Translations under genes and position numbers: made by a program
In this document: one piece after another, positions 1 through 62,063 of the stretch
Layout: each line of letters starts with the position of its first letter
Position numbering within the stretch: position 1 is the stretch's first letter
The notes under the pieces: generated by a model
Seen by the model: the letters and a program-made list of their open reading frames with translations, nothing else
The model's database searches: none
What the model was told of the DNA's origin: nothing
IMG/VR virus record: IMGVR_UViG_3300021962_000104
Location: 1-62,063 of that record
Source: a virus
Direction: 5' to 3' (one strand)
DNA length: 62,063 nucleotides

Positions 1-1
1 G

Positions 2-823
2 AAGGGCATTCTCAAGTCTGGTATCTTCTATCCCATCTACATCACAGGTCACTCTGGTAACGGCAAGACCATGGGTGTCGAACAGGCGTGCGCGCAGCTC
101 GGTCGCGAGTTGATTCGTGTGAACGTCACCAAGACCACCGACGAGATCGAGTTGTTTGGTTCCTACGAACTGATCAACGGCGACACCGTGCGTACCGATG
201 GTCCTGTAACCACTGCGATGCGTCGTGGTGCGGTGCTGTTGCTCGACGAGAGTGACTACGGTGCCGAGGGTTTGACCTGCCTTCAGGGTGTAATGGAAGG
301 CAAGCCATACTACGACAAGCGCACTGGTGAGGTCATTCATCCTGCCGCTGGTTTCATGATCGTTGCTACTGGTAACACCAAGGGCAAGGGCGACATCGAC
401 GGTCGCTACATGTATACCAACACCATGAACGAAGCGTTCCTGGAGCGTTTCGCCATCACCGTTGAGCAGGATTATCCGCCAGCCTCTGTTGAGCGCAAGA
501 TTTTGTCAAAGAACTTTAGCGAGTTGAATCTGTCTGATGATGGTTTCATTGATCACCTGATCAACTGGGCTGAGGTGATCCGCAAGTCTTTCAAGGAAGG
601 TGCGGTGGATGAGGTTATCACCACTCGCCGTCTGGTTCACATCGCGAAAGCCTATGCAATCTTTCAGGATCGCTCTCGTGCAATTCAGATGTGTCTGAAT
701 CGTTTCGACGAAGATACCAAGAATGCGTTCATGGATCTGTATACCAAGGTTGATCCTACAGCCAACACCGTGGCTGATGCGGTTTCAACCGAGGATCGGA
801 TTGAAAGTGATCCTGAGTTCTAA
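2..823 (+). CDS. AAA+ ATPase, MoxR/CbbQ-like (5' truncated)
   Basis: The reading frame is open from base 2, so the gene starts before the window. The Walker A motif (GHSGNGKT) lies upstream of the first internal ATG at 71, so that ATG is not the true start. Walker B is VLLLDESD, and a sensor-like segment (IVATGNTKGKG) follows. This arrangement is typical of MoxR-type AAA+ ATPases, which remodel protein partners using ATP. The partner is unknown; no VWA-domain gene is visible. Leucine codons here are mostly CTG/TTG, unlike the CTA-rich neighbours after 1.3 kb. A second, different AAA+ gene lies near the other end of the window (60759). Confidence 0.8.
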   Translation, partial: KGILKSGIFYPIYITGHSGNGKTMGVEQACAQLGRELIRVNVTKTTDEIELFGSYELINGDTVRTDGPVTTAMRRGAVLLLDESDYGAEGLTCLQGVMEGKPYYDKRTGEVIHPAAGFMIVATGNTKGKGDIDGRYMYTNTMNEAFLERFAITVEQDYPPASVERKILSKNFSELNLSDDGFIDHLINWAEVIRKSFKEGAVDEVITTRRLVHIAKAYAIFQDRSRAIQMCLNRFDEDTKNAFMDLYTKVDPTANTVADAVSTEDRIESDPEF

Positions 824-829
824 AAAGAT

Positions 830-858
830 TTGCCATTACACTCTTTTCAGAGTATAAT
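830..858 (+). promoter_or_regulatory. Sigma70-like promoter, TTGCCA-N17-TATAAT
   Basis: -35 TTGCCA at 830-835, 17-base spacer, -10 TATAAT at 853-858, directly after the ATPase gene and before the helix-turn-helix gene. An ATG begins seven bases after the last -10 base (865), as at six other promoters in the window. Confidence 0.75.
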
Positions 859-864
859 GGTATT

Positions 865-890
865 ATGTTAGGCAAACCGCAACCTAACAT
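865..890 (+). promoter_or_regulatory. 5'-terminal hairpin of the HTH-gene transcript, with a mini-ORF
   Basis: ATGTTAGG (865-872) pairs perfectly with CCTAACAT (883-890). If transcription starts about seven bases after the -10, the mRNA would begin with this hairpin, which could protect the 5' end. The same ATG opens a 24-codon reading frame (865-939) that runs into the next gene's start at 926. Whether it is translated cannot be told from sequence. Confidence 0.5.
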
Positions 891-925
891 TGAATTGAAG
901 TGCGGTGTTTTAGTTGAGGTGTTTT

Positions 926-1213
926 ATGTCTGCTGTTAATTCTATGTTTGATTACCTGCGCAGTGGTCGCTCTGTTACCACCAAGCAGGCTCGCACTCTG
1001 TTCAAGGTGAGCAATGTTGCTGATCTTGTCTACCGTTTGCGTAACGAAGGTGCTCCGATTTACACTAATCGTGTCACCACTAGCCGTGGCGAGAAGACTT
1101 TCTCTTATCGTCTAGGTATGCCGAGTTCTGCTTTTCAGGGTTACACTGACTCTGGTCACCGCGCTCGTGCTCGCAAGACTCTATACCGTGATGCCATCTC
1201 TGTAAGCATCTAA
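926..1213 (+). CDS. Small helix-turn-helix protein
   Basis: 95 residues from ATG 926, chosen because GAGG lies seven bases upstream; a TTG at 914 is in frame but lacks such a site. The N-terminal half (SVTTKQARTLFKVSN, then VADLVYRLRNEGAPI) has the spacing of a winged helix-turn-helix DNA-binding domain, a pattern common in small phage proteins. It has its own promoter and is followed by two hairpins, so it forms a single-gene unit. It could be an early regulator of phage or host transcription; the target is unknown. Confidence 0.65.
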   Translation: MSAVNSMFDYLRSGRSVTTKQARTLFKVSNVADLVYRLRNEGAPIYTNRVTTSRGEKTFSYRLGMPSSAFQGYTDSGHRARARKTLYRDAISVSI

Positions 1214-1219
1214 GAGTCC

Positions 1220-1275
1220 ATCATCTTACTTTCTCCATCGGTAAGATGATAGTCGTGGGGGCGCAATGCCCCCAC
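1220..1275 (+). terminator. Tandem hairpins, probable terminator region
   Basis: A perfect 10-bp stem (1220-1229 with 1241-1250) is followed by a perfect 8-bp GC-rich stem (GTGGGGGC at 1255-1262 with GCCCCCAC at 1268-1275, five-base loop). The downstream sequence is T-rich (ATTTCATTT) but has no clean T-run. It separates the helix-turn-helix gene from the modification operon. Confidence 0.6.
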
Positions 1276-1282
1276 ATTTCAT

Positions 1283-1311
1283 TTGCCATTTTGGAAAAAA
1301 ACATATATAAT
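1283..1311 (+). promoter_or_regulatory. Sigma70-like promoter of the modification operon
   Basis: -35 TTGCCA at 1283-1288, 17-base spacer, -10 TATAAT at 1306-1311. ATG occurs at 1318, seven bases past the -10; that ATG opens only a 12-codon frame and the real gene starts at 1338. Confidence 0.75.
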
Positions 1312-1337
1312 CACATGATGACAAATAGGAGATTTCT

Positions 1338-2639
1338 ATGGTTCGAACAATTGTAGCCAAAGAAAAAGTAGATTGTGAGCATCTGCTTGGACAATTTGTA
1401 GATGAAAATCATTATGATGTCTTAGTAGAAGAAGATACAGATTGTTATATGCCCAACCTATTGGGTGGTGATGCTAAGACAGAACAAAATATCGCATTCA
1501 AGTTTCGTAAAAACTTTTTCACCAAGAAAGAACAAAAAGCGGCATATGAAGGTCTGAGAGAAGCCGCACTACCAACTCAAAATCGCGGACTTGCTGCTGG
1601 ACCAAAGGGCGCAATGTGCGGTGGACGTGAGTGGGTTACTGAGTTTCAATTGCGTGTGTTACAGTACTTTCAGAAGGGACAGGAGAACACTGCAATCAAA
1701 ATTGATGCGGAGAAAGAGGTCGCTAATCTCCGCGAGTTATATGGAGAAAAAGAATCAACACGCGGTCTTGTTTGGCTTTCGGCAAAAGTAAAGGCTGATA
1801 ATTTTCAGTTTGAAAAATGGCTGAAGGGTGCATTGAAGGCATCTGTGAAAGCCAGAAAGGAAGCAGCAAATAAAGTTGCAGAAAAATATATTTCAGATAC
1901 AACCTATGCCAATCAAGTCAATTCTGGTATCGCTGGTTGGTTTGATCGTTATCCACGCATTCCATACGGTCGTGCAACAGCCTACACGCAAAATGAATTT
2001 GATAAGTTTGAGAAGTCATTCCCATTCTTGCAGTCTCTAAATCGTGGATTCAAAGAACTTCTTCCGCAGCGTTGGGGGAATCAACGTGCTGCAGCAGATA
2101 CAATGGATCAGCGATTCCTAGTTCCTGAAACTGTATTCTCTACCATCACTGTTAATAAGACTTTCCGTACAGCCTGTCACCGCGATGCTGGTGACTTCAG
2201 CGATGGTCTAAGCAATCTGCTTGTACTTTCCAATGATGGTCGTTTCACTGGTGGTTATCTGGTATTCCCTGAGTATAGAACCGCAGTGAATGTGAGACCA
2301 GGAGATCTATTGCTTGTAAACAATCATGAGATCATTCATGGTAACACTCCAATTGTATGTGAAGAAGGTAGCGAGCGTATCAGTCTAGTTTGTTATCTTC
2401 GAGAGAAGATGCTTGAGTTGGGTTCTTATGAATATGAGAATTGGCGCTATCAGTTTGTTGAATCAAGAAGGCTCAACAAAGAACACAAACTTTGGAAGCC
2501 ACTCTGGAATGGTGTAAGTGAAGGTATGTGGGATTCCGATGAGTGGTTTGAGTATCTAGAAAAGAACGGCGGAGCAGAGATGGTGGAAAAATACCATCCA
2601 AAAACTGAATCTGCATCTACATTGGATGCATTTCTATAA
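1338..2639 (+). CDS. TET/JBP-family 2-oxoglutarate/Fe(II) DNA-pyrimidine dioxygenase
   Basis: 433 residues. The C-terminal half carries the double-stranded beta-helix signature: HRD (H281, D283), a GG-L-FPEY strand, PGDLLLVNN, the distal iron ligand H334 in HGNTPI, and R347 placed to bind 2-oxoglutarate. The H-x-D-AGDF context with the FTGGYLVFPE strand is the TET/JBP pattern rather than that of prolyl hydroxylases. Known members oxidise the methyl group of 5-methylcytosine (TET, some phage enzymes) or thymine (JBP) in DNA. The N-terminal 200 residues include a Lys/Glu-rich helical insert (about 120-185). It is the first gene of a cluster whose other members fit base tailoring. Whether the substrate is 5mC or T cannot be decided; no cytosine-5 methyltransferase lies in the window. 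ATG 1338 follows AGGAG. Confidence 0.75.
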   Translation: MVRTIVAKEKVDCEHLLGQFVDENHYDVLVEEDTDCYMPNLLGGDAKTEQNIAFKFRKNFFTKKEQKAAYEGLREAALPTQNRGLAAGPKGAMCGGREWVTEFQLRVLQYFQKGQENTAIKIDAEKEVANLRELYGEKESTRGLVWLSAKVKADNFQFEKWLKGALKASVKARKEAANKVAEKYISDTTYANQVNSGIAGWFDRYPRIPYGRATAYTQNEFDKFEKSFPFLQSLNRGFKELLPQRWGNQRAAADTMDQRFLVPETVFSTITVNKTFRTACHRDAGDFSDGLSNLLVLSNDGRFTGGYLVFPEYRTAVNVRPGDLLLVNNHEIIHGNTPIVCEEGSERISLVCYLREKMLELGSYEYENWRYQFVESRRLNKEHKLWKPLWNGVSEGMWDSDEWFEYLEKNGGAEMVEKYHPKTESASTLDAFL

Positions 2640-3328
2640 TGTGTGCCGTAATTGGGGTGTTGCTTGCCCAGGCAACCGAAGAAAATCTAAGTCTAGTCCG
2701 CAATGTATTCCTTGAGTCTAGGATTCGAGGATTACATGCAACTGGAATTTCATTCTTACAGAAAAACATAAAATCAATCATTGATCCTGTTCCAGCGGAT
2801 CAATTTGTGAATCGTCATCTAACATATCCAATTGAAAACTATCTAAACAGCGACGGCAATCTATACATGATTGGTCACTGCAGATATAGCACCAGTGATC
2901 TTGAGTACAATCAACCGATCTATAATGATCGCGCTTCAATAGTCCACAATGGTGTCATCTCTCAGGAACTCTATGAGAACTGGGAGAAACTATACAAGAT
3001 CAAAACAAAAACAAAAAATGACTCTGAGTTGCTTTTACACACAATAGAAAACGAACCACTGCAACTATGGGAGAATGCTTCCATCGCAGCAATTGAACTT
3101 CATCATGAGCGTATGTTGATTGCATATCGCAACGGAAAGCGACCTATATATTTGACAAAGTTGAAGAATGGTTATATAATTACTTCTACGAAAGACATTA
3201 TGACTCGCGCATCAAAGGGTAAATACGAAGCCAAGATGCTTGAGATGAATCAGCGTGTTGTGATGACTGCTGAAGATTTTTCTTATAGATATATTCCTAC
3301 CAATAGTTATGACTTGCAAATTCATTGA
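2639..3328 (+). CDS. Class II (Ntn-type) glutamine amidotransferase domain protein
   Basis: 229 residues, starting Met-Cys so that removal of Met exposes the N-terminal cysteine nucleophile (MCAVIGV). Further class II hallmarks are the RGLHATGI loop, GHCRYST, the oxyanion-type segment IVHNGVIS, and NDSELLLHTI. Such domains release ammonia from glutamine for a synthetase partner. There is no attached synthetase domain, so ammonia would go to another protein or the enzyme acts as an amidase. Its ATG overlaps the dioxygenase stop (TAATG), implying coupled translation and a role in the same pathway. A DNA-modification role is inferred from context only. Confidence 0.8.
   Translation: MCAVIGVLLAQATEENLSLVRNVFLESRIRGLHATGISFLQKNIKSIIDPVPADQFVNRHLTYPIENYLNSDGNLYMIGHCRYSTSDLEYNQPIYNDRASIVHNGVISQELYENWEKLYKIKTKTKNDSELLLHTIENEPLQLWENASIAAIELHHERMLIAYRNGKRPIYLTKLKNGYIITSTKDIMTRASKGKYEAKMLEMNQRVVMTAEDFSYRYIPTNSYDLQIH
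3152..3180 (+). promoter_or_regulatory. Consensus sigma70-like promoter inside the amidotransferase gene
   Basis: TTGACA (3152-3157), 17 bases, TATAAT (3175-3180). It would give extra transcription of the acetyltransferase, transferase and kinase genes. It is inside coding sequence and lacks the ATG at +7, so it may be fortuitous. Confidence 0.45.
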
Positions 3329-3950
3329 TTCAGAACAAGTAAAGCATATTCTAGTAAAATCTACCGAAGGAAAGAATACCAAATTTCTTTCTGCTTCACA
3401 CAGTCTTTGGACTAGATTTAAGAACTATGATTCAAGTCCACCATTTGCACTGATCAAGAATGATCAGGTTGTTTCTCTAATCTACGCCACATTCAATCGC
3501 GATGGATATACTAATCTATATGACATTGTTACAGTGCAGGGTCAAGAAGGGCATGGGTATGCATCTGAGATTTGGGATCACTATGTTGAATATGCTTGCA
3601 ATAAGAAGAATAGTAAACGATTAAAAATCTCTTGTACACCTTCTTCTCTAACATGGCACATGCGCAATGGTCTTGTTTTTTGGGCTGTGGATCCAACTGG
3701 ATCTTTGCGTAGTGATCAACCAATATTCAAGAATAGAGAAGAGCAAATGATCTTTCGTAAACTAGCAATTGATGATCCATCCATAGCACTACCTTCAGAA
3801 AAGGCTTGTGAAAGATTGCGTAAAGAATCATTAGAATCCCATGAGTTTGGCACTAAGAAAAAATCAATTGTTGAACAAGCAATAAAAACTGCTGGTGAAA
3901 CATGGCTTCGTGATGCATTATTTGGGAAGACATTATTCGATGTCGCATGA
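3309..3950 (+). CDS. GNAT-family acetyltransferase-like protein
   Basis: 213 residues. The central part reads as a GNAT fold: a strand (PFALIKNDQVVSLIYA), then YDIVTVQGQEGHGYASEIW, where QGQEGHG-A matches the acetyl-CoA pyrophosphate-binding loop (Q/R-x-x-G-x-G/A), then a helix and the strand LKISCTPSS. The C-terminal 70 residues are helical and unassigned. It overlaps the amidotransferase gene by 20 bases. GNATs acetylate amines, so it could modify an amino group added to the phage base by its neighbours; that is inference. Confidence 0.6.
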   Translation: MTCKFIDSEQVKHILVKSTEGKNTKFLSASHSLWTRFKNYDSSPPFALIKNDQVVSLIYATFNRDGYTNLYDIVTVQGQEGHGYASEIWDHYVEYACNKKNSKRLKISCTPSSLTWHMRNGLVFWAVDPTGSLRSDQPIFKNREEQMIFRKLAIDDPSIALPSEKACERLRKESLESHEFGTKKKSIVEQAIKTAGETWLRDALFGKTLFDVA

Positions 3951-4935
3951 AAGACGTGAACTATTCATTCGCTGGTATGCGTGGTCTCTAGAATATAGAG
4001 ACTGCGATCCAGCGGTATGGATGACTCAATATCTAAACAATAGATATGAGCATAACATAGAAGAAAGAATCTGGCTATGCTGGTTGTATGGAAATACATA
4101 CCAGCTTCCAACTGCATGGGTTCTAAAAAATGAATTCCCCGACTATGAGTTGGCGACTGTAGATCGCATCACTCAATGGAACACTGCAAACTATAAGAGA
4201 CTTCGCTACCAAGTAGATACGAAGTGGAACAAGGGTCATCTTCCTGCGATGTTTGAATCCTATCAAAAATTTATTGGTGACAAATCGCAGAAGGAAGTCC
4301 TGGAGAGTTACTATGGCGACAACGAAGAAGAAACCTTCGACAATCTATGGAATGCTATTAAAACTAATCTTCATAAGTTTGGTCGTTATTCCACTTGGTT
4401 TTATCTACAACACTTGCATCACACTGCTGGAATATTTGCGGCTCCTACTAGCCTTATGTTCTCTGATTATTCTGGCTCTCGTTCACATCGTAATGGCTTT
4501 GTTCTTGCCATCGGCGAGGATGACAGTTATGATAAACAACTTACTGCAAAAGAATATCAAAATCTTGAGGGAGTGGCTAAAGATATAATTGTTGAAATGC
4601 GTGAAAGATTCCCCAATTTATCTCATGAAATAGATTTTTATACAATGGAAACCTGTCTGTGCTCATTCAAGAAGATATTCCGAGAGCATCACGGTCGTTA
4701 TCTTGGCTATTATCTTGATCGCCAGTCAGAAGAAATCGTGCGAGCGGAACAAGATGGTTGGTATGGTATTGAGTGGAATGTTCTTTGGCAAGCAAGAAAT
4801 GAAACGCTATTTCCTGCACTCGCTGGAAGAAATAAAATTAACAAAGAAAACTTTACTTACTTCTTGAGATCAGGTAAACTACAACGAATGGACTGGATGT
4901 TCGAAGATAAGACAGAGATAGGATTGTATGCCTAA
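3940..4935 (+). CDS. Amino acid:DNA transferase-like helical protein (aGPT-PPlase/ADDT type)
   Basis: 331 residues from ATG 3940. The start gives an 11-base overlap with the GNAT gene; the in-frame ATG at 3895 would overlap 56 bases. It is mostly helical and rich in W and Y. Segments such as EERIWLCWLYGNTYQLPTA, NEFPDYE, FGRYSTWFYLQHLHHTAG, SRSHRNGFVLAIG, ETCLCSFKK and GRYLGYYLDRQSEEI resemble what I recall of phage proteins called alpha-glutamyl/putrescinyl-thymine pyrophosphorylase or amino acid:DNA transferase. Those replace the activated 5-hydroxymethyl group of a modified pyrimidine in DNA with an amine-bearing group. The assignment is from memory of the family pattern, not from a search. 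Context (TET, kinase, amidotransferase) supports it. Confidence 0.6.
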   Translation: MSHERRELFIRWYAWSLEYRDCDPAVWMTQYLNNRYEHNIEERIWLCWLYGNTYQLPTAWVLKNEFPDYELATVDRITQWNTANYKRLRYQVDTKWNKGHLPAMFESYQKFIGDKSQKEVLESYYGDNEEETFDNLWNAIKTNLHKFGRYSTWFYLQHLHHTAGIFAAPTSLMFSDYSGSRSHRNGFVLAIGEDDSYDKQLTAKEYQNLEGVAKDIIVEMRERFPNLSHEIDFYTMETCLCSFKKIFREHHGRYLGYYLDRQSEEIVRAEQDGWYGIEWNVLWQARNETLFPALAGRNKINKENFTYFLRSGKLQRMDWMFEDKTEIGLYA

Positions 4936-5494
4936 GATAATTGCAATTGGTGGTGTTCCTGCAACGGGAAAGACCACTCTTATGTTTAAGATCATTTCAA
5001 TGGCTGATGACTGGAAGGTTATCAAGCCACAGAAACTTTTGGACGCAATGTTCAGCAAGAAATTGCGAACTGTAATTCTTGGTAAGTATCAAGATGATGG
5101 TAACGTATTCCAGGGAACTGATCGTCTAAGCATGGCAGTCCAACCAGACGCTGAAAAGTTCTTTGAAGAAGTCAAAGAGCAGAAGATCAACGTGCTGTTT
5201 GAGGGTGATCGTCTATTCAATGCAAAGATGTTAAACTCTCTGTCTGAGTCATACAGTGAATCAGACTTTAGAATTGTGGTCATACAAGCCAATCACGATA
5301 TCGTAGAACAGAGACATATTGATCGCAAGGATGACCAAGATGAGAAATTCAAGCGCAGTCGCGAAACAAAAATCTCAAACATCAGCGGAAACCTCCAGTT
5401 GATGGACTATATAGATACTGTAGACAATAATAATCTTGATGATCAAAAATTGATCATTGAATATATTAGCAAACATTTTAACTGGAGTGAATAA
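4928..5494 (+). CDS. P-loop kinase, candidate hydroxymethylpyrimidine DNA kinase
   Basis: 188 residues. A Walker A motif (GGVPATGKTT, residues 8-17) starts the protein and a Walker B-like strand (INVLFEGDRLF) lies mid-chain. An Arg-rich lid follows (RHIDRKDDQDEKFKRSRE). The fold is that of small nucleotide or polynucleotide kinases. In thymidine-hypermodifying phages a DNA kinase phosphorylates 5-hydroxymethyluracil in DNA before amino-acid transfer. This gene overlaps the transferase-like gene by 8 bases, so that role is proposed here. A free-nucleotide kinase is the main alternative. Confidence 0.6.
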   Translation: MPKIIAIGGVPATGKTTLMFKIISMADDWKVIKPQKLLDAMFSKKLRTVILGKYQDDGNVFQGTDRLSMAVQPDAEKFFEEVKEQKINVLFEGDRLFNAKMLNSLSESYSESDFRIVVIQANHDIVEQRHIDRKDDQDEKFKRSRETKISNISGNLQLMDYIDTVDNNNLDDQKLIIEYISKHFNWSE

Positions 5495-5496
5495 TT

Positions 5497-6309
5497 ATGC
5501 AGATTGAAATCTCAGTAGAAGAACTAAGAAAAAAGAAACTGTTCGTTGCAACACCGATGTATGGTGGTCAGTGTTTTGGTATGTACACCAAGTCAGCACT
5601 TGATCTACAGGCTGTTTGTGCTAACTATGGAGTTGAGATTCGATTCTCATTTATCTTTAATGAATCGCTAATCACAAGAGCAAGAAACTATCTAGTAGAT
5701 GAATTCTTGCGTTCTGGATTCACTCATCTACTATTCCTAGATTCAGATATTCATTTTGATCCAAGAGACGTGATTGCACTTCTTGCTTTGGATAAAGAAA
5801 TCATTGGCGCACCGTATCCAAAGAAGTCAATCAAGTGGAATGCAATCAAAGATGCGATCGTAAAGAATCCTAATATTGAAGTCAAAGAACTGGAGAAACT
5901 TGCTGGTGATTTTGTGTTCAATCCAGTTCCTGGCACAGAAAGGTTCTCAGTTTCTGCACCAATTGAAGTTCTAGAAATTGGAACTGGATTCATGATGGTG
6001 AAGCGTGAAGTGTTCAAGCAGTTTGAAGAGAGATATCCTAATTTGCGATACAAGCCAGATCATGTTGGTCAGGCTAACTTCGATGGATCTCGTTACATTC
6101 ACGCATACTTTGACACTGTAATTGATACAGTAGAGAATGGTGGTAAGGGGTCTGATCGTTATCTATCTGAGGACTACATGTTCTGTCAGTGGTGGAGAAA
6201 CATGGGTGGTAAGATTTGGTTATGTCCATGGATGAAGACTCATCATATTGGTACTTATGCCTTCACAGGAGACATGCCAGCAGTGGCGAATTTCGTGGGG
6301 TCTTTGTGA
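5497..6309 (+). CDS. GT-A-fold glycosyltransferase
   Basis: 270 residues. An N-terminal strand (LFVATPMYGGQCFGMYT) and a helix with ITRARNYLVDEFL precede the metal and nucleotide-sugar binding strand HLLFLDSDIHFDP (DxD at about residues 86-88). Later residues include GTGFMMVKREVF, LSEDYMFCQWW and a metal-ligand-like HH in MKTHHIGT. This is the GT-A architecture of inverting or retaining phage glycosyltransferases. GGAG at 5483-5486 is its ribosome site. As last gene of the modification cluster it may glycosylate the hydroxymethylated or tailored base; a virion or host target is also possible. Confidence 0.7.
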   Translation: MQIEISVEELRKKKLFVATPMYGGQCFGMYTKSALDLQAVCANYGVEIRFSFIFNESLITRARNYLVDEFLRSGFTHLLFLDSDIHFDPRDVIALLALDKEIIGAPYPKKSIKWNAIKDAIVKNPNIEVKELEKLAGDFVFNPVPGTERFSVSAPIEVLEIGTGFMMVKREVFKQFEERYPNLRYKPDHVGQANFDGSRYIHAYFDTVIDTVENGGKGSDRYLSEDYMFCQWWRNMGGKIWLCPWMKTHHIGTYAFTGDMPAVANFVGSL

Positions 6310-6941
6310 TAATAGGTCTTGTTGGTTTTATAGGAAGTGGAAAGGGAACCGTCGCTGATCTTCTAGTAGAGCACCACGGTTTCGTCAAAGAGAGTTTTGC
6401 TAACAGCGTCAAAGATTCTGTGGCTGCTGTCTTTGGTTGGCATCGTGAATTGCTGGAGGGTGCAACGCCCGAGTCTAGACAATGGCGTGAGCAGAAAGAT
6501 GAGTGGTGGTCAAATGCTCTAGGTCGCGAAGTGACACCACGTTGGGTGTTACAGCTGATGGGTACTGAAGCAGGACGCGATGTGTTTCATCCCGATCTTT
6601 GGGTACACACTGTCTTCCGTAGAATAGATTGGCATCCCGAACAACACTACGTTATTGCTGATGTTCGTTTTCCAAACGAGATCAAAGCCATTCAAAAACA
6701 TGGAGGCAAAGTTGTTCAGGTCACTCGCGGTGATCTTCCTTGGTGGTATCAGAAAGCTGAGGATCATAATCGCGCAGGTGCACATTTTCAATGGCTGGTT
6801 GACAACGTCCATGAGAGTGAATGGGCATGGGTTGGTAGCACCGTTGATTATCTTCTCCCTAATACTGAAGATATAGAAACTCTAAAGGAAAGAGTTGACA
6901 ACATGGTTGGAATTTTATATAATAGTTATGTTACACAATGA
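6306..6941 (+). CDS. 1: Deoxynucleoside monophosphate kinase (T4 gp1-like)
   Basis: 211 residues from GTG 6306, which overlaps the previous stop (GTGA). The P-loop is GFIGSGKGT at residues 6-14. The body contains WRE-KDEWW, TPRWVLQLMGTE and VIADVRFPNEI, the pattern of T4 gene 1 dNMP kinase. T4's enzyme converts dTMP, dGMP and 5-hydroxymethyl-dCMP to diphosphates. Here it would feed phage DNA synthesis, and it lies between the modification operon and the clamp gene. Longer in-frame starts (6216) would lie inside the glycosyltransferase gene. Confidence 0.85.
   Translation: MIIGLVGFIGSGKGTVADLLVEHHGFVKESFANSVKDSVAAVFGWHRELLEGATPESRQWREQKDEWWSNALGREVTPRWVLQLMGTEAGRDVFHPDLWVHTVFRRIDWHPEQHYVIADVRFPNEIKAIQKHGGKVVQVTRGDLPWWYQKAEDHNRAGAHFQWLVDNVHESEWAWVGSTVDYLLPNTEDIETLKERVDNMVGILYNSYVTQ
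6895..6923 (+). promoter_or_regulatory. Perfect-consensus promoter before the sliding clamp gene
   Basis: TTGACA (6895-6900), 17 bases, TATAAT (6918-6923), inside the 3' end of the dNMP kinase gene and 28 bases before the clamp ATG. An ATG occurs five rather than seven bases after the -10. A normal leader with GAGG follows. Confidence 0.75.
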
Positions 6942-6950
6942 GGTATCTAT

Positions 6951-7619
6951 ATGAAACTAAGTACAGAAACAATTGATACATTGAAGAACTTTTCAACTAT
7001 CAATTCTAGTATTCTTTTCAAGTCTGGTAAGACATTGACAACAATCTCACCACTGAAGACTGTTCTAGCAACTGCTAAGATTGCTGAGGACATTCCAAGT
7101 GAGTTTGCCATCTATGATCTAAACAAGATGCTTGCTAAGATCGGACTACATAAAGATTGCGAACTGGAGTTTGAGGAAGATCGTGTAGTTTTTGATAGCG
7201 GTCGCCGTTCAGACTACATCAAGCATTGCTCACCAAAGGTGATTGTAACTCCACCAGATAAGAAGTTGACTGTCTCAAATCCAGATTATTCATTTGATCT
7301 AAGTCAGGAAGATCTTGAGTGGCAGCGTAAGAGCGCATCTATCTCAGGCTCACCAAACTTTGTATTTGAAAGCGATGGTGATAAGATCTATCTTGTGTCA
7401 ACTGACGTCAAGGATGATTCCGCTGATCGTTCTCAGACTGAGATTGGTGAAGGTGACGGTCGTAAGTTTTCTATTGTCATGAAGGTTGAGAACTTCAAGA
7501 TGATGGAAGGTAACTACACAATTGAAGTCTCAAAGCGTGGTCTGTCTAAGTTTACTAACAAGGACAAGGACATTGAGTATTTTATCGCAATCGAAGCAGC
7601 ACAATCGAGGTTTGAATAA
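6951..7619 (+). CDS. 45: Sliding clamp, DNA polymerase processivity factor (T4 gp45)
   Basis: 222 residues, close to T4 gp45 (228). The N-terminus (LSTETIDTLKNFSTINSSI), a domain-linking strand (DLSQEDLEWQRKSAS), and the C-terminal SIVMKVENFKMMEGNYTIE and YFIAIEA match the gp45 family. The trimeric clamp encircles DNA, tethers gp43 and, in T4, also activates late transcription. The gene is the first of the 45-44-62-regA series and has a perfect promoter and a GAGG ribosome site. Confidence 0.9.
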   Translation: MKLSTETIDTLKNFSTINSSILFKSGKTLTTISPLKTVLATAKIAEDIPSEFAIYDLNKMLAKIGLHKDCELEFEEDRVVFDSGRRSDYIKHCSPKVIVTPPDKKLTVSNPDYSFDLSQEDLEWQRKSASISGSPNFVFESDGDKIYLVSTDVKDDSADRSQTEIGEGDGRKFSIVMKVENFKMMEGNYTIEVSKRGLSKFTNKDKDIEYFIAIEAAQSRFE

Positions 7620-7948
7620 TGAAGAAATTAATCATGACATTAACAATTCTATTCACCCCACCAACATGGGCTGATGATCCAAGGTACTACACCGAATACA
7701 AGAATGAGTGGAATGTGACTGATGCTTGGAATTACAAGTCAACTCAGCAGTTTCTTCGTTTCGGTGTAGAGTTTGATAAGTGGTATGCTGAGGTTGGTCC
7801 TATGTACAGCGGTGCTGGAGAACTAAATTATTCCAGCGAAGTGGGATACAAGTTCAAGATCACTGATCGTCTACAACTCAAGGGTAAGTTTGAGACCAAG
7901 GATGCAGGTTCAAAACTAGAAACTGAATTTCGTTATTATTTTCACTGA
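7619..7948 (+). CDS. Small exported beta-rich protein
   Basis: 109 residues with a signal peptide (MKKLIMTLTILFTPPTWA, cleavage probably at A-D). The mature part alternates aromatic and polar residues (EFDKWYAEVGPMYSG, EVGYKFKITDRLQLKGKFE, ETEFRYYFH) and ends in an aromatic, as outer-membrane beta strands do. It is too short for a full barrel, so it may oligomerise or sit at the membrane surface. It overlaps the clamp stop (TAATG). Function unknown; changing the host surface is one guess. Confidence 0.55.
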   Translation: MKKLIMTLTILFTPPTWADDPRYYTEYKNEWNVTDAWNYKSTQQFLRFGVEFDKWYAEVGPMYSGAGELNYSSEVGYKFKITDRLQLKGKFETKDAGSKLETEFRYYFH

Positions 7949-8622
7949 TGAACATTGCAATTTTTTATCATATATTTCAGATAAATCATTGGGAGAAATT
8001 ATACACGCAACAAATACTTTCTCTGCAACAATCTGGTGTGTATGATGCAGCAAACTATATTCATATTGGGATCAATGGAAGTCTACCACTACCATTTGAT
8101 CTTATGAAGGTCAATAAAACAAATAGAAATGTGCACATCGATATAGGTGAAGCTGATACTCTAAGAGATCTTCATAATTTTTGCAAAGAACATACAGATT
8201 ATAAGGTGTTATATCTAAACATGTTGGGAGTTTCTTTTCCAGAGAATTTTCAAAATAAAATTTCATGGACTCAGTATCTCACACACTTCAATGTAAATAA
8301 TTGGCAAAGATGCGTACAGTTATTAGATAATTATGATTGTGTTGGAACTGAGTGGACAACTAAGCATCCATCTTTGGGTACTGATATTTCACCACATTAC
8401 GCTGGGAATTTTTGGTGGGCAAATTCTTCTTACATAAACAGATTAGATCTTAATTATTTGTATGGTAATAAACCTTATGGATTTGATGATTGGAAAGGTC
8501 AAAGAAGACATTTATCAGAGTTTTGGATTGGTACTGGATCACCAAATCATTATAATTTTTATTCAAGCAATAAAAACAAGTATATTGAATTGGTGAATCC
8601 ATCGGAATATGAACACATTTGA
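7948..8622 (+). CDS. Glycosyltransferase-like protein, FWWA family
   Basis: 224 residues. It starts IAIFYHIFQINHW and contains YIHIGING, YKVLYLNMLGVSF, YLTHFNVNNWQRC, HYAGNFWWANSSYI and SEFWIGTGSP. The same series of motifs occurs in the protein at 51563 and in the C-terminal half of the protein at 50093, so the phage has three copies. In the other two copies the central segment reads YFHTKGVS or YLHTKGVS. Placement next to other sugar enzymes suggests sugar transfer, but I cannot name the family or see a clear DxD. Confidence 0.5.
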   Translation: MNIAIFYHIFQINHWEKLYTQQILSLQQSGVYDAANYIHIGINGSLPLPFDLMKVNKTNRNVHIDIGEADTLRDLHNFCKEHTDYKVLYLNMLGVSFPENFQNKISWTQYLTHFNVNNWQRCVQLLDNYDCVGTEWTTKHPSLGTDISPHYAGNFWWANSSYINRLDLNYLYGNKPYGFDDWKGQRRHLSEFWIGTGSPNHYNFYSSNKNKYIELVNPSEYEHI

Positions 8623-8629
8623 GGTAATT

Positions 8630-8875
8630 ATGGCATATACAGAAGTGCAAAAGACAGCAATCAAGGGTTGTCTACAGGAAATTTCTAATTCACTAACTAG
8701 AATTGAGGCTGAGAGGGATCTCATCAAGGAAGTCCTACAGCGCATGGCTGATGAGTTTGAAATCAATAAAAGACTTGCTCGTAGGCTCGCAAAGGTATAT
8801 CATAAGCGTAACATTGAGGAAGAAGTTGCACAGGTGCAAGAACTCAATGACACTTATGACATGTTGACTAAGTAA
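8630..8875 (+). CDS. dsbA: dsDNA-binding protein (T4 DsbA-like)
   Basis: 81 residues from ATG 8630, which follows GAGG by five bases; the in-frame ATG 8609 lies inside the previous gene. Helical throughout. The C-terminal half (MADEFEINKRLARRLAKVY, HKRNIEEEVAQVQELNDTY) aligns well with T4 DsbA (K-DELGVDGK-FNRLLALYHKDN pattern and ELYDT). T4 DsbA binds double-stranded DNA near late promoters. It lies in the replication cluster, just before the clamp-loader genes. Confidence 0.7.
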   Translation: MAYTEVQKTAIKGCLQEISNSLTRIEAERDLIKEVLQRMADEFEINKRLARRLAKVYHKRNIEEEVAQVQELNDTYDMLTK

Positions 8876-8881
8876 GTATGT

Positions 8882-8952
8882 TGGGGATGTTCGATCTAGA
8901 AGCGACACACTCACGCCAGACTGCTCGTCGCGGATTCACCCTCCCATCCCCA
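8882..8952 (+). ncRNA. Structured intergenic RNA element
   Basis: TGGGGATG (8882-8889) pairs with CATCCCCA (8945-8952), and inside it GCGAC (8902-8906) pairs with GTCGC (8927-8931). CTTTTCTTT follows. It may be a transcript end after dsbA or a stable leader for the next gene. The size recalls a tRNA, but no anticodon arm or T arm can be drawn. Confidence 0.4.
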
Positions 8953-8958
8953 CTTTTC

Positions 8959-8981
8959 TTTATTATGGAGTTATATTATGA
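8959..8981 (+). repeat. 23-bp direct repeat, copy 1
   Basis: Identical to 9262-9284. It covers the ribosome site (GGAG) and start codon of the 8978 gene. The two copies are 303 bases apart and bracket that gene exactly. Confidence 0.85.
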
Positions 8982-9259
8982 AGTATAAATCTAATTATAG
9001 TGGATCTGGCATTAGTCAAAATAACTCTCTGTCTAGAGATATAAATCGTGGTATAAGAGAAGCCCAAAGAGGAATGCCTTCTTTAGAATTGACTTCTAAG
9101 TGGAGATCAGAGTATAATAAATCTTCTCTATCATATATCATGCGATTTTATGACTATAAGAAAATTAAAAATAAATTTCGCAAAAAGGGTAAAGACGCAA
9201 CTGAGGAACAGATACGCGAGGCTTGGTGGAGAGAATCGAGAAAAGAATCAAAGAAATGA
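8978..9259 (+). CDS. Small basic hypothetical protein
   Basis: 93 residues, rich in Lys, Arg and Ser (KKIKNKFRKKGKDATEEQ, then WWRESRKESKK at the end). I do not recognise the family. It has a good GGAG ribosome site. It is flanked by perfect 23-bp repeats that include its own start and that of the clamp-loader gene, so it may be a later insertion or a duplication remnant. The charge suggests nucleic-acid binding. Confidence 0.5.
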   Translation: MKYKSNYSGSGISQNNSLSRDINRGIREAQRGMPSLELTSKWRSEYNKSSLSYIMRFYDYKKIKNKFRKKGKDATEEQIREAWWRESRKESKK

Positions 9260-9261
9260 TT

Positions 9262-9284
9262 TTTATTATGGAGTTATATTATGA
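9262..9284 (+). repeat. 23-bp direct repeat, copy 2
   Basis: Identical to 8959-8981; it covers the ribosome site and start of the gp44 gene. Confidence 0.85.
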
Positions 9285-10219
9285 GCGAAGCGTTGTGGGT
9301 CGAGAAGTATCGACCAAAGACTGTTGAAGAATGTATCCTTCCCGAGGATTTAAAATCCACTTTCCAGCAATACGTTGATCGCAAGGAGATTCCAAATCTT
9401 CTTCTCTGCGGTACAGCAGGTGTTGGTAAGACTACTGTAGCCAAGGCACTCTGTGAAGAGGTTGGCTGTGATTATTTAATGATCAACGGATCGGATGAGT
9501 CGGGCATCGACACTTTCAGATCTAAGATTAAGAACTATGCGTCTAGCATGTCGTTTGGCGGCACAAAGAAAGTCATCATCATTGATGAGGCTGACTATCT
9601 AAATCCCAATTCAACGCAGCCAGCGATGCGTAATGCGATGGAAGAATTTGCACATAACTGCACTTTCATCATGACCTGTAACTATAAGCATCGTATCATC
9701 GAACCGCTACATTCTCGTTGCGCGGTCATTGAGTTTCGTCTGCGCAAAGAAGATCGTCCAAAGATGGCGAAGCAGTTCATGGCTAGAGCAACTCAGATTC
9801 TAAACTCTGAGTCCGTGCCATATGATGATAAGGTTCTGGCTGAAGTCATCATGAAATACTTTCCTGACTATCGCCGAGTGTTGAATGAACTTCAGCGATA
9901 CAGTGTTAGCGGAAATATCGACGTTGGTATCTTACAAAACGTGGCTGATGTTTCCATTGCTACATTGGTCAAGGCACTCAAAGATAAAAACTTCAGTGAG
10001 GTCCGCAAGTGGGCTGCTGAGAACGGATATGATGATTCATCAAGATTATTTCGTAAGATCTATGATAATCTGTATGAGATTATGAATAAGAACTCGATCC
10101 CACAGGCAGTGCTAATCCTAGCCAAGTATCAGTATCAGTCAGCGTTTGTAGCCGATCAGGAGTTGAATCTTGTTGCGTGTCTAACTGAAATTATGATTGA
10201 GTGTGAGTTCAATGGCTGA
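9281..10219 (+). CDS. 44: Clamp loader large subunit, AAA+ ATPase (T4 gp44)
   Basis: 312 residues (T4 gp44 is 319). It starts with WVEKYRPKTVEECILPEDL, then Walker A GTAGVGKTT, Walker B VIIIDEADYL, sensor 1 IMTCNYKHRII and the arginine finger in SRC (PLHSRCAVIEF). gp44 forms the ATPase tetramer that with gp62 opens the gp45 clamp and loads it on primed DNA. Gene order 44-62-regA is as in T4. Confidence 0.92.
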   Translation: MSEALWVEKYRPKTVEECILPEDLKSTFQQYVDRKEIPNLLLCGTAGVGKTTVAKALCEEVGCDYLMINGSDESGIDTFRSKIKNYASSMSFGGTKKVIIIDEADYLNPNSTQPAMRNAMEEFAHNCTFIMTCNYKHRIIEPLHSRCAVIEFRLRKEDRPKMAKQFMARATQILNSESVPYDDKVLAEVIMKYFPDYRRVLNELQRYSVSGNIDVGILQNVADVSIATLVKALKDKNFSEVRKWAAENGYDDSSRLFRKIYDNLYEIMNKNSIPQAVLILAKYQYQSAFVADQELNLVACLTEIMIECEFNG

Positions 10220-10592
10220 CCTATTCAAAGAGATTATCCCCAGCATTCTACAGACTAAGAAGAACTGCATGCTCACCGACCAAGATGAGAAGTCTTACCC
10301 ACACTTCATGGTCGGTCGAGCATTGTCTAACTATCCTGATACTGTTCTGATTGCGAACGAGATCAATCTGTATCCGCACCTTGACAATAAACTCAAATAT
10401 GATTATTTACTAAATATTGTTAAGCCTTACAAGCGTCCATTTGCAAAATGGCACAAGAGGGCGAGCAGCGTTGATTTGGAGGCTGTCAAAGAATATTATG
10501 GATATACCGATGCTAAAGCATACGATGTCCTTGCTATTCTAAATGATGATCAGATCAAAGCGATCAAAAAACAATTAGAAAAAGGTGAATAA
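10212..10592 (+). CDS. 62: Clamp loader small subunit (T4 gp62)
   Basis: 126 residues from ATG 10212 (overlap of 8 bases with gp44); a TTG at 10197 is possible but has no better ribosome site. MADLFKEIIPSILQTKKN and LNIVKPYKRPFAKWHK, followed by a helical tail (VKEYYGYTDAKAYDVLAIL), fit the short form of gp62 found in T4-like phages. It is the single non-ATPase subunit of the loader. Confidence 0.8.
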   Translation: MADLFKEIIPSILQTKKNCMLTDQDEKSYPHFMVGRALSNYPDTVLIANEINLYPHLDNKLKYDYLLNIVKPYKRPFAKWHKRASSVDLEAVKEYYGYTDAKAYDVLAILNDDQIKAIKKQLEKGE

Positions 10593-10593
10593 C

Positions 10594-11010
10594 ATGAGCG
10601 TGGAGAACTTAGTTGAAGTTGAGTTGGCGGAAAAGAATGACTTCCTCAAGGTCCGTGAAACTCTGACAAGAATTGGCGTCGCAGCCAAAAATCAAAACGT
10701 ACTGTATCAATCATGCCATATTCTGCATAAGCAGGGCAGATACTACATTGTACACTTCAAAGAACTGTTTGCACTAGACGGCAAGCCTAGCAATATTTCA
10801 GACAATGATATTGCTCGCCGTAACACCATTGCCAATCTAATGGAAGAATGGGGTCTGGTGAAACTGGTAAGTAAGAGCAAGAGCGAAACACCTGTTGCTC
10901 CGCTATCACAGATCAAGATCATTGCTCACAAAGATAAGCATGATTGGGAACTGGTAGCGAAATATAACATTGGTAAGAAAGGTCGTACAGATGGCGTACA
11001 GGCTCAGTAA
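10594..11010 (+). CDS. regA: RegA translational repressor
   Basis: 138 residues from ATG 10594, preceded by AAAGGTG. FLKVRETLTRIGVAAKNQ, VLYQSCHILHKQGRYYIVH and KHDWELVAKYNIG align almost residue for residue with T4 RegA (122 residues); there is a short C-terminal extension. RegA binds the start regions of early phage mRNAs and blocks their translation, including those for 45, 44 and itself in T4. Confidence 0.9.
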   Translation: MSVENLVEVELAEKNDFLKVRETLTRIGVAAKNQNVLYQSCHILHKQGRYYIVHFKELFALDGKPSNISDNDIARRNTIANLMEEWGLVKLVSKSKSETPVAPLSQIKIIAHKDKHDWELVAKYNIGKKGRTDGVQAQ

Positions 11011-11443
11011 AAGATCGCTGAAGAATCTGGAAGGCGTTGATAGTAGATTGGTTGAGGTTGTGAATATCGCAATCAAACTCAGCACCGTGGACTTTGCTGT
11101 AATAGAAGGTTTGCGCACCATTGAAAGACAGAAGCAGTTAGTTGCGGCTGGCGCAAGTCAGACGTTAAAGTCAAAGCATATCAAAGGCGAGGCTGTCGAT
11201 CTAATGGCATTTATTGGTAGTCGCGGTTCCTGGGAACTCAATCTATACGATGAGATTGCCGATGCGATGAGAGAAGGTGCAATACAGGTTGGCATACCAA
11301 TTCGTTGGGGAGCAGCGTGGACTGTATCCGATATTCGTAAATGGAAGGGTACTATGGAAAGTGCCATGAATCGTTACATAGATGTGCGTAGATCAGAAGG
11401 CAAGCGACCATTTATTGACGCACCGCATTTTGAAATAGTTTAG
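10991..11443 (+). CDS. Endolysin, peptidase M15 (L-Ala-D-Glu/D,D-peptidase type)
   Basis: 150 residues from ATG 10991 (AAAGG upstream; 20-base overlap with regA). The zinc-peptidase signature is visible: EGLRT, then SKHIKGEAVDLMAF (H and D ligands) and DAPHFEIV near the end (catalytic residues and third ligand). No signal peptide is seen. M15 enzymes cleave peptidoglycan peptides; this would release progeny together with the holin-like and spanin genes at 41.9-42.9 kb. Its location in the replication cluster rather than with the spanins is notable. Confidence 0.85.
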   Translation: MAYRLSKRSLKNLEGVDSRLVEVVNIAIKLSTVDFAVIEGLRTIERQKQLVAAGASQTLKSKHIKGEAVDLMAFIGSRGSWELNLYDEIADAMREGAIQVGIPIRWGAAWTVSDIRKWKGTMESAMNRYIDVRRSEGKRPFIDAPHFEIV

Positions 11444-11485
11444 AATATATGAATGTGACTACTAATTTGAGGAATTATCTAAATT

Positions 11486-11797
11486 ATGAGTGAAGAAGCA
11501 GAAGCAGCACAGTCTGGTGCAAAAGCAAAACGTCAACCATGGGTTGATTATCTAATTGAAAAACTGGATGTCTATAATCTAGAAGCAGATAAGTTTCGCC
11601 CATATCGTTGGTACTTTCATGTGGTTCTGGAAGGTGTAAGAAGCGGAGTTGTAACCGATCGCCAGCAACTGAAAGAACAGATGCATGCATACACCAAGCA
11701 CGTGCCAAGTCTTTCAATCAATCCAGAAAAAACCAAGAATCATATTGAATGTATACAGGATTTTATCCTAAGAACATTTGACGGCGAGGAATCTTAA
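11486..11797 (+). CDS. Hypothetical protein, 103 aa
   Basis: Not recognised. The first 16 residues are Ala/Glu-rich and likely disordered; the rest (QPWVDYLIEKLDVYNLEAD, then KFRPYRWYFHVVLEGVRSG) looks helical and globular. A ribosome site (GAGGAA) precedes ATG 11486. It is the last gene before the hsp20 promoter, which overlaps its 3' end. Confidence 0.6.
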   Translation: MSEEAEAAQSGAKAKRQPWVDYLIEKLDVYNLEADKFRPYRWYFHVVLEGVRSGVVTDRQQLKEQMHAYTKHVPSLSINPEKTKNHIECIQDFILRTFDGEES

Positions 11798-11806
11798 CTA
11801 TATACT
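11778..11806 (+). promoter_or_regulatory. Sigma70-like promoter before hsp20
   Basis: TTGACG (11778-11783), 17 bases, TATACT (11801-11806), overlapping the end of the upstream gene. Confidence 0.55.
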
Positions 11807-11810
11807 ATTC

Positions 11811-11831
11811 GTGGATGCCTTCGGGATCCAC
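11811..11831 (+). promoter_or_regulatory. UUCG-tetraloop hairpin at the hsp20 leader start
   Basis: GTGGATGCC, TTCG loop, GGATCCAC: an 8-bp stem with one bulged G. It begins about where transcription from the promoter ending at 11806 would start, so it would cap the mRNA 5' end. A terminator of the upstream gene is less likely because no T-run follows. Confidence 0.45.
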
Positions 11832-11865
11832 ACTTTGTAAACTTGCTTAAATAAGGAGTAAACAC

Positions 11866-12309
11866 ATGACAAATCTAAAAGCAGTAAAGTCGCCATGGGA
11901 TTTTGATAAGTACCTACCATCTACCTTTCTAGGGTTTGATCATTTCTATGATCTATTCGATCGTGCCAGTGATTTGGTAAATTCTACCAACACAGCATTC
12001 CCTCCAGTCAACGTAATTCGCCACAATGAAGATACCTATATCATTGAAGTGGCAGTTGCTGGATATGCTCGCGACGAATTGTCTGCGGAAATTCACGACA
12101 ACACTCTAACCATTACAGGTGAGAAGAAGGCTGCAGAGGGGCGCGAGTATCTTGTAAAGGGTATTGCTGGTCGCTCATTCAAGCGTTCTTTCCTTGTAGC
12201 GGATACAGTGGTTGTTCGCGACGCAGCTCTAGCGGATGGCATTCTGTCAATCACTTTGGTAAATGTTGTTCCTGAAACACAGAAGCCACGCAAACTAGAG
12301 ATCAAGTGA
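11866..12309 (+). CDS. hsp20: Small heat-shock protein, Hsp20/IbpA family
   Basis: 147 residues. The alpha-crystallin domain is clear: PPVNVIRHNEDTYIIEVAV, GYARDELSAEIHDNTLTI, GEK, and the closing ADGILSITLVNVVPE. An N-terminal LGFDHFYDLFDRASD segment and a C-terminal basic tail complete the family pattern. It holds unfolding proteins soluble; hsp20 genes are common in T4-like cyanophages and other aquatic myoviruses, perhaps to help virion assembly. It has its own promoter and an AAGGAG ribosome site. Confidence 0.92.
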   Translation: MTNLKAVKSPWDFDKYLPSTFLGFDHFYDLFDRASDLVNSTNTAFPPVNVIRHNEDTYIIEVAVAGYARDELSAEIHDNTLTITGEKKAAEGREYLVKGIAGRSFKRSFLVADTVVVRDAALADGILSITLVNVVPETQKPRKLEIK

Positions 12310-12755
12310 AAGAAAAATTTTTATCATTGTATTGTGACATAGCCGAAAGAATCGCAGAGCTGTCTTATGCCGAGCGTCTGAAGGTGGGTGCGGTGATTGT
12401 AAAAGATCACCGCATTCTTTCTTATGGCTACAATGGCACACCGTCTGGATTTGATAATGTCTGTGAACTGAACATGACATCGGTGAGCGATTCAGTCACC
12501 AAGCCAGAAGTGATTCACGCTGAGCAAAATGCGCTGATGAAAGTAACACGCAGTCATGATTCAACAGAAGGCGCAGCCATGTTTATCACACACTCGCCGT
12601 GCGTAGACTGCGCCAAGTTGATCCTACAGTCGGGCATTCGCGACGTGTACTTCATTCACGCATACCGCAACGATGCTGGACTGAGAGTGCTAGAGGCTGG
12701 TGGAGTTTCCCTCCATCAAGTTATCAAGGCTGAACCCCTACCACTCCCCCTATAA
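12306..12755 (+). CDS. cd: dCMP deaminase
   Basis: 149 residues from GTG 12306, overlapping the hsp20 stop (GTGA). Zinc and catalytic motifs: HAEQNALMK (H ligand, E proton shuttle) and SPCVDCAK (two Cys ligands). The early segment KVGAVIVKD-RILSYGYNGTPSGFDN is typical of deoxycytidylate deaminases. It makes dUMP for thymidylate synthesis, here by the phage ThyX at 44504. A Pro-rich C-terminus ends the protein. Confidence 0.9.
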   Translation: MKEKFLSLYCDIAERIAELSYAERLKVGAVIVKDHRILSYGYNGTPSGFDNVCELNMTSVSDSVTKPEVIHAEQNALMKVTRSHDSTEGAAMFITHSPCVDCAKLILQSGIRDVYFIHAYRNDAGLRVLEAGGVSLHQVIKAEPLPLPL

Positions 12756-12801
12756 AACGATCGCCGCTCCTCGGTCTCCTCTGTAAGCCTGAGCGCATTC
12801 G

Positions 12802-12815
12802 TAAGTTATTGATTT
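12802..12815 (+). promoter_or_regulatory. TAAGTTATTGATTT box, extra upstream copy
   Basis: Identical to the boxes at 12851 and 60664, with one mismatch to 58805. This copy has no -35 at the fixed distance and may be a second binding site 49 bp upstream. Confidence 0.5.
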
Positions 12816-12850
12816 CATTCATGTTTTTCTTACCAAGAATCAACAACTTA

Positions 12851-12864
12851 TAAGTTATTGATTT
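12851..12864 (+). promoter_or_regulatory. TAAGTTATTGATTT box 31 bp before the -35
   Basis: Starts 31 bases before the -35 at 12882. The same spacing is seen at 58805/58836 and 60664/60695. It is probably a regulator or alpha-CTD binding site around -65. Confidence 0.65.
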
Positions 12865-12881
12865 TCCTAGAGTTTTTATGG

Positions 12882-12910
12882 TTTACTTTTTCAGCTCGGT
12901 TTAGTAAGAT
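12882..12910 (+). promoter_or_regulatory. Early-type promoter TTTACT-N17-TAAGAT, ATG at +7
   Basis: -35 TTTACT (12882-12887), -10 TAAGAT (12905-12910). The gene ATG at 12917 begins seven bases later, so the mRNA is probably leaderless. The TTTAGTAAGATATATGTATG segment is shared with the promoter at 60695. Confidence 0.75.
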
Positions 12911-12916
12911 ATATGT

Positions 12917-13231
12917 ATGATGAAGATAAATGGAAAGCAAATGTTCTACGTGATGAATTCTGAAACCAAGCAAATCCGTTCCTTTGCGGGTCGTGCTCCC
13001 CAGTTTGCCTATCGTAAGGTGGCTGAGAAGTACGCTGCGAAGGCGAATCGCTATGGCTATCGCAATTCTGAGAATTGCTATGTGGTGATCAGCGTGGCTG
13101 AGTACAGGGCTGCTGGTTACGACAACCTGACTCACAAGGTCGTGAACCTGATGACTGGTCAGGAGGTCGAAGAGTCGATCAACACCCCCTTCAGCTGCTC
13201 GGTCAGCAGCGAAACCTACTGGAGCATGTAA
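12917..13231 (+). CDS. Hypothetical early protein, 104 aa
   Basis: Not recognised. It opens MMKINGKQMFYVMNSETKQ and has a Lys/Arg/Tyr-rich middle (YRKVAEKYAAKANRYGYRN). There is no ribosome site; the promoter -10 ends six bases before the ATG, so it seems to be translated from a leaderless mRNA. It is relatively GC-rich and almost free of CTA leucine codons, like the other early-promoter blocks. It is first in a run of small overlapping genes. Confidence 0.6.
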   Translation: MMKINGKQMFYVMNSETKQIRSFAGRAPQFAYRKVAEKYAAKANRYGYRNSENCYVVISVAEYRAAGYDNLTHKVVNLMTGQEVEESINTPFSCSVSSETYWSM

Positions 13232-13232
13232 G

Positions 13233-13487
13233 ATGACGCACTATAATCGCAAGGCTACGTTCAAGATTCTTGATCTAATCGACGAAGGCGTCCTGGATCG
13301 CGATGCGGTGATTCACGCTGCGCTCATGTGGATGAGCGAAGATAGCGTCCGCCAGATGGCATTCGCCAACGAGATCGACCTCGGCGAAGAGTTTGACGAA
13401 GAGTATGAAGATGACGGTCAGCCCGACGAATCGCAAGAGTGGGCAGACTTTGGTGAAGTTTACAGTGACGAACACGACGGAGTGTAA
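13233..13487 (+). CDS. Acidic hypothetical protein, 84 aa
   Basis: Not recognised. A helical N-terminal half (ATFKILDLIDEGVLDRDAVIH, quoted in part: KILDLIDEGVLDRDAV) is followed by a very acidic tail (EEFDEEYEDDGQPDESQE). Such acidic phage proteins are sometimes DNA mimics, but nothing proves that here. It starts two bases after the preceding stop. Confidence 0.55.
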   Translation: MTHYNRKATFKILDLIDEGVLDRDAVIHAALMWMSEDSVRQMAFANEIDLGEEFDEEYEDDGQPDESQEWADFGEVYSDEHDGV

Positions 13488-13678
13488 TGATGGGATTTTA
13501 TAACAAGTTGCAGGTTGAGATTCTTGAGTTGGCTGAGGATGGTTTCACCGCCCAGCAGATCACTAAGATGATCAACGAGAAGTATCGTCCGATTCTGGCG
13601 GACGGCATGCCGCTGGTCTTTGAGAGCGATGTCGAGGATCTGTTGATTGAGTATGGCGAGGAAATGCGTTATGGCTAA
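13487..13678 (+). CDS. Hypothetical protein, 63 aa
   Basis: Not recognised. EILELAEDGFTAQQITKMI reads like the start of a helix-turn-helix, and an acidic C-terminal half follows. ATG 13487 overlaps the previous stop (TAATG); ATG 13490 is equally possible. Confidence 0.5.
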   Translation: MMGFYNKLQVEILELAEDGFTAQQITKMINEKYRPILADGMPLVFESDVEDLLIEYGEEMRYG

Positions 13679-13862
13679 TTGGGCTGAATACGTTGCTTTC
13701 GCCGCGCAAGATGCGCTGGTGAAGGTTCCGTGTCCGCGTTGTGATGGGTACTGGTTCCAGGATATTGAGCCAGAGACTGGTTTCCCATACACTTGTTTTT
13801 GTTGCGGGAACGATTCAATTTCGTTCCGTAAGTATGAAGTTGAGGAAGAGCATTATGTCTAG
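13671..13862 (+). CDS. Zinc-ribbon protein, 63 aa
   Basis: Two CxxC pairs (CPRC and CFCC, 22 residues apart) form a zinc ribbon: VKVPCPRCDGYWF and YTCFCCGND. It overlaps the preceding gene by 8 bases. Small zinc ribbons of this type are frequent in phage early regions; the partner is unknown. Confidence 0.6.
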   Translation: MANWAEYVAFAAQDALVKVPCPRCDGYWFQDIEPETGFPYTCFCCGNDSISFRKYEVEEEHYV

Positions 13863-13983
13863 GACAAAGCGTGGCAACGTGGTTGCCAAGGATCTGCGCT
13901 CGCCGAAGTATGCGATGCGTGTGGTCCCTCTACACAAGCAGTACAATCGCGCGAAGGCAAAGCGTAACTGGAGCGTGGCATGA
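13855..13983 (+). CDS. Small basic protein with ArfA-like core, 42 aa
   Basis: 42 residues, strongly basic (MSRTKRGNVVAKDLRSPKY, then MRVVPLHKQYNRAKAKRNW). The core D-L-R-S-P-K-Y-x-x-R-V followed by a Lys/Arg tail resembles the ribosome-rescue factor ArfA (LLxDPLFRQRV then a basic tail). Similar small proteins occur in T4-like phages. The similarity is short, so it is only a suggestion. It overlaps both neighbours. Confidence 0.5.
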   Translation: MSRTKRGNVVAKDLRSPKYAMRVVPLHKQYNRAKAKRNWSVA

Positions 13984-14090
13984 CACTTGTACTCATTCGA
14001 CTGGCAATCTACGGATTGCTGGTTCTTTATGCTGTCCCGATTCTTTTTCGGGACGTCAAGTATGTCCTGCAGTTCTGGGGTCTGGTGTGA
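13980..14090 (+). CDS. Single-span membrane peptide, 36 aa
   Basis: ATG 13980 overlaps the previous stop (ATGA). A hydrophobic stretch (LVLIRLAIYGLLVLYAVPIL) covers most of the N-terminal half. Function unknown; such peptides can alter the host inner membrane. Confidence 0.45.
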   Translation: MTLVLIRLAIYGLLVLYAVPILFRDVKYVLQFWGLV

Positions 14091-14287
14091 ACGACGAAGA
14101 CATCGATGGTCCTGCGCCGACAGCTCACGTTCACTGCCAATTCTGTAGTGAATGGAAGCCAGCTGATATAGTTGAATTTCTTGACATTCAAGAAGACATT
14201 GACGGCAAAGATATCATGATTTTCTCTTGCCCTTCTTGTAAACATACGGTACAATCATTCGTGGTGCTGAAATATTCTGGAGATTAA
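14087..14287 (+). CDS. Zinc-ribbon protein, 66 aa
   Basis: GTG 14087 overlaps the preceding stop; GGGG lies six bases upstream. CQFCSEW and CPSCKHT form a CxxC-CxxC zinc ribbon separated by an acidic strand-rich segment. It is the second zinc ribbon in 600 bases. Confidence 0.5.
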   Translation: MNDEDIDGPAPTAHVHCQFCSEWKPADIVEFLDIQEDIDGKDIMIFSCPSCKHTVQSFVVLKYSGD

Positions 14288-14288
14288 C

Positions 14289-14462
14289 ATGAGTAACACG
14301 ATGACATCGTTGATGGTTCGGCTAGTCATTTTGATGACTGGTGTTTGCGTTGGTATTGGTGTTTCGTTGGCGGCATCTTTTGGTACATTTGAAATGATTG
14401 TGACAGTTTTCTTGTCCACGATCACATGGCTTCTGGCTAACTATTTGGGATATTGGGAATAA
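14289..14462 (+). CDS. Two-span membrane protein, 57 aa
   Basis: Two hydrophobic segments (LVILMTGVCVGIGVSLAAS and MIVTVFLSTITWLLANYLG) separated by a short turn. The ATG at 14289 starts two bases after the previous stop. Size and topology resemble small holins or membrane-disturbing early proteins; no function can be assigned. Confidence 0.45.
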   Translation: MSNTMTSLMVRLVILMTGVCVGIGVSLAASFGTFEMIVTVFLSTITWLLANYLGYWE

Positions 14463-14463
14463 A

Positions 14464-15117
14464 ATGAAAGTTTATATTGGTCCTTACAAGAACTGGTTTG
14501 GTCCGTATCAGCTCGCTGAGTGGATCTGTTTCTGGACAAAATTTCGTGACAAGACTACCACCTATATGGAGAAGCCTGACTATGTTTACAAGTTGGGCGA
14601 GTGGCTTGCCTACGGCAGAATCTCACCCGAGAATAATTTCAATCTCGATGAACTCAACAATCTGATGCAGAGGGTCAAAGAGCGCGAGTATTACGAGACA
14701 TGGCTGTACAAGTTTCTGTTTTGGATTGACAGCAAGAGAAAGCGCAAGATCAAGGTTCGCATTGACAAGTACGATACTTGGTCAATGGATAATACTCTAG
14801 CGCACATCATTCATCCGATGCTGGTACAGTTGCAGGCGACGCAGCACGGTTCACCTCTGATTGACGACGAGGATGTACCCGAGGAACTGCGTAGCACTTC
14901 TTGCGCACCAAAACAAAACGAGTGGGATGTTGACAACAATCACTTCCGTCGTTGGGACTGGGTGCTGAACGAAATGATCTTTGCGTTTGAGTCACGCACC
15001 CATGATGTCCTCGAACACGACAATGACTGGACTCTAGATGACCAGGAGCGTCACGAGGAGCGCATGCGCAACGGTTTCCGTTTGTTCGGCAAGTATTATC
15101 AGAATCTTTGGGATTGA
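14464..15117 (+). CDS. Conserved phage hypothetical protein, 217 aa
   Basis: MKVYIGPYKNWFGPYQLAE at the start and IDKYDTWSMDNTLAHIIHP, HGSPLIDDEDVP and WVLNEMIFAFESR further on are motifs I have seen in unnamed proteins of many tailed phages. It is rich in Trp and Tyr. I know no function. It begins one base after the preceding stop codon. Confidence 0.7.
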   Translation: MKVYIGPYKNWFGPYQLAEWICFWTKFRDKTTTYMEKPDYVYKLGEWLAYGRISPENNFNLDELNNLMQRVKEREYYETWLYKFLFWIDSKRKRKIKVRIDKYDTWSMDNTLAHIIHPMLVQLQATQHGSPLIDDEDVPEELRSTSCAPKQNEWDVDNNHFRRWDWVLNEMIFAFESRTHDVLEHDNDWTLDDQERHEERMRNGFRLFGKYYQNLWD

Positions 15118-15118
15118 A

Positions 15119-15313
15119 ATGAAAACTCACGTTCGTATTCCATACAATCCACGCAAGCGAGAACATTTGCTTGCCTATGCACACTTTGTCAAGTATAATA
15201 GTTGGAAAGATGGATGTCAGTTTGAACTCAGTCCAGAATGGCTCGATGTTCCTTCCATGTGTAAGGATATGACGCTCAGGTATTATCTAGAAAGTGCGAT
15301 GAAAAATTTATGA
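15119..15313 (+). CDS. Hypothetical protein, 64 aa
   Basis: Starts at ATG 15119, one base after the previous stop. Basic first half (THVRIPYNPRKREHLLAYA). Not recognised. A promoter-like sequence lies within it. Confidence 0.45.
   Translation: MKTHVRIPYNPRKREHLLAYAHFVKYNSWKDGCQFELSPEWLDVPSMCKDMTLRYYLESAMKNL
15171..15199 (+). promoter_or_regulatory. Possible internal promoter TTGCCT-N17-TATAAT
   Basis: TTGCCT (15171-15176), 17 bases, TATAAT (15194-15199), inside a small gene. No ATG at +7. It could drive the 15310-16733 genes. Confidence 0.45.
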
Positions 15314-15477
15314 ACGAACGAATTAGAGAACTTGCGGAATATTGCGGATACAATGGTGATTACTGCACTGAAGATTTTTCCCTAGAGATGTTCGCCGAGT
15401 TGATTATTCGGGAGTGTATTGATATTGTTCCTTGGCAATATGAAGAAAAAATAAAAAATCATTTTGGAGTTGAGTGA
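15310..15477 (+). CDS. Conserved small phage protein, 55 aa
   Basis: ATG 15310 overlaps the previous stop (ATGA). MNERIRELAEYCG at the start and FAELIIRECIDIV then HFGVE at the end match a small unnamed family I know from many tailed phages. Function unknown. Confidence 0.6.
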   Translation: MNERIRELAEYCGYNGDYCTEDFSLEMFAELIIRECIDIVPWQYEEKIKNHFGVE

Positions 15478-15680
15478 TGCGTTTTAAGACAGACAAGATT
15501 ATCAAGTCAAGAATCATCGAAACTGAATACGGTGTCGTGTATCGTTGCAACATGGAAGGAACCCAGTGGGAAAGACTTTATGGCGAAACTTGGGAGCCTG
15601 TGTTCTTTGGTGAAGAGGACGAGTGTGAAGAAGAATTCATTCGATACTTTTATGAAAAGAATGGAGCATGTGAGTTATGA
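15477..15680 (+). CDS. Hypothetical acidic protein, 67 aa
   Basis: Starts at ATG 15477 (overlaps the previous stop; GGAG upstream). Contains many Trp/Glu residues (EGTQWERLYGETWEPVFFG) and an acidic run. Not recognised. Confidence 0.5.
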   Translation: MRFKTDKIIKSRIIETEYGVVYRCNMEGTQWERLYGETWEPVFFGEEDECEEEFIRYFYEKNGACEL

Positions 15681-15985
15681 TGGTCTATACAAACACTCGC
15701 TTCAAGCACAAAAAGAAGCGCAAGGTCAATCCTGCTAATGTAGCCAAGAAGTTGACCAAGAGTCAACAGGCTGCGCTGTATGATCCTGCGCCGATGCCGA
15801 AGTACAAGACATACGATCGTTCAATACCTTCGTTGTCTACTTCTGCGCATAACACAGAGCGCACGGAGAGCACCAAGTACACTGGCACATTAGTCAAGGG
15901 CATTGCGACTATGCATAAGTCCAACGCTGTGCCGATCATTGATGAGCAACAGGCGATTGAGGTCGCCACCATGAGGAGAAACTAA
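15677..15985 (+). CDS. Conserved phage hypothetical protein, 102 aa
   Basis: A basic N-terminus (RFKHKKKRKVNPANVAKK) is followed by a low-complexity Ser/Thr middle and the segment HKSNAVPIIDEQQAIEVAT, which recurs in unnamed proteins of many phages. It probably has little fixed structure in the first half. Function unknown. Confidence 0.6.
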   Translation: MMVYTNTRFKHKKKRKVNPANVAKKLTKSQQAALYDPAPMPKYKTYDRSIPSLSTSAHNTERTESTKYTGTLVKGIATMHKSNAVPIIDEQQAIEVATMRRN

Positions 15986-16569
15986 TGACTGATCGTTTTG
16001 ATCTTGAGCAGCAGATTATGGGCTGCTGGCAAATTGTTGATGATCTCAAGGTTCTGTTTGAGAATGTGGTGGAAAATGAAAATCTAACCAAGGATGCAAT
16101 CTCAAACGTGGTCCTGGGTCTGGAAGAACTTTATCAGATGAAGTTTGATAAACTGTTCCGCACCTTTGAGAAAGTCACCAAGGATGAGTGGAATCGCAGC
16201 TGGGAAAGGGGCATGGCTGCGGCTGCTGAATTTGAGCAAGCCACTAAGGCGAACTGGGACTTGATTGCTAAGGTTAACAGAGAACGCGAAGCAGAGATTC
16301 AACAGGCACGCGATTATCTGGCTAAATATTTGAATGAGTTCCCAGAGCATGATCAGGGCGACATTCGTGTGTTCGCTGCATATGAATTGCTCAGCGGGAA
16401 TGATGAGCAAGATCGCTTCAACGAAGTCTTTGATAAGATAGATAAGATGATCGTTGAAGAAGAATCATTCCCTGATCGTCCACATGTTGTAGGAAACTGG
16501 AACGGAGATGTGGCTGAACCAGAGCAGATTGATTGGGTAGAAGAACAACAAAAGGAAAGACCATTTTAG
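15985..16569 (+). CDS. Conserved coiled-coil phage protein, 194 aa
   Basis: FDLEQQIMGCWQIVDDLKVLF near the start is a widely shared phage motif (quoted in part: QQIMGCWQIVDDLKVL). The central part is a long helix rich in Glu, Lys and Trp and the C-terminus is acidic. Function unknown. It starts at the A of the previous gene's TAA (TAATG). Confidence 0.6.
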   Translation: MTDRFDLEQQIMGCWQIVDDLKVLFENVVENENLTKDAISNVVLGLEELYQMKFDKLFRTFEKVTKDEWNRSWERGMAAAAEFEQATKANWDLIAKVNREREAEIQQARDYLAKYLNEFPEHDQGDIRVFAAYELLSGNDEQDRFNEVFDKIDKMIVEEESFPDRPHVVGNWNGDVAEPEQIDWVEEQQKERPF

Positions 16570-16733
16570 TCTATCATAAATCTCCTTGTATTAGAGTATG
16601 CAAACTTGACAGCCAGAACGTGTGTACTGGCTGTTTTCGCACGCTTGACGAAATATCAGGCTGGATTCGTTTGACTTTGGAGGAGAGAGACTATATAATG
16701 AGAAGATGTGAATTGAGTAAAGCAAACACGTGA
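16533..16733 (+). CDS. DUF1289-like Cys-rich protein
   Basis: The segment SPCIRVCKLD-VCTGCFRTLDEI, then GWIRLTLEERDYIM, is the DUF1289 pattern (four Cys, probably binding metal or Fe-S). Start uncertain: TTG 16533 is the first usual start but lies 37 bases inside the previous gene and has no ribosome site. An AAGGA at 16553-16557 is well placed for a rare ATT start at 16563, which would give a 56-residue protein of normal DUF1289 size. The function of the family is not known to me. Confidence 0.6.
   Translation: MGRRTTKGKTILVYHKSPCIRVCKLDSQNVCTGCFRTLDEISGWIRLTLEERDYIMRRCELSKANT
16671..16699 (+). promoter_or_regulatory. Promoter TTGACT-N17-TATAAT with ATG at +7
   Basis: -35 TTGACT (16671-16676), -10 TATAAT (16694-16699), and ATG at 16706. 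Here the ATG is followed directly by TGA, so it cannot be a start codon for a protein; this suggests the ATG is part of the promoter (initiator). It would drive the glycosyltransferase genes. Confidence 0.65.
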
Positions 16734-17479
16734 AAGTTAGTATAATTACACCAACAACTGGTAATCCAATGCTCGCTCACTGCATCACTTCGGTGCGTGA
16801 GCAAACCTATGAGAACATAGAACATATCGTTGTCGTTGACGGCAAAGAGCGTTTGGAAAAGTCAGTATCTGTTTACAATCACCTACGTTTCCCAACGTTG
16901 CCAGATGAGCACGTCTGCGTTCTGCCGTATCCTACTGGTATTGATCGCTACAATGGTCATCGCGTTTATGGCGCAGCCACCTATTTTGCTGATGGCGACT
17001 TTCATATGTGGCTGGATGAAGACAATGTGCTGGAACCCAATCACGTTGAGAGTCTAGTAAAGTTGGTGCAAGAAAAGAATTTAGACTGGGCATTTTCTTT
17101 CCGCAAGATCATTGACGAAAACGGTTTATACATCTGCAATGATGACTGCGAGAGTCTTGGGCTGTGGGCAAGTATCCTACACCCAGAAGATTATTTCGTG
17201 GATGTGAATTGTTACTTCATTAAGAAGCAAGTGGCTGTTGGAATCTCTCCTGTTTGGTATCGCAAGTTTCGTGAGCCAGGACAGATGGAGATTGATCGCG
17301 CAATTGCCACTGTGTTGATGCACAAGCAAAATAACTTGAAGTACGATACCACTCGCGACTACACAGTGAAATATAGAGTTGGTAACACAGGTCTCTCGGT
17401 GCAAAGAGAATTCTTTGAGAAAGGTAATGCTGAGATGCTAAGAAGACACAATGGTAATTTACCTTGGAGAGCAATATGA
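16730..17479 (+). CDS. Family 2 (GT-A) glycosyltransferase
   Basis: 249 residues from GTG 16730 (overlaps the previous stop, GTGA). KVSIITPTTGNPMLAHCI and IEHIVVVDGKE are the GT2 N-terminal strands; HMWLDEDNVLEPN is the DxD-bearing strand (about residues 95-107). The C-terminal region holds Trp/Tyr-rich acceptor-site segments. It likely transfers a sugar from a nucleotide donor to a phage or host acceptor. The next gene is a second transferase, so the two may act in sequence. Confidence 0.8.
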   Translation: MKVSIITPTTGNPMLAHCITSVREQTYENIEHIVVVDGKERLEKSVSVYNHLRFPTLPDEHVCVLPYPTGIDRYNGHRVYGAATYFADGDFHMWLDEDNVLEPNHVESLVKLVQEKNLDWAFSFRKIIDENGLYICNDDCESLGLWASILHPEDYFVDVNCYFIKKQVAVGISPVWYRKFREPGQMEIDRAIATVLMHKQNNLKYDTTRDYTVKYRVGNTGLSVQREFFEKGNAEMLRRHNGNLPWRAI

Positions 17480-18189
17480 ATCCGTGCATAGTTTCTTTCT
17501 TTATGGACAATGTCGATATGAAGACGGTTGGTCTTCAAAAGTCAGTGGTTGAGAAATACAATAAGAGTAAAGTGAAGCACTATATCATTAAAGTTGATGT
17601 GCCGCCAGGAGTTGCATATGACTACTTCTGGGCAATCAATGGATATAAGTGCCCACCAATGGCAGAGCATGACATTCCAAAACAAATGGAGCATGATGTA
17701 ATCTTCTTCTTGGATATTGATGCTATTCCTCTACATGAAGATGCCATTGATTTGTTTATACAAGGTGCTGCTGATGGAAAGTTGATGGGTAATGCACAGC
17801 GATCCAACCATATACAAAACAATCAACATGTTTTTGCAGCACCATCTTGTGTTGCAATGTCAGCAGAGTCATACCAGAAAATGGGGATGCCATCTTCATA
17901 TGAGAATCAGCGAGGAGATGTCACAGAAGAGTGGACTTACAAAGCCGAAGAATTTGACATACCAGTTGAATTGTACATGCCTTTGAAATTCGAAAGTCCA
18001 CCACAAAGATATGCGTGGGAAGGTGATCAACCACCACACTGGGCACTTGCTGATGGTATGCCAGTTTATGGATTGGGTACTACATACGGAACTGCTGAAA
18101 AAGAATTGTTTTTTCACAACTTCCAGATTAGAATAGAAGGTCAGAAAGAAAGATTTTGGCGTAAATGTGAAGAGGTGTTGAATGGCTAA
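17476..18189 (+). CDS. Glycosyltransferase-like protein
   Basis: 237 residues from ATG 17476 (4-base overlap with the previous gene). VIFFLDIDAIPLHEDAIDL is a DxD-bearing strand typical of GT-A enzymes. WTYKAEEFDIPVELYMP and WALADGMPVYGLGTTYG follow. I do not recognise the exact family. It is paired with the GT2 gene upstream. Confidence 0.55.
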   Translation: MNPCIVSFFMDNVDMKTVGLQKSVVEKYNKSKVKHYIIKVDVPPGVAYDYFWAINGYKCPPMAEHDIPKQMEHDVIFFLDIDAIPLHEDAIDLFIQGAADGKLMGNAQRSNHIQNNQHVFAAPSCVAMSAESYQKMGMPSSYENQRGDVTEEWTYKAEEFDIPVELYMPLKFESPPQRYAWEGDQPPHWALADGMPVYGLGTTYGTAEKELFFHNFQIRIEGQKERFWRKCEEVLNG

Positions 18190-18382
18190 TCGTTCGGATT
18201 TTCATAAGGCAAAGTTGCCACGTGTGCTCAAGCGAGCATTGACTATGGGTGAAGTGCGTGGCGCCGATGCGCACCAAGCAGGTGCACTAAGACGTATGTT
18301 TGTTGAAGCGCATGCTAATCATGTAGCATTTAAGAATCGTAGATCCGACCAGCATTATCGTGATGCTGAAGTTGATGAATGA
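18182..18382 (+). CDS. Small basic conserved hypothetical, 66 aa
   Basis: KLPRVLKRALTMGEVRGAD and GALRRMFVEAHANHVAFKN suggest two basic helices. Not recognised by function. It overlaps the upstream gene by 8 bases and ends just before the tRNA gene. Confidence 0.55.
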   Translation: MANRSDFHKAKLPRVLKRALTMGEVRGADAHQAGALRRMFVEAHANHVAFKNRRSDQHYRDAEVDE

Positions 18383-18387
18383 ATAAT

Positions 18388-18462
18388 TGCGGGGTAGTTC
18401 AGTAGCAGAACGCTGGACTCATAATCCAGAGGTCGGTGGTGCAACTCCATCCCCCGCTACCA
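18388..18462 (+). tRNA. tRNA-Met (anticodon CAT), CCA encoded
   Basis: 75 bases including an encoded CCA. D stem GTTC/GAAC, anticodon stem CTGGA/TCCAG with loop CTCATAA, T stem GGTGG/CCATC. Acceptor pairs 2-7 are GC-rich, but positions 1 and 72 are both U and do not pair. A 1:72 mismatch is an initiator-tRNA feature, but the three GC pairs typical of initiator anticodon stems are absent. A CAT anticodon could also be lysidine-modified and read AUA (Ile). Identity is therefore Met or Ile2. Confidence 0.9.
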
Positions 18463-18466
18463 TTTT

Positions 18467-18784
18467 ATGCATAGCCTATCGGATTTAAAGAAACTCTTAC
18501 GGGAACATGGACGGGAGATCTTAGATGCTCCTGGCATGTACTTACAAACTGATTATGAACTTTGGACAATGAAGTTTGATCAGTATTATTGCGATGGTGA
18601 ATTGATCAAACGCAAAGACATTGTCAAATATCTAAAAGCAACACAAAGGAAAATCAATGAGCGTAAAAGCAGCAAAGTTAGTGACAGCCGAAGAAGTGCT
18701 GGGAGAAGTGGTGAGCGAAACAGAAAAGTTTCTAACACTAAAAAACCCCGTGGTCGTCGCATTACAGCAAACAAACGACGGTAG
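18467..18784 (+). CDS. Hypothetical protein, 105 aa, long overlap with next gene
   Basis: MHSLSDLKKLLREHGREIL and MKFDQYYCDGELIKRKDIV look like a real globular part. The last 42 residues (Ser/Arg/Lys-rich) are read out of frame inside the next gene (128-base overlap) and may be disordered. It begins four bases after the tRNA and may be cotranscribed. Function unknown. Confidence 0.5.
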   Translation: MHSLSDLKKLLREHGREILDAPGMYLQTDYELWTMKFDQYYCDGELIKRKDIVKYLKATQRKINERKSSKVSDSRRSAGRSGERNRKVSNTKKPRGRRITANKRR

Positions 18785-18950
18785 AATGGCAATGGGCTTC
18801 TTGCCTTTCATGCCATATGTGAATGAACCAGTCAAGATTCCACTAGACAAGATTGTAGTCCTAGAAGAAGTTGACGACAACATGAAGAACCAGTATAATA
18901 CTGTCTTTGGAGGAATTGTTACTCCGCCCAAGACATTGATTACTGGATGA
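18657..18950 (+). CDS. Conserved hypothetical protein next to DNA polymerase, 97 aa
   Basis: Probably beta-rich: PVVVALQQTNDGRMAMGFL and KIPLDKIVVLEEVDDNMKN. AAAGGAAA lies just upstream of ATG 18657. Similar small genes sit before gene 43 in other aquatic T4-like phages as I recall, but I know no function. It overlaps the polymerase start by 4 bases. Confidence 0.6.
   Translation: MSVKAAKLVTAEEVLGEVVSETEKFLTLKNPVVVALQQTNDGRMAMGFLPFMPYVNEPVKIPLDKIVVLEEVDDNMKNQYNTVFGGIVTPPKTLITG
18871..18899 (+). promoter_or_regulatory. Promoter TTGACG-N17-TATAAT before DNA polymerase
   Basis: -35 TTGACG (18871-18876), -10 TATAAT (18894-18899), 48 bases before the polymerase ATG. Inside the upstream gene; no ATG at +7. 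Confidence 0.5.
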
Positions 18951-21466
18951 AGTTTTACACAAACATACAGCTCTACGGACGATTCATACTCTATCGCGGC
19001 ATCGAAGACGGCAAACACTTTGCTCGTCGCGTAGAGTATCGTCCAACTTTCTTTGTTCCCGCAAAGAGCAAGTCAGAGTATCGCACTCTCAATGGTGAAT
19101 ATGTAGAGCCAATTGAACCTGGGAATATTTCTGACTGTCGCGAATTCCTTGAGCGATACAAAGAAGTTGATACATTCCCAATCTATGGGAACAATCGCTA
19201 TGAGTATGCGTTCATTGCTGATGAATACCCAGAAGATATTTTCTGGGATCGCGATTCAGTCAATGTAACTTATTTGGATATTGAGGTCAGTTCTGAGAAC
19301 GGATTCCCTGATCCAAGGGAAGCCATTGATGAGGTCATTGCCATTACAATCAAGCAAGGCAAGCAGATCACATCGTTTGGTTTAGGTGATTACACACCTG
19401 CAGAGGGTGTCATTTATTATAGGTGCAAAGATGAGCGTGAGTTACTTTCTCGTTTTATTGATTGTTGGTCTGTACGTTATCCTGATGTTATCACAGGATG
19501 GAACGTAAAGTTTTTTGACGTTCCGTATCTGCTTCGCCGCATTGTTCGTGTTCTAGGTGAGGATAAAGCCAATCTAATCTCACCTTGGAAAAAGATCAAT
19601 GAGCGTGAAGTGTTCATGATGAATCGTGAGCAGCTGTGCTATGACATCTATGGCATCTCTACGCTAGATTATCTGGATCTGTATAAGAAGTATTCCTTCA
19701 CTCCGCAAGAGTCATATCGTCTGGATCACATTGCGTTCTCTGAATTGGGTGAGCGCAAGTTGGATTATTCAGAATACGAAAGTCTACAAAATCTCTACAG
19801 GAAAGATTATCAGAAGTTCATGGAGTATAACATCCGTGACGTGGAACTGGTAGAGAGACTCAACGACAAAGGCAGATTGATTGAGTTGGCGCTGACTCTG
19901 GCGTATGACAACAAGGTGAACTACGAAGATGTGTTTACTCAGGTGCGCATGTGGGATGCGATCATCTACAATCATCTAAAGAAGAAGAACATTGTCATTC
20001 CGCAGATGAAGCGTGGCGTGAAGCACTCTGCGTACGAAGGTGCGTATGTCAAGGATCCGCAAGTTGGATCGCATGATTGGGTTGCGTCGTTCGATCTAAA
20101 CTCACTGTATCCGCATCTAATCATGCAGTACAATATCTCAATGGAAACACTGATCAAGCCTGAGAAGTATTCCACTGAAATGCACGCAACCAAAGTCAAC
20201 GTGCAATCTCTGCTAGATCAGACCAAGGATCTAGAATTCCTCAAGGAACAGAAAGCAACTGTCACTCCCAACTATCAGTTCTTCCGTACCAATAAGCAGG
20301 GGCTATTGGGCGAGATCATGGACAGCATGTATCAAGATCGTTCGCGCTATAAGAAACTTGCGCTACAGGCGCAGAAGAAAATACAAAAGGTCAAGGATGA
20401 TCCAAACCAAGTAGAGTATCTGGAGAAAGAGATCTCAAGATACACTAACCTGCAGTTGGCAAAGAAGGTCACACTAAACTCTGCGTATGGTGCGATTGGT
20501 AATCAATACTTCCGATTCTTTGACGTTGCGATGGCTGAAGCAGTCACCACTGCAGGTCAGTTGTCTATTCGCTGGATTGAGAAGAAGATGAACGAATATC
20601 TAAACAATCTTCTCAAGACTAAGAAGGATTATGTCATTGCTTCTGACACCGACTCAATCTATCTGAATCTATCTGGTCTGGTCAAGCAGATGAAACTGGA
20701 TACCAGCGATAAGAAGCGTGTGATTCGTTTACTTGATAAAGTCTGTGAAGAGCGACTACAGAAAGTCATTGATGATTCATATTCAGAGCTGGCAACTTAT
20801 GTCAATGCCTATGCTCAGAAGATGCAGATGAAACGAGAGTCGCTGGCTGATCGTGCAATCTGGACTGCCAAGAAAAGATATATTCTCAATGTGTATAACA
20901 GCGAGGGTGTTGAGTACGCTGAACCCAAACTCAAGATCATGGGTCTTGAGGCAGTCAAATCATCAACTCCGTATGCGTGCCGCGAGAAGATTAAGGAAGC
21001 ACTCAAGGTGATCATGGAGAAGGATGAGAACACAATGATTGACTTCATTGACAGCTTCCGCGAAGAGTTTAGTAGATTGCCGATTGAAGAAATTTCCTTT
21101 CCTCGCAGCGTAAATGGAACCACGCAGTATGCCGACGCCAAAGATATCTTCAAGAAAGGTACACCAATTCATGTGAAAGGTGCATTGATCTATAATCATC
21201 TAATCAATGAGAAGAGACTAAATAAGAAATACGAAACGATCAAGGAAGGCGAGAAGATCAAGTTTTGTTATTTGAAACAACCTAATCCATTTAGAAATAA
21301 CACCATCGCATTCATTAATGCATTGCCAAAGGAAATTGGTGCTGATGAATACATCGACTTTGATCTTCAGTTCGATAAGTCATTTGTTGAACCTCTAAAA
21401 ATTATCCTCGATTGTATTGGTTGGAGAATACAAAAGGTTTCATCACTAGAGGATTTTTTCGCATGA
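18947..21466 (+). CDS. 43: DNA polymerase, family B (T4 gp43)
   Basis: 839 residues (T4 gp43 is 898). 3'-5' exonuclease motifs: VTYLDIEVSSE (Exo I), the Exo II region with ITGWNVKFFDVPYLLRRI, and MEYNIRDVELVERL (Exo III). Polymerase motifs: SFDLNSLYPHLIMQYNIS (motif A), KKVTLNSAYGAIGNQY (motif B), VIASDTDSIYLNL (motif C). The C-terminal end (RIQKVSSLEDFFA) is a clamp-binding-type tail. It replicates phage DNA with gp45, gp44/62, gp41 and gp61, all present here. Confidence 0.95.
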   Translation: MKFYTNIQLYGRFILYRGIEDGKHFARRVEYRPTFFVPAKSKSEYRTLNGEYVEPIEPGNISDCREFLERYKEVDTFPIYGNNRYEYAFIADEYPEDIFWDRDSVNVTYLDIEVSSENGFPDPREAIDEVIAITIKQGKQITSFGLGDYTPAEGVIYYRCKDERELLSRFIDCWSVRYPDVITGWNVKFFDVPYLLRRIVRVLGEDKANLISPWKKINEREVFMMNREQLCYDIYGISTLDYLDLYKKYSFTPQESYRLDHIAFSELGERKLDYSEYESLQNLYRKDYQKFMEYNIRDVELVERLNDKGRLIELALTLAYDNKVNYEDVFTQVRMWDAIIYNHLKKKNIVIPQMKRGVKHSAYEGAYVKDPQVGSHDWVASFDLNSLYPHLIMQYNISMETLIKPEKYSTEMHATKVNVQSLLDQTKDLEFLKEQKATVTPNYQFFRTNKQGLLGEIMDSMYQDRSRYKKLALQAQKKIQKVKDDPNQVEYLEKEISRYTNLQLAKKVTLNSAYGAIGNQYFRFFDVAMAEAVTTAGQLSIRWIEKKMNEYLNNLLKTKKDYVIASDTDSIYLNLSGLVKQMKLDTSDKKRVIRLLDKVCEERLQKVIDDSYSELATYVNAYAQKMQMKRESLADRAIWTAKKRYILNVYNSEGVEYAEPKLKIMGLEAVKSSTPYACREKIKEALKVIMEKDENTMIDFIDSFREEFSRLPIEEISFPRSVNGTTQYADAKDIFKKGTPIHVKGALIYNHLINEKRLNKKYETIKEGEKIKFCYLKQPNPFRNNTIAFINALPKEIGADEYIDFDLQFDKSFVEPLKIILDCIGWRIQKVSSLEDFFA

Positions 21467-22149
21467 TTACTGTCATAACCCCTACAATGTGGAAAGCACA
21501 AGAAATAAATGTAATGCTTCCAAAATTGAATGAGCATGAATTAATTGGCGAGATTATTATTATTGACAACGACCCAAGTCATAAGAATGAGAACACTTGT
21601 TCCTTATCCAAGGTGACTTATCTCACATTTGGCGAAAACATATACTGTAATCCTGCATGGAATCGCGGTTATGAAGTTGCTAAGTATGATAAGTTAATGT
21701 TTATTAATGACGACGCATCATTCACAATCACTCTAATTGATGCAATTCATGATGTCATAACTGAAGATAATGGTATGATAGTTGCAAGCCCAGAAAGTGT
21801 GCTCGAGTCGATTTCTGGTAACTATGTATTGAGAGAAACACCTAGTAAGAATATATCATTTAAACCAATACCACAACCTAGACATAAGTGTGCAATCACA
21901 TTTGGTATACATAAAAAAAACTACACAATAATTCCTGAGCAATTAAAAATTCATCGCGGAGACACCTTCCTATTTGGTATGTGTATGAAAAACAAGAAAC
22001 AGAATTTAGCAACACACAATGCTGAATTCAGAACTAAGATGTCAACTACAATCAGGTCAGACAGAAGATTTAGAGAAGTAACTAGAAAAGATGCTGAACT
22101 TGGTGCACAGATTTGGCAAGAATATGAATTGAGAGGTATAGTAAATTGA
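21463..22149 (+). CDS. GT2-like glycosyltransferase
   Basis: 228 residues from ATG 21463, overlapping the polymerase stop (ATGA). MITVITPTMWKAQEINVML and IGEIIIIDNDPS are GT2-type N-terminal strands, and KLMFINDDASFTITL holds the acidic metal-binding residues. NPAWNRGYEVAKYD is also typical of GT2. A glycosyltransferase inserted between polymerase and recombination genes is unusual. The acceptor is unknown. Confidence 0.65.
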   Translation: MITVITPTMWKAQEINVMLPKLNEHELIGEIIIIDNDPSHKNENTCSLSKVTYLTFGENIYCNPAWNRGYEVAKYDKLMFINDDASFTITLIDAIHDVITEDNGMIVASPESVLESISGNYVLRETPSKNISFKPIPQPRHKCAITFGIHKKNYTIIPEQLKIHRGDTFLFGMCMKNKKQNLATHNAEFRTKMSTTIRSDRRFREVTRKDAELGAQIWQEYELRGIVN

Positions 22150-22159
22150 GAAATATACT

Positions 22160-23107
22160 ATGATATTTCTATTATTTCTTGCAGGATTCATGCTATCTTC
22201 TGTAGCAGCATATTACTCAATTATTGGTCTCATCGCAATATTTCCTGGTGCAATGGTTGCTATTGTTGCTATGGGTGTTACGCTTGAGTTCGCCAAACTG
22301 GTTGCTGCATCATGGTTGTATAGATGTTGGGATACAGCTCCGAGATTTCTCAAATACTATTTAAGTGCTGCAGTTTTCGTACTTATGTTCATCACCTCTA
22401 TGGGTATCTTTGGATTTCTTTCCAAAGCGCACATAGAATCATCTACTCCAACAGGTGATCTATCAGCCAAGGTTGAACTGATACAAACAAAGATTGATTC
22501 TAGATTAGAAGCCATTGATGCTGAAAAGAAAAATGTTGAAACTGCTAGAGCTGCCATTGTACAATTAGATGCTCAGGTAACTGCACGCATGGGTATTCTT
22601 TCCAGCACTGATGCAGCCCAAGGAATTAGATTACGCAGAGAACAACAGGCTGAGAGAGATCTGTACGCAACTCAAATACAAACCGCGCAGAATAAGATAG
22701 ATGTATATAATCTAGAAGTGATAAGCAATCAAGAAGAAAAGACCAAACTGAATACTGAATTACGCAAGATAGAAATTGAGGTTGGTCCTCTGAAATACAT
22801 TGCTGAACTTATCTACGGAGAAGAAGCCAAAGATCATTTTGACAGTGCTGTTCGTGCTGTAATCATTCTACTTGTGCTTGTATTTGATCCACTTGCTGTA
22901 TTTCTATTATTGGCTGCAAACGTATCTCTGTTAGCAAGAACCAAAGAAATTGACAAACCAGTCAATACAGAGTATAATGATACTGATGGGAATGATGATA
23001 GTGATACCTATAATTTTATTATGGGTAATGATCATAACATAAAACCAGTTGATGAAAATGTAGTTGATCATAAAAGTGTTTGGATGCCTTGGTACAAGAG
23101 GAAATAA
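22160..23107 (+). CDS. Membrane protein with central coiled coil
   Basis: 315 residues. Three hydrophobic segments lie in the first 95 residues ([55 protein letters not shown]). A coiled coil follows (about 105-210, [19 protein letters not shown]). A further membrane segment ([19 protein letters not shown]) and an acidic, Asn-rich tail end the protein. Similar proteins occur in other aquatic T4-like phages. It may organise membrane-linked replication or lysis timing; no function is known. Confidence 0.7.
22950..22978 (+). promoter_or_regulatory. Perfect-consensus promoter before uvsX
   Basis: TTGACA (22950-22955), 17 bases, TATAAT (22973-22978), inside the 3' end of the membrane-protein gene, 136 bases before the uvsX start at 23109. 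Confidence 0.55.
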
Positions 23108-23108
23108 T

Positions 23109-24143
23109 ATGAGTTTGTTTAAAAATCTTTTGAAAGAAACTGGTAATGATTTTGCATCTGCTGTCGCTGACGGTACAGACGCTGACATTACAGGTTACAC
23201 TAATACTGGAAGTTATGCGCTGAATGCGTTGCTTTCTGGTTCAGTCTTTGGTGGTATGCCAAACAACAAGGTCACTGCGTTGGCAGGTGAACCATCAACT
23301 GGTAAGACGTTCTACGCTCTGAATGTAGCCAAGCAGTTCCTGGAAGATAATCCAGAGGGTGGTGTGTTTTACTTTGAGTCTGAGTCAGCTGTCACCAAGC
23401 AGATGATGGAGTCTCGCGGAGTTGATACTGAGCGTATGTTTCTGGTTCCAGTGACTACCATTCAAGAGTTCCGCACTCAAGCAGTCAAGGTGCTGGATGC
23501 TTATCTGGAAGAAGATGAGAAGGATCGTAAGCCATTGCTAATGGTGCTTGACTCACTGGGTATGTTGTCAACTGAGAAAGAAGTCAATGACATGGCAGAG
23601 GGTAAGGACACTCGCGATATGACTCGCGCTCAGTTGATTCGTGGTGCATTCCGTGTGTTGACATTGAAACTTGGTCGAGCCAAGGTTCCGATGTTGATCA
23701 CCAATCACGTGTATGACGTTGTTGGTTCTTACATTCCCACTAAGAAGATGGGTGGTGGCTCAGGTCTTGAGTATGCTGCATCTACCATTATCTTCCTCAG
23801 CAAGAAGAAGCAGAAGCAAGGCGATGAGCATGTTGGTAACATCATCACCACTAAACTGCAGAAGTCTCGCCAAACTATCGAAAACAAGAAGGTTGAAACT
23901 CTCCTGTACTTCGATCGTGGTCTGGATAAATACTTTGGTCTACTACAGATCGCTGAAGATGCTGGTCTGGTAAAGAAGGTCTCGAATAAATATGAGTTCG
24001 CAGATGGCACAAAAGCATTTGAAAACGCCATCATAAAGAATCCAGAAAAGTTTTTCTCTGAAGAGTTACTACAACAAATCGATGAAGTATGTAAGAAGGA
24101 GTTCCTCTATGGTCAAATCAATAACAACAATGCTGAAGAATAA
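23109..24143 (+). CDS. uvsX: UvsX, RecA-like recombinase
   Basis: 344 residues from ATG 23109. Walker A is [13 protein letters not shown], Walker [12 protein letters not shown], and the DNA-binding loop region is [18 protein letters not shown]. Acidic C-terminal region as in T4 UvsX. It forms filaments on single-stranded DNA and drives strand invasion for recombination-dependent replication. The helicase gene 41 follows after one small gene. Confidence 0.93.
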
Positions 24144-24678
24144 AATTGCTACGTTACAATTTTGGTGGGCTGAAAAAACCATCCTTGAAGATAAGCATTT
24201 TAAATACAGCAAGGAAGTGCCAAGTGGTAGGGGTAATCTTGTAATTGAAATATTAAAGAAACCATTCAATGGCGTTGTAGTTGAAATCGTTGATATGAAA
24301 GTTTCTGAGATACAAGATGGTTGTGGTATGATTGACTTCTCAACACAAATTATGTATAATCGATTTAATGCTGATGTGACAACTGATAAATTCAATAGAT
24401 TAGTTACTAACATTGTGCGTTTGATTTTCTTAAAGGCTGTAGAGAAGGTAGAGGTTAAGGATTTTTTCAATGAAGACAGAGATGCTAATATTGTTGAACT
24501 TGATGAAGAACGACCAGTTTCTACGGAAGTCTCTGCCGTACCTCAAAAGCGAGTATCTAAGAGAAAGCCCAGAAAGAAAACTGTTTCAAGAGATACAAAA
24601 ATACTTCCTAAAGTACAACAACCCACCAAGTCCAAGCGCACTAAATCTCCTTCTGGAAGACAGAAGCGACCTGACTGA
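24109..24678 (+). CDS. Hypothetical protein between uvsX and helicase, 189 aa
   Basis: Starts at ATG 24109 after GGAG, overlapping uvsX by 35 bases. The first 125 residues look globular ([38 protein letters not shown]). The last 70 are Lys/Arg/Ser-rich and are read out of frame within the helicase gene (209-base overlap). The tail could be real and bind nucleic acid, or the reading could be extended by chance. Function unknown. Confidence 0.55.
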
Positions 24679-25837
24679 ACACGAACATAAGTCGTGTCGG
24701 GAGATAGTCGATGCAATTTCCAAAGGAGTGGTGGAGCCAGATACTGCATGGCTATTGGATGAGACCGAAAAGTTTTGCCAAGAGCGCGCAGTTTACTTGG
24801 CTATCATGGACTCTATCGGAATCTTGGATGGGAAAGATTCTACGCGCACTAAGGGATCTATTCCTGCTATCCTTACTGATGCTCTGGCTGTGTCTTTCGA
24901 TCCCAATATTGGTCATGACTATGTTGATCAATTTTCTAATCGTTACGACTACTATCATCGTGTGGAAAAGCGCGTCCCGTTCGATCTCGAATATTTCAAC
25001 AAAATTACGAGAGGCGGTCTCCCGAAGAAATCGCTGACCGTCGCACTTGCTGGTACAGGTGTTGGTAAGTCTTTGTTCATGTGTCACGTGGCTGCTGCTT
25101 CGTTGATGCAGAACTTCAATGTTTTATACATCTCTCTTGAAATGGCTGAAGAGCGCATCGCTGAAAGAATCGACGCCAATCTACTCAACGTGACTGTGGA
25201 CGATCTCATGCAGATTCCGAAGGATATGTATGAGAAGCGCATGAAGAAACTGCAAGAAAAGGTCAAGGGCAAATTGATCATTAAAGAGTATCCAACTGCG
25301 TCAGCGAATCCAAATCACTTTCGTGCTCTGTTGAATGATCTGGCATTGAAGAAGAAGTTCAAGCCTGATATAATCTTCATTGACTATCTAAACATCTGTG
25401 CCTCTGCTCGTATCAAGGCTGGCGCAAATGTCAACTCATATACTTACATCAAGGCTATCGCCGAAGAACTGCGTGGTCTTGCGGTAGAATTCAATGTTCC
25501 TCTAGTCACTGCCACTCAGACTACCAGATCTGGTTTCAGTAACTCTGATCCTGGACTTGAAGATACTTCTGAGTCTTTCGGTCTACCTGCGACTGCTGAC
25601 CTGATGTTTGCGCTGGTTTCGACTGAGGAACTGGAGAATCTAGGTCAATTACTTGTCAAGCAGCTGAAGAATCGCTACAATGATCCGACGCTAAATAAAA
25701 GGTTCACGATAGGTATTGATCGAGCCAAGATGAAGTTGTTTGATCTGGAACAAACTGCTCAAACAGAAATCGTTGACTCTGGTCAAACCTTTGAATCAAA
25801 AACAAGCAAGTCAAAGTTTAGCGGACTCAAGGTGTAA
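24470..25837 (+). CDS. 41: Replicative DNA helicase (T4 gp41, DnaB-type)
   Basis: 455 residues (T4 gp41 is 475). An N-terminal helical domain is followed by the RecA-fold core: ALAGTGVGKSLFMCHVAA (Walker A), VLYISLEMAEERIAERI (H1a), PDIIFIDYLNICAS (Walker B), PLVTATQTTRSGF (H3) and ESFGLPATADLMFAL (H4). It unwinds the fork 5'-3' as a hexamer and partners with gp61 primase. Start 24470 is the first ATG with a compatible N-terminus. Confidence 0.92.
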   Translation: MKTEMLILLNLMKNDQFLRKSLPYLKSEYLRESPERKLFQEIQKYFLKYNNPPSPSALNLLLEDRSDLTEHEHKSCREIVDAISKGVVEPDTAWLLDETEKFCQERAVYLAIMDSIGILDGKDSTRTKGSIPAILTDALAVSFDPNIGHDYVDQFSNRYDYYHRVEKRVPFDLEYFNKITRGGLPKKSLTVALAGTGVGKSLFMCHVAAASLMQNFNVLYISLEMAEERIAERIDANLLNVTVDDLMQIPKDMYEKRMKKLQEKVKGKLIIKEYPTASANPNHFRALLNDLALKKKFKPDIIFIDYLNICASARIKAGANVNSYTYIKAIAEELRGLAVEFNVPLVTATQTTRSGFSNSDPGLEDTSESFGLPATADLMFALVSTEELENLGQLLVKQLKNRYNDPTLNKRFTIGIDRAKMKLFDLEQTAQTEIVDSGQTFESKTSKSKFSGLKV

Positions 25838-25839
25838 AG

Positions 25840-27045
25840 ATGGCAGATAAAACAGCATTACAAGAAGCAGCTCAAGCGTTGTTTTGTTCTTTAGCCGATT
25901 ATTTGGGTGAAAAAGAAACTCTAAAGGTTTTTGATAAATCCGTATATAAGACATATGAAGAATTCATGACAAAATATGAACCAAAGGGTAACGAGAATAT
26001 TTATCAAATAATAAAAAAAGCATACGATAAAAATGTAAATACACCAGGCGTCAGTTTAAAAGATATTGAAACTTTTTTGCAAAACGATAAAACTTGGTTT
26101 CATTCTTCGATCAATATTGCTAAGAAAATGATATCTGAGGTTAGTTCAATCAGTGCAAAATTTTCTAAAATAAAGAATGTGAATTGGTCTAACATAATTT
26201 ATGTTCGTGGTGATGAAGAGGTGATGGGTAATATATTCAAGTTGTTTTCTGCCGCTAACAAAGCATTAAAAGAATCAGTTGGTAATGCAAAGGCATTCGG
26301 TGATATTAACAAATGGAGCCCAGCAGATATCTACTTTGCGTCAACTAATGGTAAAACAGTTATATCAGCATCTGTCACTAAATTAAATAAAACAAAATCT
26401 ATAACATTTGATGAATTGAATGAATTAATTTCTGATTTAATTGAGAGTGGAGATTTATTACCACTATCTCTGAAGAAGCAACCTGGAGATGTTACTATAG
26501 AGAAAGTGAATTTTGATAGTAGCAAAAAAGTAATTCCATATGTGTATGCTGGAATTGGTGGATCTAAACAAGATAATAGATCTCTAATAGTTAGAATAAG
26601 TGAAACAGATAAATCTAAAGATCTTGTTTTCAGACATGATGCTTCTACTAGCACTAACAGCGGTGGCACATATAAACTTGAAATAAGACTTAAAGAAGCT
26701 CGTGGCGGATCTTTATCTGGTAATAAAATAATAGATACTATAAAAAAAGTTGATGCATCTTTCGCTTCTTCTTTAGAATCAACAATGAAGAAATCTAAAG
26801 CACAATTTGCAGATGAATTCAAAAAGAAAACTGAAGGAATCACAAAATCATCTCACCCAGATAGATATCGTGCTATTAGAGAAGAAGTCAGTAAAAAATA
26901 TTTTGCAGATATAGTGAACAAAAAAATACAAGATTATCTGGAGAAAAATCGTAGAACTGGAAAATCCACTAAACTGATTAAAGCATTTGTATCCGCTGCA
27001 TCTTCTAGTTCTCCCAATTCAGGTAAATATATAATAGCAAAATAA
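25840..27045 (+). CDS. Unrecognised 401-aa protein
   Basis: AT-rich and Lys/Ser-rich compared with its neighbours. KWSPADIYFASTNGKTVIS followed by FDELNELISDLIESGDLLP and LSLKK is a D...(S)LK-type order seen in some PD-(D/E)XK nuclease-like phage proteins, but I cannot confirm that. A Ser/Gly-rich segment (DASTSTNSGGTYKLEIRLK) and a C-terminal basic helix follow. It sits between the helicase and the sugar-nucleotide genes, and may be a recent arrival. Confidence 0.5.
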   Translation: MADKTALQEAAQALFCSLADYLGEKETLKVFDKSVYKTYEEFMTKYEPKGNENIYQIIKKAYDKNVNTPGVSLKDIETFLQNDKTWFHSSINIAKKMISEVSSISAKFSKIKNVNWSNIIYVRGDEEVMGNIFKLFSAANKALKESVGNAKAFGDINKWSPADIYFASTNGKTVISASVTKLNKTKSITFDELNELISDLIESGDLLPLSLKKQPGDVTIEKVNFDSSKKVIPYVYAGIGGSKQDNRSLIVRISETDKSKDLVFRHDASTSTNSGGTYKLEIRLKEARGGSLSGNKIIDTIKKVDASFASSLESTMKKSKAQFADEFKKKTEGITKSSHPDRYRAIREEVSKKYFADIVNKKIQDYLEKNRRTGKSTKLIKAFVSAASSSSPNSGKYIIAK

Positions 27046-27056
27046 TGAGGTAATTT

Positions 27057-28025
27057 ATGTCTATATTGGTGACGGGTGGATGTGGTTTCATTGGTAGTAA
27101 TTTTGTTCGTCGTTATGCAAGTCTATACGATGATCGAATCATGGTGCTGGATGCGCTGACCTATGCAGCCAATAAACAAAACATAGAAGGTACAGGGGCA
27201 GTTATCGCTGTTGGTAACATTGCATCGCGCGAGTTCGTTGAACCGCTGATACGCAACTTTCGCCCAAAGACCATTGTAAACTTTGCTGCTGAAAGTCATG
27301 TGGATAATTCCATTCGTGACTCTAAGCCATTCGTATACAGCAATGTGTTAGGCACTGTCAATCTACTTGATTGCGTATTGGCTGTTGATCCAAGCATTCG
27401 CTTTGTGCATGTTTCAACCGACGAAGTATATGGCTCGCTGAGTTCATCTGATCCAGCGTTCAGCGAAACCACTGCATATGATCCGCGCAGTCCATACTCT
27501 GCTTCCAAGGCTGCATCAGATCACTTTGTAATGGCATATCATCATACGCATGCTTTGGATACTGTAATCACCAACTGCTCAAACAACTATGGTGCTTATC
27601 AGCATGCAGAGAAGTTTGTGCCAACTGTAATTCGTAAAGCATTGAAGAATGAACCTATCCCTGTCTATGGCAAGGGTCATAATATTCGCGACTGGCTGTA
27701 CGTTGAAGATCACTGCCAAGCCATCATTGACGTAATTGAGCGTGGTCGCACAGGACATAAATATAACATTGGCGGTGGATGTCAGGTGAATAATCTATTC
27801 CTTGCCAATCTAATCATTGACATGTGCCGCTCGGCATCAAAGATTGAATTTGTAACTGATCGCAAAGGTCATGATTTTAGGTATGATGTTTCTTATGATA
27901 AGATACATCTAGAACTTGGATGGAAACCAACTACCAGTCTAATCCCTGGTATGGAGAAAACCATTCAGTGGTATCGACAGAATATGGAGTGGCTTGAACT
28001 ATGCAGACCCTCGGTGTCATCCTAG
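27057..28025 (+). CDS. rmlB: dTDP-glucose 4,6-dehydratase
   Basis: 322 residues. Rossmann GGCGFIGSNFVRR (TGxxGxxG), NFAAESHVDNSI, the catalytic region VSTDEVYGSL, and YSASKAASDHFV with the Y-x-x-x-K pair. NNYGAYQHAEKFVP and IPVYGKGHNIRDWLYVEDH are diagnostic for RmlB/RfbB. It converts dTDP-glucose to dTDP-4-keto-6-deoxyglucose. It opens a six-gene module with rmlA, a 3-dehydrase, an oxygenase, rmlC and rmlD. Confidence 0.92.
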   Translation: MSILVTGGCGFIGSNFVRRYASLYDDRIMVLDALTYAANKQNIEGTGAVIAVGNIASREFVEPLIRNFRPKTIVNFAAESHVDNSIRDSKPFVYSNVLGTVNLLDCVLAVDPSIRFVHVSTDEVYGSLSSSDPAFSETTAYDPRSPYSASKAASDHFVMAYHHTHALDTVITNCSNNYGAYQHAEKFVPTVIRKALKNEPIPVYGKGHNIRDWLYVEDHCQAIIDVIERGRTGHKYNIGGGCQVNNLFLANLIIDMCRSASKIEFVTDRKGHDFRYDVSYDKIHLELGWKPTTSLIPGMEKTIQWYRQNMEWLELCRPSVSS

Positions 28026-28882
28026 CTGGAGGCAAGTCTAGTCGTTTGTTCCCAGCAACACTTGTAACAACCAAACAAGTATTGCCAATCTACGACAAGC
28101 CTTTAATATATTATCCTATATCAACGCTAATGCTGGCTGGCGTTCGCGAATTCTTGATTATAACTAATCCAAAAGAGAAGCCAATCTTTGAGGAATTATT
28201 CTATGACTCAGAGAACACTCTGGGTATTAAAGTGATGTTTGCTACTCAGGATTATCCAGCAGGTATCGCTGATGCATTCAATATTGTAAACGAACAATTC
28301 CTTGGTGGTTATGATCGCTATGCCTTAGTTCTAGGTGACAATATTTTCTATGGTGCGGGCATGAGTGAGTTGTTACATGAAGCACATTACGACGATCAAG
28401 AACGCGCATATTGTTTCTTGACTAAGGTTCACGATCCTGAACGATTCGGTGTCGCAGAACTTTCAGATCAGGGTGGTGTGATGTCTATTGAAGAGAAACC
28501 AGAACATCCAAAGAGCAATCTTGCAATCACTGGATTGTATTTCTTCCCAAAAAATGTGTTGGATAGGATTCGTAAATTGAAACCCTCTAACCGAGGTGAA
28601 TTAGAAATCACTGATCTATTGAAGACTTACATGGAGACTGGTGATCTAACAGGAATTAAACTGTGGCGCGGAGTGGTTTGGTTTGATACTGGTACACCAG
28701 ATTCATTAATTGAAGCGTCTAACTTTGTACAAACTATACAAAAACATCAGGAAGTTTTGGTTGGCTCTCCGCACGAAATAGCGTATAATAAGTATTGGAT
28801 TACAAAAGATCAACTAAACACAACTGCATTGCTATGTGGTAAATCATCATATGGCAAACTTCTTTCTTCTTTGGAGGATTAA
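28001..28882 (+). CDS. rmlA: Glucose-1-phosphate thymidylyltransferase
   Basis: 293 residues. GVILAGGKSSRLFPATLVT is the nucleotide-binding signature (GGxGxRL), with KQVLPIYDKPLIYYPIS, VLGDNIFYG and GELEITDLLKTYM, all typical of RmlA. It makes dTDP-glucose from glucose-1-phosphate and dTTP. The start overlaps rmlB by 25 bases. Confidence 0.92.
   Translation: MQTLGVILAGGKSSRLFPATLVTTKQVLPIYDKPLIYYPISTLMLAGVREFLIITNPKEKPIFEELFYDSENTLGIKVMFATQDYPAGIADAFNIVNEQFLGGYDRYALVLGDNIFYGAGMSELLHEAHYDDQERAYCFLTKVHDPERFGVAELSDQGGVMSIEEKPEHPKSNLAITGLYFFPKNVLDRIRKLKPSNRGELEITDLLKTYMETGDLTGIKLWRGVVWFDTGTPDSLIEASNFVQTIQKHQEVLVGSPHEIAYNKYWITKDQLNTTALLCGKSSYGKLLSSLED
28761..28789 (+). promoter_or_regulatory. Possible internal promoter TTGGCT-N17-TATAAT
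   Basis: TTGGCT (28761-28766) and TATAAT (28784-28789) near the end of rmlA, upstream of the 3-dehydrase. Weak -35; no ATG at +7. Confidence 0.3.
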
Positions 28883-30189
28883 TGGAAATTGAAAGTTTAA
28901 TTAGAGATATCATTCAGCATCATGGGATGCCTAAGTATGCATCATACAATCCAAAGGAGTTTAACCCAGAGAAAGATAATGTATTTTATTCTGGACCTTA
29001 TTGGGATGAGAATGAAGTTATTGCTGGTGTGACTGCATTTCTAACTGGTAAATGGTTAGTTTCTGGAGAAAATGTAGCCAAGTTTCAATGGAGATTTTGT
29101 CGCAAGTTTAACGTGAAGCATGCACACATGGTGAACTCAGGATCATCTGCAAATTTAACGATGGTTACTGCATTGAAGAAACATTTGGGATGGAAAGACG
29201 GAGATGAAGTAATCGTATCTCCAGTTGGATTCCCAACCACCATTGCTCCAATTGTGCAAAATAATCTGAAGCCAACTTTCATTGATATTGAATGGTCAAC
29301 ATTAAATTTCGATTTAACTTTGATTGAGTCGAGAATCACAGATAGAACAGTAGCAATCTTTGTATCTCCAGTGCTGGGTAATCCACCAGACATGGATGTG
29401 CTGAGGATGATTGCGGAAAAGCATAACTTGGTATTGGTTGGCGACAATTGCGATTCATTGGGCAGTAAGTGGGATGGCAAGTTGCTGACCGACTACTACT
29501 ATTCGTGGACAACTTCTTTCTACCCAGCACATCATATGACAACTGGCGAAGGTGGTATGGTCTGCTCTAATGACGAAGAATTGATTAATACTGTTCGTTC
29601 TATTTCATGGTGGGGTAGAGATTGTCGATGCGTTGGTTCTGCTAACCTCTTGGCTTGTGGTACATGTGGCAATCGTTTTGATAAGTGGTTGGAAGGTTAT
29701 GATGGGATTATTGATCACAAATATCTTTTCACCAATATGGGATACAATTTAAAGCCACTGGATCTGCAAGGCGCAATTGGTATTGAACAATTGAAAAAGA
29801 TTGATCAAATTGATGTCAAGCGCAGAGAAAACTTTTCGACTATCAAAGAAATGTTTGCTGTAGTTCAAGGTGTTAGAGTTGCTAGTAACTTAGAAAAGTC
29901 TGATCCATCTTGGTTTGGTGTACCATTGGTTTGCGATAACTCTAAGTTGAAAGAAGAACTGCAACAATTCTTGGAGGATAACAGAATCCAGACTCGTAAT
30001 TATTTTGCAGGTAATATTTTATTGCATCCTGGATACAAACACTTAGATAACGCAGCAGACTATCCTATGTCTAATCTTGCGCTTTCCCATGTATTCTTTG
30101 TGGGATGCCCTCCACACTACAACAAGAGAGTGTTTGATTATTATAGATCAGTGCTAGAAAAATGGAGAAGTTTGCATGATATCGTATGA
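28882..30189 (+). CDS. rfbH: NDP-4-keto-6-deoxyhexose 3-dehydrase (RfbH/E1-like)
   Basis: 435 residues, DegT/DnrJ aminotransferase fold. In the active-site segment SFYPAHHMTTGEGGMV the usual PLP-binding lysine is replaced by His (H217), as in the E1/ColD 3-dehydrases that use PMP/PLP without forming the lysine aldimine. A Cys-rich stretch (RDCRC, then LACGTCGNRF) resembles the [2Fe-2S] site of E1, so it would need an electron donor. It would turn a 4-keto-6-deoxy sugar nucleotide into a 3-deoxy product, towards 3,6-dideoxyhexoses. The usual donor is CDP-linked; here the neighbours make dTDP-sugars, so the real substrate is uncertain. Confidence 0.85.
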   Translation: MEIESLIRDIIQHHGMPKYASYNPKEFNPEKDNVFYSGPYWDENEVIAGVTAFLTGKWLVSGENVAKFQWRFCRKFNVKHAHMVNSGSSANLTMVTALKKHLGWKDGDEVIVSPVGFPTTIAPIVQNNLKPTFIDIEWSTLNFDLTLIESRITDRTVAIFVSPVLGNPPDMDVLRMIAEKHNLVLVGDNCDSLGSKWDGKLLTDYYYSWTTSFYPAHHMTTGEGGMVCSNDEELINTVRSISWWGRDCRCVGSANLLACGTCGNRFDKWLEGYDGIIDHKYLFTNMGYNLKPLDLQGAIGIEQLKKIDQIDVKRRENFSTIKEMFAVVQGVRVASNLEKSDPSWFGVPLVCDNSKLKEELQQFLEDNRIQTRNYFAGNILLHPGYKHLDNAADYPMSNLALSHVFFVGCPPHYNKRVFDYYRSVLEKWRSLHDIV

Positions 30190-30928
30190 TGCTATTTTGG
30201 AAATAGAAAATGGTGAATTGTGTGAGGAACCATTTAATCACATAATCATCGATGATTTCTTCACAGAAGACTTTGCAATTAAACTATCAAACCAATTTCC
30301 TGAATATAATAATTCTCCTTGGTATAACTATGACAATCCACTAGAAGTCAAGCGCGCAATGAATTTTTGGGATAAATTCCCACCAGAAACCTTTCAAGCA
30401 TTTTGGATTTTGTGTCAACAGAAGTTCGCTTTTCTGTTATCTAGAAAATTCAACGCTCAATTGCATGCAGATTATGGATTGAATGGTGGTGGCTGGCATA
30501 TGCACGGTAGAGGTGGTAAGTTAAACATACACCAAGATTATTCTATTCACCCAAAGATGAACATGCAGAGAAAGTTAAATATTATCATATATCTTTCACA
30601 AGAATGGGATTGCGATTGGAATGGTGGTCTGCAATTTTGGTCGCATGATGAGGAGGATTTCAGACCAAAAGAATTAGTCAAAACCATAGATGTGAGGTTT
30701 AATCGTGCTGTGATTTTTGACACTACTCAAAATTCTTGGCATGGATTTCCAGAACCAATTACTTGCCCAGAGGGAGTATATAGAAAATCGATTGCGGTGT
30801 ATTATGTTATGAATCCAACACTAAACGCAGACACTAGAACCAGAGCACTATATTTCCCAACTAAAGAGCAAGAAAATGATCCTAATGTTTTGAGGTTGAT
30901 TGAATTGAGGAGGGATGTGCAGAGATGA
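30176..30928 (+). CDS. 2OG-Fe(II) oxygenase (prolyl-hydroxylase-like)
   Basis: 250 residues. H-x-D is in LNIHQDYSIHP (H119, D121), the central strand is LNIIIYLSQEWDCDWNGGLQFW, and the second His is H189 in SWHGFPEP, with an Arg (RKSIAVYY) to hold 2-oxoglutarate. Family: 2OG-Fe(II) oxygenase with hydroxylase activity. It lies inside the dTDP-sugar module with 14- and 4-base overlaps, so it could hydroxylate a sugar or the glycosylated product; a protein substrate is also possible. Confidence 0.82.
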   Translation: MISYDAILEIENGELCEEPFNHIIIDDFFTEDFAIKLSNQFPEYNNSPWYNYDNPLEVKRAMNFWDKFPPETFQAFWILCQQKFAFLLSRKFNAQLHADYGLNGGGWHMHGRGGKLNIHQDYSIHPKMNMQRKLNIIIYLSQEWDCDWNGGLQFWSHDEEDFRPKELVKTIDVRFNRAVIFDTTQNSWHGFPEPITCPEGVYRKSIAVYYVMNPTLNADTRTRALYFPTKEQENDPNVLRLIELRRDVQR

Positions 30929-31467
30929 GTGAACCTAAATTGATAACTGGAATGAATGAAGTAACTATCTTCGAAGATCATAGAGGTGGTTTCACTGAAT
31001 TATGGAACTCAACTAAGTCACCATTCAGTTCCTTGTATTTCATACAACAAAATGTTTCATTGAACAAGAAAAATGTATTTCGCGGACTACACTATCAAGA
31101 AGAATATCCCCAAGGTAAAATGGTATATGTGATGAGAGGTCGCGTTATAGATTTCATTATTGACTTGAGGAAGTGGTCTCCTAATTACAAGAAAGTTCAG
31201 ATGTATGAGTTGAGTGAGGATAAACTAAATTATCTTTGGGTCCCCCAGCACTTTGCTCATGCGTTTTTGAGTTTAGAAGACAACACTGCATTCTGCTACA
31301 ATGTATTTGATAATATTAGATACCCAGAGGACGAACGCTGTGTTTCATTTTTGACTGTGCCAGAAATAGTCAATGAGGTGGTAAAACATGTTCTTCTTGA
31401 AGACATTATCATAACTGATAAAGATCGTAATGGTTTACACATAGATGAGGCACCTGACTATGATTGA
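30925..31467 (+). CDS. rmlC: dTDP-4-dehydrorhamnose 3,5-epimerase
   Basis: 180 residues. FEDHRGGFTELWN, NVFRGLHYQ (the RmlC signature containing the catalytic His), VMRGRVIDFIIDLRKWSPN and WVPQHFAHAFLSLED all match the cupin-fold epimerase. It epimerises C3 and C5 of dTDP-4-keto-6-deoxyglucose. Confidence 0.92.
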   Translation: MSEPKLITGMNEVTIFEDHRGGFTELWNSTKSPFSSLYFIQQNVSLNKKNVFRGLHYQEEYPQGKMVYVMRGRVIDFIIDLRKWSPNYKKVQMYELSEDKLNYLWVPQHFAHAFLSLEDNTAFCYNVFDNIRYPEDERCVSFLTVPEIVNEVVKHVLLEDIIITDKDRNGLHIDEAPDYD

Positions 31468-32287
31468 ACGAGTTTTGTTGTTTGGATCTAATGGACAAAT
31501 CGGTAATTCAATGATTGAATTGCTGGAGACATCGTATTCTACAATCGCAATGAATAGCGATAACATAGATTACAATTCTAGAGAAGAATTGGATAAGTTA
31601 TTCAAGTTCATCAGACCCCATCATGTGATCAATTGCGTGGCTTATACTGATGTAGATGGAGCTGAGAAGCCAAACAATCATGATAAGTGTCGCTATCTGA
31701 ATTATTCTTTTCCGCTACACTTAAATTATTTGTGCGCTCAGTATAATTCCCAGTTCATTCATTTTGGAACGGATTATGTCTTTGATGGTACTAAAGAATC
31801 CTATACAGAGAAAGATTATCATAACCCATTAAATTTCTATGGATCAACTAAGTCTGAGATTGAACGATCATTGAATTATAGTAAGACCAAACTTTTCAGA
31901 GTCCAGTGTGTATATTCTGGTAGAAATAAGAACTTCTATAAGAGCATTGATGCATTGGCTGATAAATTGGAATCCATCAATGTGATAGATGATCAGATCA
32001 CTTGCCCAACTCATGCTGCCTGGATTGCAGAAATGGTCTTCAATGTATTAGATGAACCCCAATATGGTATATTTAATCTAAATCCTGACGGTAATTGCAG
32101 TTTTGCAGAATTCGCAGAACTTATAGTCGGAGATAGATGTAAGATTAATAAGATAACTACAGAGGAATACGTTGCGTCCAAGACCAAGAGACCGAAAAAT
32201 GGTGTTCTGAATAATTCCAAGTTCAAGCAAACCTTTAATTTTTCTTCTCTGCCTACATGGGATCAAGTATACAAAAAGTATAAATAA
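31460..32287 (+). CDS. rmlD: dTDP-4-dehydrorhamnose reductase
   Basis: 275 residues from ATG 31460 (8-base overlap with rmlC). VLLFGSNGQIGNSMIELL is the NAD(P)-binding GxxGxxG; VINCVAYTDVDGAEK and FHFGTDYVFDGT-type segment (HFGTDYVFDGTKESYTE) with YGSTKSEIE (Y-x-x-x-K) are diagnostic. It completes dTDP-L-rhamnose synthesis. Its last codons contain the late promoter of the next block. Confidence 0.9.
   Translation: MIERVLLFGSNGQIGNSMIELLETSYSTIAMNSDNIDYNSREELDKLFKFIRPHHVINCVAYTDVDGAEKPNNHDKCRYLNYSFPLHLNYLCAQYNSQFIHFGTDYVFDGTKESYTEKDYHNPLNFYGSTKSEIERSLNYSKTKLFRVQCVYSGRNKNFYKSIDALADKLESINVIDDQITCPTHAAWIAEMVFNVLDEPQYGIFNLNPDGNCSFAEFAELIVGDRCKINKITTEEYVASKTKRPKNGVLNNSKFKQTFNFSSLPTWDQVYKKYK
32279..32286 (+). 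promoter_or_regulatory. T4-type late promoter TATAAATA
   Basis: Exact TATAAATA overlapping the rmlD stop, 31 bases before the first gene of the capsid-core block. T4 late promoters consist of this motif alone. Confidence 0.7.
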
Positions 32288-32316
32288 GAGAGTAACAATT
32301 CCCACAGAGTGGATAA

Positions 32317-33507
32317 ATGCTATCATTTACATCGTTCCTAACAGAAGCCAAAGTCGAGAAACTAAAGCACCTAGAGCACGCTGAAGATCATATTGTCAAT
32401 TCGGGCGCAGCTGGTTTTGAGCATGCATCCAAAACTCTAATCGGCGTTCATAACGCACTTCAGGGACGTAAATCTCGAGTCAAGATCACCACCAAGTGGG
32501 ACGGTGCACCTTCTATCGTCTTTGGAACTCATCCTGAGAATGGTAAGTTCTTTGTTGCTTCTAAGTCTGCATTTAACAAGAATCCAAAGATCAATTATAC
32601 TGACAAGGATATCGAAAAGAACCATGGGCATGCTCCTGGTCTAGTCGAGAAACTCAAGCATGCGCTGGCTCATCTACCCAAGGTCACACCAAGAGGTCGT
32701 GTATTTCAGGGTGACATGATGTACACTCCAGGAGATGTTTCTTCATCTTCTACGCATTATAACTTTAAGCCAAACACCATCAACTATTCTATTCGTAAGG
32801 ACAGCGAAGAAGGCAAGAAAGTGGGTAAAGCCAAGGTGGGCGTGGCTGTGCATACCGAATACAAGGGTCGCACACTAGACTCAATGAAAGCGCACTTTGG
32901 TCCTAATGTCAATTCTTTTGGCAAGCATCGCGACGTCCATGTAATTGATACTCAGACTGGAATTGAAGATCTCAAAGATACCTATAAGCCAGAGCATCGT
33001 CGTGAATTTATTTCTTCTATGCGCAAGGCTCAACAGTTACATCGCGGTCATGACTATCGTCATCTACAGGGTCATGAGATGCACGTTGCCACTTATATCA
33101 ATCAGAACGTGCGCAGTGGTGAAACTGCATCCGTAGAGGGATTGATGAGACACGCTGCAGCTCGCAACGCAGCTGCTGGTTCTAAACTCAAGTCAGCTGC
33201 AGGTAAAGCCAAGGTCGCTGCAAAAAATTCAGCAGATATGGAACATATCAAAAAGAACAAAGCCGCATTTCAAAGAACTTTTGAGATTCATCGTCACCTA
33301 CAAAATGCCAAGCATGCATTGGTAGATGCGCTAAATGATAGCGGTGATTATGAACATAGCATTGAGGGTAGAAAGACTAGCGGAGAAGGGCATGTTGCTA
33401 TTATCAATAACATGCCAACCAAGTTAGTCAGTCGTCGTCAAGGAGACTTCGCTGCGTCGAATCTTCTTGCTGGTGGTGTCAAAGCAAAAATGGCAGAAAG
33501 AAAATGA
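32317..33507 (+). CDS. KxDG nucleotidyltransferase/ligase-like internal protein
   Basis: 396 residues. The N-terminus MLSFTSFLTEAKVE matches the T4 capsid-targeting sequence pattern (aromatic at 4 and 7, L-x-E at 8-10), where the prohead protease cuts after the E. Residues ~60-75 (TTKWDGAPSIVFG) look like motif I of DNA/RNA ligases (K-x-D-G), with FVASKS and RGRVFQGDMMYT possibly later motifs. Related proteins occur in aquatic myoviruses (I recall a DUF6267 name). An active nucleotidyl transfer is not proven. It would be packaged into the capsid and injected with DNA. An Ala/Lys-rich segment near residue 285-310 may be flexible. Confidence 0.6.
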   Translation: MLSFTSFLTEAKVEKLKHLEHAEDHIVNSGAAGFEHASKTLIGVHNALQGRKSRVKITTKWDGAPSIVFGTHPENGKFFVASKSAFNKNPKINYTDKDIEKNHGHAPGLVEKLKHALAHLPKVTPRGRVFQGDMMYTPGDVSSSSTHYNFKPNTINYSIRKDSEEGKKVGKAKVGVAVHTEYKGRTLDSMKAHFGPNVNSFGKHRDVHVIDTQTGIEDLKDTYKPEHRREFISSMRKAQQLHRGHDYRHLQGHEMHVATYINQNVRSGETASVEGLMRHAAARNAAAGSKLKSAAGKAKVAAKNSADMEHIKKNKAAFQRTFEIHRHLQNAKHALVDALNDSGDYEHSIEGRKTSGEGHVAIINNMPTKLVSRRQGDFAASNLLAGGVKAKMAERK

Positions 33508-35741
33508 GCAGAGCAACATTCACATACGGTCGCTTTAATCCTCCAACAGAAGCAGGACATGGCAAGTTAGTGAAGCAAGTCATGGATCATGCTGAAAGCA
33601 CTGGTGGAAAGCATTATATCTTTGCTTCTCATTCTCGAGATTCGGAAAAGAATCCTCTATCACATCAGGTCAAAACTAGAGCTATGCGCAAGATGTTTCC
33701 TGGCGCAAATGTTGTTTCCAAGAAACATCCAAATCTAATTGGTGTAATGCAGCATTTAGAAAAACAGGGTCACACTCATGTCACAATGTACGCTGGATCT
33801 GATCGTGTTCCAGAGTACAAAAGAATTGTGAATAAATACAATGGTAAAGATTTTAAGTTTAAGAAAATTGAAGTCAAGTCAGCTGGTTCTCGCGATCCAG
33901 ATGCTGAAGGTGCGGAAGGTATGTCTGCCTCTAAGTTGCGTGGGTTAGTTTCCGCTGGTAAGCGCAAAGAGTTTATTTCACATTATACAAACAGAAAACT
34001 TGGTGCTGAAATTCACGACAAGGTAAAAAAAGCAATGAGCGAATCAAGAGCATTATTCTTATTGGGCGGTCCTGGCAGCGGCAAGGACTATGTCATCAAT
34101 AATATCCTATCGCGTTTTAACGTCGTTGAAGTGCAGATGGATCAGATTCTAAATGGATCAATCAATGAAGTATTGGAGTCTGGTTCCAATCTACTCATCA
34201 ATGCTCCAATTGATCTGGAGAAGATTGCATTGGTTCGCGCGACTCTTGGTGAATCCTATGAGTTTGATTACACTCTAGTGTCAGTGACCAATAAGGTCAG
34301 TCGTGAGCGCAATGATATGCGTGCTCGTCCAATGAATGAATCTACTCGTATTCGCAAGTGGCTAGATGCTGAAAGAACCACAGATATGTTCGAAGGCGTT
34401 TTCAAGTTTGAGAATTCATTGAATCTTTCTGAAGCATCACAGAAAGAACTATCTGTATTCCAAATGCAAATTGAAGCATTCCTAAAGTTCATGATTGAGA
34501 ACGGCTATGTCTTTGAGAAAAAGGTTGCTGAGCCAACTGGAGATCTAAAGAAGGCTTGCTGGAAGGGATACACTGCCGTTGGGATGAAGATGAAGAACGG
34601 TCGCAAGGTTCCAAACTGCGTGCCAGTTGAAGAAAGTGATAATCTAAAGGGCACTCCAGTAGTTTCTTTGGCTGATGTTTCTAAACCTAGTGATTTTAGA
34701 AAAGATCGCTATGGAAGAAATGTGCCCAAGAAATTGAAGAAAAATGATCCAAGAGTGAAGTATGTGAAAGAGGCAGTTGGAAAAGAATCAAAGATCGTTC
34801 CAGTAACTGGAATGGGTGGTGTGCAAGGATTTCGCGTCACCAATCGTAGACTCAAGCAATCAAGATCTTTCAATAATATGAAAGATGCTGAAGCCTATGC
34901 TGCCAGAGGAGGCAAGCAACAGAAGGAAGCATTGGAATATGGTACAACGGAAACCAGAAATGCTTATGCTTCAATGACTCCTGGACAGACAGTTGATACC
35001 ACACCAACTTTGAAAACAAAGAAACTACCAAAGAGCAAGAAAACTCCTGGTGAAGATTATGATGCTAGAATGGGTGGCTCAGGTGGATACGCTGTTGGTT
35101 TGACGCAAACTGAATCAGTATCCCTAGAAGAAGCAGTACAGTATCATCTAGAGAATCAGATTCCGTTCGCTGAGAATATCTTCCGTCCAGGAAGTGATAT
35201 GTTCTTTGAACTGATCCGTGAAGCCAAGAATCTATATGCTAATGGTGACTACACTCCTGCTGATGAATACGAACAGGAAGTGCTAGAAAGTGATCTAGGT
35301 GAAACCGCAATGTACGAAGGTATGGAAGTGCTTCTTGACTTCCCATTCCTAGAAGAAGAAAAGACGCCAAAGCATGTTCGTAAATTGAGCAAAGATGAGG
35401 CTGACGAAGAAGAAGCTGTCAAGACTTCGATTCAGAAAGAAGAAGCCTGTTGCGATGACTGCGACGATTTGAACGAAGAAGATGAAACAGGTGGTAAGGG
35501 CATCGGCAAGCCATGGCGTGAGGGTGGTGGCGGTGCTGTCTATGTGCGCACAGGCGATGGTGGCGTCAAGAAGGTTCGCTTTAGTCAGTCTGGAATGGCA
35601 AAGAAATATCGCGATCCAGGTCGTTTGAAATCATTCATGGCTCGCCATAATTGCCTAGGAAACAAGGATAAGACTTCGGCTTCCTACTGGGCATGCCGTT
35701 ATCCAAGATTCTTCAGCAATAGTGGTCAACTATGGTGGTAG
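33504..35741 (+). CDS. Multidomain nucleotidyltransferase/P-loop kinase, probable capsid-core protein
   Basis: 745 residues. Residues 1-~170: cytidylyltransferase-like domain, FTYGRFNPPTEAGHGKL (the GRFxPxTxGH signature) and GMSASKLRGLV (S-x-S/T-x-x-R). Residues ~185-300: P-loop domain, FLLGGPGSGKDYVINNIL (Walker A about 188-195). After that come low-complexity acidic linkers joining small modules: KKACWKGYTAVGMKMKNGR, an acidic helix region, a CCDDCDD Cys cluster, and a final module with KYRDPGRLKSFMARHNCLG and YWACRYPRF. The domain order recalls NadR (NMN adenylyltransferase plus kinase) but substrate is unknown. Similar polyproteins in aquatic myoviruses are virion components. Confidence 0.6.
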   Translation: MSRATFTYGRFNPPTEAGHGKLVKQVMDHAESTGGKHYIFASHSRDSEKNPLSHQVKTRAMRKMFPGANVVSKKHPNLIGVMQHLEKQGHTHVTMYAGSDRVPEYKRIVNKYNGKDFKFKKIEVKSAGSRDPDAEGAEGMSASKLRGLVSAGKRKEFISHYTNRKLGAEIHDKVKKAMSESRALFLLGGPGSGKDYVINNILSRFNVVEVQMDQILNGSINEVLESGSNLLINAPIDLEKIALVRATLGESYEFDYTLVSVTNKVSRERNDMRARPMNESTRIRKWLDAERTTDMFEGVFKFENSLNLSEASQKELSVFQMQIEAFLKFMIENGYVFEKKVAEPTGDLKKACWKGYTAVGMKMKNGRKVPNCVPVEESDNLKGTPVVSLADVSKPSDFRKDRYGRNVPKKLKKNDPRVKYVKEAVGKESKIVPVTGMGGVQGFRVTNRRLKQSRSFNNMKDAEAYAARGGKQQKEALEYGTTETRNAYASMTPGQTVDTTPTLKTKKLPKSKKTPGEDYDARMGGSGGYAVGLTQTESVSLEEAVQYHLENQIPFAENIFRPGSDMFFELIREAKNLYANGDYTPADEYEQEVLESDLGETAMYEGMEVLLDFPFLEEEKTPKHVRKLSKDEADEEEAVKTSIQKEEACCDDCDDLNEEDETGGKGIGKPWREGGGGAVYVRTGDGGVKKVRFSQSGMAKKYRDPGRLKSFMARHNCLGNKDKTSASYWACRYPRFFSNSGQLWW

Positions 35742-36022
35742 ACGAAGATCATCCTTACGATGATCAGAAACTAAATAAGACTGAGTTCATACGCACCTTT
35801 TCGTGCGATGTGCTCGATGAAGAATTGAAATGGCACTATGATCTAAATGATCGTATTGTTGAGGTTTTGCAGGGAGAGGGTTGGGAACTACAGTTCGACG
35901 ACGCTCTTCCTAGTATGCTGAAAGTTGGTGATGTAATCTACATTCCCGCTAGATTGCATCATCGTATAAAGCGCGGGACAACGGATCTAAAACTTAGAAT
36001 AAGAGAGTACGATAATGGCTGA
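35732..36022 (+). CDS. Small cupin-like protein, 96 aa
   Basis: KWHYDLNDRIVEVLQGEGW, then LKVGDVIYIPARLHHRIKR is the cupin pattern (G-x-G-W strand, PARxxHR metal-ligand-like His). It overlaps both neighbours by 8-10 bases. Without a clear first HxH motif the metal site may be incomplete. Function unknown. Confidence 0.6.
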   Translation: MVVDEDHPYDDQKLNKTEFIRTFSCDVLDEELKWHYDLNDRIVEVLQGEGWELQFDDALPSMLKVGDVIYIPARLHHRIKRGTTDLKLRIREYDNG

Positions 36023-37340
36023 TCTACCAAAGATGTGGGGCAAAATGTCATCGGCTTTGCAGAAGAAGTGGTGGGCTGCTCACGGTGGTGGCAAACCATT
36101 CCCATCAGCAGAAGGCAGATCGGCTGCAGCTGCAAAGAGATCACCTGCAAAGAAGGGTGTGGCAACCTCTGAACTAAGTCGCGGCGAGAAAACTGCATCA
36201 GGAAAGATATCAGATGTTCGTCGTGAAAACATGCGTCGAATGAAAGCAGCGATGGAACGTGGAACTGCTGGTGCGCCACAAAAGACTTCAGGTGCAGGTG
36301 GATCTGGAGCATATAGTCCATCTAGCATGAAGGACATTAGAGCAGCAATCAAATCAGGGGCTGGGGTTCGCACAGGCTTGGCTGGGCATTCAAATTACGA
36401 TGAGGTTCTTCCAGAAAAGGATAAAAAGAAAATGAAAGAAGAAAAAGATCTAACAGGTGCACTAAGAAAGTCCATCGAAAGCAAAGGCAAGCACACAGTT
36501 ACTCGCAACAAGGCTGGAACTCTTGTTCTGCGCAAGATGAAGAACGAAGAAGTCGAGCAGGTGGATGAAGGTGCATCTCGACATTTGAGATATACTGGAA
36601 CAGTAGGCGGTCAAGATTATTCTATGACGATTCCAAGAAATGGTGATCTTGAAGATCACATGACTGCCAGAAAAATTAAGAAACAGAATCCTCATCTTAA
36701 ACCACACCATGTAACAGCACTCGTTAATGCTACTGGTGAAGACGAAGAGCATGTTAATGTGGAACATGGAGGTAAAAAATATAAGGTTCACGTTGTTAAT
36801 CATCAAGAACCAAAAATGGTATACAACGAAGAAATCGAACAGGTGGATGAAAATTGGGTGAGTTTGAGCACCCCGATCGGAGCAGGTTACAGGTCTATAG
36901 AGGATCACGAGAATAATCTAAAGGCAGCAGGTGTTTCTTTTCGCAAAAAACGCTCACCATACGAAAATCACGTTGCGTTTGAAGTTCCTCCGAAACATGA
37001 ACGTAAGGCGAAGAAGATCCTTTGGCGAGAAGAAGTCGAGTACATCGAAGAAAAACTAACAGCAGGTGATCCAGCATCAAAGTGGATCTCTGACTTCGTG
37101 CATTCTGACAATCCTAAGTTTGAAGGTAAGAGCAAGAAAGAGCGTATGAACATGGCTCTTGGTGCTTACTATGCAAAGAAACGCGCAAAGAATGAAGAAG
37201 TGGTGCAGGAAAAACTAGATCCTGTTGGTTCTGAAACTACAGACATCAATAATGATAAGAAAGTAGACAAGACAGATGCTTATCTGCATGCTCGTCGTCA
37301 GGCGATTGGCAAGGCAATTGCCAAGAAGAAGGGGTTGTAA
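36015..37340 (+). CDS. Modular capsid-core (prohead/internal) protein
   Basis: 441 residues, highly basic modules separated by acidic linkers of one type: EEVEQVDEG, EEIEQVDEN, EEVEYIEEK, EEVVQEK. Modules include a Lys/Ala-rich N-terminal part (WGKMSSALQKKWWAAHGGG), two small beta-rich units, TAGDPASKWISDFVHSDNP with KKERMNMALGAYYAKKRAK, and a dockerin/EF-hand-like loop (DINNDKKVDKTDAYL). Modules like these recur in virion proteins of aquatic T4-like phages. The linkers may be prohead-protease sites. Likely an internal scaffold or packaged DNA-binding protein. Confidence 0.6.
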   Translation: MADLPKMWGKMSSALQKKWWAAHGGGKPFPSAEGRSAAAAKRSPAKKGVATSELSRGEKTASGKISDVRRENMRRMKAAMERGTAGAPQKTSGAGGSGAYSPSSMKDIRAAIKSGAGVRTGLAGHSNYDEVLPEKDKKKMKEEKDLTGALRKSIESKGKHTVTRNKAGTLVLRKMKNEEVEQVDEGASRHLRYTGTVGGQDYSMTIPRNGDLEDHMTARKIKKQNPHLKPHHVTALVNATGEDEEHVNVEHGGKKYKVHVVNHQEPKMVYNEEIEQVDENWVSLSTPIGAGYRSIEDHENNLKAAGVSFRKKRSPYENHVAFEVPPKHERKAKKILWREEVEYIEEKLTAGDPASKWISDFVHSDNPKFEGKSKKERMNMALGAYYAKKRAKNEEVVQEKLDPVGSETTDINNDKKVDKTDAYLHARRQAIGKAIAKKKGL

Positions 37341-37341
37341 A

Positions 37342-38130
37342 ATGGCAAAAGTAGGACAAAGAGGTCGTTTGGTATTAGATAAGAAGACATCAACAGGTGC
37401 TGGGTTTAAAGGCAAAGTCACCAAGGTTGAGGGCGGCATGGTTTATTTACAACTTGATGGTGAAGGTAAATTTGGTCCTCGCACCGTAAAAGGATCATTG
37501 AGCCGTTTTAGGGCTGAAGATACCAACTCGGAGGGCGATACGATGAATGAAGCCATCAAACCTAAGAGTAAAGAAGACGAAGGCGAGTATGGCTACGAAG
37601 GTGACATGGCAATGTCTCAGTTGCGTAGCATCATTCGTAACTCTCAGGCAATGCTGGACAATCTAGAGCCAGAGACAGATCTACCTGAATGGGTGCAGTC
37701 TAAGATCACACTAGCCAAAGACTATATTGAAACTTCTGCTAATTATCTAATGTCAGAGTTGGAAGAAGAAGTCAAACCAGTGGATGAGGGTCTACTTAGT
37801 GGAACACTCAAGGTTGCTGGAAAGGTTTTCAATGCTCCAGCATATTCTTGGGCTGGCGAGAAATTGGAAAAGCGCGAGAAGGCTAAGAAACTAGCAGCAG
37901 AAAGGGCTGCAAGAAAAGCCAGAAGAACAACAAAGAAAGCGCAAACTAAAGAAGTATCTGAATCAGCAGAGCAAAATGATCGTGTTAAGAAAGTGATGGA
38001 TAAGTACAGAGGTATTCGCAATAAAGTAAATACCAAACCAGAATTAGAAGTAAGTATTCGTAACACTTCGCCAAATATCATGGGAAATATTCCTGGACAT
38101 GAAGGACCAAAACCAAATGCAAACTTTTAA
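37342..38130 (+). CDS. Capsid-core-type protein, 262 aa
   Basis: Starts at ATG 37342, one base after the preceding stop codon. An SH3/KOW-like N-terminal domain (GQRGRLVLDKKTSTGAGFK, GKVTKVEGGMVYLQLDG) is followed by a helical unit (GDMAMSQLRSIIRNSQAML, LPEWVQSKITLAKDYIETS) and the linker EEEVKPVDEG, then a very basic Ala/Arg/Lys helix. The shared linker ties it to the 36015 protein. Likely virion-internal. Confidence 0.55.
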   Translation: MAKVGQRGRLVLDKKTSTGAGFKGKVTKVEGGMVYLQLDGEGKFGPRTVKGSLSRFRAEDTNSEGDTMNEAIKPKSKEDEGEYGYEGDMAMSQLRSIIRNSQAMLDNLEPETDLPEWVQSKITLAKDYIETSANYLMSELEEEVKPVDEGLLSGTLKVAGKVFNAPAYSWAGEKLEKREKAKKLAAERAARKARRTTKKAQTKEVSESAEQNDRVKKVMDKYRGIRNKVNTKPELEVSIRNTSPNIMGNIPGHEGPKPNANF

Positions 38131-38572
38131 GCAATTTCTAGAGGAAGAGGAAGATCTGTCTATTGAAATAGAAGCAGATCAATTTGTTGCTCAATTGGAC
38201 GATATCAATGATGCATTAGATGCAGTCACTGAGGATCCATTTGTAAACAGCGCAGTGTTTATCAATGCTGTTCGTGGTACTCTAGAAAGATTTGGTATTC
38301 TGATTCCTCCTGGATATGAAATGCCAATGTTAAGTCTAGATGCAGAGACAGTTTATTCTCTCGGCGAGTCTGGATATTTCTTATACATTACTCACAATAC
38401 TACTCCAGATGTTGGCGTAGATGGATATGCAACCATTGTAAATCAAGAAGATCTAGATGATCTACTTCAGATGGAAGACCCAGAGCCATTGGAGCCAATT
38501 CCAACTGTATCTCCATATCTTCGCCAGACACGTAGAACTAACGACGACAGTGGTAACGATAACGAATATTAA
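38117..38572 (+). CDS. Acidic protein with capsid-targeting-like N-terminus
   Basis: 151 residues from ATG 38117 (14-base overlap). The start MQTFKQFLEEEED matches the T4 capsid-targeting pattern (F4, F7, L-x-E at 8-10). ATG 38099 would hide this motif, so 38117 is preferred. The body is acidic with short strands (GYFLYITHNTTPDVGVDGY). Candidate packaged internal protein. Confidence 0.55.
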   Translation: MQTFKQFLEEEEDLSIEIEADQFVAQLDDINDALDAVTEDPFVNSAVFINAVRGTLERFGILIPPGYEMPMLSLDAETVYSLGESGYFLYITHNTTPDVGVDGYATIVNQEDLDDLLQMEDPEPLEPIPTVSPYLRQTRRTNDDSGNDNEY

Positions 38573-38575
38573 TTT

Positions 38576-38962
38576 ATGTTGTATGATCTAAACCATGATA
38601 CAATCTTGATCTACGCTATCAAAAGTTATGATAATCTTAACTATGTAAAAAGCGAGTTTCAAGAAGATTACAAAGCGTTCAAGTATGTCAAGAGACTGCT
38701 ACAACGCTATCGTATGTCAGGTGAACTTAGAGAAAAGTTATTGCTAAATCATCTGAATCTGATATACAATGTGTTTGGTGTAGAGGCAGGAACGAGAATA
38801 CTATTTTATAAGATTGACGAACAAGATTATAGTGCATTGAAAACTTTTTGCGTGTTTTTAAATACAATGCCAGATAGGATTTCGGGAATCAACGGCAAAG
38901 ATTTAATTTCTAGTGACATACCTGTAGATCTAAAGATAGTAGAACTGTTAAGGAAAATTTGA
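38576..38962 (+). CDS. Conserved T4-like phage protein (DUF7207-type), 128 aa
   Basis: LYDLNHDTILIYAIKSYDN, FKYVKRLLQRYRMSGELRE, LLLNHLNLIYNVFGVEA and RILFYKIDEQDYSALKTF are motifs shared by a family of unnamed proteins of T4-like phages (I recall DUF7207). Helical. It sits in the structural block; role unknown. Confidence 0.65.
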   Translation: MLYDLNHDTILIYAIKSYDNLNYVKSEFQEDYKAFKYVKRLLQRYRMSGELREKLLLNHLNLIYNVFGVEAGTRILFYKIDEQDYSALKTFCVFLNTMPDRISGINGKDLISSDIPVDLKIVELLRKI

Positions 38963-39477
38963 TGGAACAGGAAAACATAGACGAGGCTGGAATTGTAAAA
39001 GTTGGAAAGCAATTCGCTCATCATCGAATCACATCTAAGAAAAAGAAATCAATGCTTCAACGAATCAAAGATAAAATTGTTGGCAAAAAGAAATATGACA
39101 GCGATGAAGTGTATCTAAACGCAGAAGATGCTGCAGTCATGAGCGTCGGTGCTGGAGTTGTTGCTGGCATGCCAGATGCTGATCCACCAGAACTCACTCC
39201 TGTTCGAAAGAAAAAGAAGTTTAAGGTACTTAGAAGAAGACTAATGGGTGAGGGAAGAGTCACCACCAAGCCAACAGGTAATGGTTTCCATAGAGTGTTT
39301 GTAGATGGTGAAGAACATCCGCACGTTCATATTGTAAATGGTTCTGGTGGAGTTTCTGGATATGGTCGCAACGTATATGGTATACATTATAGCAAAGCCA
39401 ATAAGACTCGCTGGATTGGTAGTCTAGCAAAGACTAAAGCGCATCTAAACAAAATGCTAGATGATGGTGCGATGTGA
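38962..39477 (+). CDS. Virion-associated hypothetical protein, 171 aa
   Basis: Starts at ATG 38962 (overlaps the previous stop). A short acidic N-terminus (MEQENIDEAGIVKVGKQF) with I-D-E may act like the targeting/cleavage peptide. A Lys-rich stretch, a hydrophobic Ala/Val/Gly stretch (AAVMSVGAGVVAGMP) and a C-terminal His/Gly-rich module (HRVFVDGEEHPHVHIVNGS) follow. Not recognised; probably virion-internal. Confidence 0.5.
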   Translation: MEQENIDEAGIVKVGKQFAHHRITSKKKKSMLQRIKDKIVGKKKYDSDEVYLNAEDAAVMSVGAGVVAGMPDADPPELTPVRKKKKFKVLRRRLMGEGRVTTKPTGNGFHRVFVDGEEHPHVHIVNGSGGVSGYGRNVYGIHYSKANKTRWIGSLAKTKAHLNKMLDDGAM

Positions 39478-39665
39478 TGTTGAGATTCAGTGAATATCTA
39501 AATGAAAGCGGACCATTGCGCAAACCTAAGAAACTAAAGCCATTGAAAGATAGACTGAAAGGTGGTATTCCTGGTGCTGTAAATCTAAACGCATGGATGG
39601 ACGAAAAGAAGCGTCGCAAGATTGAGTATATGAAGAACCGTGAAAAGCGCGATGAAAACACTTGA
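39477..39665 (+). CDS. Small basic protein with capsid-targeting-like N-terminus, 62 aa
   Basis: MLRFSEYLNESGPL fits the T4 capsid-targeting pattern (F4, Y7, L-x-E at 8-10). The rest is very basic (KPKKLKPLKDRLKGG, MDEKKRRKIEYMKNREKR), like T4 internal proteins after cleavage. ATG 39477 overlaps the previous stop. A good candidate for an ejected internal protein. Confidence 0.6.
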   Translation: MLRFSEYLNESGPLRKPKKLKPLKDRLKGGIPGAVNLNAWMDEKKRRKIEYMKNREKRDENT

Positions 39666-40407
39666 TGAGAAAAAGAAACTTGCGAAATTTGCTAGAGGAT
39701 TGGGACAACCAGATCTAGCACTTGAAGAATCAATTCGTCGCGAAGAAGAATTAGAGTCTCGTCTGTTCGCAAAGCCAAAGCCAGCAGAGCCAGTGATTCC
39801 AATTCTCAAGGAAGAACTGCCTCCACCTCCTGCACCTGCAGTTGAGATCCCAAAGAAAGAAGATTTGATTTCGCAAACAGTCAATGCGATCTCAAGTCCA
39901 AAGATAACTAAGCCACCGATGCCTGATCTGCAGAATGCTGAGATCAAAGCCATTCGCCAGCAGATTGCTGATCTGGTGCAAAAGATGGGAACGCTATCTT
40001 GGGGTGGCGGTGGTACTGGTGTAGTCAGAATAGGCGATACAGATGACTTTGATAAGACGTCATATGGTGAGGGTAAATTCCTCAAGTGGTCTCAGGGAAT
40101 GTTTCGTCTTGATGAGATTAATCCATATGAAGTTGTGCACAACACTACGCTGGTTACAACATCTTCTTATGCAGTAAACGACACTGACTATTACATTGGT
40201 GTCAACGTAGCGTCAACTGTAACAATTACATTACCAATCACACCAAGTTCTGGTCGTGAGTTGATTGTAAAAGACGAATCAGGCAACTGCGAAAATAACA
40301 TCATCACCATCGCAGGGAATGTGGATAATGACGCAGGTGGTTTAGAACTTGCGTTAAATAATGGTGGTGTTCATCTGTTATATAGAGATGGTTGGAGAGT
40401 GGTATAA
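39652..40407 (+). CDS. Virion structural protein, fibre-like C-terminus
   Basis: 251 residues from ATG 39652. A helical, acidic N-terminal third and a Pro-rich linker (EELPPPPAPAVEIPKKED) lead to a glycine turn (LSWGGGGTGVVRIGD) and a beta domain: TVTITLPITPSSGRELIVK and NIITIAGNVDNDAGG, ending LYRDGWRVV. The C-terminal pattern is common at the ends of phage fibre and tail proteins. Probably a fibre or neck decoration subunit. Confidence 0.6.
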   Translation: MKTLDEKKKLAKFARGLGQPDLALEESIRREEELESRLFAKPKPAEPVIPILKEELPPPPAPAVEIPKKEDLISQTVNAISSPKITKPPMPDLQNAEIKAIRQQIADLVQKMGTLSWGGGGTGVVRIGDTDDFDKTSYGEGKFLKWSQGMFRLDEINPYEVVHNTTLVTTSSYAVNDTDYYIGVNVASTVTITLPITPSSGRELIVKDESGNCENNIITIAGNVDNDAGGLELALNNGGVHLLYRDGWRVV

Positions 40408-41975
40408 TGTCATATTTGTATACAAGAAATATTAATGTTCAGAACAATAACACTGTGGTCACCACAGCGAATCCTCTCCCTGTTACCAGTGGGATTCATC
40501 CAATAGATGTGGCTGGTGCTTCTGGATATTCTGCGTTTGGCGAAATTATCACAGTTCCGATCACTCCGCAAATTCAGTTGGATGGTATTTACGGTGTTCT
40601 TCCTCGAGATGTAGAAACTTTTACTAGCGGAACTGGGGTTGCCACAACTGAAAACTCAACCATGGTTACTTATAGCGGCACTGGCTGGGGTGACTATGGC
40701 GTCTATCGTAGTCGTAGGGTGCTGAGATATCGTCCTGGACAGGGTGCGATGGCTCGATTTACCGCTGCGTTCTCAACTCCACACGCTAATACTATTCAGC
40801 GAGCAGGTTTCTTTGCGCTTGAACAGGCAATCACCATCGGTCAAGAGGGTGAAGATTTCGCAATACAAATTCAAAACGGCGGCAAGGCTGAGATTCGTAG
40901 ACTACAGATCACCACTGCGCCAACAGGAACTCAGACTGCTAACGTGCAACTCAATGGAACATACAAAGAAGTAACCATCTATTCTGGATCAGCATCAAAT
41001 ACTGCAGCCACCATTGCGAAGGCATCGTTCCCAGGATGGACTGTTGAGCAAGTTGGTGCGAATGTAAACTTCATGGGCGCTGGTGTTGGTGCTCGAAGTG
41101 GTGCGTATTCTTTCACTAGCACTGGAACAGGAACTCTCGCAGCTGGATCCTTTACACAATTACAGGCTGGTCTGGCTCACAATCAAACTACAGTATTACA
41201 AGAAAATTTCAATATTGATACATTGGACGGCAATGGTCCTAGCGGAATGATTCTTGATCCAAGCAAACTCAACGTGTATCAAGTAAATTTCCGTTGGTTG
41301 GGTGCTGGTGAGATTCGTTTTGCGATTGAGAATAGTATCAATGGAGATATGATATTCTTCCATCACTATCACTACTCCAATAGACACACAGTTCCTCATG
41401 TAGACAATCCAAGTTTCAAGATTGGCTATATTGCTGCGGCAACTGGAGGTCCGTCAAGTAACGTGTCCGTTCGTGGTGCTTCTATGATGGCTGCGATTGA
41501 AGGTTTAACAATCGCTGCTGGTTCTCCTGTCAGTGTTGGTAGGTCAGCTCCTGGCGTTAATTTCTCAGCGGGTAACCTACATCATGTTATATCCCTAAGA
41601 CCAAGATTAATCTTCAAGAATAAAATAAATCTGCGCGCAACAAAACTCAAGAAAATCACAGTGGCTGCACTAACTCAAGGTGTAAACCCACCGCCTGTGA
41701 TCATTTACCTCTATGAAAACCCAACAAGTTTCACAGGTACATTTGACTGGACTGAAATAAGTGAATTTTCAAGCGTGGTATATTCAAACAGTGCTGGTAA
41801 CTTTGTGTTAGCGAATGAAATTCCTCTGGCTTCCTTTGTTATTTCTGGAACTGCAGATCTTGATCTAGAAAACTTAAATATCAGTATACCACCAAATAAT
41901 ATTCTATCCATTGCTGCAATATCGACTGCTCAAATATCAGATCTAGTTGCTGCTGCAGTTTGGTTGGAGGAATAA
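40407..41975 (+). CDS. Large virion structural protein (fibre/adsorption type)
   Basis: 527 residues, almost entirely beta, rich in Gly, Thr, Ser and Asn, with few Cys. VTSGIHPIDVAGASGYSAF, YRSRRVLRYRPGQGAMARF, GQEGEDFAIQIQNGGKAEI and VYQVNFRWLGAGEIRFAIE are segments seen in structural proteins of aquatic myoviruses. The start overlaps the previous stop (TAATG). Likely a fibre or tail-tip component that touches the host. Confidence 0.6.
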   Translation: MSYLYTRNINVQNNNTVVTTANPLPVTSGIHPIDVAGASGYSAFGEIITVPITPQIQLDGIYGVLPRDVETFTSGTGVATTENSTMVTYSGTGWGDYGVYRSRRVLRYRPGQGAMARFTAAFSTPHANTIQRAGFFALEQAITIGQEGEDFAIQIQNGGKAEIRRLQITTAPTGTQTANVQLNGTYKEVTIYSGSASNTAATIAKASFPGWTVEQVGANVNFMGAGVGARSGAYSFTSTGTGTLAAGSFTQLQAGLAHNQTTVLQENFNIDTLDGNGPSGMILDPSKLNVYQVNFRWLGAGEIRFAIENSINGDMIFFHHYHYSNRHTVPHVDNPSFKIGYIAAATGGPSSNVSVRGASMMAAIEGLTIAAGSPVSVGRSAPGVNFSAGNLHHVISLRPRLIFKNKINLRATKLKKITVAALTQGVNPPPVIIYLYENPTSFTGTFDWTEISEFSSVVYSNSAGNFVLANEIPLASFVISGTADLDLENLNISIPPNNILSIAAISTAQISDLVAAAVWLEE

Positions 41976-42493
41976 TGGAAATTACAACTGAACATAAAAA
42001 TATATCTAAAGCCAGTGCAATCACTGTATTTACTTTGTTATTGATTAGTGGTGTGTATAAGATTGGTTATGAAGCAGGCAAGATTGAAACAGCAGAAAGC
42101 CTGCAAAAACAAGTTGAATATTGGAAGGAACAGTCGGGAAAAATAACCGAACGAGTCGTGATTGAGTACGTTGATCGTATCAAAGAAGTTGTCAAATGGA
42201 GAACTAAAAATGTTGAAATTATCAAATTGGTTCCTAGTGTTTGTGAGTTGCCTAATGGTTGGGTGCACGTCCACGATCGTAGTGCGCAAGGTCGTGATGC
42301 CGACCCCACCAGAGCAATTAATGACACCCCCAGCGGAATTGAAGACGTTGAAGCCCTCGGAACCATCGTAGAAAACTACGCTGCATGCCATGAAAATCGT
42401 GAACAATTACTCGCTCTGCAAAAATGGATCCGTGATCAAGAGCAAGAAATTATAAATATGAATACTGCAGAAGCAGGGACAAAAGAAGAATAA
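41975..42493 (+). CDS. Rz: i-spanin (Rz-like), inner-membrane lysis protein
   Basis: 172 residues. One N-terminal membrane span (SAITVFTLLLISGVYKIGY, in part) is followed by a periplasmic coiled coil (ESLQKQVEYWKEQSGKITE, IEYVDRIKEVVKWR). A complete lipoprotein reading frame is embedded in another frame (42210-42371). This Rz/Rz1 arrangement is diagnostic of spanins, which fuse the inner and outer membranes at the end of lysis and imply a Gram-negative host. Confidence 0.8.
   Translation: MEITTEHKNISKASAITVFTLLLISGVYKIGYEAGKIETAESLQKQVEYWKEQSGKITERVVIEYVDRIKEVVKWRTKNVEIIKLVPSVCELPNGWVHVHDRSAQGRDADPTRAINDTPSGIEDVEALGTIVENYAACHENREQLLALQKWIRDQEQEIINMNTAEAGTKEE
42210..42371 (+). CDS. Rz1: o-spanin lipoprotein (Rz1-like), embedded in Rz
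   Basis: 53 residues from ATG 42210, in a different frame inside the Rz gene. A signal sequence (MLKLSNWFLVFVSCLMVGC) ends in a lipobox with Cys19 as lipidated residue, followed by a short Pro-rich mature part (MPTPPEQLMTPPAELKTL). Rz1 proteins are short, Pro-rich outer-membrane lipoproteins that bind the i-spanin. Confidence 0.8.
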   Translation: MLKLSNWFLVFVSCLMVGCTSTIVVRKVVMPTPPEQLMTPPAELKTLKPSEPS

Positions 42494-42495
42494 CA

Positions 42496-42885
42496 ATGGC
42501 TGAAATGCAAGATTTACTCAGTTGTAAGGCTGAATTAGACGCGAAGATATCTAGACTAGAAGTTGAGATGAGTGCTCTTCGCGAGAAGGTTTCATTTTTT
42601 TCTGTTATCTATGGAAAGTTTGATGAAACGCTGGATAAGGTTCAGGAGCTGATGGAAGATAGAAGAAACGAAACAAACGAAGATCTCAAAGACGTCTATA
42701 AGAAAATTGAAGATACAGAAAATCATCTAATGCGCGAACTACGTGAACTCCGTGAAGAAATGAAACGCCAACACGAAATTGAGAACAAGAAGATTCACGA
42801 GTTAGACCGCTGGCGTTGGTGGGTCATGGGCGCAGCAGCAGTTATCGGTGCAGGATTCTCAAAGATTATTGATATTTTGAAATAA
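42496..42885 (+). CDS. Coiled-coil protein with C-terminal membrane anchor (holin-like)
   Basis: 129 residues. A long coiled coil (KISRLEVEMSALREKVSFF, HLMRELRELREEMKRQHEI) leads to one C-terminal membrane span (RWWVMGAAAVIGAGFSKII). This is the plan of XhlA/holin-associated proteins. It follows the spanin genes by two bases, so a role in lysis is likely, possibly as holin or holin partner. Confidence 0.55.
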   Translation: MAEMQDLLSCKAELDAKISRLEVEMSALREKVSFFSVIYGKFDETLDKVQELMEDRRNETNEDLKDVYKKIEDTENHLMRELRELREEMKRQHEIENKKIHELDRWRWWVMGAAAVIGAGFSKIIDILK

Positions 42886-42886
42886 C

Positions 42887-42915
42887 TTGCTTTTGATGTG
42901 ATTCTATAGTATGAT
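42887..42915 (+). promoter_or_regulatory. Promoter TTGCTT-N17-TATGAT with the primase ATG at +7
   Basis: -35 TTGCTT (42887-42892), -10 TATGAT (42910-42915); the primase ATG begins at 42922, exactly seven bases on, so the mRNA is probably leaderless. Confidence 0.65.
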
Positions 42916-42921
42916 TAGAGT

Positions 42922-43947
42922 ATGAGCATATACATTGATCGTAAATACCTATCCAATATCTCTCACAAACTAGATCGGTTCACTCAGAAGAGTCCCGATC
43001 TTTACAACTTTCGCTGTCCGTCATGCGGCGACTCAAGAAAGAATAAGAGTAAGTCTAGAGGATATATCTATCGCAAGGGCAATGATTTTTTCTATCGTTG
43101 TCATAACTGCGGTGCAGGTACAACTTTTTCAAACTTTCTAAAGAGCGTTGATGAACCAGTACATAAACAATATGTGCTGGAGAAATTCATGAACGGTGCA
43201 CCAAAGAATGCACCAGTTGAAAAGCCAACCTTTGATGAACTGAAGGGCAATGCGTTCGCTCGATTTGCCAAGACCTCATACAATCCAAGCATACAAAGCA
43301 TTGCTGAATTGCCAGAGGATCACTATGCGGTCAACTATATAAAGAATAGGATGATTCCTTCATCCCGTTGGGGCGATGTTTATTTCGCCGAGAACTTCAA
43401 AAACTTTATGGATCTGGATTTTCCAGACCATGGCAAAGAAATCCTGCCAGAGGATAGTCGAATTGTATTCTTCTATCGCGACGAGGATGGTAAGGTCAAT
43501 CATGTCGCTGGTCGCGCCATGGCTGATAGTAAACTGAGATATATCACTGTAAAGGTTGCGGATGGAAGAAAAGCCTACGGACTCGAGCGAGTTGATCGAA
43601 CCAAGCGAGTATATATCGTTGAGGGGCAGTTTGATTCGCTATTTCTTACCAATGCTGTTGCCAGCGGCGATAGCAATCTTTCTGGGTTGGCTGAAGCCTT
43701 GGAACTGGACGATGTAGTTCTGGTGTATGATAATGAACCAAGAAACAAAGAAATCGTGAAGCAAATTGAAAGATCTATTCTAGATGATTATGCGGTTTGT
43801 ATGTTTCCTGATAATGTAAATGGAAAAGACATCAACGAAATGATACTAAATGGTTTGACTGCTGAGGAAATAAAAGTTATCATAGACAAATACACTGCGC
43901 GTGGATTGACTGCGCGCATGGACGTTTATGCTTGGAAAAAGTGTTAG
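42922..43947 (+). CDS. 61: DNA primase (T4 gp61)
   Basis: 341 residues (T4 gp61 is 342). The N-terminal zinc ribbon is FRCPSCGDSRKNKSKSRG and FFYRCHNCGAGTTFSNFL. The TOPRIM region shows VYIVEGQFDSLFLTNAVAS and VVLVYDNEPRNKEIV (acidic metal-binding residues). It synthesises RNA primers for lagging-strand replication with gp41. No ribosome site is visible and the promoter places the transcription start at the ATG. Confidence 0.92.
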   Translation: MSIYIDRKYLSNISHKLDRFTQKSPDLYNFRCPSCGDSRKNKSKSRGYIYRKGNDFFYRCHNCGAGTTFSNFLKSVDEPVHKQYVLEKFMNGAPKNAPVEKPTFDELKGNAFARFAKTSYNPSIQSIAELPEDHYAVNYIKNRMIPSSRWGDVYFAENFKNFMDLDFPDHGKEILPEDSRIVFFYRDEDGKVNHVAGRAMADSKLRYITVKVADGRKAYGLERVDRTKRVYIVEGQFDSLFLTNAVASGDSNLSGLAEALELDDVVLVYDNEPRNKEIVKQIERSILDDYAVCMFPDNVNGKDINEMILNGLTAEEIKVIIDKYTARGLTARMDVYAWKKC

Positions 43948-43955
43948 GAGAAATT

Positions 43956-44507
43956 ATGTCACATGTATTAGAAGGTAAAAAGATACCCAACGTGGTATTC
44001 AAGGTTCGCGTTCCTAGTTTTGAGGCAACTCAACAGGGAACATGCGCAATTGAAATTTGGGAAGATGTAAAGAGCCGCGATCTATTCAAGCGCAAGCGCG
44101 CAATTTTGTTTGCACTTCCTGGCGCATTCACTCCAACCTGCTCAACAAAGCAGCTGCCAGGATATGATCGTATGTTCGACACATTCAAGGAATATGGAAT
44201 CAAGAACGTCTACTGTCTATCTGTCAATGACTCATTCGTCATGAACGCATGGGCAAAGGATCAGGCACTCAAGAATGTAAAGATGATTCCAGACGGCAGT
44301 GGAGCATTTACCAAGAAGATGAAGATGGCTGTCAAGAAGGACAATCTGGGCTTTGGCGTTCGCAGCTGGCGTTATGCTGCTGTAATTCGTAACAGCGTCA
44401 TTGAGAAGATGTTCGTTGAGCCAGGATTTGCAGATAACTTTGAGTCTGATCCATACGGCGAGTCATCACCTGAAAATGTATTGGCGTGGTTGAAGAACAA
44501 TCCATGA
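43956..44507 (+). CDS. Peroxiredoxin, Prx5-like
   Basis: 183 residues from ATG 43956 (AGGAG upstream). FALPGAFTPTCSTKQLPGY contains the peroxidatic Cys in the P-x-x-x-T/S-x-x-C arrangement, and NDSFVMNAWAKDQ is Prx5/AhpE-typical. It reduces peroxides. Thioredoxin, its usual reductant, is encoded at 45713, so the phage may bring its own thiol defence during infection. Confidence 0.9.
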   Translation: MSHVLEGKKIPNVVFKVRVPSFEATQQGTCAIEIWEDVKSRDLFKRKRAILFALPGAFTPTCSTKQLPGYDRMFDTFKEYGIKNVYCLSVNDSFVMNAWAKDQALKNVKMIPDGSGAFTKKMKMAVKKDNLGFGVRSWRYAAVIRNSVIEKMFVEPGFADNFESDPYGESSPENVLAWLKNNP

Positions 44508-45175
44508 AAGTAAAATTGATCAGTTATTCACAGACACCAGAGTTCTTTGAGGACTTAGACAGTCTTCAAGATCTAGTTGCATACTGTGCGCGTGTATCAA
44601 ATCCAGGCAATCAGAGTAACTCTGAAACTGCTGGGAAACTGATCAAGTATCTCATCAAGCACAAGCACTGGTCACCTCTTGAGATGGTCAGTGTTTGTAT
44701 GGAGATTGAGACTACACGTGACATTGCGCGTCAGATACTACGTCATCGCAGTTTTTCTTTTCAAGAATTCAGTCAACGCTATGCTGATCCAACCAAGGAA
44801 CTTGAATTTGTAACACGTGAAGCACGACTACAAGATCTCAAGAATCGCCAAAACAGCGTGGCAACTGACGATGAGTGGCTACAGAAGCAATGGGATGCGT
44901 ATCAAAACGACGTACTATTAGCAGCCAAACGTGCGTATAGATGGGCAGCGGATCATGGTATTGCTAAGGAACAGGCTCGTGCTGTGCTTCCTGAAGGTCT
45001 AACCATGTCGCGCATGTACATGAACGGAACCCTACGTTCCTGGGTACATTACATCGAGCTGCGTAGTGAGAATGGCACACAAAAGGAACACATGCAAATT
45101 GCTTGTGAATGTGCCGCTATCATTGCTAAAATCTTCCCAGAGATATTCACAATTACAAGCGGTGGGTCTTTCTAA
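44504..45175 (+). CDS. thyX: Flavin-dependent thymidylate synthase
   Basis: 223 residues, overlapping the peroxiredoxin stop (ATGA). The ThyX motif R-H-R-x(7)-S-x-R is present as RHRSFSFQEFSQRY, and FAD/dUMP-site segments HKHWSPLEMVSVCMEIETT and ARAVLPEGLTMSRMY flank it. It methylates dUMP from the dCMP deaminase product using methylene-tetrahydrofolate and FADH2. The HNH gene on the opposite strand overlaps its last 23 bases. Confidence 0.95.
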   Translation: MKVKLISYSQTPEFFEDLDSLQDLVAYCARVSNPGNQSNSETAGKLIKYLIKHKHWSPLEMVSVCMEIETTRDIARQILRHRSFSFQEFSQRYADPTKELEFVTREARLQDLKNRQNSVATDDEWLQKQWDAYQNDVLLAAKRAYRWAADHGIAKEQARAVLPEGLTMSRMYMNGTLRSWVHYIELRSENGTQKEHMQIACECAAIIAKIFPEIFTITSGGSF

Positions 45176-45611
45176 GATGATTATTGAATTGGTAAACCGA
45201 TATTTCTTTTTTGCAAATAGTACAAGAACATTTGATACCTCTGCGTTCTTTACGTTGTTGGGTTTTTTCCTCACCAAAAATCTCATCCCAACTTTTACCC
45301 TTTCTCAATCTGGTCATTTGTTGCGCTCTTACTTTCCTCAATTCCTTACCCTTTTCATCACCATGAATTTGTTCGTAAGATTTGTTTTTTGTTGCCGCAC
45401 CGATCGCCTTTCGCACAATATCTTCATGAGACATTCTACCAGAGAGCCCATTCCATGCTAATAGATCTTGCCAGTTACCATAAATACGATAGCGGACCAG
45501 ATGTGCAATCGCATGGTCTTCAACTGTTAGTTCAACAATATTACTGGGATCATCAGATCCACCAGCGTATTTGGGTATAATGTGGTGTTTATGGGTATTA
45601 TAAGTATTCAT
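45153..45611 (-). CDS. HNH homing endonuclease
   Basis: 152 residues, the only minus-strand gene. HKHHIIPKYAGGSDDPSNIVE (in part HHIIPKYAGGSDDPSN) and LTVEDHAIAHLVRYRIYG give the H-N-H metal site. A C-terminal zinc finger-like part (CSCTICKKEI, NHLRKTH) probably binds DNA. GGAG precedes the start and a TATAAATA lies upstream on its strand. It sits right after thyX, a common homing target region, and is probably a mobile gene. Confidence 0.88.
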   Translation of the reverse strand: MNTYNTHKHHIIPKYAGGSDDPSNIVELTVEDHAIAHLVRYRIYGNWQDLLAWNGLSGRMSHEDIVRKAIGAATKNKSYEQIHGDEKGKELRKVRAQQMTRLRKGKSWDEIFGEEKTQQRKERRGIKCSCTICKKEISVYQFNNHLRKTHRL

Positions 45612-45637
45612 GGCTGGGTCTCCTATTTAGACTTAGA

Positions 45638-45667
45638 GCCTCTGGGAATGTCAGTTCCGCGAGGGGC
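45638..45667 (-). promoter_or_regulatory. Hairpin in the HNH gene leader
   Basis: On the + strand GCCTCT (45638-45643) pairs with AGGGGC (45662-45667), one G-T pair, with an inner GGAA/TTCC. On the minus strand it lies between the late promoter and the ribosome site, and could delay translation as in T4 homing-endonuclease leaders. On the + strand it is followed by a T-rich run and could end the thyX transcript. Confidence 0.4.
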
Positions 45668-45672
45668 ACTTT

Positions 45673-45680
45673 TATTTATA
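45673..45680 (-). promoter_or_regulatory. T4-type late promoter TATAAATA, minus strand
   Basis: Exact TATAAATA on the minus strand, 62 bases before the HNH start codon. It would limit endonuclease expression to late infection. Confidence 0.6.
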
Positions 45681-45712
45681 AACAAATCAATTTACACAAA
45701 AGGGGAGCAGAA

Positions 45713-45973
45713 ATGAGAAAAGTATTGAAATTTTATGCAGGGTGGTGCGTACCATGCAATACTCTAACACAGAAACTAAGTCTAATCGCATCAACACCTA
45801 CGATTGAAGAAGTTGACATTGATCAGCAGCGTCAGCTTGTACTACAACACAATGTTCGCTCTGTTCCTACAATGATTATGATGGAAGACGATGGTAGTGG
45901 TTGGGTTGAACTAAAGCGCACTGCTGGCGCAGGAATGACACAAGAACAACTAGAAATTTGGCTCAACGGATAA
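45713..45973 (+). CDS. Thioredoxin-like protein
   Basis: 86 residues. FYAGWCVPCNTLTQKL carries the C-x-x-C active site (WCVPC) and VRSVPTMIMMEDDG the cis-proline. It is shorter than bacterial thioredoxin (about 108), like T4 NrdC. AAAAGGGGAG precedes the ATG. It probably reduces the class II ribonucleotide reductase encoded next and the peroxiredoxin. Confidence 0.9.
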   Translation: MRKVLKFYAGWCVPCNTLTQKLSLIASTPTIEEVDIDQQRQLVLQHNVRSVPTMIMMEDDGSGWVELKRTAGAGMTQEQLEIWLNG

Positions 45974-45984
45974 AGGGAAAAACA

Positions 45985-47871
45985 ATGAATAGACTACCCA
46001 CGATCTATCAAGATTTTATTCATATTTCACGTTACGCAAGATACAGCGACGAAGTTGGTCGCCGCGAGACTTGGAATGAAACTGTCGATCGCTATGTAAA
46101 CTTTTTCAAGGAAAGAACTGAGAATAATAAGAAGATTCCTTGGGATGATTTGCGTAACGCAATTCTAAATCTTGACGTGATGCCTTCCATGCGTTGTCTA
46201 ATGACCGCAGGTGAGGCATTGAATAAAGATAACGTGGCTGGCTATAATTGCTCTTATCTGCCGATTGATAATCCAAAAGCCTTTGATGAACTGATGTATG
46301 TTCTAATGTGCGGCACTGGCGTTGGCTTCTCAGTTGAATCGCGCTATACAAACAAGATGCCAGAGGTTCCAGAAGAACTACATGAGACCGATACTACAAT
46401 CGTGTTTGCTGATTCCAAGATTGGTTGGGCAAGTGGTTATAGAGAATTCGTTGGTCTACTTTATACTGGTAAGTTGCCTAAGTGGGATGTATCAAAGATT
46501 CGCCCATCAGGTGCAAGGCTCAAGACCTTCGGTGGACGAGCATCAGGACCAGAACCTCTAGTTGATCTTCTAAACTTCACACTCAATATTTTCAAGAAGG
46601 CACGTGGTCGCAAGTTAAGCACCATTGAGTGTCATGATATTGTTTGTAAGATTGCAGACATTGTCGTCGTTGGTGGCGTTCGCCGTTCAGCGTTGATTTC
46701 GCTATCAGATCTCAACGACGATCAGATTCGCCACGCTAAGTCTGGACAGTGGTGGTTGAGTGATGGGCATCGCGCTCTGTCAAACAACTCAGCAGTGTAT
46801 GAGACTAAGCCTGACATGGATACATTTATGAACGAGTGGGTAGCGTTGTATATGTCCAAGTCGGGTGAGCGTGGCATTTTCTCTCGCCAAGCAGCAAAGA
46901 ATGTAGCAGCACGCAATGGTCGTCGCGAACACAATCATGACTTTGGCACCAATCCTTGCTCTGAGATTATTCTTCGTGCTAATGAGTTCTGTAATCTATC
47001 AGAAGTTGTAGTGCGCGCAGGTGATTCTATTACTGATCTAAAGCGCAAGGTGCGTTTGGCTACCATCATTGGTACGCTACAGTCTACACTGACTGACTTC
47101 CGTTTTCTAAACAAGAAGTGGAAGAAGAACTGTGAAGAAGAAAGATTGCTAGGTGTATCATTGACAGGTATCTGCGATCATAAGACGCTGAATAATCCAA
47201 CCAGCCCACGACTACGCGAGTGGTTGGATGAGTTGCGCCTACACGCTGTTGAAACCAACGCTGAGTTTGCAGACATTCTGGACATTCCAGCATCAGCTGC
47301 TATCACCTGCGTCAAGCCATCAGGTACTGTTTCGCAGTTGGTAGACTCAGCGTCAGGTATTCATCCTCGCTATGCGCAGTATTACATTCGTCGTGTTCGT
47401 GCATCAAAGAATGATCCACTGGCTGCGTTCATGGTAAGCAAGGGATACCAAGCAGAAGAAGATTTCTATGGTAAGTCCAACTGGGTGTTCTCCTTCCCAA
47501 TGAAAGCACCAAAGGGTTGTATTACACGCAATGATATGACTGCGATTGAGCAGCTGGAACTTTGGAAGATCTATCAGGATCATTGGTGTGAGCACAAGCC
47601 ATCTATCACTGTTTACGTTGGTGATGATGAGTGGATGGACGTTGGCGCATGGGTGTACAAGAACATCACTTCATTGTCTGGTGTTTCTTTCCTACCACGC
47701 GACAACGGTACATATCGTCAGGCTCCATACGAAGAAATTACTGAAGAGCAGTATAAAGATTTGCTTTCTAAGCAGAACCTAGATATAGTATGGACTGACT
47801 TTATGGAAGAAACTGATACAACCGAAGGTGCGCAGAATCTAGCATGCGTCGCGGGAGTATGTGAGATATAA
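45985..47871 (+). CDS. nrdJ: Ribonucleotide reductase, class II (B12-dependent)
   Basis: 628 residues from ATG 45985. GYNCSYLPIDNPKAFDELM (substrate-site Cys), MCGTGVGFSVES, TNPCSEIILRANEFCNLSE (the NPCSE active-site loop with the radical Cys), VKPSGTVSQLVDSASGIHP and the C-terminal redox pair CVAGVCEI fit monomeric adenosylcobalamin-dependent reductases. T4 uses a class I enzyme; class II needs coenzyme B12 but not oxygen. It makes deoxynucleotides for replication. Confidence 0.92.
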   Translation: MNRLPTIYQDFIHISRYARYSDEVGRRETWNETVDRYVNFFKERTENNKKIPWDDLRNAILNLDVMPSMRCLMTAGEALNKDNVAGYNCSYLPIDNPKAFDELMYVLMCGTGVGFSVESRYTNKMPEVPEELHETDTTIVFADSKIGWASGYREFVGLLYTGKLPKWDVSKIRPSGARLKTFGGRASGPEPLVDLLNFTLNIFKKARGRKLSTIECHDIVCKIADIVVVGGVRRSALISLSDLNDDQIRHAKSGQWWLSDGHRALSNNSAVYETKPDMDTFMNEWVALYMSKSGERGIFSRQAAKNVAARNGRREHNHDFGTNPCSEIILRANEFCNLSEVVVRAGDSITDLKRKVRLATIIGTLQSTLTDFRFLNKKWKKNCEEERLLGVSLTGICDHKTLNNPTSPRLREWLDELRLHAVETNAEFADILDIPASAAITCVKPSGTVSQLVDSASGIHPRYAQYYIRRVRASKNDPLAAFMVSKGYQAEEDFYGKSNWVFSFPMKAPKGCITRNDMTAIEQLELWKIYQDHWCEHKPSITVYVGDDEWMDVGAWVYKNITSLSGVSFLPRDNGTYRQAPYEEITEEQYKDLLSKQNLDIVWTDFMEETDTTEGAQNLACVAGVCEI

Positions 47872-47872
47872 T

Positions 47873-48862
47873 ATGAAGGTTGCACTAGTTTGCATCGCAA
47901 GATGGGAAGAAAACTACATTGATGAGTGGATAAGATACAATAAATTACTCAATTTCGATAAGATCTTTATCTATGATAATGGTAATGAGTGGAAGAGAGA
48001 TAGTCTTGTTTTCACCGACCCAGATGTAGTATTGGTTAATTGGGAAGGTGATGGTCAAGCAGTTGACGATGTTCCTCCAGCTCCACCAGAAAATTCAGTA
48101 CCAGTAAACCAATCTCAAAACAATTGGAGACAAGAAAGACATAACAGGAACAGAAGAAGAGGTGTGGGATCACCAGAATCAAAACTAAAATCAACAAATT
48201 TGAATAAGACGAATAATAAACAGGTCAGAGCATATAATCATTTTCTAAACAACAATAGAAAAACTATGGAGTATGATTGGATTGCATTCTTAGATTGTGA
48301 TGAGTTTTTAGTATTGAAGAAACACGAAACTATACAGGACTTCATAGAAGAACATAATTTTGAAAAAGATGCTATAGGAATTTATACATACATATTTGGA
48401 GACAATGGATTACATGGAGTGGAGAATGGCAATTACTCTGTTTTAGAAAGATTCACTATGAGAAGAGAACGACATTTTCCTGCAAAAGAACGTCATGGTA
48501 TCAGTAAAACACCAGCATTTTTTATAAAGAGTATCGTTAGAAATACGCCTCATATAAAAATGCTTTCATCACATACTGCCAATATCCCATCAGTTGGCAC
48601 TTCTGGTGATTTAATACTTTGTGACACTGGTAAATTAACTTCATGGACTCATTATGGTATCAGAGATGTTGCTCAAATAAATCATTATTTCGGGAAAACT
48701 GCCGAAGAATTTCATAAAAAAATAGAAAGAGGTAGAGCAACTTCTGGAAGAAAAAGAACTATGGATGAGTTTTATCACCATAATATAAATGAAGTTGAAG
48801 ATACTGATGCATTGGAATTTTATCTTAAAAATTACTGGGTGAACTATGACTATGAAATTTAG
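47873..48862 (+). CDS. Glycosyltransferase family 92-like protein
   Basis: 329 residues from ATG 47873. KVALVCIARWEENYIDEWI and FDKIFIYDNGN are the opening strands of GT92/GT2-type enzymes; DWIAFLDCDEFLVLKK contains the D-x-D. A low-complexity insert rich in Asn, Arg and Pro (about 62-120) splits the domain. HYGIRDVAQINHYFGKT is a typical C-terminal GT92 motif. First of five overlapping sugar-transfer genes. Confidence 0.75.
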   Translation: MKVALVCIARWEENYIDEWIRYNKLLNFDKIFIYDNGNEWKRDSLVFTDPDVVLVNWEGDGQAVDDVPPAPPENSVPVNQSQNNWRQERHNRNRRRGVGSPESKLKSTNLNKTNNKQVRAYNHFLNNNRKTMEYDWIAFLDCDEFLVLKKHETIQDFIEEHNFEKDAIGIYTYIFGDNGLHGVENGNYSVLERFTMRRERHFPAKERHGISKTPAFFIKSIVRNTPHIKMLSSHTANIPSVGTSGDLILCDTGKLTSWTHYGIRDVAQINHYFGKTAEEFHKKIERGRATSGRKRTMDEFYHHNINEVEDTDALEFYLKNYWVNYDYEI

Positions 48863-50096
48863 TATTGTAACCGCGACTCATCTTAAGAATTCATTTCTTG
48901 CCGATCTATATCAAAGTTTAGTTGATCAAACTTATAAAGATTGGGAATGGATACTCTATCTTAATGGTGGTGCGCAACCAAATCAACTTCCTAAAAACAT
49001 TCTCGATGACACTCGTGTCAAGGTATTTGTTGACAGTAGCGACAATAGCAAAGTCGGCTTCTTGAAAAATAAAGCATTTCATGCAGGTCGTGGAGATGTT
49101 TTAGTTGAAGTCGATCACGATGATATGCTCTCGATAGATTGTTTAGAAGAACTATACAAAGCATACCAGGATCCAGAGATTGGGTTTGCATATAGTGACG
49201 CAGTAACATGGCATATGACAGATACTTTCCAACCATATGGTTCAGCATTTGGTTGGACGCATAAGAAAGTCAAGTGGAACGATAAAGAATTGATTGCAAT
49301 GGATTCGTTTGAGCCGTCTAGTCGCAGCGTTGCATTTATTTGGTATGCTCCAGATCATGTTCGTTCCTGGAGAACATCAGTCTATAAAGAGATTGGTGGA
49401 CATAATCCAGAACTAGATATTTGCGACGATCACGAATTGATGATTCGCACTTATTTAAATTCTAAAATGCACCGCATACCAAAACCATTATATATCTATA
49501 GAATCACTGGACAAAATACTTGGCTAGAGAGAAACCAAGCAATTCAAAATACAACTGTAGAATTGTTTCATCAATATGCATGGGATCTGGCAGTTAGAGA
49601 AGCGAGATTGCGTGGACTGAGTGTGGTTGAGTTGGGTGGTGGTATTAATCCAAAAGCTGGATGTGATATTAACATTGATCTAGAAGAAGGGAATATGCAA
49701 GCCGATCTAAATGACGGTATTCCTCTTGCTGATAATTCCGTAGGTGTAATCAATGCTTCCCACATTCTAGAACATCTTCACGACAAACATAAGATCATGT
49801 GTGAAATACATAGAGTGTTAGCAGACGGTGGTTGGGCGTTTATACAAGTACCAAGCACAGATGGTCGTGGTGCATTTCAGGATCCAACTCATGTGAGTTA
49901 CTGGAATGAAAATTGTTTCTGGTACTACACTCAAAGAGACAAGGCTGCATTCATTCGAAATGATACAATCAAGTTCCAGGCATTTAAACTCAATACATTC
50001 TACTGGGAACCAAGAGAACACAATATTGCAGTAACAGATGCTTGGTTAGTTGCAATTAAGTCTGATGAAAGAAGACCACATCTAAGAACAATATGA
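48846..50096 (+). CDS. Glycosyltransferase-methyltransferase fusion
   Basis: 416 residues. N-terminal GT2 domain (about 1-245): FSIVTATHLKNSFLADLYQ, WEWILYLNGGAQ, DVLVEVDHDDMLSIDCLEE (DxD) and the acidic ICDDHELMIRTYL. C-terminal class I SAM methyltransferase domain (about 255-400): VVELGGGINPKAGCDINID, a short DLNDGIPLADNSVGVINAS, HILEHLHDKHKIMCEIHRV. The fusion suggests a glycan that is extended and then O-methylated. ATG 48852 is an alternative start. Confidence 0.8.
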   Translation: MTMKFSIVTATHLKNSFLADLYQSLVDQTYKDWEWILYLNGGAQPNQLPKNILDDTRVKVFVDSSDNSKVGFLKNKAFHAGRGDVLVEVDHDDMLSIDCLEELYKAYQDPEIGFAYSDAVTWHMTDTFQPYGSAFGWTHKKVKWNDKELIAMDSFEPSSRSVAFIWYAPDHVRSWRTSVYKEIGGHNPELDICDDHELMIRTYLNSKMHRIPKPLYIYRITGQNTWLERNQAIQNTTVELFHQYAWDLAVREARLRGLSVVELGGGINPKAGCDINIDLEEGNMQADLNDGIPLADNSVGVINASHILEHLHDKHKIMCEIHRVLADGGWAFIQVPSTDGRGAFQDPTHVSYWNENCFWYYTQRDKAAFIRNDTIKFQAFKLNTFYWEPREHNIAVTDAWLVAIKSDERRPHLRTI

Positions 50097-51559
50097 TCTA
50101 TCATCACAGGGATTTATTTCCGCAATTTTGGCAAATAATCATAAAAATGATTGAGGAGAATTACAATTCTCCTGAGTACAACGATCATAATATGATTGTG
50201 GGTATAAATCACGCATCAGTAGAAACCTATAGACAACAACATAGCATAACTGGTCCAGTTATTGCATATCAACTTGAACCGTTAAATGACAATCATTGGT
50301 TCAAGAAAGATTTAATTATAGAAAGATTGCAAGGTGCTGACGAGATTTGGGACTATGATCTCCAAAATCTAGAAATTTTGGATTCTATTGGTTTCAAAAA
50401 TCTTAAATTCAGACCCATGATGTTTACTGATAGTCTACGAACTATCAACAATTCTGATAATCCAGATATAGATGTTTTGTTTTATGGTTCTGTAACTCCA
50501 TATCGAAGCAAGATGATTGATGATCTATTAAACGCTGCTGTAGTTAGATGGGAAGACTACGACATTTACAGCAACTTCAATTTCATATGGTCATTTGGTA
50601 TGTTTGGTAAACAACTTGATGACATGATCGCTAGAAGCAAAATAGTCTTGAATATAAATCCATATGAAGGTCACACTAGACAACAGCAACCTAGAATTTT
50701 TTATGCGCTAAACAACGATAAATGTGTATTGAGTCAAAGATCAGACATAAACTATTATGGTGAATCAATACATCAGTTCTCTGATGCGAATGAATTAGCG
50801 AATAAGATAATACACTTACTGAGAAATGATAACTGGAAGAATAAATCATTCAACCATAACAGGGGATTATTCAATCGTAAGAATAAAAGCAAGATTGCCA
50901 TATTCCACCATGTATGTACTATGAATCACTGGAAGCAAATATACTTAGATCAATTATTTGCCATGCAGAAATCTGGTCTGTATGACGAAGCTGATTACAT
51001 TCATATAGGATTATCTCGTATACAAGAAGATTTTTGTTGGGATCTGGCTAAGGTGAATCACATCCACATAAACGAACATCCAGATCTTGAATCAGATACT
51101 ATGTCAGCAGCAAGAAATTTCGCACGCGCTAACCCAGACTATAAAATATTATATCTGCACACCAAAGGTGTTTCTAGAGCTGGACACACTGTTGAAGAAA
51201 CTAGCACTATGTGGAGAAAGTATCTAGAACACTTTAATGTGATGCATTGGAGAAGGTGTGTAGATCTACTCAATGATCATGATGTTGTTGGTACAGAATT
51301 TCATGACATCGCATGGATCGGAGAACCACCAGTTAAATATGATCTCCCACATTACCATGGGAACTTTTGGTGGGCTACTGGAGAATATCTGAGTAAACTA
51401 AACACAGATTATCTGTATGGTAGAAACACTGAACATCAATGGGGTCGTTACAATGCAGAATTTTGGTTATTCCAAGAGAATCCAAAATATTATAACTTCT
51501 ATACAAATGGTGGGAATCTTTATGATGGAATTGATCCATCACAATATGAGCACATTTAG
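50093..51559 (+). CDS. Two-domain glycosyltransferase (GT-B-like plus FWWA domain)
   Basis: 488 residues. The first ~270 look like a CgeB/GT1-type GT-B domain: PVIAYQLEPLNDNHWFKKD, IDVLFYGSVTPYRSKMIDD, SKIVLNINPYEGHTRQQQP. The last ~210 (from KIAIFHHVCTMNHWKQIYL) are a copy of the FWWA domain also found at 7948 and 51563, with YLHTKGVS and HYHGNFWWATGEYL. Two transferase units in one chain suggest two sequential sugar additions. Confidence 0.7.
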   Translation: MIYHHRDLFPQFWQIIIKMIEENYNSPEYNDHNMIVGINHASVETYRQQHSITGPVIAYQLEPLNDNHWFKKDLIIERLQGADEIWDYDLQNLEILDSIGFKNLKFRPMMFTDSLRTINNSDNPDIDVLFYGSVTPYRSKMIDDLLNAAVVRWEDYDIYSNFNFIWSFGMFGKQLDDMIARSKIVLNINPYEGHTRQQQPRIFYALNNDKCVLSQRSDINYYGESIHQFSDANELANKIIHLLRNDNWKNKSFNHNRGLFNRKNKSKIAIFHHVCTMNHWKQIYLDQLFAMQKSGLYDEADYIHIGLSRIQEDFCWDLAKVNHIHINEHPDLESDTMSAARNFARANPDYKILYLHTKGVSRAGHTVEETSTMWRKYLEHFNVMHWRRCVDLLNDHDVVGTEFHDIAWIGEPPVKYDLPHYHGNFWWATGEYLSKLNTDYLYGRNTEHQWGRYNAEFWLFQENPKYYNFYTNGGNLYDGIDPSQYEHI

Positions 51560-51562
51560 TCT

Positions 51563-52282
51563 ATGAAACCAATTGCAATATTCTATCATGTTTATCAAAA
51601 GCCAGTAACTAATTTAGTGTTAACAAGTTGGCAGCAGATATTTGGTGATCAGATTAATAGATTGAAAAACAGTATGCTATATGACGCCGCCAGTTATGTT
51701 CAGATAAACGTGAACGGAAGAGAAGAAATACCAATAATTGATAATAAGACCAGAGTGAATTATAATCAATTATTAGATTGTGAAGCCGAAACACTAACAG
51801 ATTTATGGCTTTTCGCTAATTACAACCCAGATTATGCGATACTATACTTCCATACCAAAGGTGTTTCATTTGTCGATTCGAATATTGAAATAATTAGAAA
51901 TGTAGAATCTTGGAGAGACTACATGGAATACTTCAATATAGACTTATGGATGAGGAGTGTCGCTACTCTAGATGAGTATGATTGTTGTGGCACTGAAATG
52001 GTCGAGCATGTTTGTATAGGTGGTAAAGAATGGGTCGCACCATGTTATGGTGGTAATTTTTGGTGGGCTAATGCCAGTTACATTAAAAAATTAGATCCAA
52101 GATATCTACACAATAGAGAAGTCGATTGGTGGAGATGGGCTTCAGAATTCTGGATTGGAACTCAAAATCCAAAAATGTATAATTACTATACCAGTCCTGG
52201 TAAGTATGGTAAAGACAAATATCACGACAAAGTTACTAGACAAGAAGCGTTGTTGAGTTTACAGAATCGCAAAGGTGATTGA
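51563..52282 (+). CDS. FWWA-family glycosyltransferase-like protein
   Basis: 239 residues. PIAIFYHVYQKPVTNLVLT, YAILYFHTKGVSF, CYGGNFWWANASYIKKLDP and WASEFWIGTQNPKMYNYYT. It is a clear paralogue of the 7948 protein and of the C-terminal half of its upstream neighbour, probably a local duplication. It starts four bases after the upstream stop. Function inferred only from context. Confidence 0.55.
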   Translation: MKPIAIFYHVYQKPVTNLVLTSWQQIFGDQINRLKNSMLYDAASYVQINVNGREEIPIIDNKTRVNYNQLLDCEAETLTDLWLFANYNPDYAILYFHTKGVSFVDSNIEIIRNVESWRDYMEYFNIDLWMRSVATLDEYDCCGTEMVEHVCIGGKEWVAPCYGGNFWWANASYIKKLDPRYLHNREVDWWRWASEFWIGTQNPKMYNYYTSPGKYGKDKYHDKVTRQEALLSLQNRKGD

Positions 52283-52283
52283 T

Positions 52284-54002
52284 ATGAAAAAGCCAAAGAT
52301 ATGTATGATTACAATGTTCAAGAATGAGGCTCATTCCATAAAAAATATGTTGGAATCAGTTGCTCCTCATATAAGTTTTTGGGTTATACAGAATAATGGA
52401 TCAACAGATGGAACTCCAGAAGTTGTCAAGGAATGGGCTGATAGAACAGGCATTCCAGGAATATTGTACGAAGTGGAAGAAGGATGGGTGAACTTCGGAT
52501 GGAATAGAGACCATTTGTTACAAAAGACTCTACAATCCGATCATGGCTGCGATTGGATCATGAAGATGGATTGCGACGAAACTCTAGTTGTTGATGATGA
52601 TTTTGATTGGTCGCCGTTTAATAACATTGATATGCAGTCGTTTAATGTCACAGCAACAGCTCCAGGAATCATTTATCTGAGAACATGGATCTGGAATTCT
52701 AAACTACCATGGAAATTCAATCACGATCCTGCTCATGAGACAATCTATCTAGATGATGGTGTGACAAATGAAAACTATCAAACATTCACGCTAGACAAAA
52801 AGTTCAGAATGAATGCGGGTGCTGTGCATGGAGAAAGTTATACTGTTCCAACCAAGTATATCAGCGATGCTCTGAAACTAGAAGAAAAGTTACTTCGCGA
52901 ACAAACAATGTTAACAGATCTGTATCACTTCTGGTACATTGGTAAGTCATATGAAGATTGCTACAGAGGCAATTTTTTCCCACTAAAAGAACTACACCAA
53001 GAAGAATATGCAAAGCGTTGTATGTTCTACTTCAAGGAAGTTGTAAATCATAGCCATAAATCTTATCGTGAAACTGGAACTCCAGAACGCTGGGATGAGA
53101 TGGCTTACTATGCAATGTGTGCTGTTGGAAATGCGCATCGTTTTCTAAAGCAATATGAGAAAGCGATTGAATACTATAATAGAGCAGAGCCATTTTTCCC
53201 AATCAGAAATGATCATTTGATGTATCTCGCCGAGATACATTGGGAGTTGCGCGATTATAAGAGAATGCATCATTACACAAGCATCATGATGCAACCAGAA
53301 AGAACTTGTCCATTCCCCAATGCAGTGTTCCTAATCAGCCCAGGAATGTATCATGACGGAGGTGGGTATCCTGAGCATCTACACAAGGTTTCTATTGATG
53401 GTATGACTAATACCCAAGAAGAAAGTGTATTTGCAGTGAATAGATACTCACAAAAGAAAAGATTTTGGGTAGTTGATAACTTTTACGATGATCCATACCT
53501 AGTTAGAAATTATGCGATGCAGCAAGAATATGAAGTGTCATCTGATTGGTACAAAGGTCGCAGAACTTTCAAACAGTATCTATTCCCTCAATTAAAACCT
53601 AAATTTGAAGAAGTTATGGGTATCAAAATTCGTCAATGGGAAACTTATCCTATGAATGGTAGGTTCCAATTTTGCATACCAGAAGATAGATTGGTATATC
53701 ATTATGATAGCCAGACATGGGCTGCAATGATTTATCTAACACCGAATGCGCCACCATCTACTGGCACTTCTTTCTACGCACATAAAGGTACAAATATTCG
53801 TCACATTGAAGAACATCCTGAAGCGGACAATTGTTTTTCTGGTGGATTTTATGACAGCACGAAATTTGAATTGGTTGATACAATTGGTAATGTATTTAAT
53901 CGTTTGGTAATCTTTGATGCGAGATTATTTCATGCAGCATCAGGATATTTCGGGCAAAATATACAAGACTCAAGATTATTTCAAATATTTTTCTTTGACT
54001 AA
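52284..54002 (+). CDS. Glycosyltransferase-TPR-2OG oxygenase-like (DUF6445) fusion
   Basis: 572 residues from ATG 52284. Residues 1-~235: GT2 domain, KICMITMFKNEAHSIKNML, WVIQNNGSTDGTPEVVKEW, DWIMKMDCDETLVVDDDFD. Residues ~270-345: TPR-like helices (AHRFLKQYEKAIEYYNRAE). Residues ~385-572: a beta-helix domain opening RFWVVDNFYDDPYLVRNYA, with LVYHYDSQTWAAMIYLTPN and LVIFDARLFHAASGYFG, resembling DUF6445/2OG-Fe(II) oxygenases (H-x-D and distal H). The order suggests glycosylation and hydroxylation of one substrate. Confidence 0.7.
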   Translation: MKKPKICMITMFKNEAHSIKNMLESVAPHISFWVIQNNGSTDGTPEVVKEWADRTGIPGILYEVEEGWVNFGWNRDHLLQKTLQSDHGCDWIMKMDCDETLVVDDDFDWSPFNNIDMQSFNVTATAPGIIYLRTWIWNSKLPWKFNHDPAHETIYLDDGVTNENYQTFTLDKKFRMNAGAVHGESYTVPTKYISDALKLEEKLLREQTMLTDLYHFWYIGKSYEDCYRGNFFPLKELHQEEYAKRCMFYFKEVVNHSHKSYRETGTPERWDEMAYYAMCAVGNAHRFLKQYEKAIEYYNRAEPFFPIRNDHLMYLAEIHWELRDYKRMHHYTSIMMQPERTCPFPNAVFLISPGMYHDGGGYPEHLHKVSIDGMTNTQEESVFAVNRYSQKKRFWVVDNFYDDPYLVRNYAMQQEYEVSSDWYKGRRTFKQYLFPQLKPKFEEVMGIKIRQWETYPMNGRFQFCIPEDRLVYHYDSQTWAAMIYLTPNAPPSTGTSFYAHKGTNIRHIEEHPEADNCFSGGFYDSTKFELVDTIGNVFNRLVIFDARLFHAASGYFGQNIQDSRLFQIFFFD

Positions 54003-54160
54003 ATACTACAGGCGGCTGGCATGATGCGCATGCAGCAGGTGAGAGGAAGCTGGAGGGACTAAGTCCTGCATCACTAAGGCAATCCGCCTCAACGGTTAGG
54101 GAGTCTATACTGACTCACTGCGGCACCCCGATGGGTTAAACCCCATTCGTCTGTAGTAAC
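54003..54160 (+). ncRNA. Highly structured leader or non-coding RNA
   Basis: An 8-bp perfect helix closes the element: TACTACAG (54004-54011) with CTGTAGTA (54151-54158). Inside: GGCGG (54011-54015) with CCGCC (54084-54088), GCATG/CATGC (54019-54023, 54029-54033), GGAC/GTCC (54056-54059, 54063-54066), GAGTC/GACTC (54101-54105, 54112-54116) and ATGGG/CCCAT (54131-54135, 54142-54146). No open reading frame is evident. It ends four bases before an AGGAG ribosome site (54165-54169), so it may be a riboswitch-like leader; a free phage RNA is the alternative. I match it to no family I can recall. Confidence 0.6.
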
Positions 54161-54174
54161 TTTAGGAGAAGAAA

Positions 54175-54492
54175 ATGGCAGACAACGAATACGATTTTGG
54201 ATTCTCATTTGCTGATGAATCCGAAGCACTGTCAACAATACAACCAACACCAGCACCAGCAGCACCAACTGTATCACCAGAAGATCTTGCTGCATTACAG
54301 AGTAAGATTGATGGTGTTCTGAGCCAAAACTCAGAAGTATACAAGGCTAAACTAAAGGAAGTCGAAGGGCTAATTCTACCACTACTATATAATCTGATGA
54401 AGAATCCAGAAAAGGTTTATATCAAATGGGAAAACCGCACTGAGATTATTCAGAAACAGATTAATAAAATTTTAGCGGTTACAAGGAGTTAG
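54175..54492 (+). CDS. Hypothetical protein, 105 aa, downstream of structured RNA
   Basis: An acidic N-terminus (DFGFSFADESEALSTIQ), a Pro/Ala linker (PTPAPAAPTVSPEDLAALQ) and a helical C-terminal half (KLKEVEGLILPLLYNLMKN, ENRTEIIQKQINKILA). I recall similar small proteins in other aquatic T4-like phages but no function. AGGAG lies six bases before the ATG. Confidence 0.6.
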   Translation: MADNEYDFGFSFADESEALSTIQPTPAPAAPTVSPEDLAALQSKIDGVLSQNSEVYKAKLKEVEGLILPLLYNLMKNPEKVYIKWENRTEIIQKQINKILAVTRS

Positions 54493-54494
54493 TC

Positions 54495-54695
54495 ATGGCT
54501 GAATTGGAAAAAGAGCATGCGTGTGATAACTGCGGATCAAAGTATCGCTTGCTGTATGACGAAGATCAGGTTGCATATACACCAGACAATTGCCCATTCT
54601 GCGGCGATCTAGTTGAAGGTTATGATGATCTAGACATTGAAGAAGAAACCTGTGATAGAGATGTTGAGTCCGACTGGGATACTTGGGGAGAATAA
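54495..54695 (+). CDS. Zinc-ribbon protein, 66 aa
   Basis: HACDNCGSKYRLLYDED and DNCPFCGDLVEGYDDLD form a two-CxxC zinc ribbon, followed by an acidic tail. It may bind RNA polymerase or nucleic acid. It ends at the start of the RuvC-like gene. Confidence 0.6.
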   Translation: MAELEKEHACDNCGSKYRLLYDEDQVAYTPDNCPFCGDLVEGYDDLDIEEETCDRDVESDWDTWGE

Positions 54696-55318
54696 TGATC
54701 TTCGTGGGGATCGACTATTCCCTCACTTCTCCCTGTGTCTGTATTAGTAAAGATAAAGTATTTGATCACTGTTTCTTTCACTTTTTAACAGACAACAAGA
54801 AGCACGTCGGAAAAGTACACAACATACTTGGTGATGAGCACGACGAGTATTTGATAGACGCGCAGCGTTACGAGAACATTGCTTCTTGGGTTCTCAATGC
54901 GCTACCACCGCCATCTGATGATGTGCAAATTATGATTGAGGATTATTCATACGGATCGAAAGGCAAGGTGTTTCACATTGCCGAGAACTGCGGATTGCTG
55001 AAGTATCTTCTATGGAAGGAAGGATACAAGTATTTCACTGTTGCACCAACTGTAGTGAAAAAGTATGCAACTGGAAAGGGCAACGCTGATAAACAGAAGA
55101 TGTATGATGCGTTTTACGAGAACACTCAACTGGATCTGATTTCTGTATTTTCAAAGACTGGTAGACTTACATCTCCTGTAACTGATATTGTGGATGCTTA
55201 TTACTTGACATGCTACATGCACGATAGTATACTAGAACGAAAGGAAACCACAAATGAAAGAAACGAAAGAAACAGAAGAACAAACAAACAATCTCTATCT
55301 AGAAAGCAACAACTATGA
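54695..55318 (+). CDS. RuvC-like Holliday junction resolvase
   Basis: 207 residues from ATG 54695. RNase H-fold signatures: FVGIDYSLTSPCVCIS (first Asp), VQIMIEDYSYGSKGKVFHI (Glu), and PVTDIVDAYYLTCYM (C-terminal Asp pair). KKYATGKGNADKQKMYDAF is also typical of RuvC relatives. It would cut branched DNA before packaging, replacing T4 endonuclease VII. The last 20 residues are Arg/Asn-rich and overlap the next gene. Confidence 0.8.
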   Translation: MIFVGIDYSLTSPCVCISKDKVFDHCFFHFLTDNKKHVGKVHNILGDEHDEYLIDAQRYENIASWVLNALPPPSDDVQIMIEDYSYGSKGKVFHIAENCGLLKYLLWKEGYKYFTVAPTVVKKYATGKGNADKQKMYDAFYENTQLDLISVFSKTGRLTSPVTDIVDAYYLTCYMHDSILERKETTNERNERNRRTNKQSLSRKQQL

Positions 55319-55655
55319 TGGTCTTGTGTGGGGCGTTGAAGAGGATGGTACACTGTTCACTGGTTTCAATGTAAAGGAAACCAAGAAGAAGAAGCCAAAG
55401 CCACATGAACTTGGTTATCGTTACAACATCCTATGTTTCAAGCAACATGATGATGATTCAGTAGATGTATTTCAAGCCATCATTGGCGATCCTTATGCTT
55501 ATGCTCTGGGGTTGAGTCGTGTGGGTCTCAACGGAATCATGTTCAAGTCCAAGTTCTTGACCAAGGCTGAAATGCGAGATGGTTTTGAAAGTGCTCTTAC
55601 AAATTACGGATTCTCCAAGAAGATCGTGAATGGTATAATCAAAAAGTTGAAATAG
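55254..55655 (+). CDS. Hypothetical protein, 133 aa
   Basis: After a Glu/Thr/Asn-rich N-terminus it looks globular (YDGLVWGVEEDGTLFTGFN, YNILCFKQHDDDSVDVFQA). Not recognised. It overlaps the RuvC-like gene by 65 bases. Confidence 0.5.
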   Translation: MKETKETEEQTNNLYLESNNYDGLVWGVEEDGTLFTGFNVKETKKKKPKPHELGYRYNILCFKQHDDDSVDVFQAIIGDPYAYALGLSRVGLNGIMFKSKFLTKAEMRDGFESALTNYGFSKKIVNGIIKKLK

Positions 55656-55661
55656 GATTTT

Positions 55662-56615
55662 ATGAATTATCTGATCACTGGTGGTGCTGGATTCCTTGGT
55701 TCAAATCTAGCAAGAAGATTACTTCGCGAGGGCAATCGCGTACATATCATAGACAATCTATCTTCCAGCAATGGAAACAATCTACCACCATTGCTTATGG
55801 ATAATGGCGTTGCTTGGTATAACTTTGATGTCCAACAACCATTCAATCATCTATTTGAAAACACCTGCCTTGATGGCATCTTTAATCTAGCCTGTCCTGC
55901 AAGTCCACCATTCTATCAGAGCATGCCAATTGAGACTACTCTCACAAGTGTATTGGGCGCAAAGAATGCATTAGATTTAGCAATAGAACATCACTGTCCA
56001 ATTCTACAAACATCTACTTCTGAAGTTTATGGTGATCCAGAGATCTCGCCACAGACAGAAGATTATCGCGGAAGTGTGAACTGCTTTGGTCCACGTGCGT
56101 GCTATGATGAAGGTAAACGCGCAGCTGAAGCATTATTCTATGATTATCAGAAGCAGAGAAACGCAAACATACGCATCGTGCGCATCTTTAATACATATGG
56201 ACCAGGAATGTTGTCCAACGATGGTCGAGTGGTCAGCAACTTCATCAATCAAGCATTGAATAATGAGCCAATTACGATTTACGGTCAGGGTGGGCAATCT
56301 AGATCATTCTGTTATGTGGATGATCTAATTGATGCGTTGCTAGTTGTATGGAACAGCCAATACAAGAAGCCAGTGAACATTGGTAATCCAAATGAATATT
56401 CAATGTTACAATTGGCTGATAAGATCATACAAATTACAAATTCATCATCTGAAATTTCATATCATTCACTTCCAGAAGATGATCCATTACAACGCAGACC
56501 AGACATTAGTCTTGTAAAATCATTAGGTTGGGATGGTCCTCAAATTTCACTTGACAAAGGACTCGAAAGTACGGTAGAATACTTTCGTGGACTGAAAAAC
56601 CGTGGGGAACTGTAA
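55662..56615 (+). CDS. NAD-dependent epimerase/dehydratase, UDP-xylose synthase-like
   Basis: 317 residues. LITGGAGFLGSNLARRLL (NAD site), FNLACPASPPFYQSMPIET, the STSEVYGDPEISPQTEDYR segment and CFGPRACYDEGKRAAEALF with Y-x-x-x-K are the signature of UDP-glucuronate decarboxylase (UXS). It would make UDP-xylose (or the 4-keto pentose). It lies near the glycosyltransferase cluster and could feed it. Confidence 0.85.
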   Translation: MNYLITGGAGFLGSNLARRLLREGNRVHIIDNLSSSNGNNLPPLLMDNGVAWYNFDVQQPFNHLFENTCLDGIFNLACPASPPFYQSMPIETTLTSVLGAKNALDLAIEHHCPILQTSTSEVYGDPEISPQTEDYRGSVNCFGPRACYDEGKRAAEALFYDYQKQRNANIRIVRIFNTYGPGMLSNDGRVVSNFINQALNNEPITIYGQGGQSRSFCYVDDLIDALLVVWNSQYKKPVNIGNPNEYSMLQLADKIIQITNSSSEISYHSLPEDDPLQRRPDISLVKSLGWDGPQISLDKGLESTVEYFRGLKNRGEL

Positions 56616-56863
56616 TGGCTAACTATACATATGATGAAGTGATGAGTAAACTCCGATATGGAGTTGTAACTGTAACTTTTCTAAAAGTCGATGGGACCAA
56701 GCGTGTGATGGAATGCACTCTTGAACCTTCATATCTTCCAGAAGAGTTTCGTAATCGTGGCGCAGTACTAACTGAAACTGCTGGCAATCACATCTCGGTC
56801 TGGGATGTACAAGCAAGTGGCTGGCGTTCATTCCGTTTGGATTCAATTCTCACAGTAGAGTAA
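56615..56863 (+). CDS. DUF2693/WYL_2-like small protein, 82 aa
   Basis: YGVVTVTFLKVDGTKRVME, the C-T-L-P-S-Y-L-P-E turn (CTLEPSYLPEEFRNRG) and HISVWDVQASGWRSFRLDS match small T4-like phage proteins of the DUF2693 type. Beta-rich, SH3-like. Function unknown. The ATG overlaps the previous stop (TAATG). Confidence 0.7.
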   Translation: MANYTYDEVMSKLRYGVVTVTFLKVDGTKRVMECTLEPSYLPEEFRNRGAVLTETAGNHISVWDVQASGWRSFRLDSILTVE

Positions 56864-56864
56864 C

Positions 56865-57902
56865 ATGGCTAGGAACAAGCATGTGATTGTAGACCCCGAG
56901 CCGACTTGGGGCGATGAACCTTCACACTCGATTGCCGAGGCACTGTCTTGGTATTCGAGAAACAAGGAAGACAAGGATGCTGCGAAGTATCTCGGCATCA
57001 AAGAAATTACAATTGCGAAACAGTTTTCGACGTTGGCGTGGACTAGACGCATGAAGCAACTTGGCTGCGTGTTTTCTGAGAAGGAAGCACAGACCATTGC
57101 TGAGATGCAATCTAGATTTGACGAATTCGTCAAACCAATCAAGCCAGCTGTGTCGTCTGGCGCGACCAACGTCGTTTCTATTCAGGAACGAGTCCAAGAG
57201 AAGGTGGATTATTACATCATGGAACTTGAAGCCAAGTTTGATGATCTACACTTTCATCAATCGAAAGAGGACTTCGATTCCTATGCTTGGATGGTAGAGC
57301 AGGGTGTAAAGCCAATGCATGCTGCCAAGATTGGTGCATACTTCCGTGAACGTGCCAAGGAAATGGTGGGTGTCATCGAAGGTATGAAAACTGACGAGTA
57401 CATCAAGGAATCATACTGGCGTCCGCGCAAGCAGTATGTGCACGCAGCAAATATTCTGTTGCTGTTTGCAACCGATGCTGAGAAGATTGCCAGCAACGCA
57501 TCCAAGGCTCGCGCTCCTCGCAAGAAGAAGCCTGTGAGCACCGAGCGTAAGGTCAAGAATCTGAAGTATCTGGATCGTTTCGACGAGCTGAAACTGCAGT
57601 CGATCAGCCCGACCAAGATTCCTGGAGCCATGCAGCTGTGGGTATATAACTCCAAGACTCGCCAGCTGGGTGTGTATAACGCTCTGGATGACTCTGGTTT
57701 GGATGTGAAAGGCTCTGCAATACAGAATTATGCGTTTGAGACCTCTATGGGTAAGACGCTAAGGAAACCAGCACAAACCCTGAAGATCGTTACTGATGGC
57801 GGCAAGATCGCGCTAAGAAAGGCTCTAGATAACGTAAATTCGAAGCCAAAACAGTTAACTGGACGTATAAACAAGGATACTCTCATTTTGAGAGTTATAT
57901 AA
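56865..57902 (+). CDS. Conserved phage protein, 345 aa
   Basis: Mixed helical protein with a long coiled-coil-like centre (IQERVQEKVDYYIMELEAK) and a basic linker (RAPRKKKPVSTERKVKN). The C-terminal part (KYLDRFDELKLQSISPTKI, PGAMQLWVYNSKTRQLGVY) recurs in unnamed proteins of T4-like phages. It may bind nucleic acid. The 3' end holds a hairpin and a late promoter for the next gene. Confidence 0.65.
   Translation: MARNKHVIVDPEPTWGDEPSHSIAEALSWYSRNKEDKDAAKYLGIKEITIAKQFSTLAWTRRMKQLGCVFSEKEAQTIAEMQSRFDEFVKPIKPAVSSGATNVVSIQERVQEKVDYYIMELEAKFDDLHFHQSKEDFDSYAWMVEQGVKPMHAAKIGAYFRERAKEMVGVIEGMKTDEYIKESYWRPRKQYVHAANILLLFATDAEKIASNASKARAPRKKKPVSTERKVKNLKYLDRFDELKLQSISPTKIPGAMQLWVYNSKTRQLGVYNALDDSGLDVKGSAIQNYAFETSMGKTLRKPAQTLKIVTDGGKIALRKALDNVNSKPKQLTGRINKDTLILRVI
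57880..57894 (+). terminator. Short hairpin at gene end, weak terminator candidate
   Basis: CTCTCA (57880-57885) pairs with TGAGAG (57889-57894), three-base loop, then a short AT-rich run. It lies in the last codons of the 345-aa gene. Confidence 0.3.
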
Positions 57903-57905
57903 ATA
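57898..57905 (+). promoter_or_regulatory. T4-type late promoter TATAAATA
   Basis: Exact TATAAATA overlapping the previous stop, 30 bases before the zincin ATG (57935), with AGGAG between. Confidence 0.6.
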
Positions 57906-57934
57906 ATGGGTGGAATTATCACAAGGAGATTCTA

Positions 57935-58423
57935 ATGCTAAGATTTAGCGGAAAGAAACTTCATGCCGATGATAAGAAGATTTTGAGACAGGCTGCAGTA
58001 TTTACATTGAATAAGTTTATGACTCCTTCTGCACAGAAGAAGATTCTTGTTGAAGTTGAGCTGACTGACAATCTAAAGGGCTGGTCTGGCGAAACCGTGT
58101 ATATGGGTAATGAAGACGGCATAAAGAAGTTTGAGGTTCGTGTTTGGGTGAAAACAGACACGAGAGCAAAGACACCAGTTAATCGCATGAAGGACTCAAT
58201 CCTAACACTCATGCATGAACTGGTCCATGTAAAGCAATACGCTAACAGCGAGATGTTTGACTACGTTGATGGGCGTACCAGATGGAAGGGTTCCGTGTAC
58301 GATAACGCAAAGGACATGGAATCCTACTATGACAGCCCTTGGGAGATCGAAGCATACGGTCGTACTGAGGGTCTTTGGGATATGTTTAATCGAAAGTTGA
58401 GAGAGGATGCGCAAGCAAAGTAA
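57935..58423 (+). CDS. Zincin-type metallopeptidase-like protein
   Basis: 162 residues. LTLMHELVHVKQYANSEMF has the HExxH zinc site (HELVH), and the downstream SPWEIEAYGRTEGL offers the third ligand Glu, as in gluzincin and SprT-like proteins. No signal peptide. It has a late promoter, so it might act in virion maturation or be packaged. Confidence 0.7.
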   Translation: MLRFSGKKLHADDKKILRQAAVFTLNKFMTPSAQKKILVEVELTDNLKGWSGETVYMGNEDGIKKFEVRVWVKTDTRAKTPVNRMKDSILTLMHELVHVKQYANSEMFDYVDGRTRWKGSVYDNAKDMESYYDSPWEIEAYGRTEGLWDMFNRKLREDAQAK

Positions 58424-58427
58424 GATA

Positions 58428-58613
58428 ATGGCGAAGAAAAAGCGTTATGAGTTTCGTGATCACGGTTATGATTACGATGAGGGGTTTGAGCGTAGGGCGA
58501 AGAAGAAAGCAGTGCGCGACGAGCATAAAGAGCACTGGAAGTTTAATCCTCGCGAAGATTATGGAGATGGCGAAAATGAAGTTGAAGATTGGGAAGGACA
58601 TCATCCTAGATAG
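58428..58613 (+). CDS. Highly charged hypothetical protein, 61 aa
   Basis: Starts at ATG 58428. Basic and acidic residues alternate (RYEFRDHGYDYDEGFERRA, KKKAVRDEHKEHWKFNP). Probably disordered or nucleic-acid binding. Not recognised. Confidence 0.5.
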   Translation: MAKKKRYEFRDHGYDYDEGFERRAKKKAVRDEHKEHWKFNPREDYGDGENEVEDWEGHHPR

Positions 58614-58800
58614 AAATGAAAGACTGTTCACCTATCGCAACAAGATCAATGGCACAATCTACTACAGTACAAGTAGATATGAGCCAATCTATCGCGATGG
58701 TCAGGAATTCATTGCTGTCTTTGAGAAACCCTCTTCACCTTCAAATCGTCGCGTGAATTTGATGGCTTCTTCTGCTCTTGAGCGAGTAAAAGTGGTCTAA
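58576..58800 (+). CDS. Hypothetical protein, 74 aa
   Basis: ATG 58576 is chosen because GGAG lies nine bases upstream; 58561 and 58567 are also possible. Beta-like segments (RNERLFTYRNKINGTIYYS). It overlaps the preceding gene by 38 bases. Not recognised. Confidence 0.45.
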   Translation: MKLKIGKDIILDRNERLFTYRNKINGTIYYSTSRYEPIYRDGQEFIAVFEKPSSPSNRRVNLMASSALERVKVV

Positions 58801-58804
58801 ATCG

Positions 58805-58818
58805 TAAGTCATTGATTT
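58805..58818 (+). promoter_or_regulatory. TAAGTCATTGATTT box 31 bp before the -35
   Basis: One mismatch to the boxes at 12851 and 60664, with the same distance (31 bases) to its -35. Confidence 0.6.
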
Positions 58819-58835
58819 GTTTATGTATTTTTGAT

Positions 58836-58864
58836 TTGCCTTTTGTTTGACATTCAGGCATAAT
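58836..58864 (+). promoter_or_regulatory. Early-type promoter TTGCCT-N17-CATAAT, ATG at +7
   Basis: -35 TTGCCT (58836-58841), -10 CATAAT (58859-58864); the gene ATG is at 58871, seven bases later, and there is no ribosome site after the transcription start. Confidence 0.65.
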
Positions 58865-58870
58865 TATATT

Positions 58871-59269
58871 ATGATGCAAATACCAAGTCCAGGTTCCGTG
58901 ATTCGCGTCACGACACGTTATCGCAACAACTATATATTTGATGACGCAGAATTCAAGTACAACACCTATGAGGGCACAGTTGTACCGAATGAGAAGTTTG
59001 ACCAGCCAGGATCATTTTGTATGACTGGCGACGGCAGGATGGCGATACGCAACATCTCGCTGGAACAGGTCACTCACCTTGAGTTGCTGACTGGTTCAGC
59101 TCGCAAGGTTGCCGCAAAGTCAGGCATCCGTGTATTCCGTGTGAAGTCTGGCAAGAATGCGTATGTGGTAACAATGCAGGCAACACGCTTTCAGTGTAAC
59201 TGCATTGGCTTTCAGTATCGCCGTCATTGTCGTCACACAAAGGCAGTTGCTGCCAAGGTAGGAATGTAA
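58871..59269 (+). CDS. SWIM zinc-finger protein
   Basis: 132 residues. The C-terminus has the SWIM pattern C-x-C...C-x-H in FQCNCIGFQYRRHCRHTKA. The N-terminal part is beta-rich (SVIRVTTRYRNNYIFDDAE). SWIM domains bind DNA or proteins. The mRNA seems leaderless. Early expression is suggested by its promoter box. Confidence 0.75.
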   Translation: MMQIPSPGSVIRVTTRYRNNYIFDDAEFKYNTYEGTVVPNEKFDQPGSFCMTGDGRMAIRNISLEQVTHLELLTGSARKVAAKSGIRVFRVKSGKNAYVVTMQATRFQCNCIGFQYRRHCRHTKAVAAKVGM

Positions 59270-59622
59270 TGGATAGAACAACTAAGATTTTGATTGTTGC
59301 TGCACTTGTAGGATTAGCTGGTGTACTTTGGTCCTATGATGTATTAGCACATGATCGTTCATACCGACACAATCATCACAGCGAATACTATCGCCATTAT
59401 CATCACAACCATCGCCGCAAGTCAGACAATGATGATTGGGCGTGGGCTGTTGGTGGTATCATTCTTGGCACTGTAATTGCGAACTCTCAGAATGAAAAAG
59501 AGCAAACTGCATCTGGTCTACCACCTCCACAGCGTCATGTTCAAACCTGCTATGATGAGGTGGCATATGATTCTAATAGCCAACCATATGTTCTTCGCCG
59601 TTGTTTTGTGACAGTAGAATGA
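59269..59622 (+). CDS. His-rich membrane or exported protein, 117 aa
   Basis: ATG 59269 overlaps the previous stop. An N-terminal hydrophobic segment (KILIVAALVGLAGVLWSYD) is followed by a His/Tyr/Arg-rich stretch (RSYRHNHHSEYYRHYHHNH), which could bind metal. A second hydrophobic Gly-rich segment (WAWAVGGIILGTVIANSQ) and a C-terminal part with two Cys follow. Probably inner-membrane or periplasmic. Function unknown. Confidence 0.5.
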   Translation: MDRTTKILIVAALVGLAGVLWSYDVLAHDRSYRHNHHSEYYRHYHHNHRRKSDNDDWAWAVGGIILGTVIANSQNEKEQTASGLPPPQRHVQTCYDEVAYDSNSQPYVLRRCFVTVE

Positions 59623-59714
59623 ACAAGGAAGATTGCGCTGCTGGAGTGGTTGTTGCACTGTTTGTAATAGTTGGTATTGCTGTAGTGCAGCATATTTTTG
59701 AAAAGTTCCTATAA
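59619..59714 (+). CDS. Single-span membrane peptide, 31 aa
   Basis: ATG 59619 overlaps the previous stop (ATGA). One membrane span (AAGVVVALFVIVGIAVVQH). Function unknown. Confidence 0.4.
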   Translation: MNKEDCAAGVVVALFVIVGIAVVQHIFEKFL

Positions 59715-59728
59715 GGAGGAAATTCGTT

Positions 59729-59962
59729 ATGGCTATATACATGAGCAAATACAAGACTAGTAACAAACCGTTTATTGATTTGAGTGGTCCTGATGGCAAT
59801 GCGTTCGTATTGCTGACAACCGCGAATAGACTCGGGAGGGACTTGGGGTTTACTCGCGAACAAAAAGAAGAAATTCATAAGGAAATGACATCGGGGGATT
59901 ATGAGCATCTGGTCGAAACTTTCGAAAAGCACTTCGGTGCGCACGTCGATCTGTATCGCTAA
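59729..59962 (+). CDS. Conserved phage hypothetical protein, 77 aa
   Basis: PFIDLSGPDGNAFVLLTTA and EMTSGDYEHLVETFEKHFG are motifs I know from an unnamed family found in many T4-like and other phages. AAGGAGG precedes the start. No function known. Confidence 0.65.
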   Translation: MAIYMSKYKTSNKPFIDLSGPDGNAFVLLTTANRLGRDLGFTREQKEEIHKEMTSGDYEHLVETFEKHFGAHVDLYR

Positions 59963-60008
59963 GTTGCCATGTTGTTGATGATTGATTTTTTATAATAAAG
60001 GAGACTTT

Positions 60009-60605
60009 ATGTCTAAGTTGAGCGTTCTTGCAGCTCTTGTGCTGCTTTCTGGTCCCGCATTCGCCGCTGGCGAGGGTGGGTGTGAGAATGGTAATCCTCC
60101 GAACTGCGACGGTGGTGGTGTTGTAAACTCGGGTGGCAACGGTGGTGCTGGCGGTAACGCTACTGCTACTGGTGGTGATGCTACAGCCACTGGCGGAAAC
60201 GCTGCTGCTGATGCAAGTGCTGATGCTGCTGCTTCTGCTACCGCAGGTGCTGAGGCTGTTGCAACTGCATCTTCAGGTGGCAACACTCTAAGCAACTCTG
60301 CTTCTGGTAACGACACCAGCGTCAGCGTTCAGGGTGATGTCTATCGTGAGGCTGCTCAGGCTGTTAACGTGGTAGTTGCTACTGCTTGCGGTGCTGGCTT
60401 CGGTGGTTCTGATCGTAATATGACTTTGAACTTTGCAAAGGGTCAGTCATCTTTCTGTAAGAATCTAGTTCTTTATGAACTGTTGAAGGACAGCGATCCT
60501 GAGCGTGCAGCTGAAGCACTTGACCGTGCATATCAGGTTGCAGCAATGGATGGTAACATGACCATCATCCGTCAGGTGCTAACCTTGGGTCTGCTCGGCG
60601 AGTGA
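60009..60605 (+). CDS. Exported low-complexity protein with Gly/Ala/Thr repeats
   Basis: 198 residues from ATG 60009 (GGAG upstream). A clear signal peptide ends in PAFAAG. Then comes a repetitive Gly/Asn/Ala/Thr/Asp region (GGNATATGGDATATGGNAA and Ala-rich continuation) and a folded C-terminal part with Cys (TACGAGFGGSDR, SSFCKNLVLYELLKDSD, EAQVAAMDGN-like helices). Such glycine/alanine repeats appear in adhesins and surface proteins. A secreted phage protein of this kind is unusual. A strong terminator follows. Confidence 0.6.
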   Translation: MSKLSVLAALVLLSGPAFAAGEGGCENGNPPNCDGGGVVNSGGNGGAGGNATATGGDATATGGNAAADASADAAASATAGAEAVATASSGGNTLSNSASGNDTSVSVQGDVYREAAQAVNVVVATACGAGFGGSDRNMTLNFAKGQSSFCKNLVLYELLKDSDPERAAEALDRAYQVAAMDGNMTIIRQVLTLGLLGE

Positions 60606-60629
60606 TCGTCTAACATAAGACCGAAAAGA

Positions 60630-60652
60630 GGGAGCTTCGGCTCCCTTTTTTT
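60630..60652 (+). terminator. Rho-independent terminator, UUCG loop
   Basis: GGGAGC, TTCG, GCTCCC and a run of seven T; upstream A residues can extend the stem. Confidence 0.92.
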
Positions 60653-60663
60653 ATGTAGATGCG

Positions 60664-60677
60664 TAAGTTATTGATTT
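60664..60677 (+). promoter_or_regulatory. TAAGTTATTGATTT box 31 bp before the -35
   Basis: Identical to 12851-12864, with the same distance to its -35 (60695). Confidence 0.65.
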
Positions 60678-60694
60678 TACAGGATTTTTTCTTA

Positions 60695-60723
60695 TTTACT
60701 TCTTGCTCTTGTTTTAGTAAGAT
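60695..60723 (+). promoter_or_regulatory. Early-type promoter TTTACT-N17-TAAGAT, ATG at +7
   Basis: -35 TTTACT (60695-60700), -10 TAAGAT (60718-60723), ATG at 60730. The core and downstream bases match the promoter at 12882. Confidence 0.75.
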
Positions 60724-60729
60724 ATATGT

Positions 60730-60759
60730 ATGGTAAATGATAACAAGGTGATAATCTAA
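60730..60759 (+). CDS. Possible 9-codon leaderless leader peptide
   Basis: ATG 60730 (seven bases after the -10) opens MVNDNKVII and stops at 60757-60759, overlapping the ATPase start (TAATG). It could couple translation to the ATPase gene, or the ATG may only be part of the promoter. Confidence 0.25.
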   Translation: MVNDNKVII

Positions 60760-61613
60760 TGCCTCGTGGTGTACCCAAGGCTGGTTTCCGCATGACCCGT
60801 AAGCGCAAGGCGCAGGGTCACGCGAAGTTGCAGATGCCTGCGATCGCGATCGAGTCCACTGAGACCGAAGCGCAGATCCGCGCCAAGTTGGATGAGCGAT
60901 TCGCTGCGCTGACCCTCATGACTGAGGCAGCTGTGGCTGGTGAGGTGCGTTCATTCGTCATCTCTGGTCCCGCTGGTCTGGGCAAGTCTTATGGCGTGAC
61001 TCAGACTCTTGAGCGCGAGCGTCCGTACTACACCATCGTGCGTGGTTATGTGCGTCCGACTGGTCTGTATAAGACTCTGTATGAGTATCGTGCTCCTGGC
61101 TCAGTGGTTGTGTTCGACGACGCCGACGCCATCTTCGGCGACGAGGCTGCGTTGAACTTGCTGAAGGCAGCGTGTGATACTACTCGCCGTCGTGTCCTGT
61201 CTTGGCTCACCGAGACCAAGATGGAAGATGAGGCTGGTGATCGTCTGCCGACTTCGTTTGAGTTTGAAGGTACGATCATCTTCATCACCAACTACGATTT
61301 CGATTCGATGATCGATCGTGGTTCGAAGTTGTCGCCGCACTTCAATGCGCTCATCTCACGGTCAATGTACCTTGATATGAAGATGAAGAACAAGAAGGAT
61401 TATCTTGTTCGCATCAAGCAGGTGATTGAGCAGGGCATGCTGCGCAACGAAGGTTTGTCGGCTGCTGCTGAGAAGCAGATCGTGGACTTCGTTGAGAAGC
61501 ATCAGGATTCGCTGCGCGAGTTGTCGCTGCGAATGGTTGTAAAGGTAGCGTCGCTGTACAAGTCGCATCCTGCCAAGTGGCAGAATCTGGCTCGTGTGGT
61601 GTGTTGCAAGTAA
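60759..61613 (+). CDS. AAA+ ATPase
   Basis: 284 residues. Basic N-terminus (FRMTRKRKAQGHAKLQ). Walker A is ISGPAGLGKSYGVTQTL, Walker B VVVFDDADAIF, sensor 1 IIFITNYDFDSMI, and an arginine-finger-like SR in NALISRSMYLDM. The region after is helical. Related ATPases are found in many T4-like phages. It is different from the MoxR-like ATPase at the start of the window. CTG/TTG leucine codons dominate, and it is under an early-type promoter. Function unknown; protein remodelling is likely. Confidence 0.75.
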   Translation: MPRGVPKAGFRMTRKRKAQGHAKLQMPAIAIESTETEAQIRAKLDERFAALTLMTEAAVAGEVRSFVISGPAGLGKSYGVTQTLERERPYYTIVRGYVRPTGLYKTLYEYRAPGSVVVFDDADAIFGDEAALNLLKAACDTTRRRVLSWLTETKMEDEAGDRLPTSFEFEGTIIFITNYDFDSMIDRGSKLSPHFNALISRSMYLDMKMKNKKDYLVRIKQVIEQGMLRNEGLSAAAEKQIVDFVEKHQDSLRELSLRMVVKVASLYKSHPAKWQNLARVVCCK

Positions 61614-61624
61614 GGAGAAAGAAT

Positions 61625-62017
61625 ATGTCTCATGGTTATGAGGAAGCGTTGGTTGCGGCTGGCGCAGTTATGTACAATTGCTTCCGTGTGCTGGAATTCC
61701 GTGAATTCGGTGACTATCAGGGTTCATGGATCGCATACGTTGAGTATGAGGGTGGTCGTGGCTTTGTGCGTGGATCGTATGGTTCATGCGATCACTGCGA
61801 TGCCTTTCAGGGCGAGTTCGGTTGGCTCGACGAGGACGAGGAAAACTCAGAAGAGTTTCGTGCACGTTTGGTTGACTTTGGTCGCGGCTATCTTGAGGGT
61901 CAGCTGTGGACTGCGGTGGAGTTGCGTGAGCACTTTGCCGAAGACGCAGAGTGGGATTCGGATGCCGAGGAAATTGTTTCTTGGTTGAGTGGACAGATTT
62001 TGAGAGGAGCACACTGA
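61625..62017 (+). CDS. Conserved phage hypothetical protein, 130 aa
   Basis: Starts at ATG 61625 (AAGGAGAAAG upstream). FREFGDYQGSWIAYVEYEG and RGSYGSCDHCDAFQGEFGW are shared with unnamed proteins in many phages. Two Cys (SCDHC) may bind metal. Acidic C-terminal half. No function known. Confidence 0.65.
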   Translation: MSHGYEEALVAAGAVMYNCFRVLEFREFGDYQGSWIAYVEYEGGRGFVRGSYGSCDHCDAFQGEFGWLDEDEENSEEFRARLVDFGRGYLEGQLWTAVELREHFAEDAEWDSDAEEIVSWLSGQILRGAH

Positions 62018-62063
62018 TGAACAAGTGGGTAGAAAATGCTGCTAATGTGCAGCGCGAGTATGA
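62017..62063 (+). CDS. Start of a gene, cut by the window end
   Basis: ATG 62017 overlaps the previous stop (TGATG); 15 codons remain (MNKWVENAANVQREY). Too short to identify. Confidence 0.4.
   Translation, partial: MNKWVENAANVQREY

Follow-up and report, generated by a model that had tools for sequence, protein, structure and literature searches.

Base J of kinetoplastids is made by JBP1/2 and a glucosyltransferase: thymine is hydroxylated in DNA by a TET/JBP-type enzyme and is then decorated. In phages ViI, M6 and phiW-14, a kinase acts on 5-hydroxymethyluracil (5hmU), and an amine is then transferred on DNA (PMC6449724, in its available part). In these phages 5hmdU is believed to join the nucleotide pool ahead of replication. 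A set of ParB, TET-like, amino acid:DNA transferase (ADDT)-type and 5-hmU kinase proteins was reported for Rhodococcus phage Tonitrus (PMC11955845), and in Gordonia phage Wooper a ParB, a Tet-like J-binding protein, an aGPT-Pplase2 and a 5-hmU DNA kinase are annotated together. Melnitz-type phages carry a TET and sometimes a related kinase. An ATP-dependent amide ligase acts on a handle in phage DNA in the CmoX/CmoY pathway to carboxymethylcytosine glycine amide (PMC12783734), and a glutamine amidotransferase domain takes part in DNA modification in Gat-QueC of phage 9g (PMC6884629).

We analyzed a six-gene cassette in the window, by which we mean the whole stretch of viral DNA of 62,063 nucleotides. 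We established its gene content, the families, their order and their co-occurrence; other hydroxymethyl sources were absent from the searched records. The initial annotation regarded the combination as undescribed, which is contradicted by Wooper and Tonitrus, where TET/JBP, ADDT and a PF18751 kinase are neighbours; in the window TET/JBP, ADDT and a probable kinase of this kind likewise lie close together, with two genes separating TET from ADDT. The core of TET, ADDT and 5hmU kinase is not new; the novelty lies in the larger and modular form carried by T4-superfamily phages. Among Wooper genes 1-5 nothing matched a glutaminase, a GNAT, an amide ligase or a TAGT, whereas the window has a glutaminase and a GNAT. 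The annotated ParB leads the Wooper set, while Pfam found no ParB-like protein among the six window genes. The Wooper TET has 286 aa against 433 in the window, and its ADDT is 32% identical to that of the window. In contrast to base J, the window would decorate by kinase and ADDT, and only relatives with TAGT or GT-B look J-like. In contrast to ViI, M6 and phiW-14, the window and 21 related contigs have a TET and no enzyme of the thymidylate synthase type. In CmoX/CmoY the base is cytosine, the handle a carboxyl group and the ligase of the asparagine-synthetase type, against probably thymine, an amine handle and, in relatives, a glutamine-synthetase-fold ligase in the present system. Gat-QueC is fused to QueC and serves deazaguanine chemistry, unlike the window glutaminase. 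We did not find the glutaminase/amide ligase version of the cassette in a limited literature search, and a term search of the available parts of PMC5977210 and PMC5219037 returned nothing on it.

Layout and gene families of the cassette

The six ORFs described by the initial annotation (1338-6309, plus strand) were confirmed; neighbouring ORFs overlap by 1-20 bases or lie 2 bases apart. Ahead of them lies a terminator-like hairpin (1255-1275, plus strand; 9 pairs, 7 of them G-C; a consensus match only), and downstream of it a promoter-like site, TTGCCA-N17-TATAAT (1283-1311, plus strand), which recurs exactly in the window only once, at 830-858. This exact site makes the proposed single promoter plausible; against it, 12/12 consensus sites were also present at 3152, within the glutaminase gene, and at 6895, ahead of the clamp gene, and promoter-like sites overall were not commoner in the window than in shuffles (27 vs 24.7). 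The cassette is placed beside replisome genes. In the window it is followed on the same strand by a dNMP kinase (6306-6941; phrog_139, 6.4e-47) and a sliding-clamp-like protein (6951-7619; 36% to the annotated DLP6 clamp and 32% to the Cr30 DNA polymerase processivity factor). Chance grouping of the genes is excluded, because their order is kept over many contigs.

The first gene (1338-2639) encodes a TET/JBP 2-oxoglutarate/Fe dioxygenase, the proposed thymine hydroxylase on DNA (Tet_JBP PF12851, 4.1e-22, 78.6 bits against a cut-off of 34.9). Residues H281, D283, H334 and R347, which we take to be the iron and 2-oxoglutarate ligands, were invariant across 37 aligned sequences, window included. 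The structure model (pLDDT 83) matched TET2-DNA best (Z 19.9, 264 aligned, rmsd 4.4), followed by CMD1 (17.8), NgTET1 (17.3) and CcTET (17.3); the next family, AlkB/FTO, reached at most 13.9. In Foldseek, 26 TET-family rows stood at the top with modest TM-scores (0.26-0.47 by query length). The DNA-type TET fold that the model gives this protein rests on the ranking of matches and the second structural alignment, not on the TM-scores. Among PDB sequences the TET profile found clavaminate synthase and, at 0.1, TET2, and neither TET nor ADDT received a useful name from NCBIfam. The residues near HxD were considered as a discriminator of thymine from 5-methylcytosine (5mC) and rejected (HRDAGD in the window, HVDSGD in methyltransferase-linked Melnitz).

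The ADDT gene (3940-4935, plus strand) starts with an ATG, the mechanical ORF start being a GTG at 3895, and its product scored 69.7 bits with PF18724 (4e-19), over the cut-off of 26.2. Because Pfam places the first protein in Tet_JBP and this one in ADDT, the placement on which the initial annotation depended holds, and the two families support its DNA-modification reading. The ADDT had no match among PDB sequences up to E 1. Of seven further copies, divergent or from outside, six scored over the Pfam cut-off (L086, L077, L031, L016, L049 and Zemanar), and the divergent L059 had no Pfam match at E 0.01; our own ADDT profile was built with some divergent rows that it later counts (L016, L031, L049, L059, Cr30).

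The next gene (4928-5494, plus strand) encodes a P-loop kinase, the proposed 5-hydroxymethyl-pyrimidine DNA kinase. The window copy matched AAA_33 (0.0017) and Ploopntkinase3 PF18751 (0.0025), both under the Pfam cut-off; PF18751 was matched at E up to 0.01 by 25 of 32 aligned homologues (best 1.7e-15), and Wooper's annotated 5-hmU DNA kinase belongs to the same Pfam family (9e-59). In PHROGs the window copy fell into phrog_800 (8e-14), a family named 'terminase small subunit', and among PDB sequences the kinase profile hit chiefly unrelated proteins, at their P-loop region. The last gene (5497-6309, plus strand) encodes a glycosyltransferase (phrog_1574, 5e-60; Anp1-like 1.4e-5, under the Pfam cut-off). 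All six proposed family assignments were borne out, weakly for the window copies of kinase and glycosyltransferase.

The membership of this glycosyltransferase (GT) in the operon did not stand. We rejected it as a specific member, since the same family also precedes the sliding clamp where Tet_JBP has no match, in phiM12, RHph_I1_18 and phage OC, and no TET was present within 7 kb upstream in 22 of 37 judgeable GT-anchored loci (best 80 of 594 matches, 43 of the 80 being left out for too little upstream sequence). It is a conserved backbone gene adjoining the clamp. One survey with a GT model matched nothing in its own controls; the same model matches in DLP6, Cr30 and C48C1.

Co-occurrence and exchange of modules

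Loci were gathered with the TET and ADDT profiles (best 80 of 125 and best 80 of 180 matches). Further anchors were the glutaminase, the kinase and the GT (best 80 of 591, 512 and 594 matches, two of the three totals meaning at least that number). The anchor sets are not independent: 13, 28 and 10 of their 80 loci were already listed, and others lie on contigs met before. The count of 157 loci leaves out GenBank phage loci, short pieces that duplicate earlier retrievals, and L094 and L170, both second views of one contig; it keeps L014, a contig of 37 kb whose eight compared proteins are identical to those of the window.

A complete TET was present in 123 loci, 87 of them with a downstream GT. 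Among these 87 IMG/VR loci, from the best TET and ADDT matches, ADDT was accompanied by the kinase in 64/64; ADDT alone occurred in 0, kinase alone in 2 and neither in 21. The 45 loci non-redundant at 90% gave 33, 0, 1 and 11 for both, ADDT alone, kinase alone and neither. A recognisable extra glycosyltransferase replaced ADDT and kinase in 20 of the 21 loci with neither (TAGT 14, GT-B 6), one unassigned ORF completing the set. The other 36 complete-TET loci were left out, as they had no downstream GT, and 29 of them end within 6 kb; L044 has glutaminase, ligase, ADDT, kinase and a GT upstream, four have the GT-B cluster and two the unassigned cluster 13. In two of these 36 (L092, L113), ADDT was present without kinase, at the ends of their contigs. 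ADDT was upstream of the kinase in 76/76 (kinase-anchored, best 80 of 512; one of the 80, L355, had no profile match).

The second gene (2639-3328, plus strand) encodes a single-domain class II glutamine amidotransferase (GATase_6 PF13522, 1.2e-11). The catalytic Cys that follows the start Met was invariant in 20 aligned sequences, as were the HNG and ND residues of the conserved glutaminase motifs. In Pfam its 229 aa hold the glutaminase domain alone, with no fused synthase domain of the AsnB, GlmS or PurF type, and PDB sequences gave no match up to 0.001. Among glutaminase-anchored loci (best 80 of 591), TET was directly upstream in 78/79 (exception L283) and ADDT downstream in 68/68. The glutaminase accompanies one ADDT clade only: among the listed loci 83/83 linked ADDTs were at least 50% identical to that of the window and 16/16 unlinked ones at most 32%, a comparison that leaves out 21 further ADDTs with unjudgeable glutaminase status.

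The slot between glutaminase and ADDT is variable. The window has a GNAT-type acyltransferase, GNAT-A, as one alternative module (3309-3950, plus strand; Acetyltransf_1 PF00583, 1e-4, 23 bits against a cut-off of 20.7). Among the loci listed, GNAT-A occupied the slot in 19/82 and a glutamine-synthetase-fold amide ligase in 61/82, never both. The ligase is so named because 11/15 homologues match Amidoligase_2 (E up to 0.05; the best reached 2.5e-8), together with the structural resemblance to YbdK and glutamate-cysteine ligase (Z 10.9 at best) and a Foldseek result that was weak by itself (one match under 1e-3). A weak ParB-like or HNH-like ORF was present in the slot of 26/82 listed relatives; the PARB3 cluster had a weak PF02195 match (0.023), and the cluster names LMWP8, HNH18 and GT13 were assigned by eye. 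Judged by gene content, relatives in uncultivated viruses probably keep the first step and exchange the decoration.

Substrate base and alternative readings

We searched for other sources of a modified base. A C5-methyltransferase (PF00145) was absent from the window, from 21 TET-bearing contigs (11 with ADDT) and from DLP6, Cr30 and C48C1, none being found in the window clade, whereas it stood just upstream in 64/66 control TET loci of the Melnitz type. The argument from this absence is firm only where the genome is complete (DLP6, Cr30 and C48C1) or the contig spans 140-173 kb, because the window and most relatives are fragments; of the three complete genomes only Cr30 has an ADDT. The restriction test of DLP6 used 18 enzymes (PMC5349666, in its available part). 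No thymidylate-synthase-type protein (PF00303, the dUMP hydroxymethylase family) was found in the window, a fragment, or in the same 21 contigs. Such a protein is present in Cr30, phiM12 and RHph_I1_18, where it may be a synthase or a hydroxymethylase; therefore 5hmU of Cr30 could have another source. ThyX was present in 8/13 records, including the window, which encodes both ThyX for ordinary dTMP (44486-45175, plus strand; PF02511, 2.8e-43) and a dCMP deaminase family protein for dUMP supply (12306-12755, plus strand; PF00383, 5e-23). These results agree with the earlier proposal of oxidation on DNA and not before replication, and the TET substrate is likely thymine in DNA.

It is unlikely, in our estimate, that the TET acts on 5mC from a host or unrecognised phage methyltransferase and that the cassette builds a hypermodified cytosine, a route proposed for TET-like enzymes of other phages. 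The nearest TET structures presumably act on 5mC, the HxD surroundings resemble those of methyltransferase-linked TETs, and Melnitz phages pair C5-methyltransferase and TET with, in 19/43 loci, a kinase of the same family. However, PF00145 was found in none of the window-clade records searched, against the 64/66 of the control loci, host methylation would give few sites, and it is in thymidine pathways that ADDT and its kinase have been described (PMC6449724, in its available part). We give somewhat less credit to a base-J-like route, in which TET and the 5497 GT would form glycosyl-5hmU and the four genes between would be accessory. In DLP6 the TET does lie four genes from the same GT family, and in 20 loci from the best TET and ADDT matches another glycosyltransferase separates the TET from the 5497-type GT downstream; but the 5497 family occurs without TET, and in the 87 loci ADDT and kinase replace the extra glycosyltransferase and never stand beside it.

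A more serious possibility, though one we doubt, is that glutaminase, amide ligase and GNAT never touch DNA and instead produce or deprotect a particular amino acid or a small amide, which ADDT then attaches. Hydrolysis of gamma-glutamyl conjugates is another activity of single-domain class II glutaminases; YbdK and glutamate-cysteine ligase, which the slot ligase resembles, act on small molecules; and the slot varies while ADDT is constant. Nevertheless, the glutaminase tracks one ADDT clade even without the ligase, as in the window, and a phage amide ligase acting on DNA is known, CmoY (PMC12783734). That the operon modifies RNA or a virion component is very improbable given the DNA-type TET fold, the ADDT family and the location by replisome genes.

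Proposed pathway and its meaning

We consider it quite probable, from the genes and their arrangement, that the cassette performs post-replicative hypermodification of thymine, with an amine-based decoration and exchangeable end modules, against host nucleases. We infer the following reactions and end product. Phage ThyX would make ordinary dTMP, and thymine would be incorporated into DNA. The TET/JBP enzyme would hydroxylate its 5-methyl group to 5hmU, and the kinase would phosphorylate the hydroxymethyl group. ADDT would then exchange the phosphate for an amine or amino acid, probably aided by the glutaminase, whose role is guesswork, and the GNAT would acylate the amine. Relatives would use an ATP-dependent amide ligase in place of the GNAT, or a glycosyltransferase in place of the whole kinase-ADDT branch. 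The presumed purpose is resistance to host nucleases.

We tentatively suggest a glutamine-dependent DNA amidotransferase composed of the glutaminase and an ADDT of its clade. Ammonia released from glutamine would displace the phosphate of 5-phosphomethyl-uracil in DNA to give 5-aminomethyl-dU, which the GNAT would acylate in the window, or to which the amide ligase of relatives would couple a carboxylic or amino acid. We know of no earlier glutaminase-fed amination of a thymine-derived DNA base; if true, this would be the first, with end modules exchanged between viruses.

In summary, these results point to a second entrance into thymine hypermodification, by TET on DNA as opposed to a hydroxymethylated nucleotide pool, and this entrance appears common in uncultivated T4-like viruses. 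One shared handle may carry interchangeable end modules, namely glycosyl, acyl, amide and possibly inositol. If the reading is right, the cassette would provide enzymes for amine chemistry on DNA and predict targets of modification-dependent defences, and cultured relatives, Cr30 and Wooper, would offer a testable route to new DNA chemistry.

Families and genome context of the six genes

We found six ORFs at the positions proposed in the initial annotation. Profile searches agreed with the families predicted there, namely a TET/JBP dioxygenase (TET, 1338), a glutaminase (2639), a GNAT (3309), a member of the amino acid:DNA transferase family PF18724 (ADDT, 3940), a P-loop kinase (4928) and a glycosyltransferase (GT, 5497); the matches were weak for the window copies of the kinase and the GT. 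The two assignments on which the initial annotation had staked its reading, 1338 as TET/JBP and 3940 as ADDT, both scored over the Pfam cut-off. The window is an entire IMG/VR record; it has no end repeats in its 62,063 bases and is therefore probably a fragment of a viral genome. It belongs to the T4 superfamily, as judged from its clamp, clamp-loader and UvsX-like genes.

The HxD, distal H and R residues of TET were kept in 37/37 aligned sequences. Its predicted model (mean pLDDT 83) best matched DNA-bound TET2 (Z = 19.9, 264 aligned, rmsd 4.4), followed by CMD1 (Z = 17.8), NgTET1 and CcTET (Z = 17.3), and AlkB and FTO (Z at most 13.9). The glutaminase was class II and single-domain by profile search, and its catalytic Cys and partner motifs were kept in 20/20 aligned sequences; neither profile search nor alignment revealed a synthase domain in the window protein. 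Ploopntkinase3 was matched by 25 of 32 aligned kinase sequences at E up to 0.01 and, at 9e-59, by the Gordonia phage Wooper protein annotated as 5-hmU DNA kinase, and the window kinase is predicted to belong with this family. PHROGs labels its family 'terminase small subunit', which we take for a misannotation. The same label is carried by Cr30 gp114, Zemanar gp4 and MementoMori gp3, and TETs are labelled 'SNF2 DNA repair protein' or 'queuine tRNA-ribosyltransferase' (DLP6 AAY80_030, Zemanar gp2).

Named phages with a TET relative covering at least 80% of the query were DLP6 (51%), Cr30 (47%), C48C1 (47%) and S-CBWM1 (29%), and the IMG/VR scans gave many further TET and ADDT relatives. Of DLP6, Cr30 and C48C1, only Cr30 had an ADDT (2.4e-54); it also had a kinase relative (42%), and its match to TAGT, a glycosyltransferase type, was weak (8.5e-4, under the cut-off).

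Elsewhere in the window, TTGCCA-N17-TATAAT occurred exactly at 830-858 and 1283-1311 and, with up to 2 mismatches, at 27 sites (8.5 expected; 0/100 shuffles reached 27); it is probably the promoter type of the phage. An HSP20 small heat-shock protein (3e-15; 11866-12309) adjoins the dCMP deaminase gene. A likely sugar-nucleotide cluster (27057-35738: nucleotide-sugar epimerase, aminotransferase, cytidyltransferase) could feed glycosyltransferases.

Gene order and the modules after TET

Using our own profiles, we scored 157 IMG/VR loci. The order TET, variable block, GT was visible in 87 of the 123 loci with a complete TET; of the other 36, 29 ended too early and 7 were otherwise arranged. Among the 87, ADDT and kinase occurred together in 64, ADDT without kinase in none, kinase alone in 2 and neither in 21 (33, 0, 1 and 11 after collapsing at 90% TET identity, n = 45). 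The 21 loci with neither carried TAGT (14; representative PF20691, 5.3e-13), a GT-B glycosyltransferase (6; representative PF00534, 2e-7) or an ORF without assignment (1). The 7 otherwise arranged loci obeyed the same either-or rule. This distribution suggests that the pathway forks after oxidation into mutually exclusive branches, one of phosphorylation and amination and one of glycosylation.

Other genes were seen around these modules. Cluster 13 (loci L032, L034; five members) is a recurrent ORF of ~335 aa after TET, in the usual glycosyltransferase position, for which a Pfam search gave no match. Loci L031, L040, L043 and L049 carry an N6/N4-type DNA methylase between TET and ADDT (PF01555, 1.9e-16 for L049). 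In locus L016 an ORF between them (11352-12350) resembles by eye PLP-dependent cysteine-synthase-like enzymes; it had no match in the Pfam search. Seven loci (L077, L083, L086-L089, L093) have a myo-inositol-1-phosphate synthase gene between a divergent ADDT and the kinase, and Cr30 gp121 (L002 14293-15471; PF01658, 4e-21) encodes such a synthase after ADDT; these genes may mean an inositol-bearing base. Pelagibacter phage HTVC112P (L005 6973-9195) has another TET module, with consecutive ParB-like, TET and FkbM-family methyltransferase genes.

To lessen collection bias, we also searched with glutaminase, kinase and GT alignments, taking for each anchor the best 80 loci of a longer list, which partly overlap the first set. 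Among the best 80 glutaminase loci, TET lay directly upstream in 78/79 with upstream sequence visible, and ADDT downstream in 68/68. Among the best 80 kinase loci, ADDT was ahead of the kinase in 76/76 and TET was present in 31/31 judgeable loci. Among the best 80 GT loci, 22 of 37 judgeable ones lacked TET within 7 kb upstream; a Tet_JBP search gave no match in seven of these contigs (48-173 kb), nor in complete phiM12, RHph_I1_18 and phage OC. The GT family thus occurs without TET, and we rejected 5497 as a specific member of the operon; these loci and genomes show it to be a backbone gene beside the clamp.

Within the 87 loci, glutaminase was found only alongside ADDT (51/51). Over all loci, glutaminase-linked ADDTs were at least 50% identical to the window ADDT (83/83), and those without the link at most 32% (16/16); glutaminase status was not judgeable for 21 ADDTs. 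As judged from sequence, glutaminase is confined to one ADDT clade. The 82 glutaminase-to-ADDT intervals held a window-type GNAT (19), an amide-ligase-like protein (61, in 53 of them with a second GNAT) or nothing (2), and never a window-type GNAT and amide ligase together (0/82). Amidoligase_2 was matched by 11/15 homologues of the slot ligase, whose model (pLDDT 92) resembled YbdK (Z = 10.9) and glutamine synthetases (Z about 10), all of them carboxylate-amine ligases. Since GNAT and ligase both acylate amines, this suggests a shared amine on the modified base.

The probable substrate base

The TET substrate is a 5-methyl group, either of thymine or of 5mC made by a C5-methyltransferase. In Melnitz-type loci, a comparison group of TET loci, a C5-methyltransferase lay just upstream of TET in 64/66, and the PF00145 search was positive in the control, Melnitz phage. 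The same search gave no match in the window, in 21 TET-bearing contigs (28-173 kb; 11/21 with ADDT) or in DLP6, Cr30 and C48C1. Residues near the HxD motif did not discriminate between T and 5mC. The second known source of 5hmU is a thymidylate-synthase-family hydroxymethylase; we found none in the 21 contigs or the window, though a PF00303 protein was present in Cr30. Genes for ThyX and dCMP deaminase are present in the window, and 8 of 13 records tested had ThyX, so phages with the cassette are predicted to synthesise normal dTMP. The simplest reading is that T is oxidised in DNA.

C5-methyltransferase and TET also occur together in L007 (4010-8090) and the Melnitz-type loci L176-L246, with a kinase of the same family as the window's in 19/43 loci; a 5hmC DNA kinase route is possible in these loci.

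Proposed pathway and known systems

TET would convert T in DNA to 5hmU, the kinase would convert this to phosphomethyl-U, and ADDT would make an aminated base from ammonia or an amino acid, which GNAT (window) or the amide ligase (relatives) would acylate. PMC6449724 describes the 5hmU, kinase and amine-transfer steps for M6, ViI and phiW-14. We infer the glutaminase step tentatively, and amination fed by glutamine is rather doubtful.

The initial annotation did not know the TET, ADDT and kinase combination as a described pathway, but it has precedents: Wooper has neighbouring genes annotated as ParB, Tet-like J-binding protein, aGPT-Pplase2 and 5-hmU DNA kinase, and PMC11955845 reports for the Rhodococcus phage Tonitrus a five-gene system whose first four genes are the same. 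In Wooper, Pfam confirmed ADDT and kinase, TET fell under the cut-off (5.7e-4) and the annotated ParB had no match. Mycobacterium phage Zemanar likewise has an annotated ParB, TET (under the cut-off) and ADDT (5e-9); its kinase match is weak (48 bits). Amide ligation acting on DNA and DNA modification involving a glutamine amidotransferase domain each have a precedent with other chemistry (PMC12783734 and PMC6884629, respectively). In a partial literature search, the glutaminase/GNAT/ligase version did not turn up in any paper.

In summary, the cassette as a whole quite likely serves post-replicative thymine hypermodification. Its TET, ADDT and kinase core is known, the glutaminase/GNAT/ligase version is new as far as the literature was searched, and there are good grounds to expect a new end product.

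Follow-up and report, generated by a model that had tools for sequence, protein, structure and literature searches.

The gene at 1338-2639 of the window (the whole stretch of DNA analysed here, 62,063 bp) very likely encodes a DNA thymine 5-hydroxylase that takes the place of a dUMP hydroxymethylase. The original prediction had weighed thymine against 5-methylcytosine (5mC) as the substrate of this TET/JBP enzyme. We infer that thymine oxidation is the most likely and best-supported reading because no cytosine-5 methyltransferase (C5-methyltransferase) was found in the sequence at hand of this phage, in related contigs or in four complete related genomes, because the neighbouring amino acid:DNA transferase (ADDT) matches a 5-phosphomethyl-dU enzyme in structure, and because TET and ThyA-family proteins replace one another among related phages. 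Computation established the fold, the intact ligands, the gene order and the family membership, and showed no C5-methyltransferase in the sequence at hand; the identity of substrate and product, the individual reactions and the anti-restriction role are deduced.

In the pathway that we propose, replicated phage DNA with ordinary thymine would be the starting material. The TET/JBP enzyme would use Fe(II), 2-oxoglutarate and O2 to hydroxylate the 5-methyl group of some DNA thymines, giving 5-hydroxymethyluracil (5hmU), and a P-loop kinase would phosphorylate the hydroxymethyl group. The ADDT would then swap the phosphate for an amino acid, and an amidotransferase and a GNAT protein may shorten this group or modify it further. 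The resulting hypermodified thymine would protect the DNA from restriction enzymes.

The TET/JBP gene and its operon

The 433-residue product of 1338-2639 (+ strand, ATG start) is a TET/JBP 2-oxoglutarate- and Fe(II)-dependent dioxygenase, well beyond chance, and is the predicted thymine-in-DNA 5-hydroxylase. In Pfam it scored 78.6 bits with PF12851 (Tet_JBP; cut-off 34.9, E=4.1e-22, residues 220-356), and over nearly its full length it matched phrog_24024 (E 1e-166), which PHROG labels as function unknown. The original prediction of a TET/JBP enzyme with intact ligands was borne out, as H281, D283, H334 and R347 are all present and are invariant across 33 aligned homologues. In a profile comparison with human TET2, H281 and D283 fell on the HxD motif and R347 on the 2-oxoglutarate arginine. 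Y353 is also invariant and aligned in this comparison to the TET2 tyrosine two residues ahead of H1904, which we take to be the base-stacking tyrosine. An AlphaFold2 model (mean pLDDT 89.7) had TET2 as its best fold match (Z 20.6, 267 residues, rmsd 3.9), with CMD1 (Z 19.8), NgTET1 (17.8) and CcTet (16.9) next and ALKBH3 (13.6) after them.

We considered whether the pocket itself carries a signature for thymine or 5mC. The residue aligned to TET2 H1904 (R355 in the window) is Arg in window-type enzymes, mostly Asp in Melnitz-type enzymes and Leu in the actinophage enzymes. Window-type and Melnitz-type TETs have D286, which aligns to TET2 N1387, in common. These patterns give no simple substrate code; the differences at the base edge (R355, Asp, Leu or His) are suggestive without decoding the substrate.

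Many window-type TETs, including those of L013, L011 and L014, carry a Cys-rich insert (CxxxCxxC, alignment columns ~90-115) that the window enzyme lacks and that may be a zinc knuckle. The TET genes of DLP6 (L001:9001-10347), Cr30 (L002:9001-10329) and S-CBWM1 (L004:3729-5165) are annotated as 'SNF2 DNA repair protein'. This tag looks like a carried-over annotation error because Tet_JBP is the sole Pfam domain in the S-CBWM1 protein.

The TET gene heads a tight operon on the + strand in which the genes for the amidotransferase, GNAT, ADDT and kinase overlap or abut. Just 5' of it lie a terminator-like hairpin (1255-1275, + strand; 9-pair stem with 7 G-C pairs) and a sigma-70-like promoter (TTGCCA-17-TATAAT, 1283-1311, + strand; 11/12 consensus bases), both identified as consensus matches only, and an AGGAG sequence resembling a ribosome-binding site falls between the promoter and the TET ATG. 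Directly 5' of TET, HTVC112P (L005:6973-7602) and several actinophages (L218:1-798, L220:1-804) have genes for ParB-like domains; in the window a different small protein (914-1213) precedes TET. The start of the next gene, encoding a class II (Ntn-type) glutamine amidotransferase (2639-3328; PF13522, E 1.2e-11), overlaps the TET stop codon. Its product begins MCAVIG, making Cys2 a candidate nucleophile, and the amidotransferase gene adjoins TET in many relatives. A GNAT-family acetyltransferase (3309-3950; PF00583, E 1e-4) occupies the same position in other relatives with this module and possibly acylates the installed group. The ADDT gene follows (3895-4935; PF18724, E 4.6e-19), with its true start probably the ATG at 3940, and then the gene for the P-loop kinase (4928-5494), predicted from a profile alignment to M6 gp54 to be a 5-hydroxymethyl-dU DNA kinase.

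Three more + strand genes complete the region. The product of 5497-6309 is a glycosyltransferase-like protein (phrog_1574, E 5e-60) whose gene is beside the sliding clamp gene in most relatives, across all main module types. Because it stands beside the clamp gene whatever the module, it is probably part of the phage backbone and outside the pathway. The deoxynucleoside monophosphate kinase (DNMK; 6216-6941; PF21448, E 1.9e-9; phrog_139, E 1.8e-46) also adjoins glycosyltransferase-type modules and is not specific to the TET pathway. A T4 gp45-like sliding clamp (6951-7619; phrog_223, E 5e-64) is the conserved flank that marks the right-hand boundary of the exchangeable region. We rejected the DNMK and the phrog_1574 gene as specific evidence for thymine, as both occur with several module types.

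Thymine or 5-methylcytosine as substrate

The window is a complete IMG/VR record but a fragment of a genome that is likely near 155 kb, of which roughly 60 kb is unseen. As the original prediction stated, it contains no C5-methyltransferase: PF00145 had no match in the 62 kb. A 37-kb contig (G001, locus L009) overlaps positions 1-6846 at 99.7% identity and, judged by its coordinates, reaches ~30 kb upstream; extending the proposed search of the rest of the genome to this added sequence again yielded no PF00145 match, and no match to PF00303 (ThyA family). PF00145 was likewise absent from 47 related IMG/VR contigs, G001 included, which total 2.48 Mb and of which six measure 140-169 kb. It was also absent from the complete genomes of four related phages (DLP6, Cr30, C48C1 and S-CBWM1) and from those of HTVC112P and P12024L.

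The phages related to Methylophilales phage Melnitz, in which the C5-methyltransferase gene overlaps the TET gene, served as positive controls. An HMM of the Melnitz enzyme found a C5-methyltransferase in 67 of 72 Melnitz-type loci and in none of 85 window-type, 20 P12024L-type and 37 HTVC112P-type loci. PF00145 matched all 10 Melnitz-type records tested and none of 20 other records tested alongside them. Five of these 20 are complete genomes of TET-bearing actinophages, and neither Wooper nor Magpie has a match. Counted per cluster of similar TETs, the enzyme was found in 0/33 clusters against 9/10 for the Melnitz type. Many relatives come from similar environments and are not independent, and we attach no weight to Fisher values. 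Neither the window nor any relative has a C5-methyltransferase next to TET. Four relatives have an N6/N4-type methyltransferase between TET and ADDT (L038:11371-12033) with SPPC in place of the usual SPPY/DPPY. We weighed this gene as a C5 enzyme in disguise; the window has no such gene next to TET.

The original prediction had also taken the kinase and transferase-like neighbours as pointing to thymine. This was upheld for the ADDT, failed for the kinase taken alone, and carried little weight for the DNMK and the phrog_1574 gene. An AlphaFold2 model of the window ADDT (pLDDT 87.9) was, among solved structures, nearest to the 5-phosphomethyl-2'-deoxyuridine glycinyltransferase of Pseudomonas phage PaMx11 (PUGT, 8z2m; Z 18.3, 252 residues, rmsd 3.5), with the next other entry at Z 10.3. 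The relationship is remote (14% identity): sequence searches of the PDB with the ADDT gave no match, and the fold search alone reached 8z2m. M6 gp51 is an ADDT by Pfam and matches the 8z2m entry by sequence, and its alignment to the window ADDT by profile was not convincing. PF18724 was present in 25 of the 50 records tested.

For the kinase, the window family profile aligned to M6 gp54, a PF18748 5-hmdU DNA kinase by Pfam (hhalign probability 96, E 1e-9), and to the Gordonia phage Wooper protein named '5-hmU DNA kinase'; the window protein itself had no direct PF18748 match in Pfam. The motifs GxPxxGK, GTD and EGxR are invariant. Among loci with enough flank, ADDT and kinase occur together in 29, neither occurs in 20 and the kinase alone in 2. 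The purified M6 kinase was reported to modify 5hmdU in DNA, cited as unpublished (PMC6449724). A kinase homologue (31% identity) is also beside TET in Melnitz, and we discarded the kinase as proof of thymine because phages of this type, which bear a C5-methyltransferase, carry the homologue. For the same reason at least one of the downstream partners may work on cytosine derivatives, and among the neighbours it is the ADDT that carries the thymine inference. PHROGs (PHROG 800) and several phage records give this kinase family the wrong name, 'terminase small subunit'; the cases include window 4928-5494, Cr30 in RefSeq and M6 gp54.

Thymidine hypermodification via 5hmdU is experimentally established in the phages M6 (Pseudomonas), ViI (Salmonella) and PhiW-14 (Delftia) (PMC6449724; PMC5977210). 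These three phages and Vibrio phage D506 encode an ADDT and a divergent ThyA-family protein (48-66 bits) and no TET, and DLP6, C48C1, S-CBWM1, Magpie, Serendipitous, Wooper, Cinna and Ottawa encode a TET and no ThyA-family protein. PF00303 had no match in the window, in the 47 related contigs or in the complete genomes of DLP6, C48C1 and S-CBWM1. Cr30 has a TET, an ADDT and a ThyA of 373 bits, the last of which resembles a canonical thymidylate synthase. In Melnitz, our control of the 5mC type, the TET is accompanied by neither ThyA nor ADDT; we examined the long gene after its TET as a candidate ADDT, and by profile it is not one. This mutual replacement among hypermodification phages suggests that one and the same 5hmU handle can come either from TET or from the ThyA-family hydroxymethylase.

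It is conceivable that the enzyme instead acts on 5mC made by a host or by an unseen phage C5-methyltransferase, and that the resulting 5hmC is then decorated by the kinase, the ADDT or glycosyltransferases. The TETs of solved structure that our model matched are 5mC enzymes, and Melnitz phages do combine a TET with a C5-methyltransferase and a kinase homologue. The genome is also incomplete, and a host enzyme could supply 5mC; Caulobacter vibrioides, included as a control genome, has a PF00145 match. However, no C5-methyltransferase appeared in 2.48 Mb of relatives and four complete genomes, although the gene is adjacent to TET in the Melnitz type, and the ADDT matches a 5-phosphomethyl-dU enzyme while no ADDT was found in complete Melnitz. 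Dependence on sparse host 5mC is also unlikely to hold across phages of Caulobacter, Stenotrophomonas, Synechococcus, Mycobacterium and Gordonia. We therefore regard 5mC as an improbable substrate.

Exchange of downstream modules

The TET gene is followed by different gene sets in different relatives. In the window type, an amidotransferase with a GNAT or an amidoligase precedes the ADDT and kinase. Other ADDT-containing modules comprise N6/N4 methyltransferase-ADDT-kinase, PLP enzyme-ADDT-kinase and ADDT-inositol-1-phosphate synthase-kinase, and those lacking ADDT consist of TAGT alone, GT-B alone, the protein F36 or the kinase alone. On a quick TET tree, in which some labels are missing at contig ends, at least 15 module changes separate the labelled rows, and closely related TETs already differ (L020 with TAGT, L023 with GT-B). 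An unchanging TET combined with variable decorating enzymes is in keeping with a shared hydroxymethyl handle. In the relatives, the same first step would lead to TAGT or GT-B glycosyltransferases and a base J-like product, to ADDT with inositol-phosphate synthase, or to ADDT with a PLP enzyme.

We lean, with somewhat better than even confidence, towards a broader proposal: that a large phage group of true thymine dioxygenases writes 5hmU into finished DNA as a common handle for swappable modules, which would give many hypermodified thymines, including base J or base J-like glycosyl-hmU (TAGT-type) and an inositol-derived thymine (Cr30-type).

Several individual modules hint at particular products. 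An inositol-1-phosphate synthase homologue is encoded at L082:9547-10674 and in Cr30 (L002:14293-15474), and because it sits between ADDT and kinase it suggests an inositol-derived DNA modification in Cr30-type modules. Phage C48C1 has a UDP-galactopyranose mutase two genes past TET (L003:11345-12355), which suggests galactofuranosyl decoration of the oxidised base. In Mycobacterium phage Serendipitous (L219:1773-3654), TET is followed by TAGT, a PIG-L-type de-N-acetylase and a kinase, which suggests an amino-sugar on the base.

We weighed two further explanations. The enzyme could be a 2-oxoglutarate dioxygenase whose target is methylated adenine, RNA or a nucleotide and whose neighbours are unrelated; the CcTet structures include a 6mA complex, and four relatives have the N6/N4 methyltransferase beside TET. 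However, neither the window nor most of the relatives have that gene beside TET. The co-occurrence of ADDT and kinase and the repeated swaps of base-decoration modules point to pyrimidine decoration, and Y353 is invariant at the position of the presumed base-stacking tyrosine of TET2, so we consider such a target very unlikely. We give equally little credence to a thymine-active TET whose end product is the hydroxyl itself or a base J-like glycosylation by the phrog_1574 protein (5497-6309), with ADDT and kinase as decaying passengers. A glycosyltransferase-like gene does lie 3 kb downstream, and TAGT-type relatives exist, but the ADDT and kinase ORFs are intact, conserved and overlapping in one operon, and the phrog_1574 gene is also present in relatives that have their own TAGT, which makes it more likely to be backbone.

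The original prediction regarded a thymine-oxidising phage enzyme of JBP type as new; the idea is not wholly so. Thymidine hypermodification and phage TETs are each already known, and work by Iyer from 2013 reportedly predicted phage TET/JBP thymine pathways. Such naming is already used in actinophage annotations (PMC9302106; PMC11955845; the Wooper record). In the literature searched, whose coverage leaves out many journals, we found no experimental demonstration of thymine oxidation by a phage TET. If the proposal is true, phages would have two entries to thymidine hypermodification, through 5hmdUTP before replication or through thymine oxidation after it. There would then be a prokaryotic counterpart of the JBP reaction, which would bear on how base J arose, as well as an enzyme that could serve as a tool for putting 5hmU into ordinary DNA. 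From the repeated swaps of modules, many DNA bases yet to be described are to be expected. Several relatives (Caulobacter phage Cr30, Stenotrophomonas phage DLP6 and Synechococcus phage S-CBWM1) are cultured isolates, so the question is open to direct test; for DLP6, the text consulted presents restriction data and no clearly stated digestion result (PMC5349666).

Comparison with known systems

The window system most resembles thymidine hypermodification in M6, ViI and PhiW-14. All three have an ADDT-family transferase, as the window does; M6 has a 5-hmdU DNA kinase homologous to the window kinase and a PLP enzyme beside its ADDT, as in the relative L011. Those phages, however, produce 5hmdU at the level of the free nucleotide with a dUMP hydroxymethylase of the ThyA family, whereas in the window a TET/JBP gene comes first and no ThyA-family protein was found. 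Because that hydroxymethylase is missing from the sequence at hand, the window system would be a variant of the M6/ViI-type pathway and not a member of it.

With the phage-encoded TET/JBP enzymes of Melnitz-type phages the window enzyme would share a use in pyrimidine hypermodification, and Melnitz also has a kinase homologue. Unlike the window, the Melnitz-type phages have an adjacent C5-methyltransferase, their TETs have only remote similarity to the window enzyme, and the position of TET2 H1904 is mostly Asp. Burke reportedly described phage TETs with a C5-methyltransferase in 2021; we presume those enzymes to be of the Melnitz type.

In kinetoplastids, the TET/JBP proteins JBP1 and JBP2 make 5hmU from DNA thymine during base J synthesis (PMC10057400), the reaction that we propose for the window enzyme. 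The glycosyltransferase step of base J has a counterpart in the TAGT-type relatives, whereas the window is predicted to use amino acid transferase chemistry instead. The window TET has neither a J-binding nor an SNF2 domain, the dioxygenase being its sole Pfam domain.

The ParB-TET-aGPT-Pplase2/ADDT-kinase cluster of actinophages (Gordonia phages Wooper and CaiB, Rhodococcus phage Tonitrus and Mycobacterium phage Magpie) resembles the window in having TET, an ADDT-family transferase and a kinase in one operon (PMC11955845). These phages differ from the window in that their TETs are very divergent and have Leu at the position of R355, in being siphoviruses, and in carrying other accessory genes.

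Follow-up and report, generated by a model that had tools for sequence, protein, structure and literature searches.

A T4-type capsid-targeting sequence probably marks capsid cargo in an environmental phage genome record

The closest described counterparts of the proteins considered here are found in the virions of phage T4 and of cyanophages. In T4, the internal proteins IPII and IPIII begin MKTYQEFIAE|A (the bar marks the cut) and carry unrelated mature parts behind this common capsid-targeting sequence (CTS). The first-pass annotation had given the start MKTYQEFIAEA to the T4 internal proteins at large; it is borne out for IPII and IPIII, but IPI and Alt fail the strict form of the motif, M..[FY]..[FYLI][LIVM].E. 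Alt, a packaged and injected ADP-ribosyltransferase (ART), is an enzyme in the head that begins MELITELFDED, outside the strict motif. Suppressor genetics of IPIII assigns capsid targeting to residues 4 and 7, and processing to residues 8 and 10 (PMC9026906). In cyanophages, tagged cytidylyltransferases/NMNATs have been detected in virions (T4-GC190 of S-SM1, gp91 of S-SCSM1 and gp154 of S-CREM2); their genes adjoin a DUF6267 gene or lie in the same late cluster, an arrangement that recurs in the DNA analysed here together with a homologous protein.

The window, meaning the whole stretch analysed, is a linear IMG/VR record of 62 kb whose ORF list includes T4-like replication genes. Head genes were not recognisable in this list, a gp21-type prohead protease was not seen in the 62 kb, and the part of the window that was examined contained no ART; relatives have tagged ART-like proteins. 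Three N-termini had been singled out as fitting M-x-x-F-x-x-[F/Y]-L-x-E, and all three ORFs are real (Table 1). They share with IPII and IPIII the ten-residue N-terminus with aromatic residues at positions 4 and 7, L or I at 8 and E at 10, and here too the mature parts behind the common tag are unrelated. The cargo itself, predicted to be packaged and cleaved, is unrelated in sequence to IPII and IPIII: it comprises a conserved DUF6267 protein of 396 aa, an acidic protein of 151 aa and a basic one of 62 aa. The tag itself is already known, being the T4 CTS; the cargo is new. In the literature covered, which was incomplete, nothing was found that connects the tag with virion enzymes of cyanophages or with DUF6267, and on the tag in cyanophages there was only a T4 review mentioning both terms.

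Table 1. Tagged proteins of the window, their capsid-targeting sequences and two neighbouring genes.
Feature	Position	Strand	Remarks
DUF6267 protein (PF19782), 396 aa	32317-33507	+	begins MLSFTSFLTEA; possible nucleotidyltransferase/ligase-like enzyme
Capsid-targeting sequence MLSFTSFLTE of the DUF6267 protein, 10 codons	32317..32346	+	homologue conservation, model pLDDT
NadR-like cytidylyltransferase/NMNAT and P-loop protein, 745 aa	33504..35741	+	phrog_3041, 2.3e-48; itself untagged
441-aa protein with repeated EE[VI]E(Q/Y)[VI][DE]E peptides	36015..37340	+	candidate extra prohead-protease sites
151-aa protein, begins MQTFKQFLEEE	38117-38572	+	family unassigned; homologues in L004/L005, L008 and L011
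Capsid-targeting sequence MQTFKQFLEE of the 151-aa protein	38117..38146	+	homologue N-termini
62-aa basic protein, begins MLRFSEYLNES	39477-39665	+	small, internal-protein-like
Capsid-targeting sequence MLRFSEYLNE of the 62-aa protein	39477..39506	+	motif match

The DUF6267 protein offers the deepest view of the tag. Its homologues from IMG/VR keep the motif while the surrounding residues vary: across 32 distinct N-termini, the entropy is 0 bits at position 4, 0.70 at position 7, 0.63 at position 8 and 0 at position 10, whereas the remaining positions up to 11, the start Met excepted, have 1.4-2.6 bits. These fixed or near-fixed positions are the critical positions of T4 IPIII. In the structure model (pLDDT 87.7), residues 4-8 form a short helix and residues 11-16 fall below a pLDDT of 50, a disordered stretch before the folded domain. 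This disordered linker, and the fact that cyanophage members begin directly at the KHLEHLED core with the motif absent, led us to reject the idea that the motif is an inherent part of the DUF6267 fold.

The 38117 protein, whose predicted mature part is acidic (pI 4.1), shows the same conservation pattern. There is an in-frame ATG 18 nt upstream, but GAAGGA stands ∼10 nt before 38117 and the homologues start at the same residue with M-x-x-F-x-x-F-[L/I]-x-E (MLSFKQFITEQ, MLKFKEFIAEQ and MKAFLEFIKEQ, for example). Pfam and PHROG searches with this protein gave no match, and further relatives of it were recovered from the flanks of DUF6267 loci; a peptide-pattern search for relatives of the 38117 and 39477 proteins returned a near-identical contig only. 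For the 39477 protein this contig holds the sole homologue, which makes its case weaker. Its ATG follows directly on a GTG and overlaps the upstream stop as TGATG, and its predicted mature part has a pI of 10.4; motif, position and small basic character suggest that it is probably capsid-targeted. A nucleotide search for named relatives over 30-50 kb turned up nothing but short matches to the genes of ribonucleotide reductase and thymidylate synthase.

The machinery for cutting such a tag is visible in the relatives. A gp21-type protease is encoded in all three relatives larger than 125 kb and in 7 of the 13 other tag-bearing records, most of which are fragments. In the relatives' capsid proteins the expected place is occupied by LLTE|A, FLAE|A or LLGE|A, with the cut position transferred from T4, and T4 gp23 has SFLTEA, the same as residues 6-11 of the DUF6267 protein. 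The surroundings of the protease gene had been proposed as a place to look for further copies of the motif; the window, being without head genes, offers no such place, and the search was made in the relatives, where the protease is present.

Virion proteomes are available for several cyanophages. That of S-CREM2 (PMC10665884) contains all three strict-motif proteins of the phage (the SAM hydrolase gp6, the kinase gp14 and the cytidylyltransferase gp154), and the strict motif occurs on no undetected protein (p 0.013 when all CDS are counted; Fisher p 0.0027 once structural proteins are left out). With the relaxed motif, p is 0.0003 without structural proteins and there are three undetected matches. 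The detected proteins gp13 and gp136 carry close variants of the motif, and Cas9 (gp12), also detected, has LRFASFMAE from residue 17. In S-SCSM1, the NMNAT gp91 begins MKSFLQFLKEA and was detected in the virion (PMC9602691, record annotation), gp30 (MKTFKQFMSES, 106 aa) is tagged and undetected, and the association between tag and detection is not significant in this phage alone (p 0.31). T4-GC190 of S-SM1 begins MKKFSAFLNEA and was detected in virions (PMC3037559), and the S-CRM01 kinase, reported in virions, begins MISFDQFLSEK. The cytidylyltransferase of a jumbo phage, taken as outgroup, has no tag. CsCl virion preparations may carry contaminants, as both author teams point out (PMC10665884, PMC9602691).

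The first-pass annotation had all three proteins as likely to be packed into the capsid and injected with the DNA. For the 32317 and 38117 proteins capsid targeting is well supported: the invariant positions are the critical ones of IPIII, relatives encode a gp21-type protease, capsid proteins of relatives carry the same kind of site, [F/L]L-x-E|A, and published virion proteomes include tagged homologues or neighbours. For 39477 it stands on weaker ground, the near-identical contig being the only relative. The best reading is that the 32317 and 38117 proteins would be targeted to the capsid and cut after E10, and the 39477 protein probably too. The predicted injection and cut after residue 10 fit what is described for T4.

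The DUF6267 protein is a clear member of PF19782 (E 3.4e-94; 316.7 bits against a gathering cut-off of 27) and of phrog_455. Three blocks are invariant in 32 sequences of the family: K60-x-D62-G63, E357-G358-x-V360 and K369-x-V371-x-R373. The order KxDG, EGxV, KxVxR is that of DNA and RNA ligases. A fold search against the PDB placed T4 DNA ligase (E 0.19) and the RNA-editing ligase of T. brucei (E 0.42) at the top, neither of them significant, and a sequence search against the PDB gave coiled-coil noise only; a ligase-like nucleotidyltransferase is a possible assignment. The cyanophage members from S-PM2, S-SM1, S-RIM2 and S-CRM01 lack the tag, whereas the DUF6267 protein of the window has it. 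The virion detections therefore concern tagged homologues or neighbours, and none of them DUF6267 itself.

The untagged gene at 33504, whose start overlaps the DUF6267 stop, encodes a homologue of the reported virion proteins S-SCSM1 gp91 (34% identity over 245 aa) and S-CREM2 gp154 (31% over 152 aa). Its translation contains GGPGSGKDYV, a P-loop, with sub-threshold matches only to P-loop family profiles; the protein appears to join a cytidylyltransferase to a P-loop part, as in NadR, and is predicted to be an NMNAT/kinase. The cytidylyltransferase bears the strict tag (or a start-codon variant) in S-SM1, S-SCSM1, S-CREM2, S-SSM7, P-SSM3 and S-RIM2, whereas in the clade of the window the tag sits on DUF6267, whose gene lies immediately upstream of the cytidylyltransferase gene and overlaps it. 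The two are fused and tagged in one contig (L076), and fused and untagged in S-PM2. This shifting of the tag between two genes of one cluster suggests that the two proteins may travel together. The 36015 protein carries three copies of its repeat, against 0.3 in shuffles of the whole window. One module, which begins at a repeat, matches a protein of the relative G003 whose gene lies between those for portal and protease (46%, E 2e-5), and another module matches the virion protein S-SCSM1 gp92 (43%, E 2e-7). Proteins with the same repeat lie between portal and protease in both G001 and G003, the place of gp67/gp68 in T4. The EEVEQVDE-type repeats may be further protease sites, and the set of internal head proteins specified by this region may then be larger.

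The tag extends well beyond these genes. Scanning IMG/VR with a single degenerate DNA pattern that encodes M-K-[S/T]-F-K-x-F-[L/I/F/M]-x-E showed the tag in at least 52 unrelated families. Among the matches listed, 115 of 129 hits are start-like, and the tagged families include DUF6267, cytidylyltransferase, ART-PolyVal, DUF3990, methyltransferase, zinc protease and peptidoglycan-active domains. Five consecutive genes are tagged in one contig (L186). A matched control with lysine at position 10 returned 76 stretches, of which 45 are start-like; most belong to a few repeated families or are variants longer by one residue. The excess of the tag is therefore real, though the control is not empty. 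As it stands on dozens of unrelated proteins of environmental phages, including enzymes in purified cyanophage particles, the tag probably labels proteins that travel in the capsid and enter the cell with the DNA. We lean towards the broader view that the CTS is a general, transferable delivery tag of aquatic T4-like phages and that the tag alone predicts injected effectors; its cargo would be dozens of unrelated enzymes, such as ligase-like DUF6267, NMNAT, ADP-ribosyltransferases, kinases, SAM hydrolase, methyltransferases and possibly Cas9. Virion proteomes are available for few phages, which leaves most injected phage proteins unknown; a reliable ten-residue tag would make effectors readable from sequence in uncultured phages. 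It would also explain the NMNAT, kinase, SAM hydrolase and Cas9 of cyanophage virions, which the authors of the proteomes could not separate from contamination, and would offer testable roles for DUF6267, for DUF6321 and for numerous proteins whose function is unknown.

Packaging, cleavage and delivery through a T4-type CTS is the explanation we hold with good confidence. Late in infection, F4 and F/Y7 would dock each protein onto the prohead core, and the gp21-type protease would cut after E10, at the kind of site that is also used in maturation of the capsid protein. The mature protein would remain in the head with the DNA and enter the next host cell at once, like the T4 internal proteins. 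DUF6267 and the untagged NadR-like protein may form one delivered unit that acts on NAD or on nucleic-acid ends before phage gene expression; a use of this putative activity against, for example, an NAD-depleting defence is plausible. The tag could instead be a real packaging signal on proteins that serve only as core or scaffold components in head assembly and are not injected effectors. The T4 core proteins gp22, gp67 and gp68 are likewise in the prohead and cleaved, and the module that the 36015 protein shares with a protein at the gp67/gp68 position of G003 would suit such a role. This reading is unlikely, however: the tagged SAM hydrolase and kinase of S-CREM2 have no obvious assembly role, ADP-ribosyltransferase, cytidylyltransferase and methyltransferase families are tagged elsewhere, and DUF6267 retains its invariant KxDG motif.

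Less probable still is that the motif is an amphipathic N-terminal helix for membrane contact, oligomerisation or expression, with virion detection reflecting contamination by abundant late proteins. Residues 4-8 are predicted to be helical and carry-over is allowed for by the authors of the proteomes, but this would not account for the conservation of E10 and of the four positions critical in T4, nor for the lack of any undetected S-CREM2 protein with the strict motif; variants with E9 or E11 and substitutions of E10 are, moreover, much rarer by family than the true motif. A chance resemblance of the N-termini is barely credible. For the starts of the 88 ORFs in the window, chance would give about 0.035-0.04 matches to the strict motif, and for all 304 candidate starts 0.12; among internal ATGs, none of 336 in the window and 2 of 3,860 over six genomes match. 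At likely starts over all loci, the true motif has 92 matches in 13 families, against 0-6 families for each of 14 permuted or substituted control motifs. With these expectations and controls, a chance origin of the tag was rejected; the retention of the motif in homologues whose flanking residues change, and its spread over so many unrelated families, point the same way. Chance is already contradicted for 32317 and 38117 and could hold for 39477. The called ORF starts that match are 32317, 38117 and 23109, the 39477 ORF being displaced in the calls by a spurious minus-strand ORF. The match at 23109, the fourth in the window, is the start of UvsX, which was set aside as a packaged protein and is likely a false positive or coincidence, so single matches can be false. 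Scanned over T4 as a positive control, the strict motif picks out IPII, IPIII and the 54-aa gp61.1 only.

The T4-type capsid-targeting tag is also carried by a 17-member family of ART-like proteins, in which it is one residue shorter (MSFKRWLTEQ) and the gene lies a short way upstream of that for DUF6267. These tagged proteins recall T4 Alt: they contain a YHGT stretch and match PARP/ART-PolyVal weakly. Immediately 5' of the tagged DUF6267 gene in the window is a run of genes resembling those of nucleotide-sugar synthesis.

In T4 itself, the N-terminus of the 54-residue hypothetical protein gp61.1, MKTFKEFIKEDM, fits the strict motif, and because of this fit gp61.1 may be an unrecognised internal protein. 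The start of the window's UvsX fits it too (locus L009 has MDLFKNLMKET); this match is probably a coincidence, and it warns against calling tagged proteins from the motif only. Five genes in succession at locus L186, an apparent effector cassette, have the tags MKTFKQFI-E or MKSFKSFINE on unrelated bodies. In the Cas9 of cyanophage S-CREM2, gp12, detected in virions, a 16-residue extension precedes the tag-like stretch LRFASFMAEAA; g128 of cyanophage S-CRM01 has a long N-terminus similar to that of gp12.

The window protein with repeated EEVEQVDE-type peptides is a candidate multi-site protease substrate. In relatives G001 and G003, proteins with such repeats are encoded in the interval that separates the portal gene from the protease gene, which in T4 is occupied by gp67 and gp68. 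On the phage contig G002, this interval holds a bacterial-looking secreted-protein gene (MIRLLFAAVITAATLITGVSNAQ...).

Positions of the genes and proteins discussed
Locus	Positions	Feature
Window	23109	UvsX start
Window	27057-32287	Predicted dehydratase, nucleotidylyltransferase, aminotransferase, epimerase, reductase-like (named from translations as read)
Window	36015-37340	EEVEQVDE-type repeats
G001	46720-48048	EEVEQVDE-type repeats
G003	124173-125495	EEVEQVDE-type repeats
G002	133900-134856	Secreted-protein gene
G002	13721-14269	Tagged ART-like protein
L027	8144-8680	Tagged ART-like protein (further example)
L186	5915-9422	Five tagged genes
S-CREM2 (L088)	7704-10313	gp12, Cas9
T4 (L327)	18966-19130	Gene 61.1
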